Origin: Cordylochernes scorpioides
Taxonomy: Eukaryota > Arthropoda > Arachnida > Pseudoscorpiones > Chernetidae
Assembly: GCA_030710605.1 (NCBI GenBank)
Contig: CP092877.1
Span: forward strand, 45,368,406-45,432,405
Reading direction: 5' to 3'
DNA: 64,000 nucleotides
Part shown: piece after piece, positions 1-64,000 of the stretch
Numbering within the stretch: the first letter of the stretch is position 1
Layout: every line of letters starts with the position of its first letter
Notes under the pieces: model-generated
What the model was told of the DNA's origin: nothing
Database searches by the model: none
Seen by the model: the letters and a program-made list of their open reading frames with translations, nothing else
Translations under genes and position numbers: made by a program

Positions 1-178
1 TGTGCAGCCGCTCCTAACATAGAGTACAGACGCTGCTCATCCTGTATCCCTGGATTAGGAGCCCTTACAATGTACTATCAGCCGGGCCAGCTAAGCCCAG
101 GTTTTTTAGCGAGCTTGTTACTGCTCCCCCTCCTCTTTTTTCATCCGGGCTTGGGACCGGCAAAGGCGGAGTTTGTTT
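1..178 (-). repeat. LINE-tail-like interspersed repeat R1 (partial)
   Basis: This stretch is the reverse complement of a repeat that recurs at about 46070, 48896 and 59770. Shared landmarks are the segment around CTCCTAATCCAGGGATACAG and the lysine/glutamate-rich stretch GAAAAAGGAGGAGGAG. Longer copies end in a (AAC)n- or GATAAGAAAGAAG-type tail, so a 3' end of a non-LTR retrotransposon is the likeliest source. The copy runs off the left edge. Confidence 0.6.
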
Positions 179-180
179 TA

Positions 181-607
181 TTTTCTAATTTATTGTAAAT
201 GGAAAACTTTCGAGTTAATGAACAGGTGTTTCTTCCAAGTATATACATCTAAAAAAATTCGCAAACTAACCAAGCTGTCCTTCTGACACCTAAGTCTTCT
301 TGGTTTTATTTACAATGCCAGTGGAAGTCCAATTACTGAGGTGGCGCCAGGCAGATTTATTTATTGGGAGATTTTCTAGGGATGCTGTACTTAGGTTGTG
401 ATCCCTAAGAGGGTGGCCGTCAGGAATCGTTGGTATTGGAGAGTTGAGCAGGTAATTCTAATGAGGCAAAACAGGTATTGTATATATTTCACTTTTATGT
501 TTCACTGGTCTATGGAAAGTTTATGCAGCTCAAAAGGTTGACCATGTATTTACAATAAACGAAAGTCCATTGCAGTCCATAAATGTCTTAATTGAAGTGT
601 GCTGTAG
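181..607. other. Intronic sequence, nothing recognised
   Basis: AT-rich sequence upstream of the first visible transporter exon. The only signal I can use is the 3' splice site at its end, GTGTGCTGTAG. No repeat copied elsewhere in the window and no coding potential were seen. Confidence 0.5.
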
Positions 608-740
608 GTTTGTACCCGAGTCGGCCTGCTGGCTAGCAGCTACGGGATCCTGGGAGAGGTCCGTGGCCCAGCTCCGTGTGGTGGCCCGGGTCAACGGCAA
701 TGACCTGCCCCAGGAGCCGGATGTCCTTCCTCTGGCCCAG
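608..740 (+). CDS. SLC22-type organic ion transporter, exon (first visible)
   Basis: This is the first of five visible exons of an SLC22/major-facilitator transporter (organic cation, anion or carnitine type), a plasma-membrane carrier with 12 membrane spans. The exon encodes FVPESACWLAATG followed by an RVVARVNGNDLP stretch. That is the family's post-TM6 cytoplasmic signature, usually PESPRWL followed by a KAAKVNG-like helix; here the usual PR is replaced by AC. The exon starts after GCTGTAG with one base of a split codon and ends at CAG in phase 0, matching the next exon. The proposed donor, GTCTGG, is weak. It is GC-richer than its surroundings. The N-terminal half (TM1-6 and the large extracellular loop) must lie left of the window. 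Confidence 0.75.
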
Positions 741-827
741 GTCTGGATCTACAGCCATGGAGTTGAATAGATTTTGTGTGCCACAACTTAAGCATATCTA
801 ATTTACGCATAATATTATATGTCAATA

Positions 828-900
828 CAGTTAAACCTATCTATAGCGCCCCCTCTTGGGACTCTGCGCTACTTTATTAATGGCCTTAGGATAGCTATAA
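828..900. repeat. MITE family T2, partial copy
   Basis: Starts after a TA dinucleotide with CAGTTAAACCTATCTATAGC, the terminal inverted repeat of the roughly 180-bp palindromic T2 family seen whole at 12487-12663 and 50950-51127. Only about the first 45 bases are well conserved. Confidence 0.7.
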
Positions 901-950
901 AAACACAATACAATCTTCACACACTCACAGCTTTAATATTATTTTTACTT

Positions 951-1255
951 ATCCCTAGTACACGTAGTACATGCCATGATAATCATGGTGGGTAGAAGTT
1001 GATGACTGCTTTAATTGTAAGTACACCACATGTCTACACATGTAAAAATCAGTTTGACTTTTGCATTTACAAATATGCTATAGCACCGTTTGATTGCTTA
1101 CACTTGCTGGTAGGGTTGGACTTTTGCAAGAATCGGGGGCGATTGGAACATTTTTTTTTTTTTTAATTAGAAAAAAAAGTGCCCAAAGCGGGATTCGATC
1201 CCGGATCGTAGCGATCGAAAACCAACGGTTTAGACCACCCTTCCACCGATCTCAC
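951..1255 (-). repeat. tRNA-derived SINE (family S1)
   Basis: Reading the minus strand, a tRNA-like head (about 1255-1183) carries an A-box-like GGTGGAAGGGTGGTCTAA and a B-box-like GGGATCGAATCCC. A body of about 200 bp follows, with the imperfect palindromes CATGATAATCATGG and CACATGTCTACACATGT. The same unit is found at 13258, 44463, 50120 and, partly, at 49805 and 54690. RNA polymerase III promoter boxes in a dispersed unit of about 300 bp define a SINE. Confidence 0.8.
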
Positions 1256-1452
1256 ATAGCTTCAATATGAAATTACAAGCCGCCATGTAATGTAGGAAAC
1301 TGATCTACTGACAATCCAAGTTTCCTCTAACTTCTGCCTCTATTCACCGCACGTAGAGTCATAAAACTTTTTTGCTGGAATCTTTCGCCACAATGTAGGT
1401 ACAACCTTGATGACACCGCGTTGATTAGGTCAATAAGTCTGTGTATTATATA

Positions 1453-1520
1453 ATACTAGCCGAATGACCCGAGCAACGCCCGTGTTTTAATTTAGACACG
1501 TGGACCTGTTGGATCATTAA
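1453..1520 (-). mobile_element. Helitron-like 3' end (degraded)
   Basis: On the minus strand the segment ends in a GC-rich hairpin (ACGGGCGTTGCTCGGGT) followed by CATTCGGCTAG and then T, the layout of a Helitron 3' terminus (hairpin, short spacer, CTAG before a T). The matching 5' end was not found, so this is a fragment at best. Confidence 0.4.
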
Positions 1521-1564
1521 CGCCCGTGTTTTACCCGATTGAATGTTTTTATTCAAATACTATT

Positions 1565-2279
1565 TGTTACAATTATAAATTGGCGCCTTAAATAAATGCG
1601 TATATTAGTTAATAACTATAGCCTATGTGCTTTATCTGTCTATGTACTGTTGGCTTCCGTAGGCGTCTCTTACTGGGAAAAAGAAAGAGAGGATTCCATT
1701 TAGTTATTAACTAATATATGCATTTATTTAAGGAGCGACCCGCTCCAACACAATAGTTACAAAAACCAAAAAGCGAGTGGGGGGGGGGGCAAAGGTGGCG
1801 TGATCGTAGCCAACCAATAGGAGAGCGTCATTCCAAAAAAAAAAGCAAACGGTGACAGAGATGAAAAATTATTAAGAACGCATGACGCTCGTAACTGTAT
1901 ATAGAATAGTCCTGGCTTCACCCAGATTCTACCCCAGGGGAACTACACATATTCAAAATATTCTATGATATTTAATATTTATTTAAAACATATTATTTAG
2001 ATTATCATCATTTATTTTTATAGTTTCATTCCTTTTGTAATATTTTATTGTACATATATCTTGATTGGTTATTGGAGCGAGAGAGGACCTAGACCAAGAC
2101 TGCGGATCACGACCTACGAGGAAGACAACGAATAAATAAACGCAATAACTTTAAAAAGGTGATTTATATTTAATTACTCTTCTTTATTTGCTTTGAGTAT
2201 GGAAACCCGCTCGGTGTATAACATCAAGAAAGGGGAAACCAAGGTCGACGACCCTGCAAAGCTGTAACTCGGTTCAACA
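1565..2279 (+). mobile_element. Candidate solo LTR related to elements B and C
   Basis: The segment opens with TGTTACA and a TGGCG motif as the LTR of element C does. It shares an internal block with C's LTR (TTCTATGATATTTA, TTTAAAACA, GATTATCATCATTT) and closes with GGTTCAACA, like GGTGCAACA in C. Near its end it carries a short open frame, ATGGAAACCCGCTCG (METRS), followed by a stop. This parallels the MVETRS gag start inside the LTRs of B and C. ATAT follows the right end. A 36-bp inverted repeat (1584-1740) lies inside the left half, so an insertion may have enlarged it. The right half is far better supported than the left boundary. Confidence 0.5.
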
Positions 2280-2757
2280 ATATTCATCTATTAAATTACA
2301 ACAAAAAACAGTGCTAAAAGTTATCATTCATATTTTCAAAGATTACAGTCCAGTCAACGATCCGTGTTTATAATACCATTTCTCAGAAATTCTCAGATTT
2401 CCAAAATCCACTTCATAAGTATAAATTCCTATTAAAATTCTAATAATATGAGATATTGGGATATAACTTGTATCAAATTTGCCTCCAAATAAAGCAAGGT
2501 GAACTGCTGAAAACGTGTTTCATCATTATATAAGGGTCAATTGGAATAATAAACGGGTTGGGGGGGGGGGGGGGCTTCTAAAAATCAACTTTGCTGGCTT
2601 TCTCATAACTAAATCATTCCTTTTAATAAACTACAGTAGATTCCAATGTTATAGATATAAGTGAAGGATTTGGAAAACGTAAAAGATAATAAAATTGAAT
2701 TCTTAGTTCGTAGAAGCCTAAAAACCATATTCTGATAAATCAATCAAATTTTTAAAC
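2280..2757. other. Intronic sequence with a poly-G tract
   Basis: No gene or shared repeat was recognised. A run of 15 G lies at 2560-2574; otherwise the stretch is AT-rich unassigned intron. Confidence 0.5.
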
Positions 2758-2851
2758 ATACTCATAGACAAAACTTAAGGAACGTCTTTGATATCACCAG
2801 TTGTCTGTTATTTTGAAAAAGACAGAGACAATTTTGTTCATACTTGGTTAT
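2758..2851. repeat. MITE family T6, left half (split by gypsy element A)
   Basis: ACTCATAGACAAAACTTAAG is the terminal inverted repeat of family T6. The other half resumes at 7342 and ends in the inverse (CTTAAGTTTTGTCTATGAGT) at 7458. Gypsy element A is inserted between the halves, flanked by the duplicated GTTAT. Intact relatives lie at 14658-14886 and 63555-63760. Confidence 0.75.
2847..2851. repeat. Target-site duplication of gypsy element A
   Basis: GTTAT is repeated at 7342-7346, directly outside both LTRs. This five-base duplication shows that the element inserted as one unit. Confidence 0.85.
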
Positions 2852-3007
2852 TGTGTTGTTATCCAAGACGAGGCAAGATTAACTAAGCATTAGTTTATTT
2901 CCTATTATATTATATATATTATATACAAGTCAAAAGAGATCACTAGCAGAGTATTATTCCTTTTGGTTTCCAGAGCTCAACAATCTATGAGCCTAATACT
3001 CTGCACA
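2852..3007 (-). repeat. 3' LTR of gypsy element A
   Basis: 156 bp, identical by eye to 7186-7341. On the coding strand it directly follows the purine-rich tract GGGAGGAGA. Confidence 0.9.
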
Positions 3008-3022
3008 TCTCCTCCCTTAATT

Positions 3023-6000
3023 TTACAGGAACCTTCGAGGTATCTTGACTGCCCTTCCATATCTTGTATGCACGGCTGGCATTGAAGGGAGGCTCTTCTC
3101 TGGATCCTGGTCTTGGTTGTCCCTCTGCATCCTTCCATCTCTTGTAGATGAGGCCGTTGGTGTAGGGCAATCCTCCTCGGTCTCTTGCTCCTGGTCATCC
3201 TTGCATCTCCTTGAGAGCCAGGTTGATGTCGAAGTGGGGGTCTCCTCATTTCTCTGCTCCTGGCGCTGGCCATCCTCAGAAGCATCCATGGTACTTCCCA
3301 TTTTTGGTAGAGGTGTGAGGTGGAGTCTGTTTCGCCTAACTTTTCCTTGGGGAGTTTGTACCCAATAGGAACGCGGTTCTTCGGATTTGTGAAGAACTGT
3401 TCCTTCTACCCTTTGATCTCTAATCCAAACGCTGTCCCCTTGTTGAAGCGGAGGCAAGCTATGTACATCGTGTCGTTTATCATATAGGCGCTTCTGGTTG
3501 ATCACCCTCCTTTTCTCTCTTTCTTGCAAAGCTTCGGAGTCCAAGTACCTTGGCATCAGTGATGATTCTATTGCTGGAACAGAGGTCCTAAGGCGTCGTC
3601 CCATTAATAGCTCAGCTGGACTATAACCACTTTCCAGGGGCATCGTTCTATATGCTTGAAGAGTCAGATAGCAATCTTCTTCTTTCTTAAAACTTTGCTT
3701 TATATTCTTGATAATTGCTTCAATGAATCCATTGCTTTGAGGGAATTTCGGACTGGATGTGATATGTTTGAAAGACCATTCCTTAGAAAATTTTGAAAAT
3801 TCGGAACCCAGAACTTTTTGGAATTGTGGTCCATTATCGCTCCTCACAGTCTCAGGTGTTCCATGCCTAGCAAATATAGATTTAAGACGGCTTATTACTT
3901 CTTGAGCAGTTAGATTTTGTAAAAGTGATATTTCTGGGTACCTGGAGTAGTAATCACATACAATTAGATACCATCTCCCATTTAGATAAAAGAGATCCAT
4001 TCCGACTTTTTGCCAAGGCCTGATCGGAAATTCTGAGGGCATCAAAGGTTCATGCTTGGGTTTTCTCTCCTTCAAGCATTTTGTACACGACGAAACCATC
4101 CTTTCAATCTCTTTGGAAATTCCTAACCACCAAACCGATTATTTTGCTCTAGATCTGCATTTATTGATCCCAAAATGGCCTTGGTGCAATTTCTCAAGGA
4201 TATCTTTCCTCAATGACTTAGGGATTAGAATTCTTTGTCCTCTAAGAAGAAGACCATTCTGATAGGTCAGGTCCTCCTGAAATTGCCAGTATCCTCTTAG
4301 TGCTGGATCTACTTCTCTTTTATTCTTAGGCCATCCACTCATACAGTATTTAGCCAATTGAGAGCAAAGTGAATCTTCCTTTTGCTTTCTAGAAATCTCC
4401 AAAAGTCTTTCTTCTGTTGCTGGAAATTCAATGGATTGGATGTACGCAGAAAGTTCTTCTTCCAATTCATCTTTATGTGGTTTAGACATAGGCTTCCTTG
4501 ATAACATATCAGCCACTATTTGCTTTTTGCCAGCAATGTGACTTATTTGATAAGAATACCTCATCATCCTCATTTTTAATCGCTGAAGTCTGGGGGTCAT
4601 GTCTTCCAAGGATTTGGACGTAAAAATGGCAATCAGTGATTTGTGATCTGTTTCAATATGGATTTTAATACCTGTAACATAATCCTTTAGTCGATCACAA
4701 GTCCATACTATAGCCAGTCCTTCTTTTTCAATTTGGCTGTATCTTTTCTCCGTTTCTGAAAGTGTTCTAGATACATAAGCTATAGGTTTTAAAGATCCAT
4801 CAGGTTGTTCTTGTCTTAGAACCCCACCTAATCCAAATGAAGAAGCATCAGCCGATACTATGGTCGTTCTTGAGGGATCAAATAAAGCGAGGTTAGGTCT
4901 AGATACTAACTCTTGTTTCAGCAGGTTAAAGCTCTTTTTCTGAGGTTCATCCCAAACCCACTCGTTTTTTGTACTTAGTAACGAATTCAAGGGTTGTAAT
5001 TTATCCGCAAGGTTGGGAATGAATTTTCCTAAATAATTCACCATGCCTAAGAAAGACTTCAATTCTTTTGTTGATCTAGGCGCCTCCATTTTTGTAATAG
5101 CATCGAGCTTTTCTTCGTCAATGAATAAGCCTTCTGAACTCAATGTGTGTCCCAGGAATTTTACAGTTTTAACTCCAAATTGACACTTTTCTGGGTTGAG
5201 TGTCATCCATTCTTCTTGGATTTTCTTCAAAACTTGGCGTACCCTTTCGTTATGTTCTTCTAAGGAAGATCCGTATACTACAATATCATCCATGAAGCAT
5301 ACAAGCCCTTCTATTTTGCCCAGAAGCTGAGTCATCTTTCTTTGAAAGATTTCTGGTGCCGACGTTATTCCAAATGGGATTCTTTTGAAAAAGAACCTGC
5401 CGAATGGCGTTATAAAGGTGGTTAGTTTTTGGGATTCTTTAGCTAACCCAAACTGCCAAAATCCAGAATTTGCATCTAGCTTGGAAAAATAGCAAGCATT
5501 TCCCAGCTGTCCCAGGATATGTTCTGTCGCAGGTAGCGGATAATTTTCTCTTCTTATATACTGATTTAGCTTCGTTAAATCAACACAAATTCTTATTTTT
5601 CCTCCTGGTTTCGATACCGCGACCATTCCCGCGCACCACTCAGTCGGCTCTTCTACTGATTCAATGACTCCTAGCCTGGTCATCTCTTCAAGTTGTTCCT
5701 TTACCTGTTTCATTAAGGGAATTGGAACTCTCCTAGGGGTGCATAAAGCGTATGGTTTCGCATCTGGTTGTAGGGATATTTTGTAATTTATTTTAGCATG
5801 TCCTAAACCATTAAATATTTCTGGAAACTCTCTTTTTGGATTTAAAAAATTTGATGATAATTGCTGAATCATTCTCACAATGTTTAATTTTTCACTTGTC
5901 TCCCCAGAGAGAAGTGGCTGCTTTAGTTTATCAACAATGTATATTTTCGAGTTTAAGTGCTGGCCTTTATTTTGAAGTTTTACGTGGATCATTCCAACTG

Positions 6001-6997
6001 TTTCCAAGGGTATTCCATTTGGACCTTGTAATATTTTATCAGATTTTTCCAGTTTTATTCTTTGGAAACTTTGATAATAATATTGTAGGGGGAGCACGTT
6101 GACATCAGCTCCGGTGTCAATTTTAAAATTAATTTGTCTATTATTTACCTTAATTGGTACTATCCATTTCTTGGAATTATCCTCTACAGATCCCAAAAAA
6201 GCTATCTCTGATTTTATTTCATTTATGGCTTCTGATCTACATACTTTGGCATAATGGCCCTTTTTCTTGCATTTACTACAATACGAGTTCATAGCTGGAC
6301 AATTTTTCCAATCATGATTATTTGAATTGCCACACCTGGTGCATCCATGTGATGACCCTCCCAACTGGTTTGACTTGAATTGTCTTATTTTTTGTTCGTG
6401 CCTTTTTGTTTCTTTTATGTGATTAGGCATTTTCTTTATTTGATCTATAGCATCTTGTTGGTAAAGGCTAGACTGCTGTTCTTTGACACTTTCTAATTGC
6501 TTTGCCATTAGTGTGGCTTTTACTAAGGTCAAGTCTGTATCAAGTTGCATTCTTTCAGATAATGCTCTATCCCTTACTCCAACAACTATCCTATCCCTAA
6601 TCAACTCATCATGTAACATCCCAAAATTGCAGTGCTCAGCTAGGCTATGGAGTGCTGTGATAAATTCATTCACCTTTTCCCCTTCCTGCTGACATCTTTG
6701 ATTAAATCTTGCCCTTTCATAAATTATATTACGTCTTGGAATAAAGTGACTTTCAAAGCATTCAATAACTTTACCATAATTTTCTAGTTGGTCACTTGCT
6801 ATTTTACATGACAACAAAATGTCATCTGCATTATCACCCATGCAGTACACGAGCATATTAACTTGCTCATTTTCTGGGTTATTAATTAACCCGCTTGCCT
6901 GCCTAAAACGTTCAAATCTCCTAATCCATTTTGGCCAATCACCTGGATTTGAAAAATTAAAAGGTTCTGGGGCTACACAATTATAATTTTGGGACAT
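3023..6997 (-). pseudogene. Gag-Pol polyprotein of element A, one in-frame stop
   Basis: A single frame of 1325 codons holds, in order: a gag matrix/capsid region starting MSQNYNCVAPEPF; two zinc knuckles near residues 215-250 (CTRCGNSNNHDWKNC and CSKCKKKGHYAKVC); an aspartic protease (IDTGADVNVLP); reverse transcriptase with an FMDD catalytic box; RNase H (DASSFGLGG, later ETDHKSL); and integrase with its HHCC finger (HQGHFG, CTKC), catalytic Asp (VGMDLF, SDNGPQF) and Glu (GFIEAI). A TAA stop at 4139-4141 splits the frame inside the integrase finger, between RSRAK and SVWWLG, with no shift of frame. Everything else is open, so the break is a single nonsense change. The element should make no complete integrase unless the stop is read through. 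Confidence 0.9.
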
Positions 6998-7040
6998 TAT
7001 AAAGATTTACTTATGATATAATATAACTTACCAAAAAGTT

Positions 7041-7180
7041 TGCTTGATGTCAAGTTTCAAATTTTCTTCGAACAACGACCTTCTTTATGAATTCAGTTTA
7101 CCGCTTCTAAGCTTGCTTGATGTCGAATTTCAAATTTTCTTCGAACAACGACCTTCTTTATGAATTCAGTTTACCGCTGC
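7041..7180. repeat. Two 73-bp tandem units in the leader of element A
   Basis: Two near-identical copies of a 73-bp unit beginning TGCTTGATGTC and ending TTTACCGCT lie between the 5' LTR and the gag start codon. The primer binding site overlaps the end of the LTR-proximal unit. Confidence 0.85.
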
Positions 7181-7185
7181 CACCA

Positions 7186-7341
7186 TGTGTTGTTATCCAA
7201 GACGAGGCAAGATTAACTAAGCATTAGTTTATTTCCTATTATATTATATATATTATATACAAGTCAAAAGAGATCACTAGCAGAGTATTATTCCTTTTGG
7301 TTTCCAGAGCTCAACAATCTATGAGCCTAATACTCTGCACA
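7186..7341 (-). repeat. 5' LTR of gypsy element A
   Basis: 156 bp, identical by eye to 2852-3007. The primer binding site TGGTGGCAGCGG follows at once on the minus strand (7185 downward). Confidence 0.9.
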
Positions 7342-7460
7342 GTTATCTCATGTTTCTTCAATATAGGTAACTGTGCATCAGATACTTTTCAGAGTTATTG
7401 TATGAATCTTGATATATATGCTAAAAGATACAACTTCCTTAAGTTTTGTCTATGAGTGTA
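7342..7460. repeat. MITE family T6, right half
   Basis: Continues the MITE begun at 2758 and ends in the inverse terminal repeat and a TA. The first five bases are the duplicated target of element A. Confidence 0.7.
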
Positions 7461-8040
7461 AATGCAATGAATTTCATAGGCGTACATACATAACTATTAA
7501 AATCACGTTAAACTATTCATTTGGTGCATCTAACTAGATAATTCGACTAAGACGTCCATTTGAAGCCGAAAGTGTTTATTAGAAATAAATAATGATGATA
7601 AAATCATTATCAAGGTGGAATCTCGTTTGCTGTCGTTTTAGAATCATTCGTAGAACAGATATTTCACTAGCTATATATATTGTAACAAAGTATTTATTAT
7701 TTTATTATCAGAGTATTATTTTTTATGTTTATATATTTGCTATACTCTGTACACTTCCCTCTTTTGCTTATATATTTTGTTTATCACTTATAGTTTGTTC
7801 TTGCCTGAAATAAATTGTTGTCTCATCCCGAAGTTGGTCTTCACTAATTTTTCACGTGGTAATATATATATATATATATTTCCTGCTCCTTTGGTTATGC
7901 AAGAGGACGAACTTCACACATATCCCCTATAATATAAATTATAATGCTTAGTTAACTTAGGTACCGCTCAAAAAGAGCAACCTAGTTTATGATATTCACT
8001 ACAATGAATAATATGTGATGGTTATTCACATAATAAAACA
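7461..8040. other. Intronic AT-rich sequence
   Basis: No gene or dispersed repeat was recognised. A short (TA)n run lies near 7863. Confidence 0.5.
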
Positions 8041-8125
8041 AAGTGTCCAATACGGGATTCGATCCCGGTTCATGACTGTCGGGAATCGAGGGTGTTACCC
8101 ACTCGTTCACCGACTCTCTAGCTTA
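8041..8125 (-). repeat. tRNA-like SINE head, second family
   Basis: The minus strand reads GAGTCGGTGAACGAGTGGGTAA (A-box-like) and CCGGGATCGAATCCCG (B-box-like), ending TTGGACAC. It is close to the S1 head but has a different anticodon region, and no S1 body follows. It is probably a degraded SINE rather than a working tRNA gene. Confidence 0.5.
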
Positions 8126-8272
8126 TTACTCAAAATTCAATTAGCCTATCTTAAATTTCATTTTTAAAAAAATGTATTCATTTTATATTATTTTAAAAAT
8201 AATATTTATATATATGTGGTGTTATAAGGTGAGAAGAGAAATAATATCATATCACAATTTGAAAGAAGGACC

Positions 8273-8443
8273 TAGGCAACCAGAGAGAGAGAGACGGGAC
8301 CGGCACAGTCGGGCGTCCGTTCGTGTCGCACCACAATCCCCAACTGTCTTAAAAGTTCCAAGGTGTTAACTGACGGGCCCCAGTGGTCGCCCCTTGGAAT
8401 GTCGCTGGTGTCTTTACCCTCCCGTCTCTCTCTGGGTTGTCTG
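8273..8443. repeat. GC-rich foldback sequence
   Basis: CCAGAGAGAGAGAGACGGGA near 8279 is mirrored by TCCCGTCTCTCTCTGGG near 8420, with about 130 GC-rich bases between. The composition stands out from the AT-rich intron. It could be a small foldback transposon or the remnant of a longer element. Confidence 0.5.
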
Positions 8444-8620
8444 TAGTATTGGTTTTATTATTCCTAGAAGGATATATATTATGACATATACATAATATAT
8501 ATCATAATTTATATTTATTAATGGGATTGTAAACTAAAAAAATGCATAAAACTTTTTTCCACACACTATTCACAGAATATTCCTGTTAACAGAACGCAGC
8601 TGACAACACTGGTGTTGCAG

Positions 8621-8727
8621 ACGACCGAAGAGCCAGAAAACAACAACGAAGTCCGTTATGTCTCTCTGTGGTCAGTTTTTAAGACCCCACGACTTCGAAC
8701 CCAAACCCTTCTACTGGCTTTTGTTTG
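8621..8727 (+). CDS. SLC22-type transporter, exon 2 of the visible set
   Basis: Encodes TTEEPENNNEVRYVSLWSVF, then the strongly diagnostic FKTPRLRTQTLLLAFVW. This is the SLC22 loop before TM7, usually LFRTPRLRKRTL followed by a hydrophobic helix ending in W. The acceptor is a good CTGGTGTTGCAG and the donor is GGTAAGC. It enters in phase 0 and leaves in phase 2 (TG of a Trp codon), which fits exons on both sides. Confidence 0.85.
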
Positions 8728-8857
8728 GTAAGCTATAGCCATGCTAAGACGAAAGGTCTTTTAAAAATCGTATGTATGCATGTATCATATGTAAATGTTT
8801 TAATTCTTTATTTTTTATCGGATATATCATAAAAATCTGTGCATAAGACTAATTGTG

Positions 8858-9175
8858 AAAATTCTAAACTATTATAGACGTGTATGATTATTTCAAAAAT
8901 TAAACAATTTTCTCAACTGCCTTTACTGCAATGAAAAATTAATGGGAGGGCCTGGCTCATCAGTGGTAAACCCTTCAATTAATTTTTCATTGTAGTAAGG
9001 GCAATAGAGAAAATTGTTTAATTTTTAAATGGTAGATTAAACTGGCGAAACCGCTGGGAGGGTTCACCACTGATGAGTCAGGCCCTCCCATTAATTTTTC
9101 ATTGCAGTAAGGGCAGTAGAGAAAATTGTTTAATTTTTAAAAGACTCATACGCGTCTATAATAGTTTCGAATTCA
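8858..9175. repeat. TIR element family T4, rearranged copy
   Basis: Contains the family hallmarks GGGAGGGCCTGGCTCATCAG and GCGAAACCGCTGGGAGGG, and the terminal segment ATACGCGTCTATAATAGTTT, in both orientations. The palindromic layout has been shuffled. Cleaner copies lie at 25756-26150 and around the mariner at 35373-36990. Confidence 0.65.
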
Positions 9176-9300
9176 CAAAAAGGTTGGCACTCACCCAACT
9201 GAAATATTGGTAAATAAATTATATTTTGATCCAATATATGCCTTTTTAATTGAAGATCTTTTTTATGGATTGCTCTATTTTCAAAACAAAAACAACCATA
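9176..9300. repeat. Foldback MITE family T3, half copy
   Basis: Shares AACTGAAATATTGGTAAA, TTTTGATCCAATATATGCC and GGATTGCTCTATTTTCAAAA with the palindromic copies at 29214-29430 and 44075-44270. Only one arm is present here. Confidence 0.7.
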
Positions 9301-9307
9301 AAATCTT

Positions 9308-9592
9308 TTAAAATAAAGAAGAAATATCCTGACCAGGAGTACATTTGGTGTTGGTGGTGCTTATCTCCATGGTTAAACCAATTCCTGAAGTCCACTCCTC
9401 TCCAATTTTGCGATGGTAGTTATAGGCCTGGAAAATAGGTCTTCTATTGTCAGTTCTGAGCATGATATGTTCCGGAGAAGCTTCCTCACTATTGCATTTC
9501 AAGCAGTTATTGCTAGTGGAACAGAAATCAACAAAACATTGATTTAGCCTGTTCCCTGATATTTGGCCAACCCAATTTTCTTGATGAATCAA
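9308..9592 (-). pseudogene. Non-LTR retrotransposon fragment (C-terminal finger)
   Basis: The minus-strand frame includes NNCLKCNSEEASPEHIMLRT. This resembles the C-x2-C...H finger found after the reverse transcriptase of many arthropod LINEs (often C..C...ATPEHIL.C). No reverse transcriptase core is nearby, so it is an isolated decayed tail. The open frame alone would not be convincing. Confidence 0.4.
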
Positions 9593-10660
9593 GAAAAGCT
9601 ATCCACGAACGCGTTTCGCGCTGTTGGCGCTCGTCAGCACCGTAATAAAATATTTATTAAGGCATTCTGCCTTGTAATGATTCGTCATACAAAAAGAAAA
9701 AGATGTAGTTCAATTGACCCTGCTTACTACCACGGTGAAGCTTTCTTGTCGTAACGATATCTTTAATCAAGCAACACGCCAACGCCACTGGACACACCCT
9801 ATATCTCAGACTATGGACAACCGGAAATAATTTTGCCCATAAACACTTTCCTAAGAACCTAAAAGAAAACGCTAAGGACAATAAATGTATCAAAACAAGA
9901 ATATATTGCCATAGTTCACACAGATGGTTCCTCTGATGAAACACTGAAAGATTTTTCTTCTTAGACCAGACACAATACTAAACCAAGTATCGATACAGGA
10001 AGTGGTAAAATATACTCAAATTACACAGAAGAGCTAATTGCTCATAAAGTAAGCCTGAATCTTTATATTTCTTCCGGAAACAATAAAACTCTGGGAATTC
10101 TTTCTTTCCAATTATATCTCAGGCGTATAATAGCCCATTACCATAACATTAAAAACAAACAACAACGAGTGTGTCTATAAGACCTTGTATCATCAAAGTA
10201 AACAGTATTATTAGGAAAATCGACCTCCCCAATCAATATGACAATATCCAGGACTCTATTCTCTAATTCCCAATAATAAATTGCTTTCTCCATTCTGCCT
10301 AATGTAATATAAATAGTTATTCTATTAACTTCAAATGATTTATTCTGTGGTGGTTAAGCAATGACAATCCACATAAAACATTTAACTTATAAAATCAAGC
10401 CTTTTTATTACGATCACTATGGCTACACCTCGCTATGGCTATTTTGTTCAGACAACCAACAAAGAATGAGAAGAAGAATAAGAATTCAATCAAATAGGAA
10501 AAATATATATATAAATTAGATAATAAAAATTTTGCATATTTGCAACAAACAAATACGAATTTTTAAAAGCAAATAAAATTTACATAACACAGAAATACCA
10601 AAGAATAATTTACATGTCCCCTACAATTCCAATAATGTTAAAAATAATAGAACATAACAC
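9593..10660. other. Intronic sequence, nothing recognised
   Basis: AT-rich, with no coding pattern and no repeat copied elsewhere in the window. It could be the decayed body of the flanking LINE fragments, but I cannot show that. Confidence 0.4.
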
Positions 10661-11155
10661 TTGTCATGGAATCTGTCAACGAAGATAATAGCCTTCATTG
10701 CACGGACTAGAATTACTTCAACTCTAGATAGAGAAAGTCATATTCTCATCATCAAAAAGGAAAACATTCACTGCAGGATTTGTGGAAATATGATATCTGA
10801 TGAAATCTCCCACTATATCATAGAATGCAAATATTTAGGTGAAGAAAGAGAAAAAACTCTTTAAAACACCTTCTGGAGATTTAGCAACCCACTGAAGACG
10901 CTGAGAACTATTTCAGAAGAGAAAAATATATAGCAATAGAACTCTATAATTTCTACAGATCAATTGTAAATAGATTCATACGCACAAGAGGTAGTGAGGA
11001 AAGTTTTAGAACAGATATGTAAATAAATCCCTTTTCAAACAAAGGCTCACGTGCACATGGGGAAAGGGAGAAAAAATTACTGTGTTATTTTGTTGTTGTA
11101 TGGCGAATCCATACAGGGCAATGGGCCCTAATAAAAGCCTTTTTGTTGTTGTACA
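10661..11155 (+). pseudogene. Non-LTR retrotransposon 3' tail
   Basis: The frame at 10661-10864 includes HCRICGNMISDEISHYIIEC, a C-x2-C-x-H-x-C finger in the style of LINE ORF2 C termini. A stop follows, then a related reading through about 11020. A TTGTTGTTGTA-rich end near 11090-11150 may be the 3' untranslated tail. No reverse transcriptase catalytic part remains. Confidence 0.55.
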
Positions 11156-11742
11156 ATATAACATGTTTACATTTGTGGTTTACCAAGTTATAGAAATATA
11201 TGTAGAAGCGGTATGCCTATGCCATCTACCAAGCGACGAATAGATGAACTAAATGATTGAGTTTAACTGGAGGTTTATTGACGCCAAGAAGAGGACTTGT
11301 TCAAACCTGAGGTGGCATTAGGTACGATAGATCGTCTCTACAGCGATGGTAGAACTTTATGGAACACACCGAGGAGACATTCTATCTGGACCTAATATCA
11401 CCCTTCTTGACGATTGGCTTGCTTGGGTCTTGAAGATGTTGTAGATATTCCAAACACGGCAGCCACAAGGTCGAGGAGATAAGGGTTTTCATTTTTGTTC
11501 TCACGAAGATGGACGAAGAATTTAACCATGATTTCTCATCCTCCTGCACAAGAAAGCGATACATCCATCAACAGGAGGTGCTTCATCCAATTCAGTTGCT
11601 CCTCATCCAGCCCAGAAAGTACGGCAGTCGAAGAAATAATATCAAGAAGCTTGGCTAAGACCAATAATACGATTGTTGCTCGAGATAATTTTTATTCAAT
11701 TCAATGTTTACTTTTAAATTGCTCGGACTGCTGTGTGTGTAG
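11156..11742. other. Intronic sequence before exon 3
   Basis: No recognised feature apart from the acceptor, a GT-rich tract ending GTGTGTGTAG at 11742. Confidence 0.45.
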
Positions 11743-11963
11743 GTTTGTCACCACCGGCAGCTACCACGCGTCCATCCAGAACTCCCCCAACTTGGGGGCC
11801 GATGTCTACGAGTCCTTCTCCCTGGGTGGTCTGGTGGAACTGCCCTCGGTGGCCTTCCTCATGGCAGCTGTGGACAGGCTGGGCCGCCGCTGGTCACTGG
11901 TCATCTCGGCGGCCTCGTGTGGCCTGACCGGACTGGTGGCCCCGAGTCTACCTCCCAAACCTG
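11743..11963 (+). CDS. SLC22-type transporter, exon 3 of the visible set
   Basis: Encodes FVTTGSYHASIQNSPNLGAD, then ESFSLGGLVELPSVAFLMA, VDRLGRRW and a hydrophobic run to PSLPPKPG. This is TM7-TM8 of SLC22 carriers; the GLVE-P and DR-GRR motifs are the second copy of the major-facilitator signature in this family. It completes the Trp codon begun in the previous exon and ends in phase 1 at a strong GTGAGG donor. Its GC content is much higher than the flanking intron. Confidence 0.88.
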
Positions 11964-12109
11964 GTGAGGAATTCCTCCTTCCTTCACTACCTTTTTTATA
12001 GCGGAAAGCATAAGGTGAAGAAGAAATGCTACAATGAAGGGTGGAATCTCAGAAATGGTATTTAAGCAAACTATAACAGAGCTCCAACATCGGGTCGCTC
12101 GAGTCAGCC

Positions 12110-12240
12110 TCCACCCTCCAGGCTCCTAGACATCCTACCTATAGACATAAGCTTTTAGGACAGTAGAATCACATTTAAATATTTGCATCGAGCAATGCTC
12201 TTCCGCAAACAATAGGGACAAGGCCAGTTAGCCATACATT
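12110..12240. repeat. TIR element family T4, end fragment
   Basis: Carries ATAGACATAAGCTTTTAGG, ACAGTAGAAT and GCATCGAGCAATGCTCTTCC, which flank the mariner insertion in the T4 copy at 35.6-37.0 kb and occur in part at 26013. Confidence 0.55.
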
Positions 12241-12486
12241 AATATAAATCAATAGACGGCGGCGCGTTATTGCTTTGTGTTAGTATATATAGTTGATATT
12301 TATCACTATAGCTTTCTTAAACAGCAGCATTCAGAATATCCCACTCTAGTATTCCTTCTGTAAGCTAGTGAGTGACCCATTTGTTACACCATGTACACAG
12401 TAGACAATAAAAATAATTTTATTGACATCTTGTCAATACAATGCAAAAGTGCACAGTCTGCACTATTTTAAAAAAATATAATTATA

Positions 12487-12663
12487 CAGTTAAACCTGTC
12501 TATAGCGCTCCCTCTTGGGACTCACCAAAATAGAGTGCTATAGAGAGGGGGTGCTATAGACAGGTCACTTTTAATGTAAATCGCATTGTACTAGGTATTT
12601 AAAATCAGGCGCTATATAGAGGGAGGCGCTATTTAGAGGAGAAGCTATAGACAGGTTTAACTG
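12487..12663. repeat. MITE family T2, complete copy
   Basis: A 177-bp palindromic element between TA dinucleotides. It begins CAGTTAAACCTGTCTATAGC and ends with the inverse (GCTATAGACAGGTTTAACTG). No coding capacity. The CAGTTAAACC-type ends suggest mobilisation by a pogo/Tigger-like transposase, which is inference. Confidence 0.9.
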
Positions 12664-13257
12664 TATAGGCATGATACTATGTACAATTAATATGGCGGCT
12701 CTGCCACCACTGCAGAGTTTGGTGGAGAATCACCAGCGGGTCTCTAGAGACACCGTTGACACGCGACACAGTAGAACACATTAGAGAGCAGGTAATAAAG
12801 TTGTCCCGGTACTGTAAACATTGGCTAAGTTTGACTAAGATTTATTGATCACGTTTACACATCATAATGAAACTTTATTCATATCACCCTGAGTAACTTC
12901 TCTAGGAAACATAGGATGCAGCGAAACACATGGAACATGAGCTGAAATATGATAAGCAGACACGCACACACATATTTGTGATATCCACAATGACACGAAC
13001 TAGACTAACCTAACCTCCAATGAAACAACGTCCAGGTGTGGTTTGGGTGCTTTCTCACGGAAATTTCTGGTGTAGCCTTCATTAACAGGCTTTTAGGTTT
13101 TGACAATACAAAAAAAAAAAAAAACTAAAGATGACGTTGAACTTTTTCATTAAAGAGAATTCGGGAAAGTCCTTCATCAGCTTGATGTATTTTGTGGTAA
13201 AAAAATACATAAATGATAAGTAAATTTGTCAAATATTTTACTACGATGTTTTTATCC
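12664..13257. other. Intronic sequence, nothing recognised
   Basis: No gene-like frame or dispersed repeat was recognised. A short poly-A run lies near 13110. Confidence 0.45.
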
Positions 13258-13700
13258 CCAGTACACGTGGTAAAGGCCATGATAATCATGGAAGTTATTT
13301 AGCGACTGCTTTTACTGCCAGTGCACCACATGTTTAAACATGTAGAAAGCATAGTTTGACTTTTGCACTTACAATTGTGTCAGAGCCCTGTTTTGTTACT
13401 TGCATTTACTAGTTTTTTTTAAATATATTCCAAGTACACGTGGTAAAGGCCATGATAATCATAAAAGGTAGTTAGCGACTGCTTTTATTGCAAGTGCACC
13501 ACAAGTTTACACATGTAAAAAGCGCAGTTTGACTTTTGGACTTACAATTATACCAGAGCCCTGTTTTGTTACTTGCATTTACTAGTGGGGTTAGACTTTT
13601 TCAAGAATCGGAGGGGTCTTTAAAGCCATTTTTATCTTCATAAAAGTGTTCAATGCGGGATTCGATCCCGAGAATCGACGGTTTATACCACTCCCCTCGT
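13258..13700 (-). repeat. SINE S1 with a partly duplicated body
   Basis: The tRNA-like head (GGGATCGAATCCC on the minus strand) lies at about 13645-13680. Two body copies begin GTACACGTGGTAAAGGCCAT at about 13261 and 13434, so the body is tandemly duplicated behind one head. Confidence 0.75.
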
Positions 13701-13817
13701 GTACGCTACAGTGAGCATTAAGTTGGTGAATGACTTACCCGAATGGTTCTGTGATTCCTTTAATAAAAACTGTGCACTATCCACTACCACGACGATGTGA
13801 GTGAAGGGTGTACGCAG

Positions 13818-13987
13818 GCTACCTGGTGACTGGACTCCTGCAGCGCCTGGCCCTGACCACCCAGTACAGTGTGCTGGCTCAGTACACCACGGAGGTCTAC
13901 CCCACGGTGGTGAGATCACGTGCCCTGGCGTTACTCAACCTCGTGGGCACAGCGGCCATCTGTCTCAGCCCGATCTTGGCGTACCAG
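13818..13987 (+). CDS. SLC22-type transporter, exon 4 of the visible set
   Basis: Encodes YLVTGLLQRLALTTQYSVLA, then QYTTEVYPTVVRS and a hydrophobic helix ending LSPILAYQ. The Y-T-E-x-Y-P-T-V-V-R motif is the SLC22 signature between TM10 and TM11, usually YTAELYPTVVRN. The start at 13818 was chosen because the acceptor GTACGCAG gives the phase needed to join exon 3. An acceptor at 13806 would extend the exon but break the frame. The end is a GTACTG donor in phase 0. Confidence 0.82.
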
Positions 13988-14041
13988 GTACTGACTGGCA
14001 CGATCTACTTTACTGGGCTTTAACCTCTATTATATTTCCTT

Positions 14042-14465
14042 CCTTAAATACCACTGAGGGTGGCTGACCACATGGTCTCTTCATATTTCCTTCCTTCAAT
14101 GCCTTCCTCTACTAAGGGTGGGCCATATGATCTCTCCATACTTCCTCCTTCAATGCCTTCCTCTACTGAGGGTGGGCCATATGATCTCTCCATACTTCCT
14201 CCTTCAATGCCTTCCTCTACTAAGGGTGGGCCATATGGTCTCTCCATACTTCCTCCTTTAATGCCTTCCTCTACTGAGGGTGGGCCGCATGGTCTCTCCA
14301 AACTTCCTCCTTCAATGCCTTTCTCTACTGAGGGTGGGCCACATGGTCTCTCCATACTTCCTCCTTTAATGCTTTCCTCTACTGAGGGTGGGCCGCATGG
14401 TCTCTCCATACTTCCTCCTTCAATGCGTTCCTCTACTAAGAGTGGGCCACATGGTCTCTACATGC
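14042..14465. repeat. 54-bp minisatellite in an intron
   Basis: About eight units of 54 bp, for example with CTCCTTCAATGCCTTCCTCT and GAGGGTGGGCCATATG. Because 54 is a multiple of three, long frames stay open on both strands; they are a by-product of the repeat. Confidence 0.9.
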
Positions 14466-14657
14466 TTCCTCCGCCATCCTCTTCATCTTCTCGTAGGTGT
14501 GTCGTCCAGTCCATTGTTTTAAATCGTCTGTGTATCCCTGTCGTCTCCTTCCCCTCGATTTCTTCCCCTGGAGCTTTCCCTCCAACACTGTCAGCAATGT
14601 CTCTCCTGCTGATCCGCGCATCACATATCCAGAAAACGGACCAGCAAATGTATATAA
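14466..14657. other. Possible LINE remnant next to the minisatellite
   Basis: On the minus strand a short frame includes KLQGKKSRGRRRQGYTDDLK, typical of the region after the reverse transcriptase in some LINEs. It is short and stands alone. Confidence 0.35.
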
Positions 14658-14886
14658 ACACTCATGGACAAAACTTAAGGAAGCGGAACGTCTTTGATGT
14701 CGCCGGTTGTCTCTTTTTTTTTTTTTTTTTTTGTGAAGGAGACAGAGGCAATTATGTTCACACTTGGTTATCTTGTGCGTCTACAATAAAGTTCACTGTG
14801 TTTCAAATATCTTTCAGAGTTATTGTCTGAATCCAGATATATATGCTACAAGGTACAACTTCCTAAAGTTTTGTTCATGAGTGTAT
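14658..14886. repeat. MITE family T6, complete copy
   Basis: Starts ACACTCATGGACAAAACTTA and ends with the inverse (AAAGTTTTGTTCATGAGTGT). It is about 229 bp with no coding capacity. Gypsy element B is inserted within a few bases of its right end. Confidence 0.85.
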
Positions 14887-14890
14887 ATAT

Positions 14891-15238
14891 TGTTGCACTG
14901 GGCTGCGGTTTGGCAGATTCTTCAGTCTTGAGTCTCTCCTCAGACGTGTCTTGCATCTTTCCAGAACGTGTCTCAACCATCTTACAAGGTTAAACCAGTC
15001 AATAATAAGACAACTATAAATTTAGGTAGCACCTAGAATCTCTCTTTATTTACCACATCAAAGTTTAAAGCATGTAGGATATTTAGTGTATCAAAATACA
15101 AATGTTTTATAGTACATAATATTTTATATTAATAATCTGTTTTATAAAAATAAATAAATTTATAATTTAAATTTTAAATATATTAAAAATAATATTATAA
15201 ATAATTTTAAAAATAGGCGCATTAATCATGATGCAACA
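14891..15238 (-). repeat. 3' LTR of gypsy element B
   Basis: 348 bp, identical by eye to 19763-20110. It holds the last codons and stop of pol (stop at 15222) and a second copy of the gag start codon region. Confidence 0.93.
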
Positions 15239-18200
15239 CTTCCCCCTCTCCAGAGGTCGTCACGTCCTCGTGAGTGACCTCATCAATTCTTTCAAAATAG
15301 GGTTTGAGTCTTGAGACATGGACAATCAATGGGTCTTGGCCAGGATTATCTTTCGGCTCAATTAAGTAATTTACGTTGGACAGCTTCTTTAATATTCGAT
15401 ATGGCCCAAAATATTTTCTCAATAGTTTTTCACATTTTCCGATTTTCCTGACTGGTGTCCAAACTGCCACTAAATGTCCTGGTTCATAGATTCTCTCGTT
15501 GTGTTTTTTGTCATAGTTTCTTTTCATTCTTTCCTGAGTCTTCTCTGTGTTGTTAATGACTACCTGTTTCGTCCTTGCTATTTTATCTAAGTAGTTTTCT
15601 ATATATTCGTCGTAATCGTCCATGTTACTGTCCGTTGGGATATTCTCGTCGTCTAAGAGGGACATGGGTTCCCTCCCAAACAACAGGAAAAATGGAGAGT
15701 AGCCTGTGGTTTCTTGAATTGTGGTATTATATGCGTGGGTGATAAAAGGAAGGATTTCGTCCCAGTTCTTCTGATCCGTATTCACATACATGCTGATCAT
15801 ATTGATTAAAGTTCTATTTAGCCGTTCCGTTAGTCCGTTAGTCTGGGGGTGGTAGCTCGTTGTGAAGCAATGTTTAACTTTGCACATTTTCATAACCTCC
15901 TTCATCAAATTGCTAGTGAATTGTGAACCTCTGTCGCTGATAAGAAATCTTGGAGCCCCGTGACGTAAAAATATATGTTCGATCAAAAATGTAGAGACTT
16001 CTTTCACTGTCGCTTCTGGTACTGCCTTTGTTTCAGCATACTTGGTATAATAATCCGTCAACACAATGATCCATTTCCTTCTTCTTTTCGTTGATGGCAA
16101 GGGGCCAACAAAGTCAATTCCGATTCTTTCAAAAGGGTAGTTAGCTGGGGGAATAGGTTGTAGAAGTCCAGATGGCAACTGATTTGAACCTTTCCGACTT
16201 TGGCAAAGATGGCACGTCTTTACAAATTCGGAAACATCTTTCAGCATGGAAGGCCAATAGTATTTATTCTTCAATCGGTATGTGGTTCTGGCGACGCCCA
16301 GATGGCCATTCAGCATATGGTTGTGGTATTCACTCATGATTTCTTTCCTTCTCTTCTTTGGCACTACCAGCAACCATTCTCTACCTTCAGGATTTGGATT
16401 TTTCTTGTAGAGACACCCATTTTCTTCTTTAAAGTTCTGTGTAATTGAACGCTTGTTTCCACTAAGGTTCTCCTTAATATTCTCAATAAAATCATCCTTT
16501 TCGTCTATTATTTGATTCGAAAATAGTCTTTCATAATCCTCGTCCCATTCGTTTTCTGGTAAGGGTCCTCTAGATAGACCATCAGCGTCCAGATGTTTTT
16601 TTCCCGATTTGTGTATAATTTCGAAATTATATTCCTGAATCTTCAGTGCCCATCGTGCTAATCGACCGGTCGGATCTTTCAAATTCTTAAGCCAGCATAG
16701 TGCGTGATGATCAGTTACGATTTTAAAGTGCCTTCCATATAAATAGGGCCGTAATTTTGATATCGACCACACTACAGCTAAACATTCCTTTTCGGTGGTT
16801 GAATAATTTTGCTCAGGTTTACTTAGGGTTCGGCTCAAATATGATATTACCTTCTCTTCGCCACCGATATTTTGAATTAGTGTTGCGCCTAAGCCGATGT
16901 TAGAGGCATCTGTGTGAATGCAGGTGGCTGCATTTGGATCAAAGTGACCTAAAATTGGCGGATTCATAAGAGCTTTTTTAAGGTTTTGGAACGCTTCTTC
17001 CTGTTTTCCTGTCCAGATAAATTGCACATTTTTTCTGATGAGACTGGTCAATGGGTCAGCGATTAATGAGAAATCTTTAATAAATTTTCTATAATATGAG
17101 CACATTCCTAGGAATGATTGCACTTCTTTGGCCTTCTTGGGCTGAGGAAAATCTCTAACGGCTTTGATATTATATTCGGCAGGTTTTATACCCTCTTGGT
17201 TGGTTATATGTCCAAGGATCTCAAGTTCTTCGAAAGCAAATCTGCATTTCTTGGCGTTCAGTTTTAAATTAGATTCGCTGAAGCATCTGAGGACAGCTTC
17301 AAGTCTTTTAATGTGGGTTGGAAAGTCCGAGCTGTATATAATTACATCGTCCAGGTAGCAAAGGCAAATCTGCCATCTCAGATTTCCGAGGACATTGTCC
17401 ATATTCCTCTCAAAAGTAGCAGGGGCGTTGCATAGACCGAAGGGCATTACGTTGAATTCATATAACCCGTGTGCAGTAGTGAAAGCCGTCTTCTCTTTGT
17501 CTCTCTCTTCAATTTCGACTTGCCAATATCCCGATTTGAGATCTATTGCTGAGAAGTACTTGGATCCTTGGAGAGTATCCATTACATCATCAATTCTTGG
17601 GATTGGATAAACATCCTTCACTGTTACTTCATTTAATTTCCTGTAGTCCACACAAAATCTGTATTTGCCATCTCGTTTTTTGACCAATATAACGGGAAAG
17701 GACCAGGGACTTGAAGATTGTCTAATTATTCCTTCTTCGAGCATCTCGTCTATTTGATCCTTTATGATGGTTCGTTCCTTAGCGCTTACCCGGTAAGGCT
17801 TGTGCTTTATTGGTTTTGCGTCTTCTGTATGAATCTGATGTTTTGCCAAACTGGTCCTACCTAACCTCGATGAGAACAAATCAGTATACTTGGCCAAAAT
17901 TTGTTTTAACCTCTCTTGTTCTTTAAATGTTAAATTTTTGTTTATTTGAAATTGTATTTCGTCATTTTCATTCTGCTTCTCTTTATTCTCTATAAAATTT
18001 ACCCGTGCAGGAAGACTTCCATAAGCCAATGTTTGGTCTTTCATGATTTTTAAAGGTCGAGGATAAGGGTTCGTTATCCAGATATGGGTTTTCTTATCCG
18101 TGACAGTAAGCAAACTTCTTGCCAATCGAAGACCATTTGTTTGAGTCATTCTGTTGTTCTCTTCGATGACATATTCGCCATCCTCTGCTTCTATTGAGGC

Positions 18201-18692
18201 CCTAATCAATTTAATAGATAGTTTAGGTATAACGGTATCTGTAGTGCTCTTTATTTTTTTTAGATCATAATTGCTTACGTCATGATTACTCATCAAATTA
18301 TATTTTATTGTTTCTCGTTTACAATCAATTTTAGCATTCATTTTTTTAAGGAAATCTCGTCCAAGAATAAGAGTTCGTAGATGCGCGTCCATTACTACAA
18401 ATTCGTGGGTTAATTCAGTGTCATCAATTTTTAAATCTAAAATAATGCTACCTACCATATCTAATTTTTTTCCATCGGGTCCTGAACACATTTTAGTGAG
18501 ACTATTTATTTCACGGCCAGCAAAAAGTGCTGTTCTTAGGTCGACCACTGAAAGATCGGCGCCTGTATCAATCAAAGCTTCGCATAACCCTATCTTGTCC
18601 ACATTAATATTAATTTTGTACCTAGGGTCCAACTTTCTAATTCCATTTATGGTCGACTTGCTTTGATTGAAGGAATCAGGCGCGACACTTAG
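15222..18692 (-). CDS. Pol polyprotein of element B
   Basis: The frame is open from the frameshift site at 18698 to a stop inside the 3' LTR; the first Met is at 18632 (1136 residues). From that Met, domains run: aspartic protease (IDTGADLSVVD near residue 21), reverse transcriptase (CYLDDVIIYSSD, catalytic DD), RNase H (HTDASNIGLGA, VTDHHALCWL), integrase zinc finger (HNHMLNGHLG, CHLCQ), integrase core (GIDFVGPLP, SDRGSQF, GLTERLN) and a C-terminal GPY/F module (FGPYRILKKL). All catalytic residues I can check are present. Pol is in the -1 frame relative to gag and should be made as a Gag-Pol fusion by slippage at TTTAAAC. It catalyses reverse transcription and integration of the element. Confidence 0.95.
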   Translation of the reverse strand, partial: LSVAPDSFNQSKSTINGIRKLDPRYKININVDKIGLCEALIDTGADLSVVDLRTALFAGREINSLTKMCSGPDGKKLDMVGSIILDLKIDDTELTHEFVVMDAHLRTLILGRDFLKKMNAKIDCKRETIKYNLMSNHDVSNYDLKKIKSTTDTVIPKLSIKLIRASIEAEDGEYVIEENNRMTQTNGLRLARSLLTVTDKKTHIWITNPYPRPLKIMKDQTLAYGSLPARVNFIENKEKQNENDEIQFQINKNLTFKEQERLKQILAKYTDLFSSRLGRTSLAKHQIHTEDAKPIKHKPYRVSAKERTIIKDQIDEMLEEGIIRQSSSPWSFPVILVKKRDGKYRFCVDYRKLNEVTVKDVYPIPRIDDVMDTLQGSKYFSAIDLKSGYWQVEIEERDKEKTAFTTAHGLYEFNVMPFGLCNAPATFERNMDNVLGNLRWQICLCYLDDVIIYSSDFPTHIKRLEAVLRCFSESNLKLNAKKCRFAFEELEILGHITNQEGIKPAEYNIKAVRDFPQPKKAKEVQSFLGMCSYYRKFIKDFSLIADPLTSLIRKNVQFIWTGKQEEAFQNLKKALMNPPILGHFDPNAATCIHTDASNIGLGATLIQNIGGEEKVISYLSRTLSKPEQNYSTTEKECLAVVWSISKLRPYLYGRHFKIVTDHHALCWLKNLKDPTGRLARWALKIQEYNFEIIHKSGKKHLDADGLSRGPLPENEWDEDYERLFSNQIIDEKDDFIENIKENLSGNKRSITQNFKEENGCLYKKNPNPEGREWLLVVPKKRRKEIMSEYHNHMLNGHLGVARTTYRLKNKYYWPSMLKDVSEFVKTCHLCQSRKGSNQLPSGLLQPIPPANYPFERIGIDFVGPLPSTKRRRKWIIVLTDYYTKYAETKAVPEATVKEVSTFLIEHIFLRHGAPRFLISDRGSQFTSNLMKEVMKMCKVKHCFTTSYHPQTNGLTERLNRTLINMISMYVNTDQKNWDEILPFITHAYNTTIQETTGYSPFFLLFGREPMSLLDDENIPTDSNMDDYDEYIENYLDKIARTKQVVINNTEKTQERMKRNYDKKHNERIYEPGHLVAVWTPVRKIGKCEKLLRKYFGPYRILKKLSNVNYLIEPKDNPGQDPLIVHVSRLKPYFERIDEVTHEDVTTSGEGEVLHHD

Positions 18693-19852
18693 TTTAAATC
18701 TTCCAACACTGAATATCTATTCCGTGTAGGAATATTCATTTGTGTGTCATTACAAACATCCGCATAGAGGCGAGGCCGTGTATAATCTTTCCTTTCGTCT
18801 ATTTGAAGATTTTCTTGGCTCTTGTCTTGGGAAACTGAGGGGTCCTCTTCTACGATCCTCACAAACTTGACTCTGCAATACCGCGCTACGTGTCCTGGCT
18901 TGTTACACTTGAAACATATTGGTCTCCCGTCTTCTGTCCTATTCCTGTTTGAATCTGGACTCTTATTGTAGGTTTTTCTTGGGTAGACCGGTTTTGGCTC
19001 AGGAATGGGAGTGTAAAATCGTCTAGGGGCAGATACCTGGGGCAGCGGCTTGTTTTGGTAGTACCTCGGAGCGGGGGCCTGGGGCTTGGGGGTGTTCTGG
19101 TAGTACCTCAGAGCGGGGGCCTGGGGCTTGGAGGTGTTCTGGTCTGGTCTTCTGAACGACGGAGCGTTCTTCCATTGCTCTTGATGGTGGGAACGAGGAG
19201 AGCGTGGTCCATTATATAGAACCTTTGATTTTTCTATACGTTCTTGATAATTATTTTCAAACAAATCCATCTTTTTACACAATCTTAGGAGTTCGTTGGT
19301 ATTCTTAGGAGGGTTTAAGTAGAGGGCAAAAGAGTATTCTTTCTTTAACCCTCCAATAACCCAATTTATTTTATTCTCTTCTTCCATTTGGGGGTCGACC
19401 TTGTTGCACAGAACCAGGATATCCTCTGCAAACCTGATTGCAGGTTCATTCCACTGCTGCATTCTGTTCAGCCTCATCTTCAATTCTTCTTTGTTGGCGT
19501 CTGAGCCAAAATCCTGAATTAGGCGGCTCTTGAAATGTTCCCAGCTGGTAAAACTTATCTTGTGTAGGTCCAGCCAGGTTTTGGCGCTACCAATCATGTT
19601 CATGGCTGCATAGCGAGAAATAATATATTCTGCCCAGTGGTACAGGAAGCCAATTTCTTCAAGGGACTCAATCCATGGGCGAGGGTCTTCTGTTCCATCA
19701 TATTTGGGGATGTCTATGTTGGGGTTCAAAACAACTGGGTCGGCACTTGCATCTCTACCAATTGTTGCACTGGGCTGCGGTTTGGCAGATTCTTCAGTCT
19801 TGAGTCTCTCCTCAGACGTGTCTTGCATCTTTCCAGAACGTGTCTCAACCAT
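18689..19852 (-). CDS. Gag protein of element B (start inside the LTR)
   Basis: 387 codons. The protein begins MVETRSGKMQ, has a capsid-like middle (PKYDGTEDPRPWIESLEEI), a proline-rich repeat segment (QNTSKPQAPALRYYQNTPKP) and one zinc knuckle (CFKCNKPGHVARYCR) that should bind the element's RNA. The ATG at 19852 lies 90 bases inside the 5' LTR, so the primer binding site is translated as part of gag. The frame ends ...GAT TTA AAC TAA, with the stop overlapping the slippery heptamer. The same layout in element C argues that it is functional and not a chance start. Confidence 0.93.
   Translation of the reverse strand: MVETRSGKMQDTSEERLKTEESAKPQPSATIGRDASADPVVLNPNIDIPKYDGTEDPRPWIESLEEIGFLYHWAEYIISRYAAMNMIGSAKTWLDLHKISFTSWEHFKSRLIQDFGSDANKEELKMRLNRMQQWNEPAIRFAEDILVLCNKVDPQMEEENKINWVIGGLKKEYSFALYLNPPKNTNELLRLCKKMDLFENNYQERIEKSKVLYNGPRSPRSHHQEQWKNAPSFRRPDQNTSKPQAPALRYYQNTPKPQAPAPRYYQNKPLPQVSAPRRFYTPIPEPKPVYPRKTYNKSPDSNRNRTEDGRPICFKCNKPGHVARYCRVKFVRIVEEDPSVSQDKSQENLQIDERKDYTRPRLYADVCNDTQMNIPTRNRYSVLEDLN
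18692..18698 (-). promoter_or_regulatory. -1 ribosomal frameshift heptamer TTTAAAC (element B)
   Basis: In the gag frame the bases read T TTA AAC followed at once by TAA. TTTAAAC is one of the most efficient known -1 slippery heptamers, and shifting back one base enters the open pol frame. The same heptamer, in the same place, is present in element C at 30844. A downstream RNA structure was not assessed. Confidence 0.85.
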
Positions 19853-20110
19853 CTTACAAGGTTAAACCAGTCAATAATAAGACAACTATAAATTTAGGTA
19901 GCACCTAGAATCTCTCTTTATTTACCACATCAAAGTTTAAAGCATGTAGGATATTTAGTGTATCAAAATACAAATGTTTTATAGTACATAATATTTTATA
20001 TTAATAATCTGTTTTATAAAAATAAATAAATTTATAATTTAAATTTTAAATATATTAAAAATAATATTATAAATAATTTTAAAAATAGGCGCATTAATCA
20101 TGATGCAACA
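19763..20110 (-). repeat. 5' LTR of gypsy element B
   Basis: 348 bp, identical by eye to 14891-15238. It contains the gag start codon at 19852. Confidence 0.93.
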
Positions 20111-20298
20111 ATATGGTGTAACCTATATACATGATGTGCGTGGTATAAGCTGTAATACAGAAGTCGAGGTCGGCATAGAGTGGAACTATACAAAAGTATG
20201 AAAGGATCAAGTTTTGGTTTAAATTGCTTTCTTGTAGATAAAGAGAACAATTTTTATTAGAATTAAAATATTTTATTGACATTATGCAATTTAATAAT

Positions 20299-20480
20299 AT
20301 AGTAGAACCTCCCTGTAAAGGACAACACCTAATTGCAGAGCCAAAGTGTCCTTTAGGAAGAGGTGTCCTCTTACCGGAAAGTTGCTAAATGGTAAAAATG
20401 GTAATTTTGCAAATGAAAACTGTCCTTTGTGGAGAGGTGTCCGCTAGCTGGATGTCCGCTAAAGGGGGGGTTCTACTGTG
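20299..20480. repeat. MITE family T1, complete copy
   Basis: Begins AGTAGAACCTCCCTGTAAAG and ends GGGGGTTCTACTGTG, with the family's internal GTGTCCTTTAGG and GAGGTGTCC segments. Palindromic, about 182 bp, non-coding. It is one of at least eight copies in the window. Confidence 0.85.
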
Positions 20481-20900
20481 ATAAAAGAATTAAAAATGCT
20501 TTAAGAATGTTTTCTTTCTTTTTTTTTCCCAAATATGGGAATAGCGTCTTCCAACAAAATGGAATTTTATTTTGTCCGGGAATGAGTCCAACGGCTACTT
20601 CACCAACTGAAGCATATTTTAATAAAAGAAAAATTCCGTTATCGCCAATTATCTTATTGATAAAATATATATCTATACAACATATGTATAAAGTTGCGGG
20701 AGGATGATATTCATGTACTAAAAGAGGCATTTCTCCTTTTAATTATGCATCGGAACGATGTACTGCCATGCCTGCAGGAATGGGAATATAATGCTGCACA
20801 CATGACTGGTACAGAGCAGGAGGGAAAAGCACCAATTCTGTTCTACCAAGAGAACAACAGTCTTTTATTTCCAGACTTAAGTCTGGTCATCTACTAACAA
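20481..20900. other. Unassigned intronic sequence
   Basis: No reliable gene or repeat was recognised; it may be part of the LINE fragment that follows. Confidence 0.4.
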
Positions 20901-21035
20901 TGACTTTCCAGAATGGTTGCAAGGTTTTCCCACTGTGTAATAAGTGTAATTCTCAACCTGCAACCCCAAAACACATTATTGGCTCATCCATATGATTGAG
21001 TGGAGATAAGAAAGAAGAAGAAGGAAGACAATGCA
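20901..21035 (+). pseudogene. LINE C-terminal finger fragment
   Basis: Reads NGCKVFPLCNKCNSQPATPK followed by HIIG and then LSGDKKE. C-x2-C followed by ATPKHI is the ORF2 C-terminal motif of LINEs common in arthropods. The following TGATTGAGTGGAGATAAGAA block recurs at 46400 and 60120, linking it to the R1 tail family. Confidence 0.5.
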
Positions 21036-21384
21036 CTGTGCATCACCTTTTTGGGATATGAATATCATCCTCTCGAAACTTTATGCTATATTCTTCTCTG
21101 AAAATCAGCCCTTATCATTTCACCAGATTAAACACCTGTTTAGTAATTTCGACCAATTCCATAACTCCTCTCGTAGGATGTTATGAAATCGAAGCCGCCC
21201 CTGTACTGATGAGGGCCAAAGTCCGGAACCATGGTATACAGGTTGTTGACTTTTTGTCTCAATTTTCCTAAACTGGTATTGTTGCTCATTCTTTATAACC
21301 ACTAGTAAAGTTTTTACTAGGGTGATGCAAAGTGCTATCGTTCATATGCACAATTAAAGGGAGATATGCCTCTTTTGGTACATA

Positions 21385-21668
21385 CAGTAAAACCCCTCTA
21401 TAGTGAACCCCAATGGGACAGAGCTTTTGGTTCACTATAGCCACGGTTTGGCCTTTTTTTTTTAACTTTTCTAAATTTTTAGACCGTATAATTAAAAAAC
21501 AGCTATACAAACAGGAAAAGGCAGCCACTTAATAATGGTCACTTTGTTTTAATTCCCTAAATTGACCTATTTCTTTACAGTAATGCTGAATATCAAAAGA
21601 AGTCTTTGATAATAGGTTCTTCTTATCATTATCATACATTAAAATATACAAGTAGCAGAGTCATCAAC
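21385..21668. repeat. Pogo/Tigger-like TIR element T7, left arm
   Basis: CAGTAAAACCCCTCTATAGT follows a TA. The first 260 bases match the left part of the intact 1.28-kb copy at 38675-39955. The matching right arm is at 28497-28808, 7 kb away, with much foreign DNA between. Confidence 0.75.
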
Positions 21669-21674
21669 AATTCT

Positions 21675-21745
21675 GTCACCGTTTGCTTGGTGGTAGAATG
21701 CTCGCCTGCCACGCGGGCGCCCCGGGTTCGATTCCCGGCCGATGC
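21675..21745 (+). tRNA. tRNA-Gly(GCC)-like sequence, damaged acceptor stem
   Basis: TGGTGGTAGAATGCTCGCCT, anticodon loop CTGCCAC (GCC) and CCCGGGTTCGATTCCCGG match a eukaryotic tRNA-Gly closely, and a run of ten T follows as a polymerase III terminator. The 5' acceptor strand (GTCACCG or so) does not pair with the 3' strand CCGATGC, so the aminoacyl stem is broken. It is likely a tRNA pseudogene or the head of a SINE. Confidence 0.65.
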
Positions 21746-22195
21746 TTTTTTTTTTTACGATTTTTAAAACTCATTTATATTATTAAAATATATGTGCTTT
21801 TCCTGTCTATGTACAGATTTATGATCTATGTACACAAGTATACAAGTATGTATATATGGTAATTTAAACCAACAACCCTATATTGTATAATACTTATAAC
21901 AAGATTGTCATGTTGTATATAGAAACACATCTATAAATAATTATACGCATGATTGACATGTGTCATTGCATCACCATATGTAATGTACTTTGTACAAAGT
22001 GAGGATAAATAAATAAAACTGTGCAATAGATTAAGAGCTGAGTTAAAGCAAGATTGAGAAGTTCAAAAACGTCTAAAATCGAGAGAGAAATCCAACAACC
22101 TTAAAAAGGAATTTGGCAGCCCGTTGCCATCAAGGTCAAAGGGTGCAGAATGCCGCAGACGTTCAAAGTCCAAATTCTCACATGTCTCCCCCCCC
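21746..22195. other. Unassigned sequence upstream of a TATA promoter
   Basis: AT-rich; it may be the upstream part of a long terminal repeat, but no partner copy was found in the window. Confidence 0.35.
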
Positions 22196-22205
22196 TCGGC
22201 AAAGG

Positions 22206-22241
22206 TATATAAAAACCTCGGTTTGAGCCGAACTCACAGTC
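22206..22241 (+). promoter_or_regulatory. TATA box and initiator, probably of a retroelement
   Basis: TATATAAAAACC at 22206 is followed 31 bases later by an initiator-like TCACAGTCAC. This is the classic spacing for an RNA polymerase II core promoter. An old gypsy integrase remnant lies 2 kb downstream on the same strand, so an LTR promoter is the likeliest reading. Confidence 0.5.
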
Positions 22242-22565
22242 ACTTCACCATCGGCGCGAGCCCTTGTCGGTTGTAGCCAGGTCCACCTCATCGACCATGT
22301 AAAACAGTAAGAAACCTTCTTTCTCCATCTTGCTCTTACCTCGACTCTTATTTGTTCACGGAACTTTCCTACTACAACTGTGTCTCTTCGTTTTTGTGTG
22401 TGGACATTCCCAAGCTTTCCACTCTGCCTCGACCACGACTGCCTGTACTCTGTGAGAACTGTTAAAGGTCCTCCAAGGTGCAGAGAGGTACTGGAAAACT
22501 CTCCACGCCCTGACTGTCCCTCTCGGTTACTGCAGGTTTGACCCTCGGTTACCACAGCTATAGCG

Positions 22566-22658
22566 AGAGTCGACAGGATCCCTCATCACAGATAAGTCGA
22601 CTGGATACCTTATCACAGATAAGTCGACAGGACCTTATCACAGAAGAGTCGACAGGAT
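22566..22658. repeat. Short tandem repeats with GTCGAC
   Basis: Three to four imperfect units of about 25-33 bp containing TTATCACAGATAAGTCGAC. They may be part of a retroelement leader. Confidence 0.6.
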
Positions 22659-24176
22659 GACCACAACGAAGGAGACCACAACGAAGAAGGTAGGAAGTCT
22701 GTCCAGATAGAAGCGAGGAAGAGCAAAGATGGAGGAACAAGCCCGCCAGTCCAACGAAATGACCAAGCAATCTCCCCCCAACGACACAGCCGAAAATTCC
22801 GCAAAATAAACCGGTGAGAAGTTTCCCACCTTCGGCCTTACAACGCAACCACCTTCCAGGCAACATGCCGCCGTCACCAAACAGAAGCTACAAGCTCTAC
22901 ATGGAACGTCTTCCGCGTCATCAGGACGACAACTAAAGACCAAGTCTCCTGAATGAACAATCCTTAAAACTGTAAGTTTTTAAAACCTACGTAACTTTCT
23001 CCTCAAACTCACAACTTGATTCTCCATAAATTTAATGTTTATTTTCACTGTAATCATTTTAAAATCAAATTTTACCATTTTTATATCATTTCAATTCAAA
23101 TTTTAAATCTTGTACACCCTCATTTATCAAATTTTACTTTATTTTAAGCAACTTATAAATTTTAATTCATTACTTTCAATTTTACATTTAAAAAAAGATC
23201 ATTATTTTTTAAATTACTCGAATTATAATTCTAAACTTATTTGTGTATTTTTCTTAATATGTATCCTATTTTTATACCAAAACACCAATTTCTTAATTCA
23301 ACACTCAAAACTTTGCAAAAATCATTTTTATGTTCACTATTTTATGTAAACGCCCCATTCAATTTATAAGTCACTATCACGCCATTGCCCTTTTACAAGG
23401 ATAATTTTCGCACTACCATAATCAACGATATATTCAAATTTTAATAAACATAGGTGAAACGCTTATATTTTTTAAATTGCAAAAATCGAAAGATACAATA
23501 TCTTCAAAATCACAACTAGAAAAGTAACTGCCCTTCCCCAAAACAAGTTAAAAATCCAACATAGTTTCACTCCCTCGTCTTTTCCTTTTACATGCATAAT
23601 TATTAATTATTCACACATGCCTCTCAACAAACTTCAACACACTCCCCCATCACTTTCTCCAATTTGCCACCATCTATTAGCGCGCGATTTAGCAACAAAT
23701 CAATCTCGAGCCACACAAGTTCCATATCGTCACCACTAAACGTGCCACATCCACTAACAGCCAAAATATCTCGATGTGTTTTGTACAACCACCACCCATG
23801 ACTAGTAAATTTGTTATTCATGCTGAAACAGGTTAGATGCTGTACCAAAAGCAAAGACTTCACGTGACACCTTCCCATTCAATTCACTCACTCGTGACAC
23901 ACAGCGCATCACAACAATTTTTCTCACTTAACAGGCCACAAAGACGCCTTCATGCCTCTGACACTTCTCACCCCAAAGCGTGTCCACGTCGAAAGTCGCA
24001 CTTTTACTCACATCTAAACCTGACATCATTGAATAACATTTTTACTAAGTCCGCAACAACGTCGAAACACAACACTTACGAACACCGAGAAAACTACATC
24101 TTTCAAATAGACAATAAAACTGCCAACAAGCTTTCACCACTCTCAAAGGGAGTTTAACCAGTAAACCAGTACCCTA
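22659..24176. other. Possible decayed gag region, then AT-rich sequence
   Basis: Around 22730-22950 the + strand reads protein-like stretches (KMEEQARQSNEMTKQSPPND) interrupted by stops, which could be a decayed gag. From 23000 the sequence is very AT-rich with no recognisable domain. Confidence 0.3.
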
Positions 24177-24965
24177 ACGTACATTCAAACCCTCAAAACT
24201 GTACTACAACAAGGATTTCCAAAACGTCTGTTATCTAACAGAGCGCCCGCTTTTACCTCAGAAAAATTCCGTAAATTTCTAATAACACATGGTATACAAC
24301 CCCTACTCACCACAAGCAATAACCCACAAGCAAACGGTTTAATAGAACGCTTAAATGTCACCATTACAGGCAAGCTCAGACTAGCTTATCTAGAAAATCC
24401 AAAAGCTTCCTGGACTCAACTAGTTAAGCGCATCACTCAAACGTATAATAACACACCCCATTCTGTCACAAGTTTTCCACCCACCTACTTAATGTTCAAT
24501 GTTGTCCCCCCAGATCTAAGAATTCATCTTAACCCATACCCCGAAATAACCAGAGCTCGAGAGATAGCACGCTCTCGTACCCAAAATAAGCATAAACAAG
24601 ATAAAGAAACATTTGATAAGCAGCACAGAACACCACATTTCGTAGTGAATGATCTTGTTTTGGTCAAAAATTATAGACATCCCGACACAGGTAAATCAGC
24701 ACCATATTTTAATGGACCATATACAATAATTGAAATAATCTCACCCAATGTTGTTCGAATAGATCGCTCCAATCAACCTCTCAATAGAGACAGTGACACC
24801 ATACATGTTAATAAATTAAAATATTACACAGAGAATGTTCTGTACATTACACCTCCACAAAACCGATTTATTCAAAACCCACAGCGAATGTCCCAAGATG
24901 TATATCTCAGTGAATTCAAACATTTGACTCCAGATATCTTCGAGGCACCATTCCCGCGTCACTAA
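24177..24965 (+). pseudogene. Gypsy integrase remnant (CsRn1/Tor-like)
   Basis: An open stretch of about 262 codons covers the integrase core and C-terminal domain. It reads LLSNRAPAFTSEKF, TTSNNPQANGLIERLN, TYNNTPHSVTSFPPTYLMF, then a basic GPY/F-like module (YFNGPYTIIEI, IHVNKLKYY). The normal second catalytic Asp (SDRG...) is Asn here, so the enzyme would be dead even if expressed. The protease, reverse transcriptase and integrase finger are absent upstream. The NPQANG-IERLN style resembles CsRn1/Tor-type gypsy elements; that placement is inference. Confidence 0.75.
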
Positions 24966-25755
24966 ATCCATCACCTCTCTCCCCGCTAACAAAACTGTCA
25001 TCTAAATATCCGCTATTGGAATGACCGCCATGTGTAACATGTGTTTCACATCAGCCATTTATATTTCCTCGAGAATTTCACAAATTCCCAGACAGAGAGT
25101 CATAAAAATACCGAAATGATAGACTAAATATCTCGAGACACCATTCCTGCATCAATAAATCCATTGCCACCCTTCCCCCTTACTCGCCTCCAGAAAATTT
25201 GGAGCGTGTCCCGCATTCCTTTTAATTCCACACCTTTTACTACATTAGCAGTCGATATCTTAACCTACCTTTTTAAAACATTTAGATATTTGAATTTGAA
25301 CAAGACCTACCTTAAATTTAACATTTTGATATTTTAATCCTGTGTAAATATCTAATTTTTCCTACATATCAAACATTTTACATGTTAAATTGAGATCACA
25401 ATACACAACATTTTAGTAACCAATCCAAGCAATAAATTGCGCTTCTCAATTTTCGATTTATAAAACCTACACACCAGATTTGTAACTTCTTTTAGAAGAA
25501 ATATTTTTGTCCCATTCCTCTACCAAACCTTCATCTAATCATTGTAATGGTCTTTAATTATATTCTGTTTTTGTATAAAATATTTTATTTTTTATTTTTA
25601 CCTTTCAATTATATAACCACAAGTTTCTAATCCAACATTATTTTTTAAAAAATCAATTTTACTTTTATTTTTCATAATATTATTTTAGTATTACAAAAGA
25701 TTTATTTGTTGTCAAAAATCACTTTAATTCTTCATTATTATTACTTTTATATTAC
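24966..25755. other. 3' remnant of the integrase element, then AT-rich sequence
   Basis: Segments around 24930 and 25130 look like diverged tandem copies (ATATCTTCGAGGCACCATTC versus ATATCTCGAGACACCATTCC). The rest is AT-rich without a recognised feature, and no LTR pair was found. Confidence 0.4.
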
Positions 25756-26150
25756 GATGCACTAGCGCGCCATCTGTTATCAAATTATAAAACTATTTTA
25801 GAGGCGTAATATTCTTTTTAAAATAAAACAATTTCTACTGTCCTTACTGCGATGGAAAAATTAAAGGGAGGGCCTGGCTCATCAGTGGTGAACCCTCCCA
25901 GCGGTTTCGCCAGTTTAATCTACCATACCGCTGTTATATTGCATTTTTGGAACTTCCTTTTATAGTTGACTGTTGTAAGACTCTTGGAATGGGTATTTTA
26001 GAAGAACTATGGACATAAGCTTTTAGGACAGCAGAATTAAATATAATTATAAATATATTATTAAATTTAATTTTTCCATCGCAGTAAGGACAGTAGAAAT
26101 TGTTTTATTTTAAAAAGAATATTACGCCTCTAAAGTAGTTTTATAATTAC
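25756..26150. repeat. TIR element family T4, near-complete copy
   Basis: Left end GATGCACTAGCGCGCCATCT leads into a long terminal repeat that includes TTTCTACTGTCCTTACTGCG. The right part (26075-26150) is its inverse over about 75 bases. The middle carries GGGAGGGCCTGGCTCATCAG and ACATAAGCTTTTAGGACAG. No coding capacity. The outermost 30 bases are missing on the right. Confidence 0.75.
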
Positions 26151-26980
26151 TTTTGTATATTGATTGTTTGATTTTGTCCACTTAAACTTTATTCAACCAC
26201 AATGATATTTCTATATTTTTTCATTTTATATTTGTTTTTATACCTTTATATAATATGACCATGTTTATCATCAACTATCGGGCACACAGCAATCGTTTAC
26301 AACAATCTATTTCTCTAACCACTTCAGTGTACTTTCCACTACTATCTTCTCACACACACACAGTCATTGCTCACATCAACGTAGAAAAACGACAGTACTG
26401 CTTGACAATTTTTTTTTCATAATTTCAACAAACTATTTGAACACAGTTCCCCAGATTTACAAATCCCAACTTCTGGCCTGAACACGTTTCAAAAGTTTAT
26501 TTCAATCATCCGCAGAGCAAAATCACCAACGCATGCACAAAGCGTTCACAACTCACAATTTGTTTTAGCTCTAGCGGACCACAATCAACCTTTGATTTTA
26601 AGTCAAGTCAGATCACCTACTGTCGATGCAACAATTCTACTTGTAGCATGGTTCTCCATGTCACCCCTTTCAACCATATTAATGAACAACTTTTTCTTCA
26701 ACAACTTTTCAACCCAATAACCCTACAATTGTGACAAAGCACTGTAACCTTATACAGGATCACAGGTGAAACATTGCCTAGGAAGATGCTCAAGTCTATA
26801 TCCTCGCTTTGCACCTGGATCTAAGTATTTGATTGTATGTGTAATACTTACAATTGCTTATTCTTTAACCCCTAACCCTTTCCAACGCCCGCCAACAATC
26901 TCTTAGAACATCATTTTATTTTTTATCATCATTTTTTTTTATCAAACAAAGGTTCTATCTAAATTTCTCTTTTATAATGA
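26151..26980. other. Unassigned intronic sequence
   Basis: No coding pattern or shared repeat was recognised. Confidence 0.4.
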
Positions 26981-26981
26981 A

Positions 26982-27085
26982 CTAGCGGATGTGTACCCGG
27001 CTTCGCCCGGGTTTTATCCGAGTGAAAGTTTGCCTAACGAATAATATTGATAATAATATTCCGGAAAACATTTTCGTTTATTATA
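26982..27085 (-). mobile_element. Helitron 3' end, truncated
   Basis: On the minus strand a hairpin (ACCCGGGCGAAGCCGGGT) is followed by ACACATCCGCTAG and a T, the standard Helitron 3' end. The body is cut off by the next Helitron at 27086. Confidence 0.7.
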
Positions 27086-27795
27086 TCTATATTAATAAAA
27101 TGGAAATTTCATAAGTGGACATCACTAAAAACTTTCGTTACAATGCATCAATTTCAACCAAATTTTCAACATTTATGTAAAACGAGATGGAGCAGGTTTT
27201 GCTTAACATCAAAATATATTTCCTAACATTAACATGCGTAACTTCGCTGTTATCGATTAAATACAAAAAAAAATCAACAGAGTTAATTTTATTTATATAT
27301 AAATACAAAAATAAATTTCAACAGAGTTAATATTTTACATACTAGCTAATAATCTCAATCTAAAAAATATTCAAAACAAGCAATTTTAAGATAACACCAT
27401 ATGTAAAACAGTCGGCCAAGAAAACAACAACGATATTACATCTTTCTCACATATTCACACACAATCTTGATTAATAATTAAAACTAATCTTTAACATTTT
27501 TTATTATACTTCAACTTTTATTTCTACATTTGTTTTTAAATACCCAATTGTTTTATCATGTTTCTAATTTCGCCTAACAAATATACAAATTTATAGTGAC
27601 CAACATATGCAAATTTTATCTTTGTTTTTATTTAACTTGATATCGTAAACATAACATCCATTGTAAGCATTTTTCTGTTCACCTTCCGTGGTTTCTCTTT
27701 TCTCTGATAGTTTTTAGGTGTAGTATATTTTCTTATTACTAGACTACAAACATTCCCTCGAGAAAAACCTGGGCGAAGCCGGGTACATCCGCAAG
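27086..27795 (+). mobile_element. Non-autonomous Helitron
   Basis: Begins with TCTATATTAATAAAATGGAA after an A and ends with the hairpin CTGGGCGAAGCCGGG, then TACATCCGCAAG and a T. The expected CTAG is CAAG here. 710 bp with no coding domain. The start matches the TCTATATATA-type 5' end of the cleaner copy at 62883. Confidence 0.7.
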
Positions 27796-27955
27796 TATTT
27801 ATATAAAACGACACTTGAAGTTTCACCGCATGAGTTTATTTTCAACGACAAATTAAAATTTTATTTTAAGGTGAAATATCGACCATTTCTAACCTTTTGG
27901 ATGAGGTATGAAAGAATGAATTATGAAGAGTAATGACGAACGGAAAAATAAAAGT

Positions 27956-28028
27956 GTCCATGGATGGGAATCGAACCCACAATGTTCCGCTTACCGGGCA
28001 GATGCCATGTCCACTAGGCTACCCTGGA
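27956..28028 (-). tRNA. tRNA-like cloverleaf, copy 1
   Basis: 73 nt that fold as a cloverleaf with one mismatch in the acceptor stem. The B-box is GGGTTCGATTCCC and the anticodon loop CCGGTAA (GGT). It resembles a SINE head more than a standard tRNA-Thr. Confidence 0.55.
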
Positions 28029-28252
28029 CGTGTTTTTCCGTTCGTATATGATACATAAATTAACTTATAATAGAATATAATACACTGCGGCATGTAATTG
28101 TAAAACGACACTTGAAGTTTCACCTCATAAGTTTCTTTTCAACGACAAATTAAAATTTTATTTTAAGGTGAAATATCGACCATTTCTAACCTTTTGGATG
28201 AGGTATGAAAGGATGAATTATGAAGAGTAATGACGAACGGAAAAATAAAAGT

Positions 28253-28325
28253 GTCCAGGGATGGGAATCGAGCCCACAATGTTCCGCTTACCGGGCAGAT
28301 GCCATGTCCACTAGGCTACCCTGGA
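28253..28325 (-). tRNA. tRNA-like cloverleaf, copy 2 (fully paired acceptor)
   Basis: Acceptor TCCAGGG pairs with CCCTGGA over all seven positions. The D stem is GCC/GGC, the anticodon stem TCTGC/GCGGA around loop CCGGTAA, and the T stem GTGGG/CCCAT. The T loop is CTCGATT instead of TTCGATT. Anticodon GGT would read Thr ACC codons if functional. It lies in a tandem repeat, so a tRNA-derived repeat is more likely than a host tRNA gene. Confidence 0.6.
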
Positions 28326-28496
28326 CGTATTTTTCCGTTCGTATATGATACATAAAGTAACTTATAATAGAATATAATACACTGCGGTATGTAATTGTAA
28401 AACGACACTTGAAGTTTCACCGCATGAGTTTCTTTTCAACGACAAATTAAAAGGTTAGAAATGGTCTATATTTCACCTTAAAATGTTGTTATGTAA

Positions 28497-28808
28497 TATA
28501 ATTACAAACAATGCCGCTAATTTTTTGTTTTGAAATCGCGATTCGTGAGCTGAAAGATGCTCAAAATTTTGTTGTTTTAAAAAAATTTTAAATCACATTT
28601 TTAAGTTCGTTATAAGCATAGATTTTTAATAGATTTTATCATTTTGGGACCGAAAATAGGTTCGTTATAGGGGTAGTTCGTTATTTTAAAAATCGCAAAG
28701 TTCGTTATAAGGATGGTATTTTAAATGGAATGGAATTGGGAATTGCCATGGGTTCGTTATAAGGGAAGGTTCGCTATATCCAGGGTTCGTATTAGCGGGG
28801 TTTTACTG
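28497..28808. repeat. Pogo/Tigger-like TIR element T7, right arm
   Basis: Matches the right part of the intact copy at 38675-39955, from ACAAACAATGCCGCTAA to TATTAGCGGGGTTTTACTG, and ends at a TA. It pairs with the left arm at 21385. Confidence 0.75.
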
Positions 28809-28823
28809 TATATAACTATAGAA

Positions 28824-29176
28824 GCAATGGGCGCTTCTCCCGTCAAAATAAACGTCAGAATCTGACGCCATCTATTGACCGTCGCCGCAACTAACGGCAT
28901 CGGGTCGGTGACAAAGCCACAACACCAACTTTGGCAAACTGATAAGCGTCCACCTAGAGACCACGGTTTCGGGCTAATGGCCCTCGTCAGGCTAGGGCGG
29001 ACTATATCCCATGAGATCCACACGGGATCTAATGGAATCCTCACAATCTACCAAAGAGGTGTTTTGCTGGCAATGTGGCTGGGCCAAATCTATGGCTAGA
29101 ACATAGATGGAAAATTTGCCGGGAGGAAATTAATCCATAGAAGCAATGGGCGCTTCTCCCGTCAAAATAAACGTCA
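28824..29176. repeat. Direct-repeat-flanked segment
   Basis: About 41 bases containing GAAGCAATGGGCGCTTCTCC are repeated at 28824 and 29136. GAAAATTTGCCGGGAG (29111) is inverted at 29179. The enclosed stretch is GC-richer than its surroundings and has no recognised domain. Confidence 0.6.
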
Positions 29177-29213
29177 GATGCTCCCGGCAAATTTTCCATA
29201 TATAACTATTTAA

Positions 29214-29430
29214 TTAAAAAGGCATATATTGGATCAAAATATAATTTATTTTACCAATATTTCAGTTGGCTGAGCGCCAACCTTTATCAAGGTGTTATAA
29301 CATTTTAAAAAAACCTTGATAAAGGTTGGCGTTCAGCCAACTGAAATATTGGTAAAATAAATGATATTTTGATCCAATATATGCCTTTTTAACTAAAGAT
29401 TTATCTATGGATTGCTCTATTTTCAAAATA
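29214..29430. repeat. Foldback MITE family T3, complete copy
   Basis: Two arms of about 80 bp, AAGGCATATATTGGATCAAA and its inverse, meet at CAACCTTTATCAAGG. Non-coding; another complete copy lies at 44075-44270. Confidence 0.85.
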
Positions 29431-29443
29431 TATAACTATATAT

Positions 29444-29779
29444 TGTTACATCATGATTAATGGCGTATTTATTATATTATTTTTAATATATTTGAAATTT
29501 AAATTATATATTTATTTATTTTTATATTCTATGATATTTATTTAAAACAGATTATTTTTAGATTATCATCATTTGTATTTAGGTACACTGTGACTTCACT
29601 GCTCTCTTTGATGTGAGAAAATAAATAAATGATTCTGGTGGCTACATAAAGTAGACTTATCTCATTATTCCCTTTTATAAATTTGTAGGATGGTTGAAAC
29701 ACGCTCTGGTAAGATGCAAGACCCAGCACAGGAGAGAATCCAGGCTGAAGAGTCTGCCAAGCCGCAACCTGGTGCAACA
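29444..29779 (+). repeat. 5' LTR of gypsy element C
   Basis: 336 bp from TGTTACATCATG to GGTGCAACA; includes AATAAATAAATG near 29620 and the gag start codon at 29690. Confidence 0.93.
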
Positions 29780-30853
29780 ATTGGTAGAGATGCTAGTTCC
29801 GACCCAGTTGTCCTGAATCCCAACATCGACATCCCCAAGTATGATGGAACAGAAGACCCTCGCCCATGGATTGAATCTCTTGAAGAAATTGGCTTCCTGT
29901 ACCATTGGGCAGACTACATTATCTCCCGTTATGCTGCCATGAATATGATTGGTAGCGCCAAAACCTGGCTGAACCTACACAAAGTAAGTTTCACCAGCTG
30001 GGAAAATTTCAAGAGCCGCCTAATTGAGGATTTTGCCTCAGACGCCAACAAAGAAGAAATGAGGATGAGATTAAACAGGATACAACAGTGGAATGAACCT
30101 GCAATCAGGTTCGCAGAGGATATCCTTGTACTGTGCAACAAGGTCGACCCCCAAATGGAAGAAGAGACTAAAATAAACTGGGTTATTGGAGGGTTAAAGA
30201 AAGAATACTCTTTTGCCCTTCACCTAAACCCTCCTAAAAATACCAATGAACTTCTAGAAATTTGTAAAAAGCTGGATTTGTTCGAAAAGAATTACCAAGA
30301 ACGTGCAGAAAAATCAAAAGCTCTTTATAATGGACCACGCTCTCCTCGTCCCCATCATCAAGAGCAATGGAAGAATGCTACGTCGTTCAGAAGACCATAT
30401 CAGAACACCTCCAAGCCCCAGGCCCCCGCTCCGAGGTACTACCAGAACACCTCCAAGCCCCAGGCCCCCACTCCGAGGTATTACCAGAACAAGCCTCTGC
30501 CCCAGGTATCTGCCCCTAGACGATCTTACACTCCCAATCCTGAGCCAAAACCGGTCTACCCAAGTAAAACATACAATAAGAATCCAAATTCAAATAGGAA
30601 TAGGACAGAAGACGGGAGACCAATATGTTTCAAGTGTAACAAGCCAGGACACGTAGCGCGGTATTGCAGAGTCAGGTTTGTAAGAATTGTGGAAGAGGAC
30701 CCCATAGTTACACAAGACAAGGTCGAAGAAGAAATCCGAATGGATAATGGAACTCAGAAGTCGAGACCTCTGCTCTACTCTGACGTAAGTAATAGCCCGT
30801 ACTCGAGTATCCCTACAAGGAATAGATATGCTGCATTAGAAGATTTAAACTAA
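29690..30853 (+). CDS. Gag protein of element C (start inside the LTR)
   Basis: 387 codons, the same length as gag of B and mostly alike. It begins MVETRSGKMQ, contains PKYDGTEDPRPWIESLEEI and a proline-rich repeat (QNTSKPQAPAPRYYQNTSKP), and has one zinc knuckle (CFKCNKPGHVARYCR). The first 30 codons lie in the LTR. The C terminus differs from B (PLLYSDVSNSPYSSIPTRN). It ends GAT TTA AAC TAA, overlapping the slippery heptamer. The frame is intact, so Gag may still be made although Pol is broken. Confidence 0.92.
   Translation: MVETRSGKMQDPAQERIQAEESAKPQPGATIGRDASSDPVVLNPNIDIPKYDGTEDPRPWIESLEEIGFLYHWADYIISRYAAMNMIGSAKTWLNLHKVSFTSWENFKSRLIEDFASDANKEEMRMRLNRIQQWNEPAIRFAEDILVLCNKVDPQMEEETKINWVIGGLKKEYSFALHLNPPKNTNELLEICKKLDLFEKNYQERAEKSKALYNGPRSPRPHHQEQWKNATSFRRPYQNTSKPQAPAPRYYQNTSKPQAPTPRYYQNKPLPQVSAPRRSYTPNPEPKPVYPSKTYNKNPNSNRNRTEDGRPICFKCNKPGHVARYCRVRFVRIVEEDPIVTQDKVEEEIRMDNGTQKSRPLLYSDVSNSPYSSIPTRNRYAALEDLN
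30844..30850 (+). promoter_or_regulatory. -1 ribosomal frameshift heptamer TTTAAAC (element C)
   Basis: T TTA AAC directly before the TAA stop of gag; slipping back one base enters pol. Position and sequence are the same as in element B. Confidence 0.83.
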
Positions 30854-33800
30854 ACATCGCGCCTGAGTCCGTCAATCAAAGCAAGTCGACCATAAATGGA
30901 ATTAAAAAGTTAGACCCCAAATATAAAATGAACATTAACGTGGATAGAATCGGTATCTGCGAAGCTTTGATTGATACAGGCGCCGATCTTTCAGTGGTCG
31001 ACCTTAGTACAGCTCTTAACACAGGTCTTGAAATAATAAATCCTGATAAAATGTGCTCCGGACCCGATGGCAAAGAATTAGATATCGTAGGAAATATTAT
31101 TTTAAATATAAAATTTGATGACAAAACAATTACACATCAATTTGTGATAATGAGAACACATTTGCGAATATTTATACTTGGACGTGATTTTCTTAAGAAA
31201 ATGAACGCAAAAATTGATTGTCAGCGTGAAATAATCAAATATGACTTGACAGAAAATCGTGACGTAATCAAATATCAACAGAAGAAAATAAAAAGTGCAA
31301 AGGATGCCATTATACCAGAACTTTCTATTAAATTGATTAATGCATTTGTGGAAGCAGAGGATGGCGAATACATCATCGAGGAGAACCATAAAATGTTTCA
31401 AACAAATGGACTTCGACTAGCGAGAAGCTTAATAAATGTTGTGAATAAGGAAACATATATCTGGATAACAAACCCTTACCCTCGACCATTAAAAATATTA
31501 AAAAAACCAAACATTGTGCTTTGGAAGCCAGCCAGCCGAAGTGAATCTTATGGAAGAAAGTGAACAAAAAGAGCATGAAGAACCCCAATTTCAGATAAAC
31601 GAAAATTTAGCATATACGGAAAAGGAACAATTGAAACAAGTTTTGGAAAGGTACGAGGATTTGTTTTCGTCGGGATTAGGAAGATCCAACTTAGCGAAAC
31701 ATCGGATCGATACAGAAGGCGCGAAACCGATCAAACACAAGCCGTATAGGGTGAGCGCGAAAGAGCGAGAAATCATAAAAGAACAAATTGATGAAATGCT
31801 CAGATACGGCATAATTAGACCATCCTCGAGTCCATGGTCCTTCCCTGTAATCTTGGTCAAGAAGCGAGATGGTAAGTACAGATTTTGCGTTGACTACAGA
31901 AAATTGAATGATGTAACAGTGAAGGATGTTTACCCAATTCCCAGAATTGATGAAGTATTGGATACACTTCAAGGATCCAAATACTTTTCAGCAATTGACC
32001 TTAAATCAGGATATTGGCAAGTAGAGGTTGAGGAGAAAGATAAAGAAAAGACAGCCTTCACTACAGCACATGGCCTATATGAGTTCAACGTAATGCCCTT
32101 TGGTCTATGCAATGCCCCTGCTACATTTGAGAGGAACATGGAAAATATGCTTGGTAATCTTAGATGGCAAATTTGCTTATGTTATCTAGATGACGTAATC
32201 ATTTATAGCTCGGATTTTTCAACACATCTCAAAAGAATAGAAGCTGTTTTAAAATGTTTTCGCGAGGCTAATTTAAAATTGAACAACAAAAAATGCCAAT
32301 TTGCTTTCGAAGAACTGGAGATTCTTGGCCATATAACTAATCAACATGGTATAAAACCAGCGGAGCATAATATCAAGGCTATTAGAGATTTTCCTCGGCC
32401 CAAAAAGATAAAAGAAGTTCAATCATTTTTAGGAATGTGCTCATATTATAGAAAATTTATCAAAGGTTTTTCAAAAATTGCCGATCCATTAACCAGTCTT
32501 ATAAAAAAGAATGTACCTTTTACCTGGACAGAAAATCAAGAAAAAGCATTTCAAACCCTTAAAGTAGCATTGATAAATCCTCCAATCTTAGGGCACTTTG
32601 ACCCGAATGCAATTACTTACATTCATACTGACGCATCTAACATCGGCCTGGGTGCAACATTAGTCCAAAAGTTCGGCGATAAAGAAAAAGTTATCTCATA
32701 TTTAAGTCGAACACTGAGCAAACCTGAGCAAAATTATTCGACTACCGAAAAAGAATGTCTAGCTGTTGTGTGGTCAATGTCCAAGTTACGACCCTACCTA
32801 TATGGAAGGCACTTCAAAATCGTAACTGATCATCACGCACTATGCTGGCTTAAGAATCTGAAAGATCCGACCGGCCGATTAGCACGATGGGCACTGAAGA
32901 TTCAGGAATATAATTTCGAAATCATACATAAATCGGGTAAAAAACATCTGGACGCTGATGGTCTATCTAGAGGACCCTTACCTGAAAACGAATGGGACGA
33001 AGATTATGAAAGACTATTTCTGAATCAAATAATAGACGAAAAGGATGATTTTATTGAGAATATTAAGGAGAACCTTAGTGGAAACAAGCGTTCAATTACA
33101 CAGAACTTCAAAGAAGAAAATGGGTGTCTCTACAAGAAAAATCCAAATCCTGAAGGTAGGGCATGGTTGCTGGTAGTGCCAAAGAAGAGAAGGAAGGAAG
33201 TCATGAGTGAATACCACAACCATATGCTGAATGGCCATCTGGGCGTCGCCAGAACCACTTACCGATTGAAGAATAAATACTATTGGCCTTCCATGTTGAA
33301 AGATGTTTCAGAATTTGTAAAGACGTGCCATCTTTGCCAAAGTCGGAAAGGTTCAAATCACTTGCCTTCTGGACTTCTACAACCTATTCCCCCAGCTAAC
33401 TACCCTTTTGAAAGAATCGGAATTGACTTTGTTGGCCCCTTGCCATCAACGAAAAGAAGAAGGAAGTGGATAATTGTGTTGACTGATTATTATACCAAGT
33501 ATGCTGAAACAAAGGCAGTATCAGAAGCAACCGTGAAAGAAGTCTCTACATTTTTAATCGAACATATTATTTTACGTCACGGGGCCCCAAGATTTCTTAT
33601 TAGCGATAGAGGTTCACAATTCACTAGCAATTTGATGAAGGAGGTAATGAAAATGTGCAAAGTGAAACACTGCTTCACAACGAGCTACCACCCCCAGACT
33701 AACGGACTAACGGAACGGCTAAATAGAACTTTAATCAATATGATCAGCATGTATGTGAACACAGACCAAAAGAACTGGGATGAAATCCTCCCTTTTATCA

Positions 33801-34402
33801 CCCACGCGTATAATACCACGATTCAAGAAACCACAGGCTACTCCCCATTTTTCCTGTTGTTTGGAAGGGAACCCATGTCCCTCTTAGACGACGAGAATAT
33901 CCCAACGGACAGTAACATGGACGATTACGACGAATATATAGAAAACTACTTAGATAAAATAGCAAGGACGAGACAGGTAGTCATTAACAACACAGAGAAG
34001 ACTCAGGAAAGAATGAAAAGAAACTATGACAAAAAACACAATGAGAAAATCTATGAACCAGGACATTTAGTGGCAGTTTGGACACCAGTCAGGAAAATCG
34101 GAAAATGCGAAAAACTATTGAGAAAATATTTTGGCCCATATCGAATATTAAAGAAGCTGTCTAACGTAAATTACTTAATTGAGCCGAAAGATAATCCTGG
34201 CCAAGACCCATTGATTGTCCATGTCTCAAGACTCAAACCCTATTTTGAGAGAATTGATGAGGTAACTCACGAGGACGTGACGACCTCTGGAGAGGGGGAG
34301 TGTTACATCATGATTAATGGCGTATTTATTATATTATTTTTAATATATTTGAAATTTAAATTATATATTTATTTATTTTTATATTCTATGATATTTATTT
34401 AA
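30850..34402 (+). pseudogene. Pol polyprotein of element C, one frameshift
   Basis: Domains in order: aspartic protease (IDTGADLSVVD), reverse transcriptase (CYLDDVIIYSSD), RNase H (HTDASNIGLGA), integrase finger (HNHMLNGHLG, CHLCQ), integrase core (GIDFVGPLP, SDRGSQF, GLTERLN) and GPY/F module (FGPYRILKKL). The frame changes in the A-run at about 31500-31507, between PRPLKIL and the sequence matching QTL. This cuts the protease from the reverse transcriptase, and the first part stops at 31563. Compared with B, one extra A explains the shift. The C-terminal tail runs into the 3' LTR and ends later than in B. Confidence 0.93.
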
Positions 34403-34636
34403 AACAGATTATTTTTAGATTATCATCATTTGTATTTAGGTACACTGTGACTTCACTGCTCTCTTTGATGTGAGAAAATAAATAAATGATTCTGGTGGCT
34501 ACATAAAGTAGACTTATCTCATTATTCCCTTTTATAAATTTGTAGGATGGTTGAAACACGCTCTGGTAAGATGCAAGACCCAGCACAGGAGAGAATCCAG
34601 GCTGAAGAGTCTGCCAAGCCGCAACCTGGTGCAACA
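34301..34636 (+). repeat. 3' LTR of gypsy element C
   Basis: 336 bp, identical by eye to 29444-29779; follows the purine tract GGAGAGGGGGAG. Confidence 0.93.
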
Positions 34637-34818
34637 ATATAGTAGAACCTCCATGAGAGGACACTCACGTTAGAGGACACCTCTCTACAAAGGGCAATTT
34701 TCATTTTCAAAATTTCTCTTTTTTTTATTATTTAGCAACTCTCTGGTAAGAAGACACCACTCTCTAAGGATACTTTGGCTATACAATTAGGTGTCCTTTA
34801 CAGGGAGATTTTACTGTA
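34637..34818. repeat. MITE family T1 beside element C
   Basis: ATATAGTAGAACCTCCATGAGAGGA at its left end merges with the ATAT duplication of element C, and it ends GGGAGATTTTACTGTA. Element C therefore inserted at the very edge of this MITE. Confidence 0.8.
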
Positions 34819-34944
34819 TTAAATAATGAGAAGGCGTATTCAAGGAGTACAATACTCCTTATACAAGGAGTATTCACATTTCGTAGGCGGTCTCTAGTTG
34901 TGAATTTGTACTGTGGCAACCATTACAGAGCAGTATGTGTACAG

Positions 34945-35117
34945 GCGCTCTCGAGGCCTACCTTGCCTTTCGTGCTCTCCGGAGCCCTTGCCTTCCTAGT
35001 GGCCTTCGTGACCCTCTTCCTCCCGGAGACCCTCAACCGCCACCTGCCCCATACCCTGACGGAGGGGGAGCAGTTTGGCCGGAACCAGAGGATCCTGGAC
35101 TGTCCTTGTATCCACGG
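34945..35117 (+). CDS. SLC22-type transporter, exon 5 of the visible set
   Basis: Encodes ALSRPTLPFVLSGALAFLVA followed by FVTLFLPETLNRHLPHTLTE and GEQFGRNQRILDCPCIHG. This is TM11 (end) and TM12 plus the start of the cytoplasmic tail; the PET-x3-LP-T-E motif is standard for the end of SLC22 carriers. The acceptor GTGTACAG gives phase 0, as exon 4 requires. The donor GTACGT leaves phase 2, so at least one short final exon should follow; I could not find it. A 20.9-kb intron with elements B and C separates it from exon 4. Confidence 0.85.
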
Positions 35118-35191
35118 GTACGTCTCAACACATCACTCTTCTTTAAATTTTGTGACAAATAAATTTACTGGCAATGTGTTTATTTTCATGG

Positions 35192-35372
35192 TAAAGCACA
35201 ATTTGGATTATAGATACAAGAAAATAAGACCTAATCTAAATAATATAATAGTGTGTGACATTTCAGTAACAGCATTGTTACCTTTTATCTTTTGTCTGAT
35301 GATGGTAACAATGCTGTTACCGACACGTTACACACTATTAAATTATTTGGATTAGGTCTTATTTTCTTGTGT
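35192..35372. repeat. MITE family T5, complete palindromic copy
   Basis: GCACAATTTGGATTATAG and AAGACCTAATCCAAAT on the left are mirrored by ATTTGGATTAGGTCTTATTT on the right, with GTAACAGCATTGTTACC in both arms. At least eight T5 copies are in the window. Confidence 0.85.
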
Positions 35373-35618
35373 TTCTTTTCAATAATATCATCAAATTATA
35401 TCTCTACAGACCTTACTGCAATGATATAAGTTATTGAATGAGAGGGCTTGGCTCATCTGTGGTGAAACCTCTCAGCGGTTTCGCCAAATTAATCTCTAGT
35501 CCACTCTACTATTGTATTGGATTGGTTTTCTTATACATTCTGTATTTACCATGGAAGGCAGCTTAGGGATGTTTAATGAAGCTATGGACATAAGCTTATA
35601 GGTCTGTAGAGGTACATA
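35373..35618. repeat. TIR element T4, left part (split by mariner)
   Basis: Carries GAGAGGGCTTGGCTCATCTG, TCTCAGCGGTTTCGCC and GGACATAAGCTTATAGGTCT. The right part resumes at 36929 with GCATCGAACAAAGCTCTTCT. Confidence 0.7.
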
Positions 35619-36926
35619 CGAGGTGTGTTCAAAAAGTATCGCGACTTTTGAATTTTCGCGGGTTACGTATATTCGAATTTCGATCTTTTGGTACTCATGT
35701 CTCTCACTTATGCCGACAAGCTCGGCCATTTTGAATGTTCACTCAATTGTTGACAGCTGCTTTGCTTGCAGGTGTTTTGGATCGTCTTCGATTTTTACCT
35801 ATTAAAAAAATGGATCTAAGAACCTGTATCAAATTTTGTGTGAAAAACGAAATTAAGTGCGCGGATGCATTCCGAATGTTGACTGTGGCATACGGAGAAG
35901 CTACCTTGGACCGAAGCAACGTTTATCGGTGGTACAAAATGTTCTCAGAAGGCCGAGAAGATGTGAACGACGAAGAGCGTGCCGGACGCCCGAGCACTTC
36001 AAGAACAGACGAAAAATTAATGAAGTGGAGAAAATGATATTGGCCAATCGTCGAATCACCGTTAGAGAAGTTGCTGAGGACCTAAACATATCGATTGGCT
36101 CGTGCAATTCGATTTTTATCAATGAATTGGGCATGAGACGGGTCGCCGCGAAATTCGTACCAAAATTGCTCAATTGCGACCAAAAACAGCATCGCATGAA
36201 CATTACTAATGAGATGTTGGACTCTGTCCGCGACGACCCAAATTTGCTCCAGAGGGTCATAACTGGTGACGAAGCGTGGGTTTATGGTTATGACGTGGAA
36301 ACCAAAGCTCAATCATCTCAATGGAAGCTGCCGCACGAACCAAGACCGAAAAAAGCGCGCCAAGTTCGGTCGAATGTGAAAGTTTTGCTGACTGTTTTCT
36401 TCGATTGCAGGGGCGTGGTGCATCATGAGTTCTTGCCACAGGGTAGAACGGTCAATAAGGAATATTACCTGCAATTTATGCGCAATTTGCGCGAAGCAAT
36501 ACGCCAGAAACGCCCGGATTTGTGGAAGAACAAAAATTGGCTTTTGCACCACGATAACACCCCTGCTCACACATCGTTGCTTGTGCGCGACTTTTTGGCC
36601 AAAAACAACACACTAATGATGCCGCAGCCACCGTATTCCCCAGATCTGGCCCCCTGTGACTTTTTCTTGTTCCCTAAACTGAAGAGGCCCATGAAAGGAC
36701 GACGTTACGCTACGCTTGACGAGATAAAGACGGCATCGAAGGAGGAGCTGAAAAAGATTTTTTTTTAAATGATTTTTTGAAGTGCTTCGAAGATTGGAAA
36801 AACCGTTGGCACAAGTGTATAATATTTCATGGGGATTACTTTGAAGGGGACAAAATAGGTATTCATGAATAAATAAATAATATTTGAAAAAACACAAAGG
36901 TCGCGATACTTTTTGAACACACCTCG
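35619..36926 (+). mobile_element. Mariner transposon
   Basis: 1308 bp between TA dinucleotides, inside a T4 element. Terminal inverted repeats, CGAGGTGTGTTCAAAAAGTA at left and its exact inverse at right, match over at least 25 bases. It contains a mariner transposase gene broken by two frameshifts. Confidence 0.95.
35810..36872 (+). pseudogene. Mariner transposase, two frameshifts
   Basis: Normal length for the family (about 354 codons). The N-terminal paired-type DNA-binding half (MDLRTCIKFCVKNEIK, VYRWYKMFSEGREDV, GRPSTS) is in one frame. The rest (VREVAEDLNISIGS, then the catalytic domain) is in another; the shift lies in an A-run near 36012. The catalytic triad is intact as D,D34D: TGDEAWVYGYD, HHDNTPAHTS and SPDLAPCDFFLF. 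A second shift in the T-run near 36760 detaches the last 35 residues or so. Both breaks are in homopolymers. An intact enzyme would cut and paste elements at TA. Confidence 0.93.
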
Positions 36927-36928
36927 TA

Positions 36929-37000
36929 CATATAATTTTAAGGTATTGCATCGAACAAAGCTCTTCTGCAAATAAGGTCTGTAGAGATAATATTTGATGC
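36929..37000. repeat. TIR element T4, right part
   Basis: GCATCGAACAAAGCTCTTCTGC and AGGTCTGTAGAGATAATA complete the copy split by the mariner. Confidence 0.6.
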
Positions 37001-37319
37001 TATTTTTAAAAAGAAACGCATTGCCAGTACATTTATTTGTTACAGATTTTATCGATAGATGGCAATTGAATTTATAAATTTAATAACTCCACTAAAGGGG
37101 TTCAGTTTGAGAGGAAAAACCGAAACAAATGATTCTGACAAAACTATTCAATGGAACCATGTCCTAATCTAGCCCCTTTCTCTGTATCTAGGTGTAAATA
37201 ACAACCTCAATAAATTCAGTTCAATCTATGTCCCAATCTTACCACTCTCTCTATATCAATATTTCCCTCATTGCAGTGTGTTTGTGTAAGGGTAGTAGGG
37301 AATTATTCAATTTCATAAA
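37001..37319. other. Unassigned sequence
   Basis: No gene or repeat was recognised in this stretch. Confidence 0.4.
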
Positions 37320-37414
37320 AATGTTAAAGCACGATTTCGATTATAGAATAGAAAATAAGACCCACAAATCCAAATAAATTAATAGTGTGTGACATTTTGG
37401 TGGTTTTGTCTGGT
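37320..37414. repeat. MITE family T5, left arm
   Basis: AAAGCACGATTTCGATTATA, AATAAGACCCACAAATCC and ATAGTGTGTGACATTTTGG belong to T5; the matching right arm is at about 39960-40015. A minisatellite and a T7 element lie between. Confidence 0.65.
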
Positions 37415-38582
37415 CCATGGAGTAGATCAGATCAGTCCATGCACCCTGATCACAATACCGGCCAACTGAGGTGTCGTCCATGGAGCAGATCAGATCAGTC
37501 CATGCACCCTGATCACAATACTGGCCAACTGAGGTGCTTTGTCCATGGAGCAGATCAGATCAGTCCATGTACCCTGATCACAATACTGGCCAACTGAGGT
37601 GCCTTGTCAATAGAACAGATCAGATCAGTCCATGCACCCTGATCACAATACCGGCCAACTGAGGTGCCTTGTCCATGGAGCAGATCAGATCAGTCCATGC
37701 ACCCTGATCACAATACCGGCCAACTGAGGTGCCTTGTCCATGGAACAGATCAGATCAGTCCATGCACCCTGATCACAATACCGGCCAACAGAGGTACCTT
37801 GTCCATGGAGCAGATCAGATCAGTCCATGCACCCTGATCACAATACCGGCCAACAGAGGTGCCTTGTCAATGGAACAGATCAGATCAGTCCATGCACCCT
37901 GATCACAATACCGGCCAACTGAGGTGCCTTGTCCATGGAGCAGATCAGATCAGTCCATGCACCCTGATCACAATACCGGCCAACTGAGGTACCTTGTCCA
38001 TGGAGCAGATCAGATCAGTCCATGCACCCTGATCACAATACCGGCCAACTGAGGTGCCTTGTCCATGGAGCAGATCAGATCAGTCCATGCACCCTGATCA
38101 CAATACCGGCCAACTGAGGTGCCTTGTCCATGGAGCAGATCAGATCAGTCCATGCACCCTGATCACAATACCGGCCAACAGAGGTACCTTGTCCATGGAG
38201 CAGATCAGATCAGTCCATGCACCCTGATCACAATACCGGCCAACTGAGGTGCCTTGTCAATGGAACAGATCAGATCAGTCCATGCACCCTGATCACAATA
38301 CCGGCCAACTGAGGTACCTTGTCCATGGAGCAGATCAGATCAGTCCATGCACCCTGATCACAATACCGGCCAACTGAGGTACCTTGTCCATGGAGCAGAT
38401 CAGATCAGTCCATGCACCCTGATCACAATACCGGCCAACTGAGGTGCCTTGTCAATGGAACAGATCAGATCAGTCCATGCACCCTGATCACAATACCGGC
38501 CAACTGAGGTGCCTTGTCAATGGAACAGATCAGATTGGTCCATGCACCCTGATCACAATACCGGCCAACTGAGGTGCCTTGT
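37415..38582. repeat. 65-bp minisatellite, 18 units
   Basis: Seventeen 65-bp units and one 63-bp unit, each with CAGATCAGATCAGTCCATGC and CCTGATCACAATACCGGCC. Variants at a few positions (GGAGCAG/GGAACAG, ACTGAGG/ACAGAGG, GTGCC/GTACC) occur in a mixed order. Confidence 0.95.
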
Positions 38583-38674
38583 CCGTATGGATGTCCTCTT
38601 CTGGATTGACAGAATAATAAATCCTATCAAGAATAGATTTATTCTTGGATTTGGATAACGATTTGGTAACAATA

Positions 38675-39955
38675 CAGTAAAACCCCTCTATAGTGAACCC
38701 CAATGGGACAGAGCTTTTGGTTCACTATAGCCACGGTTTGGCTATTTTTTTTTACTTTTAAAAATTTTAGGCCGTATAATTAAAGGACAGCCATACACAC
38801 AAGAAGAGGCTTCCTCTTAATAGTGGTCACTTTGTTTTAATTCCCTTAATTGACCAATTTCCTTACATTAATACTGAATAATAATAGAAATCATTAGATG
38901 ATAGGTTCTTCTTATCATTAGCATACATGTACCTCTATGTCTAATTTAAAAATCAAGACAAATCGTAGGCAAAGTTTTATTAAATATATATTCAAAGATA
39001 TGAAATGATTTTAAAACATCATTATCACATTATATAATACAATTTTTACTTGAAAAAATGGCTCTAATACCTTGTTGTTTCAAAGCATTCTTCAAGCATT
39101 GCACCATTCAAATAAAGTTAATGTTTTTCTTCCATTTCATGTTTCCACATATTCTTCTAGGTCTAGATTTCGTTTTTTTTTTTTTTAACCTGTCATGCAA
39201 AACATTGCCGACTTTAAAATCACCATAGTTAATGGCATAAAATAGCTTTTGTTTCATCACGGGACCATTTATTTGGATTTTTTTTTTTTAGCCCTAAAAC
39301 GTACGATCGCGATCGTGGCAAAAGTTGAGGTCGATTCCTCTTTGTAACAATTTTTAATAGCTTTATATTTTATCTTTTATAGTAGAAAAGTTATATTCTC
39401 TTATTTTAATATGTTCTTAACATTTTGCCTGTGTTGTTTCACTTTGAAAAGTTCTGAAAATGGCCTCTTTTTTTTTTTTTAAGAAATAACGCTTTTGTTT
39501 TTAAAATGCTTTTGTTTTCTTCATTTTGGAAGCCATTTGTATTTTTATATTTCAAGTTTAATGGATGCAAATATATTCTATTTAATAAAAAGTATAATGT
39601 GTTAAAATTTATACAGCATACAGTAAAAATAAAGTGCAAAATTCAAAACAAACAATGCCGCTAAATGTATTGTTTTGAAATCGCGATCCGCGAGATGAAA
39701 CATGCTCAAAATTTGGTTGTTTTAATTTTTTTTTTAAATTACAATTCAAAGTTCGTTATAAGCATAGTATTTTATATAGATTTTATTATTTTGGGACCGA
39801 AAATAGGTTCGTTATAGGGGTAGTTCGTTATTCTAAAAATCGCAAAGTTCGTTATAACGATGGTATTTTCAATGGAATGGAATTGGGAATCGGCGTGGGT
39901 TCGTTATAAGGGAAGGTTCGTTATATCCAGGGTTCGTATTAGCGGGGTTTTACTG
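38675..39955. repeat. Pogo/Tigger-like TIR element T7, complete copy
   Basis: 1281 bp between TA dinucleotides. Ends CAGTAAAACCCCTCTATAGT and AGCGGGGTTTTACTG are inverse. The arms carry repeated TTCACTATAG/GTTCGTTATA motifs. No transposase domain is visible, so it is non-autonomous. Confidence 0.85.
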
Positions 39956-40016
39956 TATATGCTATTACCGAAACATCGCATACTATTAATATATTTGGAT
40001 TAGATCTTATTTTCTT
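39956..40016. repeat. MITE family T5, right arm
   Basis: ATATTTGGATTAGATCTTATTTTC closes the T5 copy opened at 37320. Confidence 0.55.
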
Positions 40017-40059
40017 TCAATTCCATAAAAAAAAGAAGCATATGTACCAAAAATAGTCT

Positions 40060-40250
40060 ATAATATGCTATAAAAACTGGCCAGGCTCTCCCATTAATTT
40101 TTCCATTGCAGTAAGAGCAATAGAAATTATTTAATTTTAAAAAGAATCATACGCATCTATAATAGTTTCGAATTTTGATAACAGATGGCGCGCTAATGCA
40201 TCATAAAAACATATTTCTATCATAATTCCTTCATTCCCAACATCATAGAC
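40060..40250. repeat. TIR element T4, right-end fragment
   Basis: TTTTTCCATTGCAGTAAGAG, ATCATACGCATCTATAATAG and GATAACAGATGGCGCGCTAA form one terminal repeat of T4. Confidence 0.65.
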
Positions 40251-40617
40251 AGCATATGGCAACCAACATGGGTGTTTGTGACAGGACCCCCAATGATGAA
40301 GATGAAGAAGCGACCCCCAAAATGCTGTGATATATTATGTGACATTATTTTACAAAGCTTTTAAAGAGAAGTTGGATGTACATATATCTACTGGAATTGT
40401 TGACCAGGATGGAGAAATAAACTTTACTTTTCTTACCGAAACATAAGTTGTTTTGTCTACCATGTTGGAAGGAATTTGGGTCAACATCTTGGAGAGTTTA
40501 AACAGATTTGTGTTTAAAATATCATCATTAACTTAGTGCAATCCATTGTTGAAAATTATAAACCTATATATTTATAAAATTTGTAACAAATATATTGGAA
40601 TATTCCTGAGTTCAACT
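40251..40617. other. Unassigned intergenic sequence
   Basis: No gene or repeat was recognised. It lies between the last visible transporter exon and the LINE fragments. Confidence 0.4.
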
Positions 40618-40925
40618 GACCCGGTTGATAGACCTCAGTAATAGTCCCTCTCCAGGGATACGGAGGAGCTGTGTCTGTACTCATGTTAGAGTCGGCAGTA
40701 AAGGCTTCCATGTTAGGAACGGCCTTAAATTACAGACAAAGTCAGACTTTCACCAAAGTGTGCCTGGATCATGGTGCCATGATCAATAAAAGCTGCACCT
40801 CTACACCCCATTCCATTAACTTTGGGAGAGGCCACTGTTTATCATCAAACAGCTCAAGGAGCATGGACTCATGGAATTTGTGTAATCTTTATACAAGGGG
40901 GTAAGAAACAACAACAGAAATCACT
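40618..40925 (+). repeat. LINE/SINE tail with (AAC)n end
   Basis: CCAGGGATACGGAGGAGCTG relates to R1. From 40735, CAAAGTCAGACTTTCACCAA and ATCATGGTGCCATGATCAA match the short insert at 45180-45318, and both end in AAGAAACAACAACA. A non-LTR retrotransposon 3' end is the likely source. Confidence 0.6.
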
Positions 40926-41047
40926 GCAGTTAGTCCAGTGGAGAAACCAATTCTTGCTCTCTCAGTAAGTTGATGAGATTTACAGCAAGTTGTGGAATCT
41001 AGAACATAAAACTGACAAACTCCTCTGATAATGTAAACAAGTCATTG

Positions 41048-41213
41048 TCAAGACAAGACGACCCTACCTGTCCATATTGCCATGAGGAAGACCAAACTGT
41101 CGACTACCTTCTCTTCAGGTGTCCCACCTACCACCTTCATAGGTTCCAAACAGCCATCTTCTTAGGAATATTTATCCCTGAAGACCTACAGAACCAAGTA
41201 CAGTACATCTGAT
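41048..41213 (+). pseudogene. LINE ORF2 C-terminal fragment
   Basis: Reads PTCPYCHEEDQTVDYLLFRC followed by PTYHLHRF. C-x2-C...H/Y-LLF-x-CP-x-Y is the zinc finger after the reverse transcriptase in many LINEs. It stops shortly afterwards, and no reverse transcriptase core is nearby. Confidence 0.6.
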
Positions 41214-41463
41214 AAACTGGATGTCTACCATTAGATGTGAAGTCTCAACCCGAATAGTTGGTGACTTTAGTACATGGTGGCTCCAGGAATCTGGGTTACC
41301 TCAAGAGAGAGGAAAATAATCATATTTACCCCTGAAGACCTACTGAACATTCCTAAGTACAGTACATCTGATAAACTGGATGTCCACCATGAAGTCTAAA
41401 GACCAACCAATAGTTGGTGACTTTAGTACATGGTGGCTCCAGGAATCTGTGTTACAAGAGAGA
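41172..41463. repeat. Tandem duplication, period about 157 bp
   Basis: Two copies share CAGTACATCTGATAAACTGG and GGTGACTTTAGTACATGGTGG. They follow the LINE finger and are probably a duplicated 3' untranslated segment. Confidence 0.8.
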
Positions 41464-41638
41464 GAGAGAGAGGGGGGAAATTTTTCTATGTCAATTATTA
41501 TTTTTTATACCATGGAAACAATAATGGCATTCAATTTTAGAGTGATGAATGCTTTTGACGTTATATATTAGGCTCAATTTTATGTTGTATATAATCAATC
41601 ACAGAAATTTCAGATAGCTCTCTCTTGATTATATATAC

Positions 41639-41818
41639 AGTAGAACCTCCCTGTAAAGGACAACACCTAATTACAGAGCCAAAGTGTCCTTTAGGGAGAG
41701 GTGTCCTCTTACCAGAGAGCTACTAAATAGTAAAAATGGTAATTTTACAAATGAAAACTGTCCTTTATAGAGAGGTGTCCTCTAGCGTGAGTGTTCTCTC
41801 ATGGAGGTTTTACTGTAT
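41639..41818. repeat. MITE family T1, complete copy
   Basis: CAGTAGAACCTCCCTGTAAA to GGAGGTTTTACTG between TA dinucleotides; palindromic, non-coding. Confidence 0.88.
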
Positions 41819-41821
41819 GAA

Positions 41822-41965
41822 CAAAAGGTAATAAGCCCAAATAAATAAATAGCGTGCGACATTTCAGTAACAGCATTGTTACTGAAATGTCACATACTAT
41901 TTATTTATTTGATCTTATTTTCTTTTATTATAATCTATAATCCAAATTGTGCTTTATCAAATTTG
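41822..41965. repeat. MITE family T5 copy
   Basis: Contains GTAACAGCATTGTTAC and the inverse ends AATAAGCCCAAATAAATA / TATTTATTTGATCTTATTTT. Confidence 0.75.
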
Positions 41966-42109
41966 GTCTTATTACCTTTTGTATCTCTCTCTGAAGTTAT
42001 AGATTAACATTTATGTATGTTATATATTCAAAGCCAATAACAAATTAAGTTTGGAGATAAAAATGATGCTAATAATATATTAATGAATTCCTAACATTAT
42101 GACTGTTAC

Positions 42110-42165
42110 TACAGTAGAACTACCTCCCTGTAAAAGACACCTAATTGCAGAGCTAAAGTGTCCTT
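42110..42165. repeat. MITE family T1, truncated at a Helitron junction
   Basis: CAGTAGAACTACCTCCCTGT runs to AAGTGTCCTTT and then switches abruptly to Helitron helicase sequence. Confidence 0.75.
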
Positions 42166-43256
42166 TGGACGGTGGTCGAACAGCACGTTCAACGTTGAAA
42201 TTGCCATTAAATATGCAGGTAATTGAAACTCCAACATGTAATATTAGCAAATATTCTGGGATGGGAAAAGTACTAAGATCATGTCAGCTTATAATATGGG
42301 ATGAATGCACCATGGCACACAAGAAATCTTTGGAAGCACTCAATCGTACATTAAAAGATTTGAGAGCAAATGAGCAACTCTTTGGTGGTGCACTCATTTT
42401 GCTAGCTGGTGATTTTCAACAAACTCTACCAGTTATACCACGTTCAACACCTGCAGATGAATTGAATGCATGTCTAAAATCATCAGTGTTATGGCGGATT
42501 GTTTGATATTGGGAATGGTAAAATGGAAATGGACGAATCCACACACTGTATTACAAGAAAACTTTTGTCACTTTGTAAAATCCACTGATGAATTGATTGC
42601 CGAAATTTTCCAAATTTATCGCAGAATTATAAAAATAATCATTGGGTTAGTGAGCGTGCTATATTGTCAGCCAAAAACATTGATGTGAATTTAATTAACT
42701 GCACAATTCAAAATAAAATACCTGAACAAGAAACAACATATAATTCCATAGATACTGTTGTCAATCCCGATGAATCAGTTAATTATCCAATAGAATTTTT
42801 TAATTCATTGGATTTACCAGGAATGCCACCGTATATTTTATCTTTGAAAATTGGTTCCCCAATCATCCTTCTACGAAATATAAATCCATCGCGACTATGC
42901 ATGGGACTAGGCTATCAGTAAAAAAGTTAATGAATAACATAATTGAGGCAACCATTTTAAATGGAAAATATCAAGGGGAACATGTATTGCTACCGCGCAT
43001 TCCTATGATACCAATGGATACTCCATTTGAATTCAAATGTTTACAGTTTCCTGTACGACTAGCCTTCGCAATGACCATTAACAAAGCACAGCGACAATCA
43101 TTGCAAGTATGTGGATTAAATTTGATGAGTCCATGCTTCTCACATGGACAGCTTTACGTTGGGCGTTCACGAGTTGGAAAACCATCAAATTTATTTGTTC
43201 TTGCACTAGATTGGAAAACAAAAAATGTTGTATATTTACAAGCACTACTAAGATAA
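42166..43256 (+). pseudogene. Helitron PIF1-like helicase, broken
   Basis: Pieces of the Helitron helicase occur in several frames: GRTARSTLKLPL, LIIWDECTMAHKKSLEAL (Walker B, DEC), LLAGDFQQTLPVIP (motif III), NFCHFVKSTDEL, IGSPIILLRNINPSRLCMG, then AFAMTINKAQRQSLQVCG (GQS-type motif V) and FSHGQLYVGRSRVGKPSNLF (motif VI). A segment is deleted between SVLWRIV (42506) and the next piece, and there are about three frame changes. The normal enzyme unwinds DNA during rolling-circle transposition; this copy cannot. Confidence 0.88.
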
Positions 43257-43687
43257 AGTTCACCATCAATAATCAAATATTATCATTTCATGATAATATT
43301 TAATAATTACAAAATTGTTGTTCAATTGAAATTCGTTTGCAATATTGATTAATATCACAAATGAAGAAGCATGTTTTTCTACCATTAACTATTTATATCT
43401 ATGTTTTGTACATATGTTATATTCAAATGACTTATATGTAGGGGTAATTTCATTTTTAATATCCATTTTAATGTATTGTATACATTTTATCATAAATAAA
43501 TTATGTTTGAGGTATCAAAACTGCCTTTTTGTACAAACACAGCAACGTGTGAACGGGTACAGCTTATCTTTATAAAAAAAGTTTAAGTAAAGAGTGGATG
43601 TATGCTCGAAAAATAATTTTTATCAAGTACTGGTTAGGTAAACTTTCACTAGGGTAAAACCCGGGCGAAGCCGGGTACATCCGCTAG
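42166..43687 (+). mobile_element. 5'-truncated autonomous-type Helitron
   Basis: Begins within the helicase coding region and ends with the hairpin ACCCGGGCGAAGCCGGGT, then ACATCCGCTAG and a T. The Rep/HUH nuclease and most of the helicase N-terminal part are missing. Confidence 0.85.
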
Positions 43688-44074
43688 TATTATATATGTA
43701 TAATTCTACTGTCCTAAGAGCTTATGTCTATAGTTTGCTCAAATACCATTTCTAAGATTCCATTCTTCAGTGTTACATATAAAGCAGAATCGTTCAATAC
43801 TGTATTAGAGATCTAAAGAAGCGGTCTGGTAGATTAAAAAAAAAATTAGCGAAACCGCTGGGGGGGGTTCATCACTAGTGAGCCAACAAGCCCTCCCAAA
43901 TATTTTCATTGCAGCTAACTGCGAGTTTACGACTTACAGCTTACGACAGTAAAAGTTTGATTGATATATAAAAAAAAAACATTCGTGTCTTAATGTTTTC
44001 ATTTGCTGTATATAGATGTTACTTTATATTAAAATATGTTGGAAGGAGGTTTTACACATTGTATTATTTTGAAA
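43688..44074. other. Unassigned sequence with T4-like pieces
   Basis: At 43720-43905 pieces resembling T4 (AGAGCTTATGTCTATAG, GCGAAACCGCTGGGG) are present in degraded form. Nothing else was recognised. Confidence 0.45.
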
Positions 44075-44270
44075 ATAGAGCAATCCAAAAATAATTCTTT
44101 AAATAATATGGCATATATTGGATCAAAATATCATTTATTTTACCAATATTTTAGTTGGCTGAACGCCAACCTTTATCAAGGTACCTACTTTCAGCCAACT
44201 GAAATATTGGTAAAATAAATTATATTTTGATCCAATATATGCCATTTTATTTAAGCATTGTATTATAGTA
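44075..44270. repeat. Foldback MITE family T3, complete copy
   Basis: Arms GGCATATATTGGATCAAAAT and its inverse surround CCAACCTTTATCAAGG; palindromic over about 140 bp. Confidence 0.83.
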
Positions 44271-44462
44271 ATAGGTTTTTTCACGACTTGGGGTCAGATG
44301 ATTCTGTCTATATAGCAGGCTGTAATCCATCCAGTTGGAACTTCTGTTCCAAAGTGTCCTCTGGGGAGAGATATCCTCTTACCAGAGTTGTAATTCAGAG
44401 AAAAACACATCAACCATTACTTTAACTCTCGAAGTTTCACTGACTCCCTGTCACCCTAGTTT

Positions 44463-44880
44463 ACCTAGTACATGTGGTACAGGCCATGATAATCATGATG
44501 GGTAGAAGTAGGCGACTGCTTTTACTGTAAGTGCACCACATGATAATCATGATGGGTAGAAGTAGGCGACTGCTTTTACTGTAAGTGCACCACATGATAA
44601 TCATGATGGGTAGAAGTAGGCGACTGCTTTTACTGTAAGTGCACCACATGACTACACATATGAAAAACAGTTTGACTTTGCACTTACAAATGTGCCAGAA
44701 CCCCGTTTGTTTACTTGCACTCGTTGGTGGGTTTGAATTTTTGCAAGAATCAGGGGTCATTGGAGCATTTTTTTTTTTTTAATAAAAAAAGTGCCCAATG
44801 TGGGAATCGAATCCGGGTCAGAGCTGTCGAAAACCAATGGTTTAGACCATCCTTCCACCGACCCCCCCCCCCCCCCCCCC
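44463..44880 (-). repeat. SINE S1 with internal 54-bp triplication and poly-C end
   Basis: The tRNA-like head is at about 44790-44860 on the minus strand (GGATTCGATTCCC). The body contains three 54-bp tandem copies (from 44486, 44540 and 44594) of ATGATAATCATGATGGG. The head borders a run of 19 C (44862-44880). Confidence 0.82.
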
Positions 44881-45160
44881 TCCTTTAGAGGAAAAATTAC
44901 TTTGAATCCTAGTTCTATTTATAAACATGCAAGGTTTTCTGAAATACATGTGTCACGTATCATTACCCTGAAGTCAAGAGTGACAAGAAGTCACTGAAAC
45001 ATCGGGATTTGAAATAAACTATTGGTTGATGTCGCTGTGTTTTTCTCTGAATCCACTTACAACAAGCAAGTGCAAGTGTCCTCTAAAGGAGGTTCTACTT
45101 AAATCAAGATGAAGTACATAACCAAGATGCTACAATTCCAATATTATTGAATACATAATA

Positions 45161-45476
45161 CAGTTAAACCTGGCTATAGGCAAAGTCAGACTTTCACCAA
45201 AGTGTGCCTGGATCATGGTGCCATGATCAACGAAAGCTGCACCCCTACATCCCATTCCATGAGATCACATGGAATTTGTGTAAGCTTTACACAAAAGGGG
45301 ATAAGAAACAACAACAACAAACCTGACTATAGCGCCCCCTCTTGGGACTTACCAAAATAGGGTGCTATAGAGAGGTCACTTTTAATGTAAATATCTCATC
45401 GTACTACGTATTTAAAAACGGGCGCTATAGAGAGGGAGGCGCTATTTAGAGGGGGTGCTATAGACAGGTTTAACTG
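45161..45476. repeat. MITE family T2 split by a small retroposon
   Basis: Left end CAGTTAAACCTGGCTATAG; the rest resumes at 45319 and ends AGACAGGTTTAACTG. About 139 bp are inserted between, flanked by duplicated AAACCTGRCTATAG. Confidence 0.82.
45180..45318 (+). mobile_element. Short retroposon insert with (AAC)n tail
   Basis: 139 bp matching 40735-40920, ending AAGAAACAACAACAACAA and flanked by a 14-base target duplication. This is typical of a 5'-truncated LINE or SINE insertion. Confidence 0.7.
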
Positions 45477-45544
45477 TACATTAAATCCCACGTCCCTAAA
45501 GCATACACAAAGAAAACACCACAGTTCCAAGACTGGTAGAGCTA

Positions 45545-45550
45545 TTTATT
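45545..45550 (-). terminator. Polyadenylation signal of the thymosin gene
   Basis: AATAAA on the minus strand, about 335 bases after the stop codon at 45886. It is the first good signal downstream, so the 3' untranslated region is probably 45525-45885. Confidence 0.6.
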
Positions 45551-45885
45551 GGAATAAAAAAAAAAAAAAAACATTTTAAAAGTAAAAATGATATAAATAT
45601 ATATGTATGTATATAATTTATATTAGCAAAAACTTACAAAAAATTTATTTGTCTAATAAACTTTATAGAAAAAGGGGGCATATATACCATATATAATATC
45701 CAAATGGTAAAGTTGATATAAAAAAAAACATTTTCATACAAACTTTGAAACTAGCCAAGGAAGAAAAGCAACAAGAAAGAAAGAAATGATGAAGGAGATG
45801 TCATAACGTCCCCCAGGCTGGGGGGAAGGAAGCGTAGGTTTCATGAGACATAAGTACAGTGTGGGGAGAGAGGGAAGCTGGAGAC

Positions 45886-45914
45886 TCAAGCTGCTATCTT
45901 CTCCATGTCAATGA
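45886..45914 (-). CDS. Beta-thymosin gene, exon 6 (terminal)
   Basis: Acceptor TTGTTGTTTCAG, then TC completing a Val codon and IDMEKIAA before TGA. This is the short helical tail found after the last beta-thymosin repeat (usually VIEQEK-like). Confidence 0.82.
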
Positions 45915-48900
45915 CTGAAACAACAACAAGTTAACATCCAGTAGACAAAACACCTCTTTTATAACAACAACTTGGGTATAACACATCATACCTTGCTATA
46001 ATATCATCATTCGGGACAAATCTTTTATATTGTTAGCACCATTTTATTGGTGTGGTTATACAGCTAAGACAAAACTCCACCTTGACCGGTCCCAAGCTCG
46101 AATGGAAAAGGAGGAGGAGGAGCAATAACAAGCTCGCTAAAAAACCTGGGCTCAGCTGTCCTGGCTGATAATACCCGGTAAGGGCTCCTAATCCAGGGAT
46201 ACAGGATGAGCAGTGTCTGTACTCCATGTTAGGAGTGGCTGCACATGGCATCAGTTCCTGTCAGAGGCGGCCATTTCTTTTGGAGCTAAGTTGGCCTGCC
46301 ACTGAGTAGTGCTCCTAATCTTAATGACAAAGGCAGAAGCATTCTAGTCACCCACACCATTAAAAGTCTCAAGGTCTACAAGCTTGATACCCTATATGAT
46401 TGAGTGGAGATAAGAAAGAAGAGGACTTGATTCTCTAACCAAATTGCTGTTAAAACAAGGTTCAACTATATAAGATTAGAGAGATAAGGCATTATTTGAT
46501 GTGTACATTAAAAGGTAACCAGACCACATCCAAATAGATAAACTGTAGGTGAAGTAACACACACAAGTCTTTATTAAGACAGTCTTTATAGATGGAGTCT
46601 GCAAATGAAAATATTACATTTAATGGTAATAAAAGAACTTATATACAGGAAAACTTAATTAAGACAATCAAGCTCATTAACAGATTGGTCTGGGTAACCT
46701 ATAGGTGAAGTAACAGTGTTGTTACCATCTTCAGACAAAAGTAACAACGTTGATACCAAAAGGTCCCCTACTACAGTAGAACCTCCCTGTAAAGGACACC
46801 TAATTGCAGAGCCAAAGTATCCTTTAGGGAGAGGTGTCCTCTTACTGGAGAGTTGCTAAATAGTAAAAATGGTAATTTTGCGAATGAAAATTGTCCTTTA
46901 TAGAGAGGTGTCCTCTAGCGCGAATGTCCTCTCACAGAGGTTTTACTGTATTTGGATGTGGTTTTGTTACCTGAAGTTTCTAATCCAAATTCTACCTTAT
47001 CAAGGTAGCCAACTCTAAGGTGTAACCAAGTATGTAGGAAGAAGAAGGACAGTAAATTGATTAAAAAGACCTGGCCCGACTCCTCAAATGAGCATTAACG
47101 ATGGTAAAGATGCATCTATCAGAACCAATTATATATTCCAGAATAGAGTTGCCCTTTTTTTATCTAAAAAAAAAACCTTTTTGGTAGGTCATGAGGTACA
47201 GCTTGCACCATGCTGAAGAGACCAAAGAGTCCAAAACATGTAGATAAGATAGATGGTCACTATTCTGGAATAAATTCAATGCTGTGTTGAAATCAATTCC
47301 GATAAATTGTGCTTAGTCACTACTCACTTACTATACACAGTCTGGGTATGTCATTTTATGCCTGGTCTAATGATAGTGCCAACAATAATTACTGATAGCA
47401 AAATTTTGTTACTTCATCCAAAGTGTAAAAATTTACGATTCAACTCTGCTATTGAAGAAAGTATCTTGCTAAATGTTCACCACAGAGACCCAAGGGATAA
47501 TTTTCTCAGTTATTGTACAGTTATTCCAGTGTTTTTCAACCATGACCTGTGTTACGACTACTAGAGTAGTCAACTTTATTTTATGCAAATATAGTTGTAA
47601 TTTAAAAACTAAGAGAAAAAGTATGTAAATTTCTTTATTGTATAAATTAGTATGTAAATTTCCTTAATGTATAAATTGACCGTGTTTTTCAATAAAAAAG
47701 AGTTCTGGTTAAGTTTTTGGATGTTTGGTAGTCGTTCTTAAAGCCTCTTCCTTTGGTGTTGCGGAGCTGGTCAAGTAGCTGGACTAAAACACTAGGTTGT
47801 CTCTCAAGGTAAAGAGAGACACCAATCTATATTGAGAAGAAGCCCCTCAATAACCTGTGTCATAGACTAAACTACTTGTAACTCTTCCAACCTAGGCTCC
47901 TGTTTTATAGAACAATGTCAAACAAACATGGGCTTGTCATATGAGTAGTAGCTAGCTACCTACCAGAAGTTGGATATAGTGTCTACTAAGATATTGGTAG
48001 TAGCTCTTGGAAATGTGATTTTCCTCTAAAGAATCTCCCTCTAACAAGTGTGCAAGAGAGAAGCAAGTGTGAGGAGGTATGTACAGAGATTCATAGAACC
48101 TTACTTTGCTATTACAGGAAGGCTTCCACAATTGTACCACAGGTAACAATAATGGCTCCATCATCAGACTATTTCAACCCTCATTTAAATGGAAAACTAA
48201 AATTTATTCTGTTTTTAGGAAGTACTTATGCAACATCTCTGTGGGATAAAGATTACTTTAAACATACATCTGATAATTGGTAGTACAGTAGAATCTCCAT
48301 GAAAGGACACTCTTGCTAGAGAACACCTCTCTACAAGGACAGTTTTCATTGCAAAAATGAACACTTTTACTTATTTAGCAAATCTCCAGTAATCTAAGGA
48401 ACACTTTAGATCTGCAACTAGGTGTCCTCTACAGAGAGGTTCTACTGTGTACCAATAATCAGAGAGGCCCGCCAGTTAAAGACTGTACCAGAGTTGGTCT
48501 ATCAGTGATAAATCTTCCATACAACAAGGAAAGAAGGAAGGAGCATGGTGTTGTACAGAGTCCAAACCGCCATGTAGCAATCACTGGATATTGAGGTCAA
48601 GCAATGATAGAATATCATATCAACCTCAAATAAGACAACTTCCATGATATGATGATACCAGTTCCTAGAACCAAATACAGGTTTATGATCTCCTTCAAGT
48701 TTTTAGATGAGTTGTCCATCAAGGCTACAAATAACTAACTGTTCTTGATATGAAATCTAAGTCTGTCTTATCCTAGATGAAAACTCTCAGTTCTCACTAA
48801 AGAGGAGTGCCATCTCCTGTGGCCTCAAGTGGCCACAACTCACCATTCATGTGGTGGTACATAAGACCCAGCATTTCTACATTGGCAGCATCAATAAAGA

Positions 48901-51900
48901 GCAGAAACTCCGCCTTTTCTGGTCCCAAGCCCGGATGAAAAAGGAGGAGGAGGAGCAGTAACAAAGCTCTCTAAAAAACTGGGCTCAGCTGGCCCGGCTG
49001 ATAGTACCCTGTAAGGGCTCCTAATCCAGGGATACAGTATGAGCAGTGTTTGTACTCCATGTTAGGAGCGGCTGCACACGGTGTCTGTTCCTCATGTCAG
49101 AGGCAGACATTTATTTTAGAGCTAAGTCGGCCTGCCACTGAGTAGTGCTCCCAGTCTTAATGACAAAGGCAAGACGCATTCTACTTCACCCAATCATGAT
49201 GGTTGCCAACAGACACCATCAAATTTTGCTGTTATATGGGGTGAGTTTTACCTTCTTTGGTGGGCAGAGGGTTTTTCTCTAAGGTTTGAGCATGCTTCAG
49301 CTTGCTGGCATCGAAGGACTCAATGCCCTGCAGGAGTTTCTGCTGGTCCTTCTCCTTCTCTATCACTGCAACAGCACAGACTGGGGTCAGGACAAACCTC
49401 CTGCAACATTGCAACATGCAACGGCGCTGCTTCTTGTTATTATTTATACCCAGGCATAACAGGCAACTTCTTAGCATAGCACTTCTCGTACTTTCCATCT
49501 GTGTGGGTGCTAACATCTTTTAAAATAGAATTTAGGTTAAATTTGAATTTTTTTTTTTTTCAATGCAATATCATTATTCTGTAAAGAGTTTTGTTCAAAG
49601 AAGTCTGTACAACACTCTAAATTTTCTAATGATAAAATATAATGGTTGTGTTTAAAAGAAAACATTTTAAATAAGATTCTTATTATAATTATAAGAACCC
49701 TGTATTGCATAATAAGTTCTAGCCTTTCAAGTCAAATTCTCTTAATATATTATTTAATATCAATGGCCCCACATAACTAGATACAGTACATTCCTTCTCA
49801 TTAAGAGAGAGAGATGGGGCTCTGGCACATTTGTAAGTGTAAAGTCAAACTGCTTTTCACATGTGTAGACATGTGATGCACTTACAGTAAAAGCAGTCGC
49901 CTACTTCTACCCACCATGAATATCATGGTCTGTATCATGTGTACTAGGGATAAGCAAAAAAAAAGTGAGAGAGCTCCACCAAGCATCAGAATGATGGCTG
50001 TTTACCTACATTCTGTGTAGATTCCATTCCCCTCCCATTTTGGCTCTAGGGTCACCACACACTGCAGGTTTACAGGCCCATTTAATACATCAACTATTCA
50101 CTGGGAAACCCGGGAGGGTCGGTGGAAGGATGGTCTAAACTGTTGCTTTTCGACTGCTATAACCCGGGATCGAATCCTTCAATGGACACTTTTTTATAAT
50201 AAAAAAAAATGCTCCAATGGCCCCCGATTCTTGCAAAAGTCCAATTCCACCAGTGAGTCTAAGTAACAAAACGGGACTCTGGCACATTTGTAAGTGCAAA
50301 GTCGAACTGCTTTTCTCATGTGTAGACATGTGGTGCACTTACAGTAAAAGCAGTCACTAACTACCCGCCATGATTATCATGGCTTGTACCATGTGTACTA
50401 GGAATTATTAAAAAAAAAAAAAAAAAAATGGGAAACCCAAATATAGTCCCAATTATCAATACTTCATTGCTTTTATTGGATGCTAATAAGAATAGTACTA
50501 TTTTTAATCACAAGGTAACAAGTCCAAATAAATAGTGTGTGATGTTTAGGTAACAGCATTGTTACTATTTCCAGACAGCTGTTACCTATTACTACTATTA
50601 TTTGTTTTTGGTCTTATTACCTTGTGTCTATAATCTATAATCCAAATTGTCTCTTCTCTTTTTAATATGAAAATTCAAAAATTTTATAGACGTGTGTGAT
50701 TTTTTTGAAAATTAAATAATTTCTACTGCCCTTAATTTTCAAAAGAAACATTGTCTATATTAGTTTCGAATTTTCATAACAGATGGCGCGCTAATATGCA
50801 TCATAATATAAATGTTCTTTTTAATATGTTAATTGGGATCACTGATAATTGAGACTCATTTTTGACTTCCCAGAAAATCCACAAATTGATAAGAATTGAC
50901 TGCATACTAGTGAAAAAAAAAGGTGTTTAATCAACTTCGAAATGTATCACAGTTAAACCTGTCTATAGCGCCCCCTCTAAATTGCGTCTCCCTCTCTATA
51001 GCGCCCGATTTTAAATACGTAGTACAATACGATTTACATTAAAAGTGACCTGTCTATAGCACCCCCTTTCTATAGCACCCTATTTTGGTGAGTCCCAAGA
51101 GGGGGCGCTATAGACAGGTTTAACTGTATTTGGTAGATTGGGTTAATGCTAGAGACACCACACACACATCTCTAATCTAGAAAGGTGCCACAGTTAGTTC
51201 AAACTACTTACTTGGTGTTACAACAAGGGTTAGTGAGAAGCAGCACCAAGAACTTGAGTGGAGAGAGAGTTATCCCCAGAGTGTTACAACACCAGCCCAA
51301 ATTTACAAAGCAACAACAACAAAAAGGTAAGATGGAGGAGAATTGTTACAATTGAGAAGAGACAAAACCCAACAGGAGGAAGAGACAAAAGAAACGTCAA
51401 CCAGATGAAATTGACGAAAGAGACAACCAACCCAGAGATGAGACAAGTATTTTTACCTTCGGTATCAGGCAGAATGACTTTCTCCTGAGTTAAAGTATGG
51501 TGGAGGGCATTTTTATCAAATGTCTCAACCCCTTCCACCAGGTTCTGGTGCATTTTTTCTTGGTGGACATCTGGCAGCAGAATCAACAACACACTGTTCT
51601 GCTGCTGTTGTTAGAGAGGATGCTAGGGTTAATTAACACAGGCAAGTCATGATGCAGGAGTTAATGGTTGGAATCTAAGGAATGGGAGCAGAAGCTGAGC
51701 AAAAAAAAGGCCACACCACACGGCTGCTCACCGCTTTGATCTGGTAGAACTATCTTCTCCAAGGTCTCTGTGTGCTTTAGAGAGTTGCGTTTAAAGTTGA
51801 CAACACCGGTCAGCATGTCGTGCTGAATCCTCTCTTGGACCACGTCTTGACAACAAGATGGTAAGTCAGTCAAATACTGTGGAAATTAGCAGTCCTTTGT

Positions 51901-53977
51901 TGTGGAACACAATGGTGGGGGGGGGGCAAAACATGCCCATTATTTACATCAATGGTTTCTGAATTAACAGACATAAGGAGATCAATTATATAGCATATCA
52001 ATTATGACCATTTCTGTACATTTCCAAGCTATGCTGAAATATCCTCTAGATTGATCATGTCAGATGCTTTTTGCCATTCAGTCCTGTTCAATGGCTGTTC
52101 CAAAAATAAAGAGTATGTGAATCTACCTCTGGAACCAATAGATGTCCAAATTAAGATGGAAGTTCATCAAATATGCTGTAAATTGGGCAGTTTCATTTTA
52201 AACAAGGAGTCATCAAGTATGGAGGACATGGAGGCAACATTTTATCAGAAACAAATGGTAAACAATGGAGAGAAGGAAGCATATCACACAAAGAAAGCTG
52301 TCACTATAGAGGTGGAAAAAAGGAAGCTGATGTACCAACATGAGCAAGAAGAGCCACACACAGATGAAGAAGAAGACTACTACTACTAGAGTCAAGATGA
52401 TATGAGAAAGGAAACTGGTCCACAAGAGAAGAGCAGATGCACCCATCCAGAAAAATCACACACAGCAAGAGAAGGAAGTCTACGAGAGGAAAGAGAAGTG
52501 CACCCACAGAAGGCGAGATAGAATGATACCTTCTGCATTTGGAAGGCAAATTTTCTCCTGGGTCTCTATGGATTTGAGTCTATCCCGCTGAAAACCCTCC
52601 ACTCCCTGAATGAGGCTGGAGTGAACCTTCTCCGTCTCCACATCTGTGACGGACCAGTCAAGTTATGTCAAGTTGGTTGGTAGGAGCAGTCGGGAAGGTG
52701 ACCCCATTTTAACTAGTCCAAGGTTTCCTCCACCTACTGGATTGGCACAGCCCTCCATTAGAGAAATATACACACCGGAGCTATCTGTTGAAATGTATGG
52801 GAACACCTTCTCAACTATGGCATGCTATAGGCGCCATATATCCCTAACCTCTTCCAAAGAAAGTGAAGGGCTGTCACTATTCCACCAAGAAGACAGCAAG
52901 TGTCACAAATCTCTTCCATAACCTATTTGAAATACAGTAGAACCTCCCTGTAAAGGACAACACCTAATTGCAGAGCTAAAGTGTCCTTTAGAGAAAGGTG
53001 TCCACTTATTGGAGAGTTGCTAAATAGTAAAAATGGTAATTTTGCAAATAAAAATTGTCCTTTATAGAGAGATGTCCTCTAACGGGAGTGTCTTCTCATG
53101 GAAGTTCTTTGTTGTACTTTGCTTCTCTGGTGGACATAAATGCTCAATTCTTACAATTTATCCTCCAATGCTGCTTAGTTGACAGTGACTTGACTTCTTT
53201 ACACCCATCTCATCAGGACTGATAACCTTTCTTAAAATGAAGGCCGAGTTGTTAAAGGAATAAGTTTACATTTACTGTGAGTTTACTTGGGGGAAGAAGA
53301 TTTAGATTTGAGTATTCAATTTTGAGACAACTCTTATTTATGGACATAGGCCAAGATTCATAGGCCTAGTAATATTCCTTATAGAAAGTACCATTTGGTC
53401 AGGCTAAACTTAGCCAGTGACAGGGTTACTTGCAATTGAAGAATCCCAATTTAGTTAAACTAGCAAATGAAACAATCTATTCCTATATTGGCACTATAGA
53501 TACTGTATATTTTGTTCTCCCAAGGCACAGGTAAACATTTGTTTAGCCTTTCTCATTTTTCTTTTATGATGTTTTAAACACAACTCCAGGCAAAAAAAAA
53601 AAGGATTTTTAAAAATTTCTATCCCAAGCTAAAAAGACCCAATTAAGACCAATCTTTTAACGACCAAAACAACAACCACAAAAAAAAAGAAGCTTTAATT
53701 ATTCCTTCACTCCTCTTTTCAAAAACTAAAGCAGGACCTGGAACAATGGAGTCGGGTCAAGTCAGGAAAAGAAAAAAATTGGGGTCACGTTCCAGACGGC
53801 TGAGGGGGGAGCTGTAACAATGCCATTGGCTAGAAATGTTGTCTCACCTTCCTTGGAGGGAAGGGGATTCTTCTCATTGGTCTGTGTGTGCTTCATCTTG
53901 GAGGCATCGAAGGTGGCCAGCTCATCCTTCATGGCGGAGGGCACCTTGGGGAGATCTTCCTTCTTGGGGCTGGACAT
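45886..53977 (-). CDS. Multi-repeat beta-thymosin (five WH2-like repeats), whole gene
   Basis: Six coding exons: 53848-53977, 52530-52643, 51732-51845, 51457-51570, 49252-49365 and 45886-45914. They join without frame breaks to 615 nt, giving 204 residues. The protein is a chain of five 38-residue beta-thymosin/WH2 repeats; such proteins bind actin monomers in the cytosol and control filament growth (known relatives: Drosophila ciboulot, nematode tetrathymosin, mollusc Csp24). Each repeat has an LKHTET-type actin-binding core followed by EK-x2-LP. The four internal exons are each exactly 114 nt, all in phase 1. No signal peptide or membrane span. A splice acceptor (GCTTGCAG) nine bases before the start codon suggests a separate non-coding first exon further upstream. 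Confidence 0.92.
46070..46430 (+). repeat. LINE-tail repeat R1 in a thymosin intron
   Basis: From CAAAACTCCACCTTGACCGG through CTCCTAATCCAGGGATACAG to TGATTGAGTGGAGATAAGAA. It is the longest copy of R1. The opposite strand holds a 72-codon open frame that recurs, decayed, in other copies. Confidence 0.7.
46775..46950. repeat. MITE family T1, complete copy
   Basis: CAGTAGAACCTCCCTGTAAA to AGAGGTTTTACTG; palindromic, between TA dinucleotides. It is itself flanked by T5-like sequence at 46480-46770 and 46960-47000. Confidence 0.87.
47001..48284. other. Thymosin intron 5, unassigned part
   Basis: No exon, gene or shared repeat was recognised on either strand. Confidence 0.45.
48285..48449. repeat. 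MITE family T1, complete copy
   Basis: CAGTAGAATCTCCATGAAAG to GAGAGGTTCTACTG; palindromic. Confidence 0.83.
48896..49231 (+). repeat. LINE-tail repeat R1 next to thymosin exon 5
   Basis: Matches R1 at 46070 from GAAACTCCGCCTTTTCTGGT to CCACTGAGTAGTGCTCCCAG. It ends about 20 bases from the 5' splice site of exon 5. Confidence 0.7.
49252..49365 (-). CDS. Beta-thymosin gene, exon 5 (repeat 5)
   Basis: Acceptor CTGTTGCAG; encodes VIEKEKDQQKLLQGIESFDA followed by SKLKHAQTLEKNPLPTKE; donor GTAAAA. 114 nt. The core is LKHAQT with the consensus NPLPTKE ending. Confidence 0.92.
49805..49955 (+). repeat. SINE S1, 3' part
   Basis: Contains GTAAGTGTAAAGTCAAACTG, CACATGTGTAGACATGTGATG and GTGTACTAGGGATAAGC plus a short A-tail; no tRNA head. 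Confidence 0.7.
50120..50428 (+). repeat. SINE S1, full-length with poly-A tail
   Basis: The head (GGTCGGTGGAAGGATGGTCT; CCGGGATCGAATCC) is followed by the body and, after GTGTACTAGGAATTATT, a run of 18 A. This is the best copy for defining the family: about 300 bp plus tail. Confidence 0.85.
50507..50655. repeat. MITE family T5 copy
   Basis: AAGGTAACAAGTCCAAATAA, GTAACAGCATTGTTACTA and TTTTTGGTCTTATTACCTT. Confidence 0.75.
50690..50815. repeat. TIR element T4, end fragment
   Basis: AGACGTGTGTGATTTTTTTG, ATTTCTACTGCCCTT and ATAACAGATGGCGCGCTAAT form a short, collapsed copy. Confidence 0.65.
50950..51127. repeat. MITE family T2, complete copy
   Basis: CAGTTAAACCTGTCTATAGC to ATAGACAGGTTTAACTG; palindromic, about 178 bp. 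Confidence 0.9.
51457..51570 (-). CDS. Beta-thymosin gene, exon 4 (repeat 4)
   Basis: Acceptor CTGCTGCCAG; encodes DVHQEKMHQNLVEGVETFDK and NALHHTLTQEKVILPDTE; donor GTAAAAA. 114 nt. The actin-binding core is LHHTLT, the least standard of the five. Confidence 0.9.
51732..51845 (-). CDS. Beta-thymosin gene, exon 3 (repeat 3)
   Basis: Acceptor TTGTTGTCAAG; encodes DVVQERIQHDMLTGVVNFKR and NSLKHTETLEKIVLPDQS; donor GTGAGC. 114 nt. The LKHTET core is close to the classical LKKTET. Confidence 0.9.
51846..52529. other. Thymosin intron 2, no second gene seen
   Basis: Contains a 112-codon + strand frame at 52051-52389 without recognisable domains. I treat it as chance. Confidence 0.5.
52530..52643 (-). 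CDS. Beta-thymosin gene, exon 2 (repeat 2)
   Basis: Acceptor GGTCCGTCACAG; encodes DVETEKVHSSLIQGVEGFQR and DRLKSIETQEKICLPNAE; donor GTATCA. 114 nt. The core is LKSIET. Confidence 0.9.
52935..53110. repeat. MITE family T1, decayed right end
   Basis: CAGTAGAACCTCCCTGTAAA at left; the right end reads CATGGAAGTTCTTTG instead of GGAGGTTTTACTG. Confidence 0.78.
53111..53847. other. Thymosin intron 1, unassigned part
   Basis: No exon, gene or shared repeat was recognised. Confidence 0.45.
53848..53977 (-). CDS. Beta-thymosin gene, exon 1 of the coding region (repeat 1)
   Basis: Starts ATG at 53977 (MSSPKKEDLPKVPSAMKDEL, then ATFDASKMKHTQTNEKNPLP and SKE) and ends at a strong GTGAGA donor in phase 1. 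No other in-frame ATG lies between the acceptor-like GCTTGCAG and this one. Confidence 0.92.
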
Positions 53978-54570
53978 GGTGTGCTGCTGCAAGCAACAAT
54001 GGGTCAATGTAGGCCAGGACACAATGGAGAGATGGCCATCATGGCTCCCCCCAACAATGTGATGCAATTGTTACAGCAATTGTCTTCATCTATAGGGTGG
54101 GTCTTTAAATTGATGAGCTGAGCGAGGTAGATAAAAGTTTTTGTTCAGCACGCTGCCATCTTTCTTAATTGGCTACCACCACCACCATTCAGTAGTTCTT
54201 GCAACAATCGTTAAGACTTGATGAATATTGATGTTTTCTAATTGGGGAGTATATTGCAGGCAGGATGGTAGCTGTATTGCTCACTTCCTTTCTGACAACT
54301 TCTGATAACACAGGAAGTTCTAATGCTATGTTGGTACCTATCCTAAACCCCACCCCTTAATAAATGTTGGGAGTAAACTGTGGCAGATGGCCACAAGAGA
54401 CCAAATATCAACCAGTACCTTGATTCTAAGAGACCTTGCAAACAGATTCTCTATGAGATACAGAAATAGAGTGAAGAGAGAGATTCCAAATAAGTAAATT
54501 ATTCTTTAAAATAATTGCAAAGGTTTAAACACAATGTATTTCAATCAGGATAATTGCACTAAGTTTTATG
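53978..54570. other. Upstream of the thymosin start codon
   Basis: No first exon or promoter could be fixed. The AG at GCTTGCAG just upstream of the start codon implies that transcription begins further right. Confidence 0.4.
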
Positions 54571-54571
54571 A

Positions 54572-54860
54572 TAAGGCACAATTTGGATTATAGATTATAA
54601 AAACAAGGTAATAAGACAAAATCCAAGTAAATAGTGTGTGATGTTTCTGTAACAGCATTGTTACTATCTTCAGACAAAAGTACTGAATGAATTCAATCTT
54701 GCAACTGCTTTTCACATGTGTAGACATGTGGTGCACTTACAGTAAAAGCAGTCGCCTTCTTCTACCCATCATAATTATCATGGCCTGTACCACGTGTACT
54801 AGGGATAAGCAAAAAAAAAAAATTCTTGAATGAATTCTCAACTTGGATTTGGTCTTATTA
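54572..54860. repeat. MITE T5 interrupted by a SINE S1 3' part
   Basis: T5 pieces (GGCACAATTTGGATTATAG, GTAACAGCATTGTTACTA; then GGATTTGGTCTTATTACTTT) flank a + strand S1 tail (54690-54825) that ends GTGTACTAGGGATAAGC plus a run of A. The duplicated TTGAATGAATTC-like flank at about 54686 and 54836 may be the SINE's target duplication. Confidence 0.72.
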
Positions 54861-55172
54861 CTTTGTGTTTGCAATAAGTTTATCGAAGAAACTTTTCAAT
54901 TATCCTGATTGATATATTGTGTTTTAAGTTGAATTATGCATGACATTTCTGCAACAGCGTTACAACCCCTTCAGACACTGAAGTACTTAATAAGAAAAAA
55001 CATTGCAGCATGTTTTAAATAGTTGACACAATACTACCAAATATTCAAGACATGCTGCAATATTTCTCATTCTGTACTTCTATCTAAAGGTGATTATAAT
55101 GCTGTTACAGAGAAATGTTACGTAGAATTTACTTATTTGAACTAGTTACCTTGTTTCTATAATCCCAAATAT

Positions 55173-55334
55173 ACAGTAGAACCTCCATGAGAGGACACCT
55201 CTCTACAAAGAACAGTTTTCATCGCCAAAATAACCATTTTTACAATTTAGCAACTCTCCAGTAAGACGACACCTCTCCTTAAAGGACACTTTGGCTCTGC
55301 AATTAGATGTCCTTTACAGAGAGGTTCTACTGTA
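55173..55334. repeat. MITE family T1, complete copy
   Basis: CAGTAGAACCTCCATGAGAG to GAGAGGTTCTACTG; palindromic, between TA dinucleotides. Confidence 0.87.
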
Positions 55335-55564
55335 TATACCTTATCTGCTACTGATAGTCCTGTTTACTAGTTTGTTGAATGGGATCAGATTGTAATCAGA
55401 AGATTTCACTTCTTGTAATATATATTAGTTGATGGTAATACCCATTCTCCTCCTGGGGGTGGGGGAGGGGATGATAATGGTTGTTTTACCACTGCCCATC
55501 AAAACCACATAGTCCTTTCCAATTATAAGTGGCTGCTTATACTGTAAGTACACTGCATGTTTAT

Positions 55565-55957
55565 ACACTCATGGACAAAACTTGAGCAAGTTTTACCTTT
55601 TAGCATGTACAGTAAAACCTCCCTGTAAAGGGCACCTAATTGAAGAGCCAGTATCTTCTAGTGAGAGGTGTTCTTTTACTGGAGAGTTGCAAAATAGTAA
55701 AAATGGTAATTTTGTAAATGAAAACTGTCCTTTGTAGAGAGGTGTCCTCTAGCATGAGTGTCCATTCATGGAGGTTCTACTGTATATTGGGATTCAGACA
55801 ATAACTCTGAAATATATTTGATACACAGTGACCTTTATTGAAAAAGAAAAGACACACGAGATAACCAAGTGTGAACAGTATCTGTCTCCTTCAAAAAAAA
55901 TTAACAACTGGTGACATCAAAGACTTTCCACTTCCTTAAGTTTTGTCTATGAGTGTA
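55565..55957. repeat. MITE T6 with a T1 MITE inserted
   Basis: CACTCATGGACAAAACTTGA opens T6 and CTTAAGTTTTGTCTATGAGT closes it. A T1 copy (55610-55783, CAGTAAAACCTCCCTGTAAA to GGAGGTTCTACTG) lies inside. T6 is therefore older than this T1 copy. Confidence 0.82.
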
Positions 55958-56065
55958 CCTGTATAATTTGAATCCTGTATGGTCACTTGCTGGTAGGGTG
56001 GAAGAATCGGGAGTCATTGTAGCAAAAGACCAGTTTGTTAGTGTGTTCACATAAAGAAAATGTTC

Positions 56066-56195
56066 AATTGATAAGGCACAATTTGGATTAGAGATTATAA
56101 AGTACTGAAGTATTTTGTATGAAGATGGTAACAATGCTGTTACCTAAACATCACACTATTTATTTGGATTTGGTCTTATTATCTTAAGTTTAAAA
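56066..56195. repeat. MITE family T5 copy
   Basis: GATAAGGCACAATTTGGATT and GTAACAATGCTGTTACC, then TTTGGATTTGGTCTTATTAT. Confidence 0.75.
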
Positions 56196-56940
56196 TGTTC
56201 AATTCAAAGAAAACCACACACAAAACAAGTTAATAAATAATTTCAGGTAAGTCTTTGAAATACCTTTCAAAAGCAATTTTCTCTTAAGATTTGTATAAGA
56301 ACAAAGGTGTGAGAGAACTAGTTATGAAGAAGACAAAAAAAAACTTCCTTCTCTCTATATTATTACATAATTACATGTACACAGAGGTTACAACAACAAA
56401 AAATGGGGAGTTTTTTATCCTCTTCACAAACTCCTTAATTGCATCCTTAGTTGAGAATGAAGAAGAAAAAAAATGTTCTTTTAACTAACTTAAGAAAAAC
56501 CAAAAAAATACCTTTAAACCACAGACAACCAAAGTTAAAAAATAAACACAATTTACAGTACCATTAACTACACCAACTGACCACAAAAAAAAAAGGAGTG
56601 GTGTCAATGTACAAGTCCAACAAAGAGAGAAAAAAAAAAGGTGGCATTGTGTGTGTGAGGTAAGAAAGTCAGAAACAAAAAAGTTGGCTGAAACATCAGC
56701 CAGTCAGTCTGGTGTGGAGGTCGTCAACCCTTGGGCAGCCAGGCGAGACAATGAGCAACTCTAATTGCACTTTCCTACTCACAGCAATGGCTGTCTGGAC
56801 AACACTTGAGTAGTCAGTCCAGTCCCATTCTAGACTGCATCACTTCAGACAGAGGTGATGTTCCGGTTTTGAGAAAGCTAGATGTGAACAAGGAACTGGT
56901 GTGAAGACTGGAACAAGTACCACAGCTGAATTCCATCTAT
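56196..56940. other. Unassigned sequence
   Basis: No gene or shared repeat was recognised; several short A-runs. Confidence 0.4.
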
Positions 56941-57181
56941 TCAGTTGTTGTTGTCGGGTCCAATATAGAGCCTCAGATGTCTCCATACATCTCTATCACA
57001 GCAATGTCCTCTATCTTGGGTGTGTGAAGCTGCTGTTCTGGGTCCATGTCAATTTTCTGTTGTTGTTGTTGTTGTGTCCAAATAAGAGCCTCAGATGTCT
57101 TCATACATCTCTATCACAGCAGTAGCAGTAGCTGTCTTGGATGTGTAAAGCTGCTACTCTGGGTCCATGTCAATTTTCTGC
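56941..57181. repeat. Tandem duplication, about 118-bp unit
   Basis: Two copies share AGAGCCTCAGATGTCT, CATACATCTCTATCACAGCA and GGGTCCATGTCAATTTTCTG, with a (TTG)n run at their junction. Confidence 0.8.
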
Positions 57182-58790
57182 AAGGCTGTGGCCATTGCTG
57201 GACATGAGAATATGTGGGTAGGTGTTAGTTCCATACCAGGACAATTGTTACATGTCCTTGTGCCATCTATTCAGTATGGAGGGAGATTGGCCATCAATAA
57301 TGAAAGGTAATCTGTATATATAATGTAGCAGGCTGTTGTGCCATAGAATGTAAAACACAATTTGTTACTACCTCAAAGGAATAAGCCAACAAGCTCCAAT
57401 TCTCAACAATATTTATAGCACAAACTCTCTCTTCTACATATTTTATATCGTAAAAGATAACTAATGCACACAGTGTTGAGCAAAGTGTGACATTTTTGGA
57501 AGACATTGAGTACATCAGACTAGAGTACATTTCACCAGAATTAGTTAAAGAAATTAACCAAAAGTCACACATTTAGGTCTGATAACTTTGATTCTACAAT
57601 ATTCCATAACTTTCAATCTCTCAGAGAACCCATTCATCCATCAACATGATGAAATCTTCAGTTGCAACGTTCCTCTAAAAAGCAAATAAAAAATACAATA
57701 CAAACTACAAGCATCAACCCAGTCATTTGGGTTTGTTAACTTTATACATTTTCATCTCTAAATCCTATGTTTATCATATTTTGTGAGAGTACATTTCTGT
57801 GCATTGACTGTAATCCAATTTCTTCCAGTCTCCCCCCCCCCCCCCTTTCCTTCTTTCTTTAAAATTCTTCAAAGAGAATGTCATATCCAACTATAAGATG
57901 TTGTGACCTGATGTTTTCATAGTGAAAGATTTAAAGATTTTAGCCAGCAAAGTAAATGCAGATTTAGAGAATAAGAATATCTCTAATATATTTTTTTTTT
58001 CTTAATTTCTAACATAGAAATTATAAAAAATGAGTTGGATAGGGAAGACAAATTATTAATGAAATAAGATAGCTGGCTAGGAGCTACTATAAGAAAGGAG
58101 GGTTTGCCACCTGGTGTCTTTGAAAGTATGGTGTTTGGAAGGAGGAGATTCCAAATGATGAACAACACTATATCACATCTAACAGAATGGAGATATTATA
58201 GAAGGGACACCATCACTATAACAGCTAGGAAACCAAGATGGTATTTATCCCTATACAGCTGAACAACAACCACTCTATAGCACCTTCAACAGGACCAAGA
58301 TAAACAAACACCAAGGCCATGAAAGAACCAAAACATGTAACTCTCAATGTAAACATCCATCCACCGCCCACTCACCAACCACCAACGTCTCAGTTTAAAA
58401 GAAGAAATAATTAATGGAAGAAGGAACAAGGAAGTTCTCTTCCTGAAAGGATTTTTCTCAACTTTGTTTAAAAAAACATTATTGTAGCATCAGATGAGCT
58501 GGAAGTAATATGGTGTTTTTTGAAATTGAATGTGAAGCCAAATGAATGTTATTCTCTAAGCAGTACACAATGTAATATCATTCTCTCTCTACTTATAAAT
58601 GTACTGATTCAATTGGAACATGGGTTTAGGAAAATAGCCAAACTGTTCTTGGCTCATTTTATCCATGGCACACTGACTAATTCAATTAAATTTTAACTTT
58701 TTGTATTAAATAAGTAAACAGATTTGAGAATGAGTTCAGTCAGATTTGAAAAAAAAAAAAGATTTGAAATCAAAATCAACAGCCAATACA
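57182..58790. other. Unassigned sequence
   Basis: No coding exon or dispersed repeat was recognised; a poly-C run lies near 57830. Confidence 0.4.
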
Positions 58791-58808
58791 CGTTTGACAT
58801 ACTGTAGT

Positions 58809-58963
58809 AAGTTTATATAAAAGGGTGTACCTGGATCTGTAATGAAAAAAAAAATGTCCTCAAAATATTTCGAGAGATTGCTCTCCCTCTTTATCAATTT
58901 ATTGCACAGTATTTTTTTTTTTTTCATTACAGATCCATGTACGCCCCTTTTATATAAACTTAA
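58809..58963. repeat. Foldback MITE, about 45-bp arms
   Basis: AAGTTTATATAAAAGGGTGT and GGATCTGTAATGAAAA on the left are inverted on the right (TTTTCATTACAGATCC, CCCCTTTTATATAAACTTA) around a 60-base spacer. No other copy was noticed in the window. Confidence 0.75.
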
Positions 58964-59450
58964 TTGATGGATCGCCTTTTGACTCAAAATACTGTAATAA
59001 GTTTCTTTTCCCCCTAAAAAGAGCAAAATGAAGAGGGAATATTATGGACTCCAACATAAACCTAACCCAGGCCTATTTACAGCTACACAATTTTAAAAAA
59101 TGAACAATTTCAACATCTGTCCTTCCAACACATGGCAACACAAAAGGGAGAAGCACGAATCAGTAAAGTTATCACAAGAAGGAGTGAGATAGGGGATTTA
59201 TCTTCCAAGAACGTACCCACCCCACAGCCATTTATTTCATAGCAGATGGCAAAGCAACAGCTGCATTGACGAAAACTTTCTAAACAAGCAACATTTACAT
59301 TGCCCTGTAGTTACATATTGTGGCTGGAATATGACATACAACACAGCTAACATTTTTAGCATGGTGTGAAACATCAGAATAATTAGTACTTTCACAAGTC
59401 AACCTCATTATGGCAAACCTTAATGGGACTCAAGTCACAGCTCACATTTA
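58964..59450. other. Unassigned sequence
   Basis: Nothing recognised. Confidence 0.4.
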
Positions 59451-59454
59451 TGAA

Positions 59455-59532
59455 ATAAAAAATTTGGTTCATTATAAAGGAAGGTTCATTATATACCTGC
59501 ATTTTAGCAATGAGGGTGTGTTTTACTGCAAA
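59455..59532. repeat. T7 element, right-end fragment
   Basis: TTGGTTCATTATAAAGGAAGG and GGGTGTGTTTTACTG are a diverged end of T7. Confidence 0.55.
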
Positions 59533-59769
59533 GTTTTCCAAATTCTAGCCCTAAAAGGAAGTAGACACTCTATAAAAGCCTTGCTATGACCAAGTACTTC
59601 AGTCTGATCAAGGTCAGGTTGATCTAAGATGTCCAAGAGTTCTTCTATGTAGAATCAAGACTAGAACTACAGGAAAATGACTGATGTTTATTACATCTCT
59701 ATTCCAGGCAAGATTGCTAATTCCATTACTCACTAGAAGAAGATATTTTTATTGAGGTTTCCTCCCTTC

Positions 59770-60140
59770 ATAAGAAGAAAACTCCGCCTTTGCCAGTCCC
59801 AAGCCCGGATGAAAAAGGAGAAGGGGGAGCAGTAACAAGCTCACTAAAAAACCTGGGTTCAGCGGGCCCGGCTGATAGTACCCTGTTAGGGCTCCTAATC
59901 CAGGGATACAGGATGAACAGCATTTGTACTCCATGTTAGGAATGGCTGTACATGGCATCTGTTCCTCATTTCAGAGGTGGCCATTTCTTTTGGAGTTATG
60001 TCGGCTTGCCACTGAGTAGTGCTCCCAGTCTTAATGACAAAGGCAGATGCATTCTACTTCACCCAGTTATGATGGTTGTCTAACAGACACCATCAAGTTT
60101 ACAACTTGATACCCTAAATGATTGAGTGGAGATAAGAAAC
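59770..60140 (+). repeat. LINE-tail repeat R1
   Basis: Matches the copies at 46070 and 48896 and continues to the TGATTGAGTGGAGATAAGAA tail at about 60119-60138. Confidence 0.7.
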
Positions 60141-60435
60141 CTAAAGAAGATCTTGATAGAAGGGTTTAGTACAAATATACACCAAGTGTAAGCAGAGAGA
60201 ATGTCTGAGAGGAGGAAAGGAAGTGGCTCCAATTGAGAGGTGAAGTGGATGACTGCCACATGGCCTTGGACATTCCAGCTGCCTTGAGTCACCGCCACAA
60301 CTTCATCCCTTGTTTTGTGCCTGCCTGCTCTCAAATATTAGGCAATACCTGTGATCTCCTCTTACCACAATTCTGCTGCCTTCAATGCTGTAAATTGGTG
60401 TTCTATCTACAACTTTTCATCATTCTGAAAACAAT

Positions 60436-60560
60436 GAAGCACAATTTGGATTATAGATACAAGAAATAATATAATCTTATAGCTATAAGAAATAATAGTG
60501 TCTGACGTCTCAGTATCAGCAGCAATTGTTACCACCATCAGACAAAAGAATAAAAATGAT
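60436..60560. repeat. MITE family T5, left half
   Basis: GAAGCACAATTTGGATTATAG, AATAATAGTGTCTGACGTC and CAATTGTTACCACCATCAGAC. Confidence 0.65.
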
Positions 60561-62090
60561 GATGAAGAATCTTGGTCAATGATAGCATCATGTAAGGGAT
60601 ACTGATAGCAAAATCAACATGATTGCTTAAAACAAAAATAGCTTTTAAAATAAGACCAAATTTATAAATTTTCTAAAACCAACAATGGATTCAATCTACC
60701 AATTATTAAAGGCTTTTAAAATACCATTATTTTTTATCATAATATGGCATCATAAAAATATTTTTAATGAGTGAGTAAACCGATGCTGACCCATAATTTA
60801 CCATTTTGGTTCTTTTGTCTAACAATTTTGGCTTTATTGCCCAACAGAGGCCATTGTATCTGCACGGAGACTTCAATGTGAACAGTTGAAGGGATTGGAC
60901 TGTGTCTGCTGGACTCGGTAACTTCACTAAAGGGCTGAAATCCTCATTTAGAGGAGAAACACATCTAATTCAGGAAGTCCTGGAAACTTTCCAAGCAGTT
61001 GCAAGTTTCCCCTTAAAGAAGGAAGGCATGCCCTAGCTAGGTTGGAGATAAAATCTCCACGTGTTCCCCCTTTCAATTTCTCTGAAAAACCAACACTCCA
61101 CCCTTCTTAAGATAGCACCTATCTAAGATTTTATAGATAAGAACGCATGGGGACACATGGAGAAAGGTTTGGGAAGCACATGCGCATGGTCATGACACTA
61201 CGCAATGGTGTTTTTACCTAAGGTCAAGACAAGAACCAGATTGAGTTTCACTCCAAGATACAGATAGCCCTGGTAAGATTAAGTTTCAACAGATTTCTCA
61301 ACTTACTGCCAAGAATCTACATTCTTCTTCTGAGAATATCTTTGCTCCACAGGGTGATTGTGAGATGTCAATACTTGTTTATTTTATTATAAAGGAGGAA
61401 CAATCCCCTCTTTTAAGTATTTTAAATTTCTCCAGGCTAATCTCTCTTCTGATCCATGTAGAGATTTAATTATAAAAATATATTTAGATAGATTATCTTT
61501 GAACTCTCAAACAAGTAAATTACTTCCAAATGGCAGTGTTTCAAATCTCTGTTGGAGATGGAAAAGTAACCCTCCTCCTATCACAGGCTGGGAATAACCC
61601 AGGTGGAGGTTGTCTGAAGTAACATCAGGCCTGGTAGGTAGGTGTTCTACCAAATTAAATGGCTGTCAAGGCTGGAAGAATGATGAAATATCCAGGTCAG
61701 ACAGCTGGAACTCTCCTACATAGAGTTAGTTCCAGCCTCAGGAAATCCCTAATGAAATTAAAGAAACCCCCAAGAGAGCAGCCCCCTGGGAAGGGGGTTG
61801 CCCTTCATCAAGAAGGAAACACTAAACCCTAACAAGGGGGGGGGGGGGGGGGGGGTGATTCATTGGTGGTGAGGTAGGGTAAGACTCAACCAAGAAATTC
61901 TGTAGTATGGTGCCTTGACTCAGCTTTTTTATCAACCACTGTCTCCTTGACCTATGACTCCAAGCTATTTTTACAGATGGAACATGCACAAGTTGATGTG
62001 ATACCGAGTTTCTAGGAATGGAGATAGAGTTCAGGGAATGTTATATAGAAATCTAAGTAGGATTTGGTTGGCAATACCTCAGTAGTGTTG
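60561..62090. other. Unassigned sequence with a poly-G tract
   Basis: No exon or shared repeat was recognised. Twenty consecutive G lie at 61836-61855. Confidence 0.4.
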
Positions 62091-62094
62091 TTCA

Positions 62095-62290
62095 TCCCAT
62101 GTGTGTACACATGGAAGTGGTTATAATGGATAGAGGAGGGGCTTGTGGCTGTACACATATACTCCAAGTACATCACACTTTGAAGCTGTTTTACTTCTTT
62201 ACACATAACAAGATGCCTGAGACCTGTTTGCTTAATTGTACTCACAGGTTGGGTTGGACTTGTACAAGAAAATCTGGGCTGTGTGTGAAG
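62095..62290 (-). repeat. SINE S1, strongly decayed body
   Basis: CCCATGTGTGTACACATGGAAG, CACTTTGAAGCTG and AGGTTGGGTTGGACTTGTAC follow the order of the S1 body at low similarity. Confidence 0.4.
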
Positions 62291-62359
62291 CTATTCATAT
62301 ATATAAATGCTAGAACATTAGCCTTCTACATGTGAAATAGAAATTTTTTAAAGAACGAT

Positions 62360-62525
62360 TAAAGCTAAAAATTATAAGGAAATAAGACCTAATCCAAATA
62401 AAATAATAGTGTGTGGCATTTTGGTGTAACAGCATTGTTACCATTATCAGACACTATTAATTTACTTGGATTAGGTCTTATTTCTTGTAGCTATAATCTA
62501 TAATCCAAATTGTGCTTTATCATAG
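62360..62525. repeat. MITE family T5, complete copy
   Basis: AATAAGACCTAATCCAAATA is mirrored by TTGGATTAGGTCTTATTTCT, with GTAACAGCATTGTTACCA between. Confidence 0.82.
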
Positions 62526-62882
62526 ATCTAAAAATATGTTGATGTAATAAAATCAATCAATTCTTACACAAGATGATAAAAAAAAAGGAAAATGGTTAAA
62601 AGGAATTTTGCCTATACTCCCCACCAAACTCTACCCAGACCTCCACACACACAATGGAGGAAGAGGAGTAATCAACACAAGCTAGAAGGGAGGTGCCACA
62701 AGGATGGCGTTCATTAAGGGTGGAGTTCACCACCAAAAACAATAACAATCATTTTTTTAAAATTGTACATTTTGTTAATAGTGTGAGCATTTAGGAAGAT
62801 TATAGTGAAGGAAATATGAAGAAGGTCAAATATCCAGATAACATGTTTAAAATTAAAACATTCTAAGATTTCTGAAAACAAA
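62526..62882. other. Unassigned sequence
   Basis: Nothing recognised. Confidence 0.4.
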
Positions 62883-63509
62883 TCTATATATATAAAATTG
62901 AATGTCTATGTGTCTGTGTGTGTCTGTGTGTGTCCTCTATGGATTCAAAAACCATACATCCAATCGCCGTGAAAATTTGGGATATTATTAGGCATATCCC
63001 CGGAAAGGTTTACGAAAAATAATTTCTTGAATATCTTAAATATCCTTAGAGTTATTTGCAGATTTGTAGCTTTAACTCGCAAGCGGGGGGGCGGGTGACC
63101 TCCGGGAACTACGTCCATCTTCCATAAACGACCATGATTTTATTCAACTTATCGAGTATTTTTCAAGGGACCGGGAAAATATGTAGATAAAACGATGATT
63201 TTGTAATGTAGAAAATTAGGAAAGACAAAATTCAGGATGACACGGCACACAGGGACCGGGAAAATATGTTCACTAGATAAAACGATGATTTTGTAATGTA
63301 GAAAATTATGAAAGACAAAATTCAGGATGCCACGGCACACAGGGACCGGGGAAAAATGTTCACTTTATCGAGAGATTCAAATTTACGAGTTTCAAATTAT
63401 CAAAATATATCTTTTTTTTTTAAGTTTATAGAGAATTGTTTTAACAAATGTTCGTTAGACAAACCTTTACTCGGGTAAAACCTCGGGCGAAGCCGGGTAC
63501 GTCCGCTAG
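62883..63509 (+). mobile_element. Non-autonomous Helitron with clean ends
   Basis: 627 bp inserted between A (62882) and T (63510). It starts TCTATATATATAAAATTGAA and ends with the hairpin CTCGGGCGAAGCCGGG, a short spacer and CTAG. No helicase. Inside are two tandem units of about 95 bp (about 63167-63350) with CACGGCACACAGGGACCGGG. Confidence 0.85.
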
Positions 63510-63554
63510 TTATTAATAAAATGAAAAAAAGAGGCAACTGGATAGGACATACTA

Positions 63555-63760
63555 CACTCATGGACATAACTTAAGGAAGTTTTACCTTTTAACATGTATA
63601 TTGGTATTCAGACAATGACTCTGAAAGATATTAAAGTAACCTTTATTGAAGATACACAAGATAACAAAGTGTGAACAAAATTGCCTTTGTCTCCTTTTAA
63701 AAAATAGATAACTGGCGACATCAAAGACTTTTCACTTCCTCTAGTTTTGTCCATGTGAGT
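63555..63760. repeat. MITE family T6, complete copy
   Basis: CACTCATGGACATAACTTAA to CTAGTTTTGTCCATGTGAGT, beside TA dinucleotides; non-coding. Confidence 0.82.
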
Positions 63761-64000
63761 ATGTGAAAAAAAAAAAGGAGGGGTGTGGAGTAGTGCTTGC
63801 TAGAGTATGTTATAGAAGGTACTGTACCCACACAAATGAAGAAGTCAAAACATAGACAATGGCATGAGCTATACAACAACTAGCCAAACAGAGACTGCTG
63901 CCACAATCCTAGGATTGACCTTCACACAGCCATCAAGAGATGCCGCCACCAATAAAGAAGAATGGGTATTTAGAAGAGTGTCAATGTTGGTATGCCACGG

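Follow-up and report, generated by a model that had tools for sequence, protein, structure and literature searches.

Elements in the window

The window analysed here, a stretch of 64,000 nucleotides from contig CP092877.1 of the pseudoscorpion Cordylochernes scorpioides, contains the LTR retrotransposons A, B and C and a solo LTR of a further family, D (Table 1). Elements B and C are each flanked on both sides by an ATAT target duplication, and the two LTRs of each element are identical (0 differences over 348 bp in B and over 336 bp in C). The LTRs begin with TG and end with CA, and together with the 4-bp target duplications they have the form expected of Ty3/gypsy elements (Metaviridae), in which the duplication is short, at 4-6 bp. 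In the B pol product, Pfam matches to RVT_1 (317-476) and RT_RNaseH (565-668) precede that to rve (833-929), which is the Ty3/gypsy order of RT and RNase H before integrase. Membership of B in Ty1/copia (Pseudoviridae) was rejected, as the integrase-before-RT order is absent. The top solved-structure match to B pol in a sequence search was Ty3 (7q5b, E 2e-145). By termini and domain order, B and C are classed as Ty3/gypsy elements. A scan for close relatives found none among viral contigs. Among genome contigs, a single fragment with 41% identity was returned (L040, SVBD01000028.1), a Ty3/gypsy pol relative in what is labelled an Erysipelotrichaceae MAG and is probably eukaryotic contamination.

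Downstream of gag, B carries pol as one ORF, unlike the two-frame pol of C; because of this split, C itself may be inactive. Just 5′ of the gag stop TAA, both elements have the motif TTTAAAC (18692-18698 on the minus strand in B, 30844-30850 on the plus strand in C), which we take to be a classical frameshift heptamer, and pol lies in the -1 frame. This combination is likely a programmed frameshift site. A shared fold downstream of the motif was not found in the following 80 bases, which give -12.1 kcal/mol in B and -3.0 kcal/mol in C. Both pol frames stop inside the 3′ LTR (15222-15238 in B, 17 bases; 34301-34402 in C, 102 bases), so that at either end of the element an open frame overlaps the LTR. 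In C, this extension reaches deep into AT-rich sequence. Structure prediction for B Gag, with C as the sole other row, returned a mean pLDDT of 37.2.

Table 1. Positions of retrotransposon features and other features in the window
Feature	Position	Strand	Details
Solo LTR, family D	1958..2279 (5′ edge approximate)	+	ATG 2199-2201 (METRS...), 27-codon frame with one stop, TAA
Element A	2852-7341	-	156-bp identical LTRs, target duplication GTTAT, TGGTGGCAGCGG at LTR edge
Tandem array	14038-14545		54-bp units
Element B, Ty3/gypsy, both LTRs	14891..20110	-	5220 bp; identical LTR pair, ATAT flanks, Pfam domains
B 3′ LTR	14891..15238	-	348 bp, identical to 5′ LTR; bears second copy of gag start
B pol ORF (PR-RT-RNaseH-IN)	15222..18632	-	-1 frame relative to gag; final 17 bases inside 3′ LTR
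B gag ORF	18689..19852	-	387 aa; Retrotrans_gag 81-170, zinc knuckle 312-326
B putative primer binding site TGGTAGAGATGC	19749..19760	-	In gag frame
B 5′ LTR	19763..20110	-	348 bp, TG...CA
B LTR-encoded Gag codons 1-30	19763..19852	-	MVETRSGKMQDTSEERLKTEESAKPQPSAT
B AATAAA	19917..19922	-	70 bases upstream of gag ATG
Tandem duplication	27804-28397		297 bp, tRNA-Thr gene in each copy
Element C, Ty3/gypsy, both LTRs	29444..34636	+	5193 bp; pol in two frames
C 5′ LTR	29444..29779	+	336 bp
C AATAAA	29620..29625	+	70 bases upstream of gag ATG
C LTR-encoded Gag codons 1-30	29690..29779	+
C gag ORF	29690..30853	+	387 aa
C putative primer binding site TGGTAGAGATGC	29782..29793	+	In gag frame
C pol, first open piece	30928..31563	+	Protease region
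C pol, second open piece	31514..34402	+	Other frame; extends 102 bases into 3′ LTR
C 3′ LTR	34301..34636	+	336 bp, identical to 5′ LTR
Mariner-like transposase ORF	35857-36768		Transposase_1, DDE_3
Tandem array	37346-38685		65-bp units

A gag start in the LTR and its copies in the genome

An initial annotation of this DNA placed the gag ATG of B and C about 90 bases from the inner end of the LTR, which would make the first 30 codons LTR sequence and leave the likely primer binding site (PBS) translated. The LTR and ORF coordinates bear out each of these points. The ATG (19852 in B, 29690 in C) lies exactly 90 bases before the inner end in both elements, so that 30 whole Gag codons are encoded within the LTR and its last base closes a codon. 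Past the LTR, both elements read ATTGGTAGAGATGC, translated as I-G-R-D-A. Its first two bases, AT, are followed by the putative PBS, which thus starts 2 nt beyond the LTR, stands in the Gag frame, and is better trimmed from the TTGGTAGAGATG first annotated to TGGTAGAGATGC. The frame runs unbroken from an ATG upstream of the LTR end through the putative PBS, and it is open across the junction in two elements that have diverged (Gag proteins 84% identical; LTRs 76% identical over 321 aligned positions). The start context is AAGATGG / AGGATGG. In both elements the AATAAA motif is found at -70 relative to the ATG, and in the window's copy of D it lies at -68. Further ATGs are found upstream, at -61 and -79 in C and at -78 and -93 in B, and would fall in the leader if transcription began further upstream.

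The host genome (2.62 Gb in 24 contigs) was searched for other copies with the same layout, as had been suggested at the outset. For B Gag, the best 107 of 31,091 candidates were scored; all span residues 1-387, and 106/107 are free of stops. For C Gag, the best 107 of 30,832 candidates likewise span residues 1-387, and none carries a stop. With only the top candidates scored, these counts are lower bounds and are biased to close copies. On the 5′ side, 20 B and 30 C copies were read, counting those of the window itself, and the ATG lies 90 bases before the LTR end in 20/20 and 30/30. Each of the 50 has an open 387-codon gag with ATTGGTAGAGATGC directly past the LTR. For one C copy (L068), another LTR close by had served as the anchor, and the layout was resolved separately.

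Of 39 regions retrieved from the other end, 37 yielded a 3′ LTR (18/19 for B, 19/20 for C), and target duplications were matched by script in 18/19 B and 16/20 C copies. The single B miss and one of the C misses lack a located 3′ LTR. Among the other C misses, one is a single-base difference and in two the 336-bp span used by the script is offset, apparently from changes in 5′ LTR length. ATAT is strongly preferred as the duplicated sequence in B and C copies (L001-L039, L041-L090), with a few cases of GTAT, ATAC and ATAG. The LTRs of 34/37 located pairs differ by 0-2 bases, so most insertions are recent; the remaining pairs (L007, L049 and L058) are length variants or shifted, and were miscounted by the ungapped comparison. 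B copies are ~99% alike and C copies likewise, so that each family amounts to nearly one observation. The independent comparison is therefore that of B with C, with D as weaker support.

Family D was approached through its LTR. The initial annotation had described the solo LTR as an echo of the B and C layout, and this stands in part: the ATG and the METRS peptide are present, but the frame is not open, with a TAA at the site where B and C read CAG/CAA. The best 40 of 3,166 candidates were scored in a genome search, with 100% identity for the window copy and 92-94% for the rest; they comprise 20 LTR ends with downstream sequence, 19 whole LTRs and the window copy. The ATG is kept in 38 of these 40 rows and lost in 2, a stop interrupts the frame in 5, and 1 has a frameshift, all of which we read as the decay of dead copies. 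The frame measures 81 nt in 29 rows, 87 nt in 10 and 88 nt in 1, compared with 90 nt in B and C. The length variants differ by whole codons in 39/40 rows, including one (L119) that is unaligned at its tail and has an unreliable end. Variable sites are spread evenly over the codon positions (18/15/16 in 38 rows, with L115 and L119 dropped). Such a spread is what neutral decay of dead copies would leave, and it neither supports nor weakens the case for selection before insertion.

Two further D comparisons were set aside. Counting against L100 alone (8/7/44) was misleading, as differences in the single reference are recounted in every comparison. The values for D against B and C (dN 0.35-0.44, dS 0.50-1.29) are unusable, coming from decayed copies that are too diverged. 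Internal sequence, ATTGTTGGAGATGCT, follows only two D rows, L102 and L115. In L102 the frame runs through the internal sequence and stops at codon 45, and in L115 a frameshift falls in the LTR part. No intact D gag or full-length D element was found among the 40 rows, including the two with internal sequence. Family D supports an ancestral LTR frame, short of proving its use.

Coding constraint, a candidate primer and the 3′ LTR

The strongest argument for translation from the LTR comes from the codons just beyond it, and is independent of the statistics on the LTR part. Gag codons 31-83 differ between B and C at 16 sites, distributed 2/0/14 over the codon positions, with 2 amino-acid changes. 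Judged by this pattern, they are translated and under strong purifying selection. In-frame ATGs in the N-terminal part of gag are found only at codons 1 and 9, the next being codon 84. Because codons 31-83 are selected and no other in-frame ATG precedes codon 84, an in-frame AUG start would have to lie in the LTR.

Within the LTR, the 90 coded bases also carry 16 differences between B and C, at 7/0/9 over the codon positions. Estimated over the 30 LTR codons, as had been proposed, dN is 0.107 and dS 0.697. Sixteen randomly placed changes would miss codon position 2 with P 0.0007. Amino-acid changes number 7 against 10.7 expected (P 0.02), a modest result by itself. No gaps separate B from C in the 90 coded bases, whereas the remainder of the LTR has 4 gap events. 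Conservation of the coded tail exceeds that of this remainder only modestly (differences at 16/90 versus 70/241 sites, Fisher P 0.048). The early impression that the frame looks selected is upheld by the codon-position pattern, by the lack of a usable ATG before codon 84 and by the recurrence of the layout in 50/50 copies.

Could Gag instead begin at a non-AUG codon or in a spliced upstream exon, the LTR frame being a chance opening? Ninety bases can stay open by chance, and 59% of neutral simulations were stop-free. However, this account is hard to reconcile with the strong purification of codons 31-83 in a frame that has no ATG between codons 9 and 84, or with 0/16 changes at codon position 2 in the LTR part. 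Family D also shares the frame, and its shorter variants (81 and 87 against 90 nt) are whole-codon changes in 39/40 rows. We consider a chance opening very improbable. A second possibility is that the 90 bases are conserved as an RNA element, acting in leader folding, packaging or primer annealing, and that the open frame is secondary. The LTR terminus and the PBS must be conserved in any case. In Ty1, dense cis-acting structure is described in the 5′ region of the RNA, overlapping GAG (PMC5454406). Nonetheless, an RNA element alone predicts neither the avoidance of codon position 2 nor gaps that are absent or span whole codons, and as the main explanation it is unlikely. The RNA-element and coding roles may both hold together.

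The putative PBS was compared with host tRNA ends. A pattern joining a T-arm to CATCTCYA gave 71 matches in the genome, against 9 for a reversed control pattern, and 62/71 read GTTCRATCC...CATCTCCA. We take these to be probable ends of tRNA-Ala. The complement of such tRNA-Ala-like ends plus CCA is TGGTGGAGATGC, with which the B and C site agrees at 11/12 bases. This host end is the best primer match found, and tRNA-Ala is the candidate primer. Six of the 71 matches carry CATCTCTA, a perfect fit to the PBS, with T-arms that are not tRNA-like by eye. Initiator tRNA-Met presumably agrees with about the first six bases of the PBS. Self-priming of the Tf1 type found no support, since no stretch of the LTR in B or C agrees with the 11-base complement of the PBS at more than 6/11 positions.

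The mismatch to the tRNA-Ala-like end is identical in all 50 B and C copies. It falls at base 5 of TGGTAGAGATGC, where G is expected, and this base sets Gag residue 33 (AGA, Arg, versus GGA, Gly). Use of a different primer, tolerance of the mismatch or a constraint on the PBS as coding sequence could each account for it. In reverse transcription the PBS is normally rewritten with the tRNA as template, which should erase such a difference. It is doubtful, with only a small chance in our estimation, that selection on the Gag protein for Arg33 holds a non-matching primer site in place.

The layout is real and probably functional. Very probably, B and C are Ty3/gypsy elements that were active recently and have a compressed 5′ leader, and their Gag is translated from the LTR ATG through the primer site. 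Transcription would start within the LTR, ahead of the gag ATG, and yield a short 5′ UTR. Since AATAAA precedes the ATG by 70 bp, polyadenylation is expected before the ATG, which would then lie in U5. Translation would start at this ATG and run through the remaining U5, the two post-LTR bases and the PBS into Gag. The primer site would thereby be used doubly, as the template for the primer tRNA and as Gag codons 31-35. The element RNA would carry the gag start once, near its 5′ end, and finish before the second copy. Because the one U5 in the RNA is the template for U5 in both LTRs during reverse transcription, the coding stretch appears in both, and the gag start of the 3′ LTR would be a by-product.

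That second gag start had been noted as one that could open translation into flanking host DNA. The ATG and 30 open codons are indeed kept in 37/37 located 3′ LTRs, and flanking DNA then follows, but the frames that continue into it are short, like those at random sites. They have a mean of 12, a median of 8 and a maximum of 59 codons, and 3/36 reach 30 codons (n = 36; of the 39 3′ regions, two without a located LTR and one whose frame had not closed when the retrieved sequence ended were dropped). Random ATAT sites in the window (n = 1228) have a mean of 21 and a median of 9 codons, with 16% at 30 codons or more. The AATAAA motif ~70 bp upstream of the ATG implies that element transcripts should end before the 3′ LTR start, which could matter only for transcripts beginning in the 3′ LTR. 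There is no sign in these frames that the 3′ LTR starts are used. A role in host-fusion proteins, for which the LTR-borne start would be kept, would account for its presence in all 37 located 3′ LTRs. However, in insertions this young the start should still be present even if nothing selects for it, and in the old D copies variation is spread evenly among the codon positions (18/15/16, 38 rows). Disfavoured also by the position of AATAAA ahead of the ATG and by flank frames with a median of 8 codons against 9 at the random sites, this role was rejected as extremely improbable.

Comparison with known retrotransposons

The B pol shares its domain order, PR-RT-RNaseH-IN, with Ty3 of S. cerevisiae and with Ty3/gypsy elements generally. 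The Ty3 PBS is described as bipartite, with one part adjoining the 5′ UTR and two others located in the 3′ UTR (PMC4974528); it lies outside gag, whereas the putative PBS of B and C lies within it. Among the plant centromeric Ty3/gypsy elements, the 3′ end of the coding region of CRM group A enters the 3′ LTR (PMC3059260). B and C are alike in this respect (17 bases in B, 102 in C), and additionally have the gag start in the 5′ LTR. No chromodomain was reported in the Pfam scan of B pol. Nearer at hand, element A resembles B in having RT before integrase, and its match to Retrotrans_gag is weak and below the cut-off. Unlike B and C, it is conventional, with 188 bases from the LTR to the first ATG of the ORF; the gag-in-LTR layout is therefore not universal among the RT-before-integrase elements here. 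A literal search of titles and abstract openings in the open-licence literature found no Ty3/gypsy element with a gag start in the LTR, which is weak evidence of absence.

The closest precedent for the layout is Ty1 of S. cerevisiae, a Ty1/copia element (Pseudoviridae). Its LTR ends just before the PBS, so its AUG is in the LTR. The Ty1 5′ UTR spans nt 1-53 and the PBS nt 95-104, inside the GAG ORF (PMC5454406, PMC4974528), so that Ty1, like B and C, combines a short 5′ UTR with an AUG upstream of the PBS. By arithmetic from these positions, ~14 Ty1 codons lie in the LTR, compared with 30 in B and C. Ty1 belongs to the other superfamily, B pol having RT before integrase, and its primer is initiator tRNA-Met, whereas the best match in B and C is a tRNA-Ala-like end. 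The initial annotation, which contrasted the layout with the untranslated leader of most LTR elements, is supported for the LTR start and the translated putative PBS, and needed this Ty1 precedent beside it.

These elements present a Ty1-type arrangement in a Ty3/gypsy lineage rich in young copies, a natural setting for asking how a single short stretch of RNA can meet protein, primer and LTR-end constraints together. For annotation, a gag model confined to the sequence between the LTRs would start at codon 84 and miss the first 83 residues. Real coding sequence is included in the LTR models of families like these. A gag start in the LTR is a known solution, that of Ty1, found here in a different superfamily.
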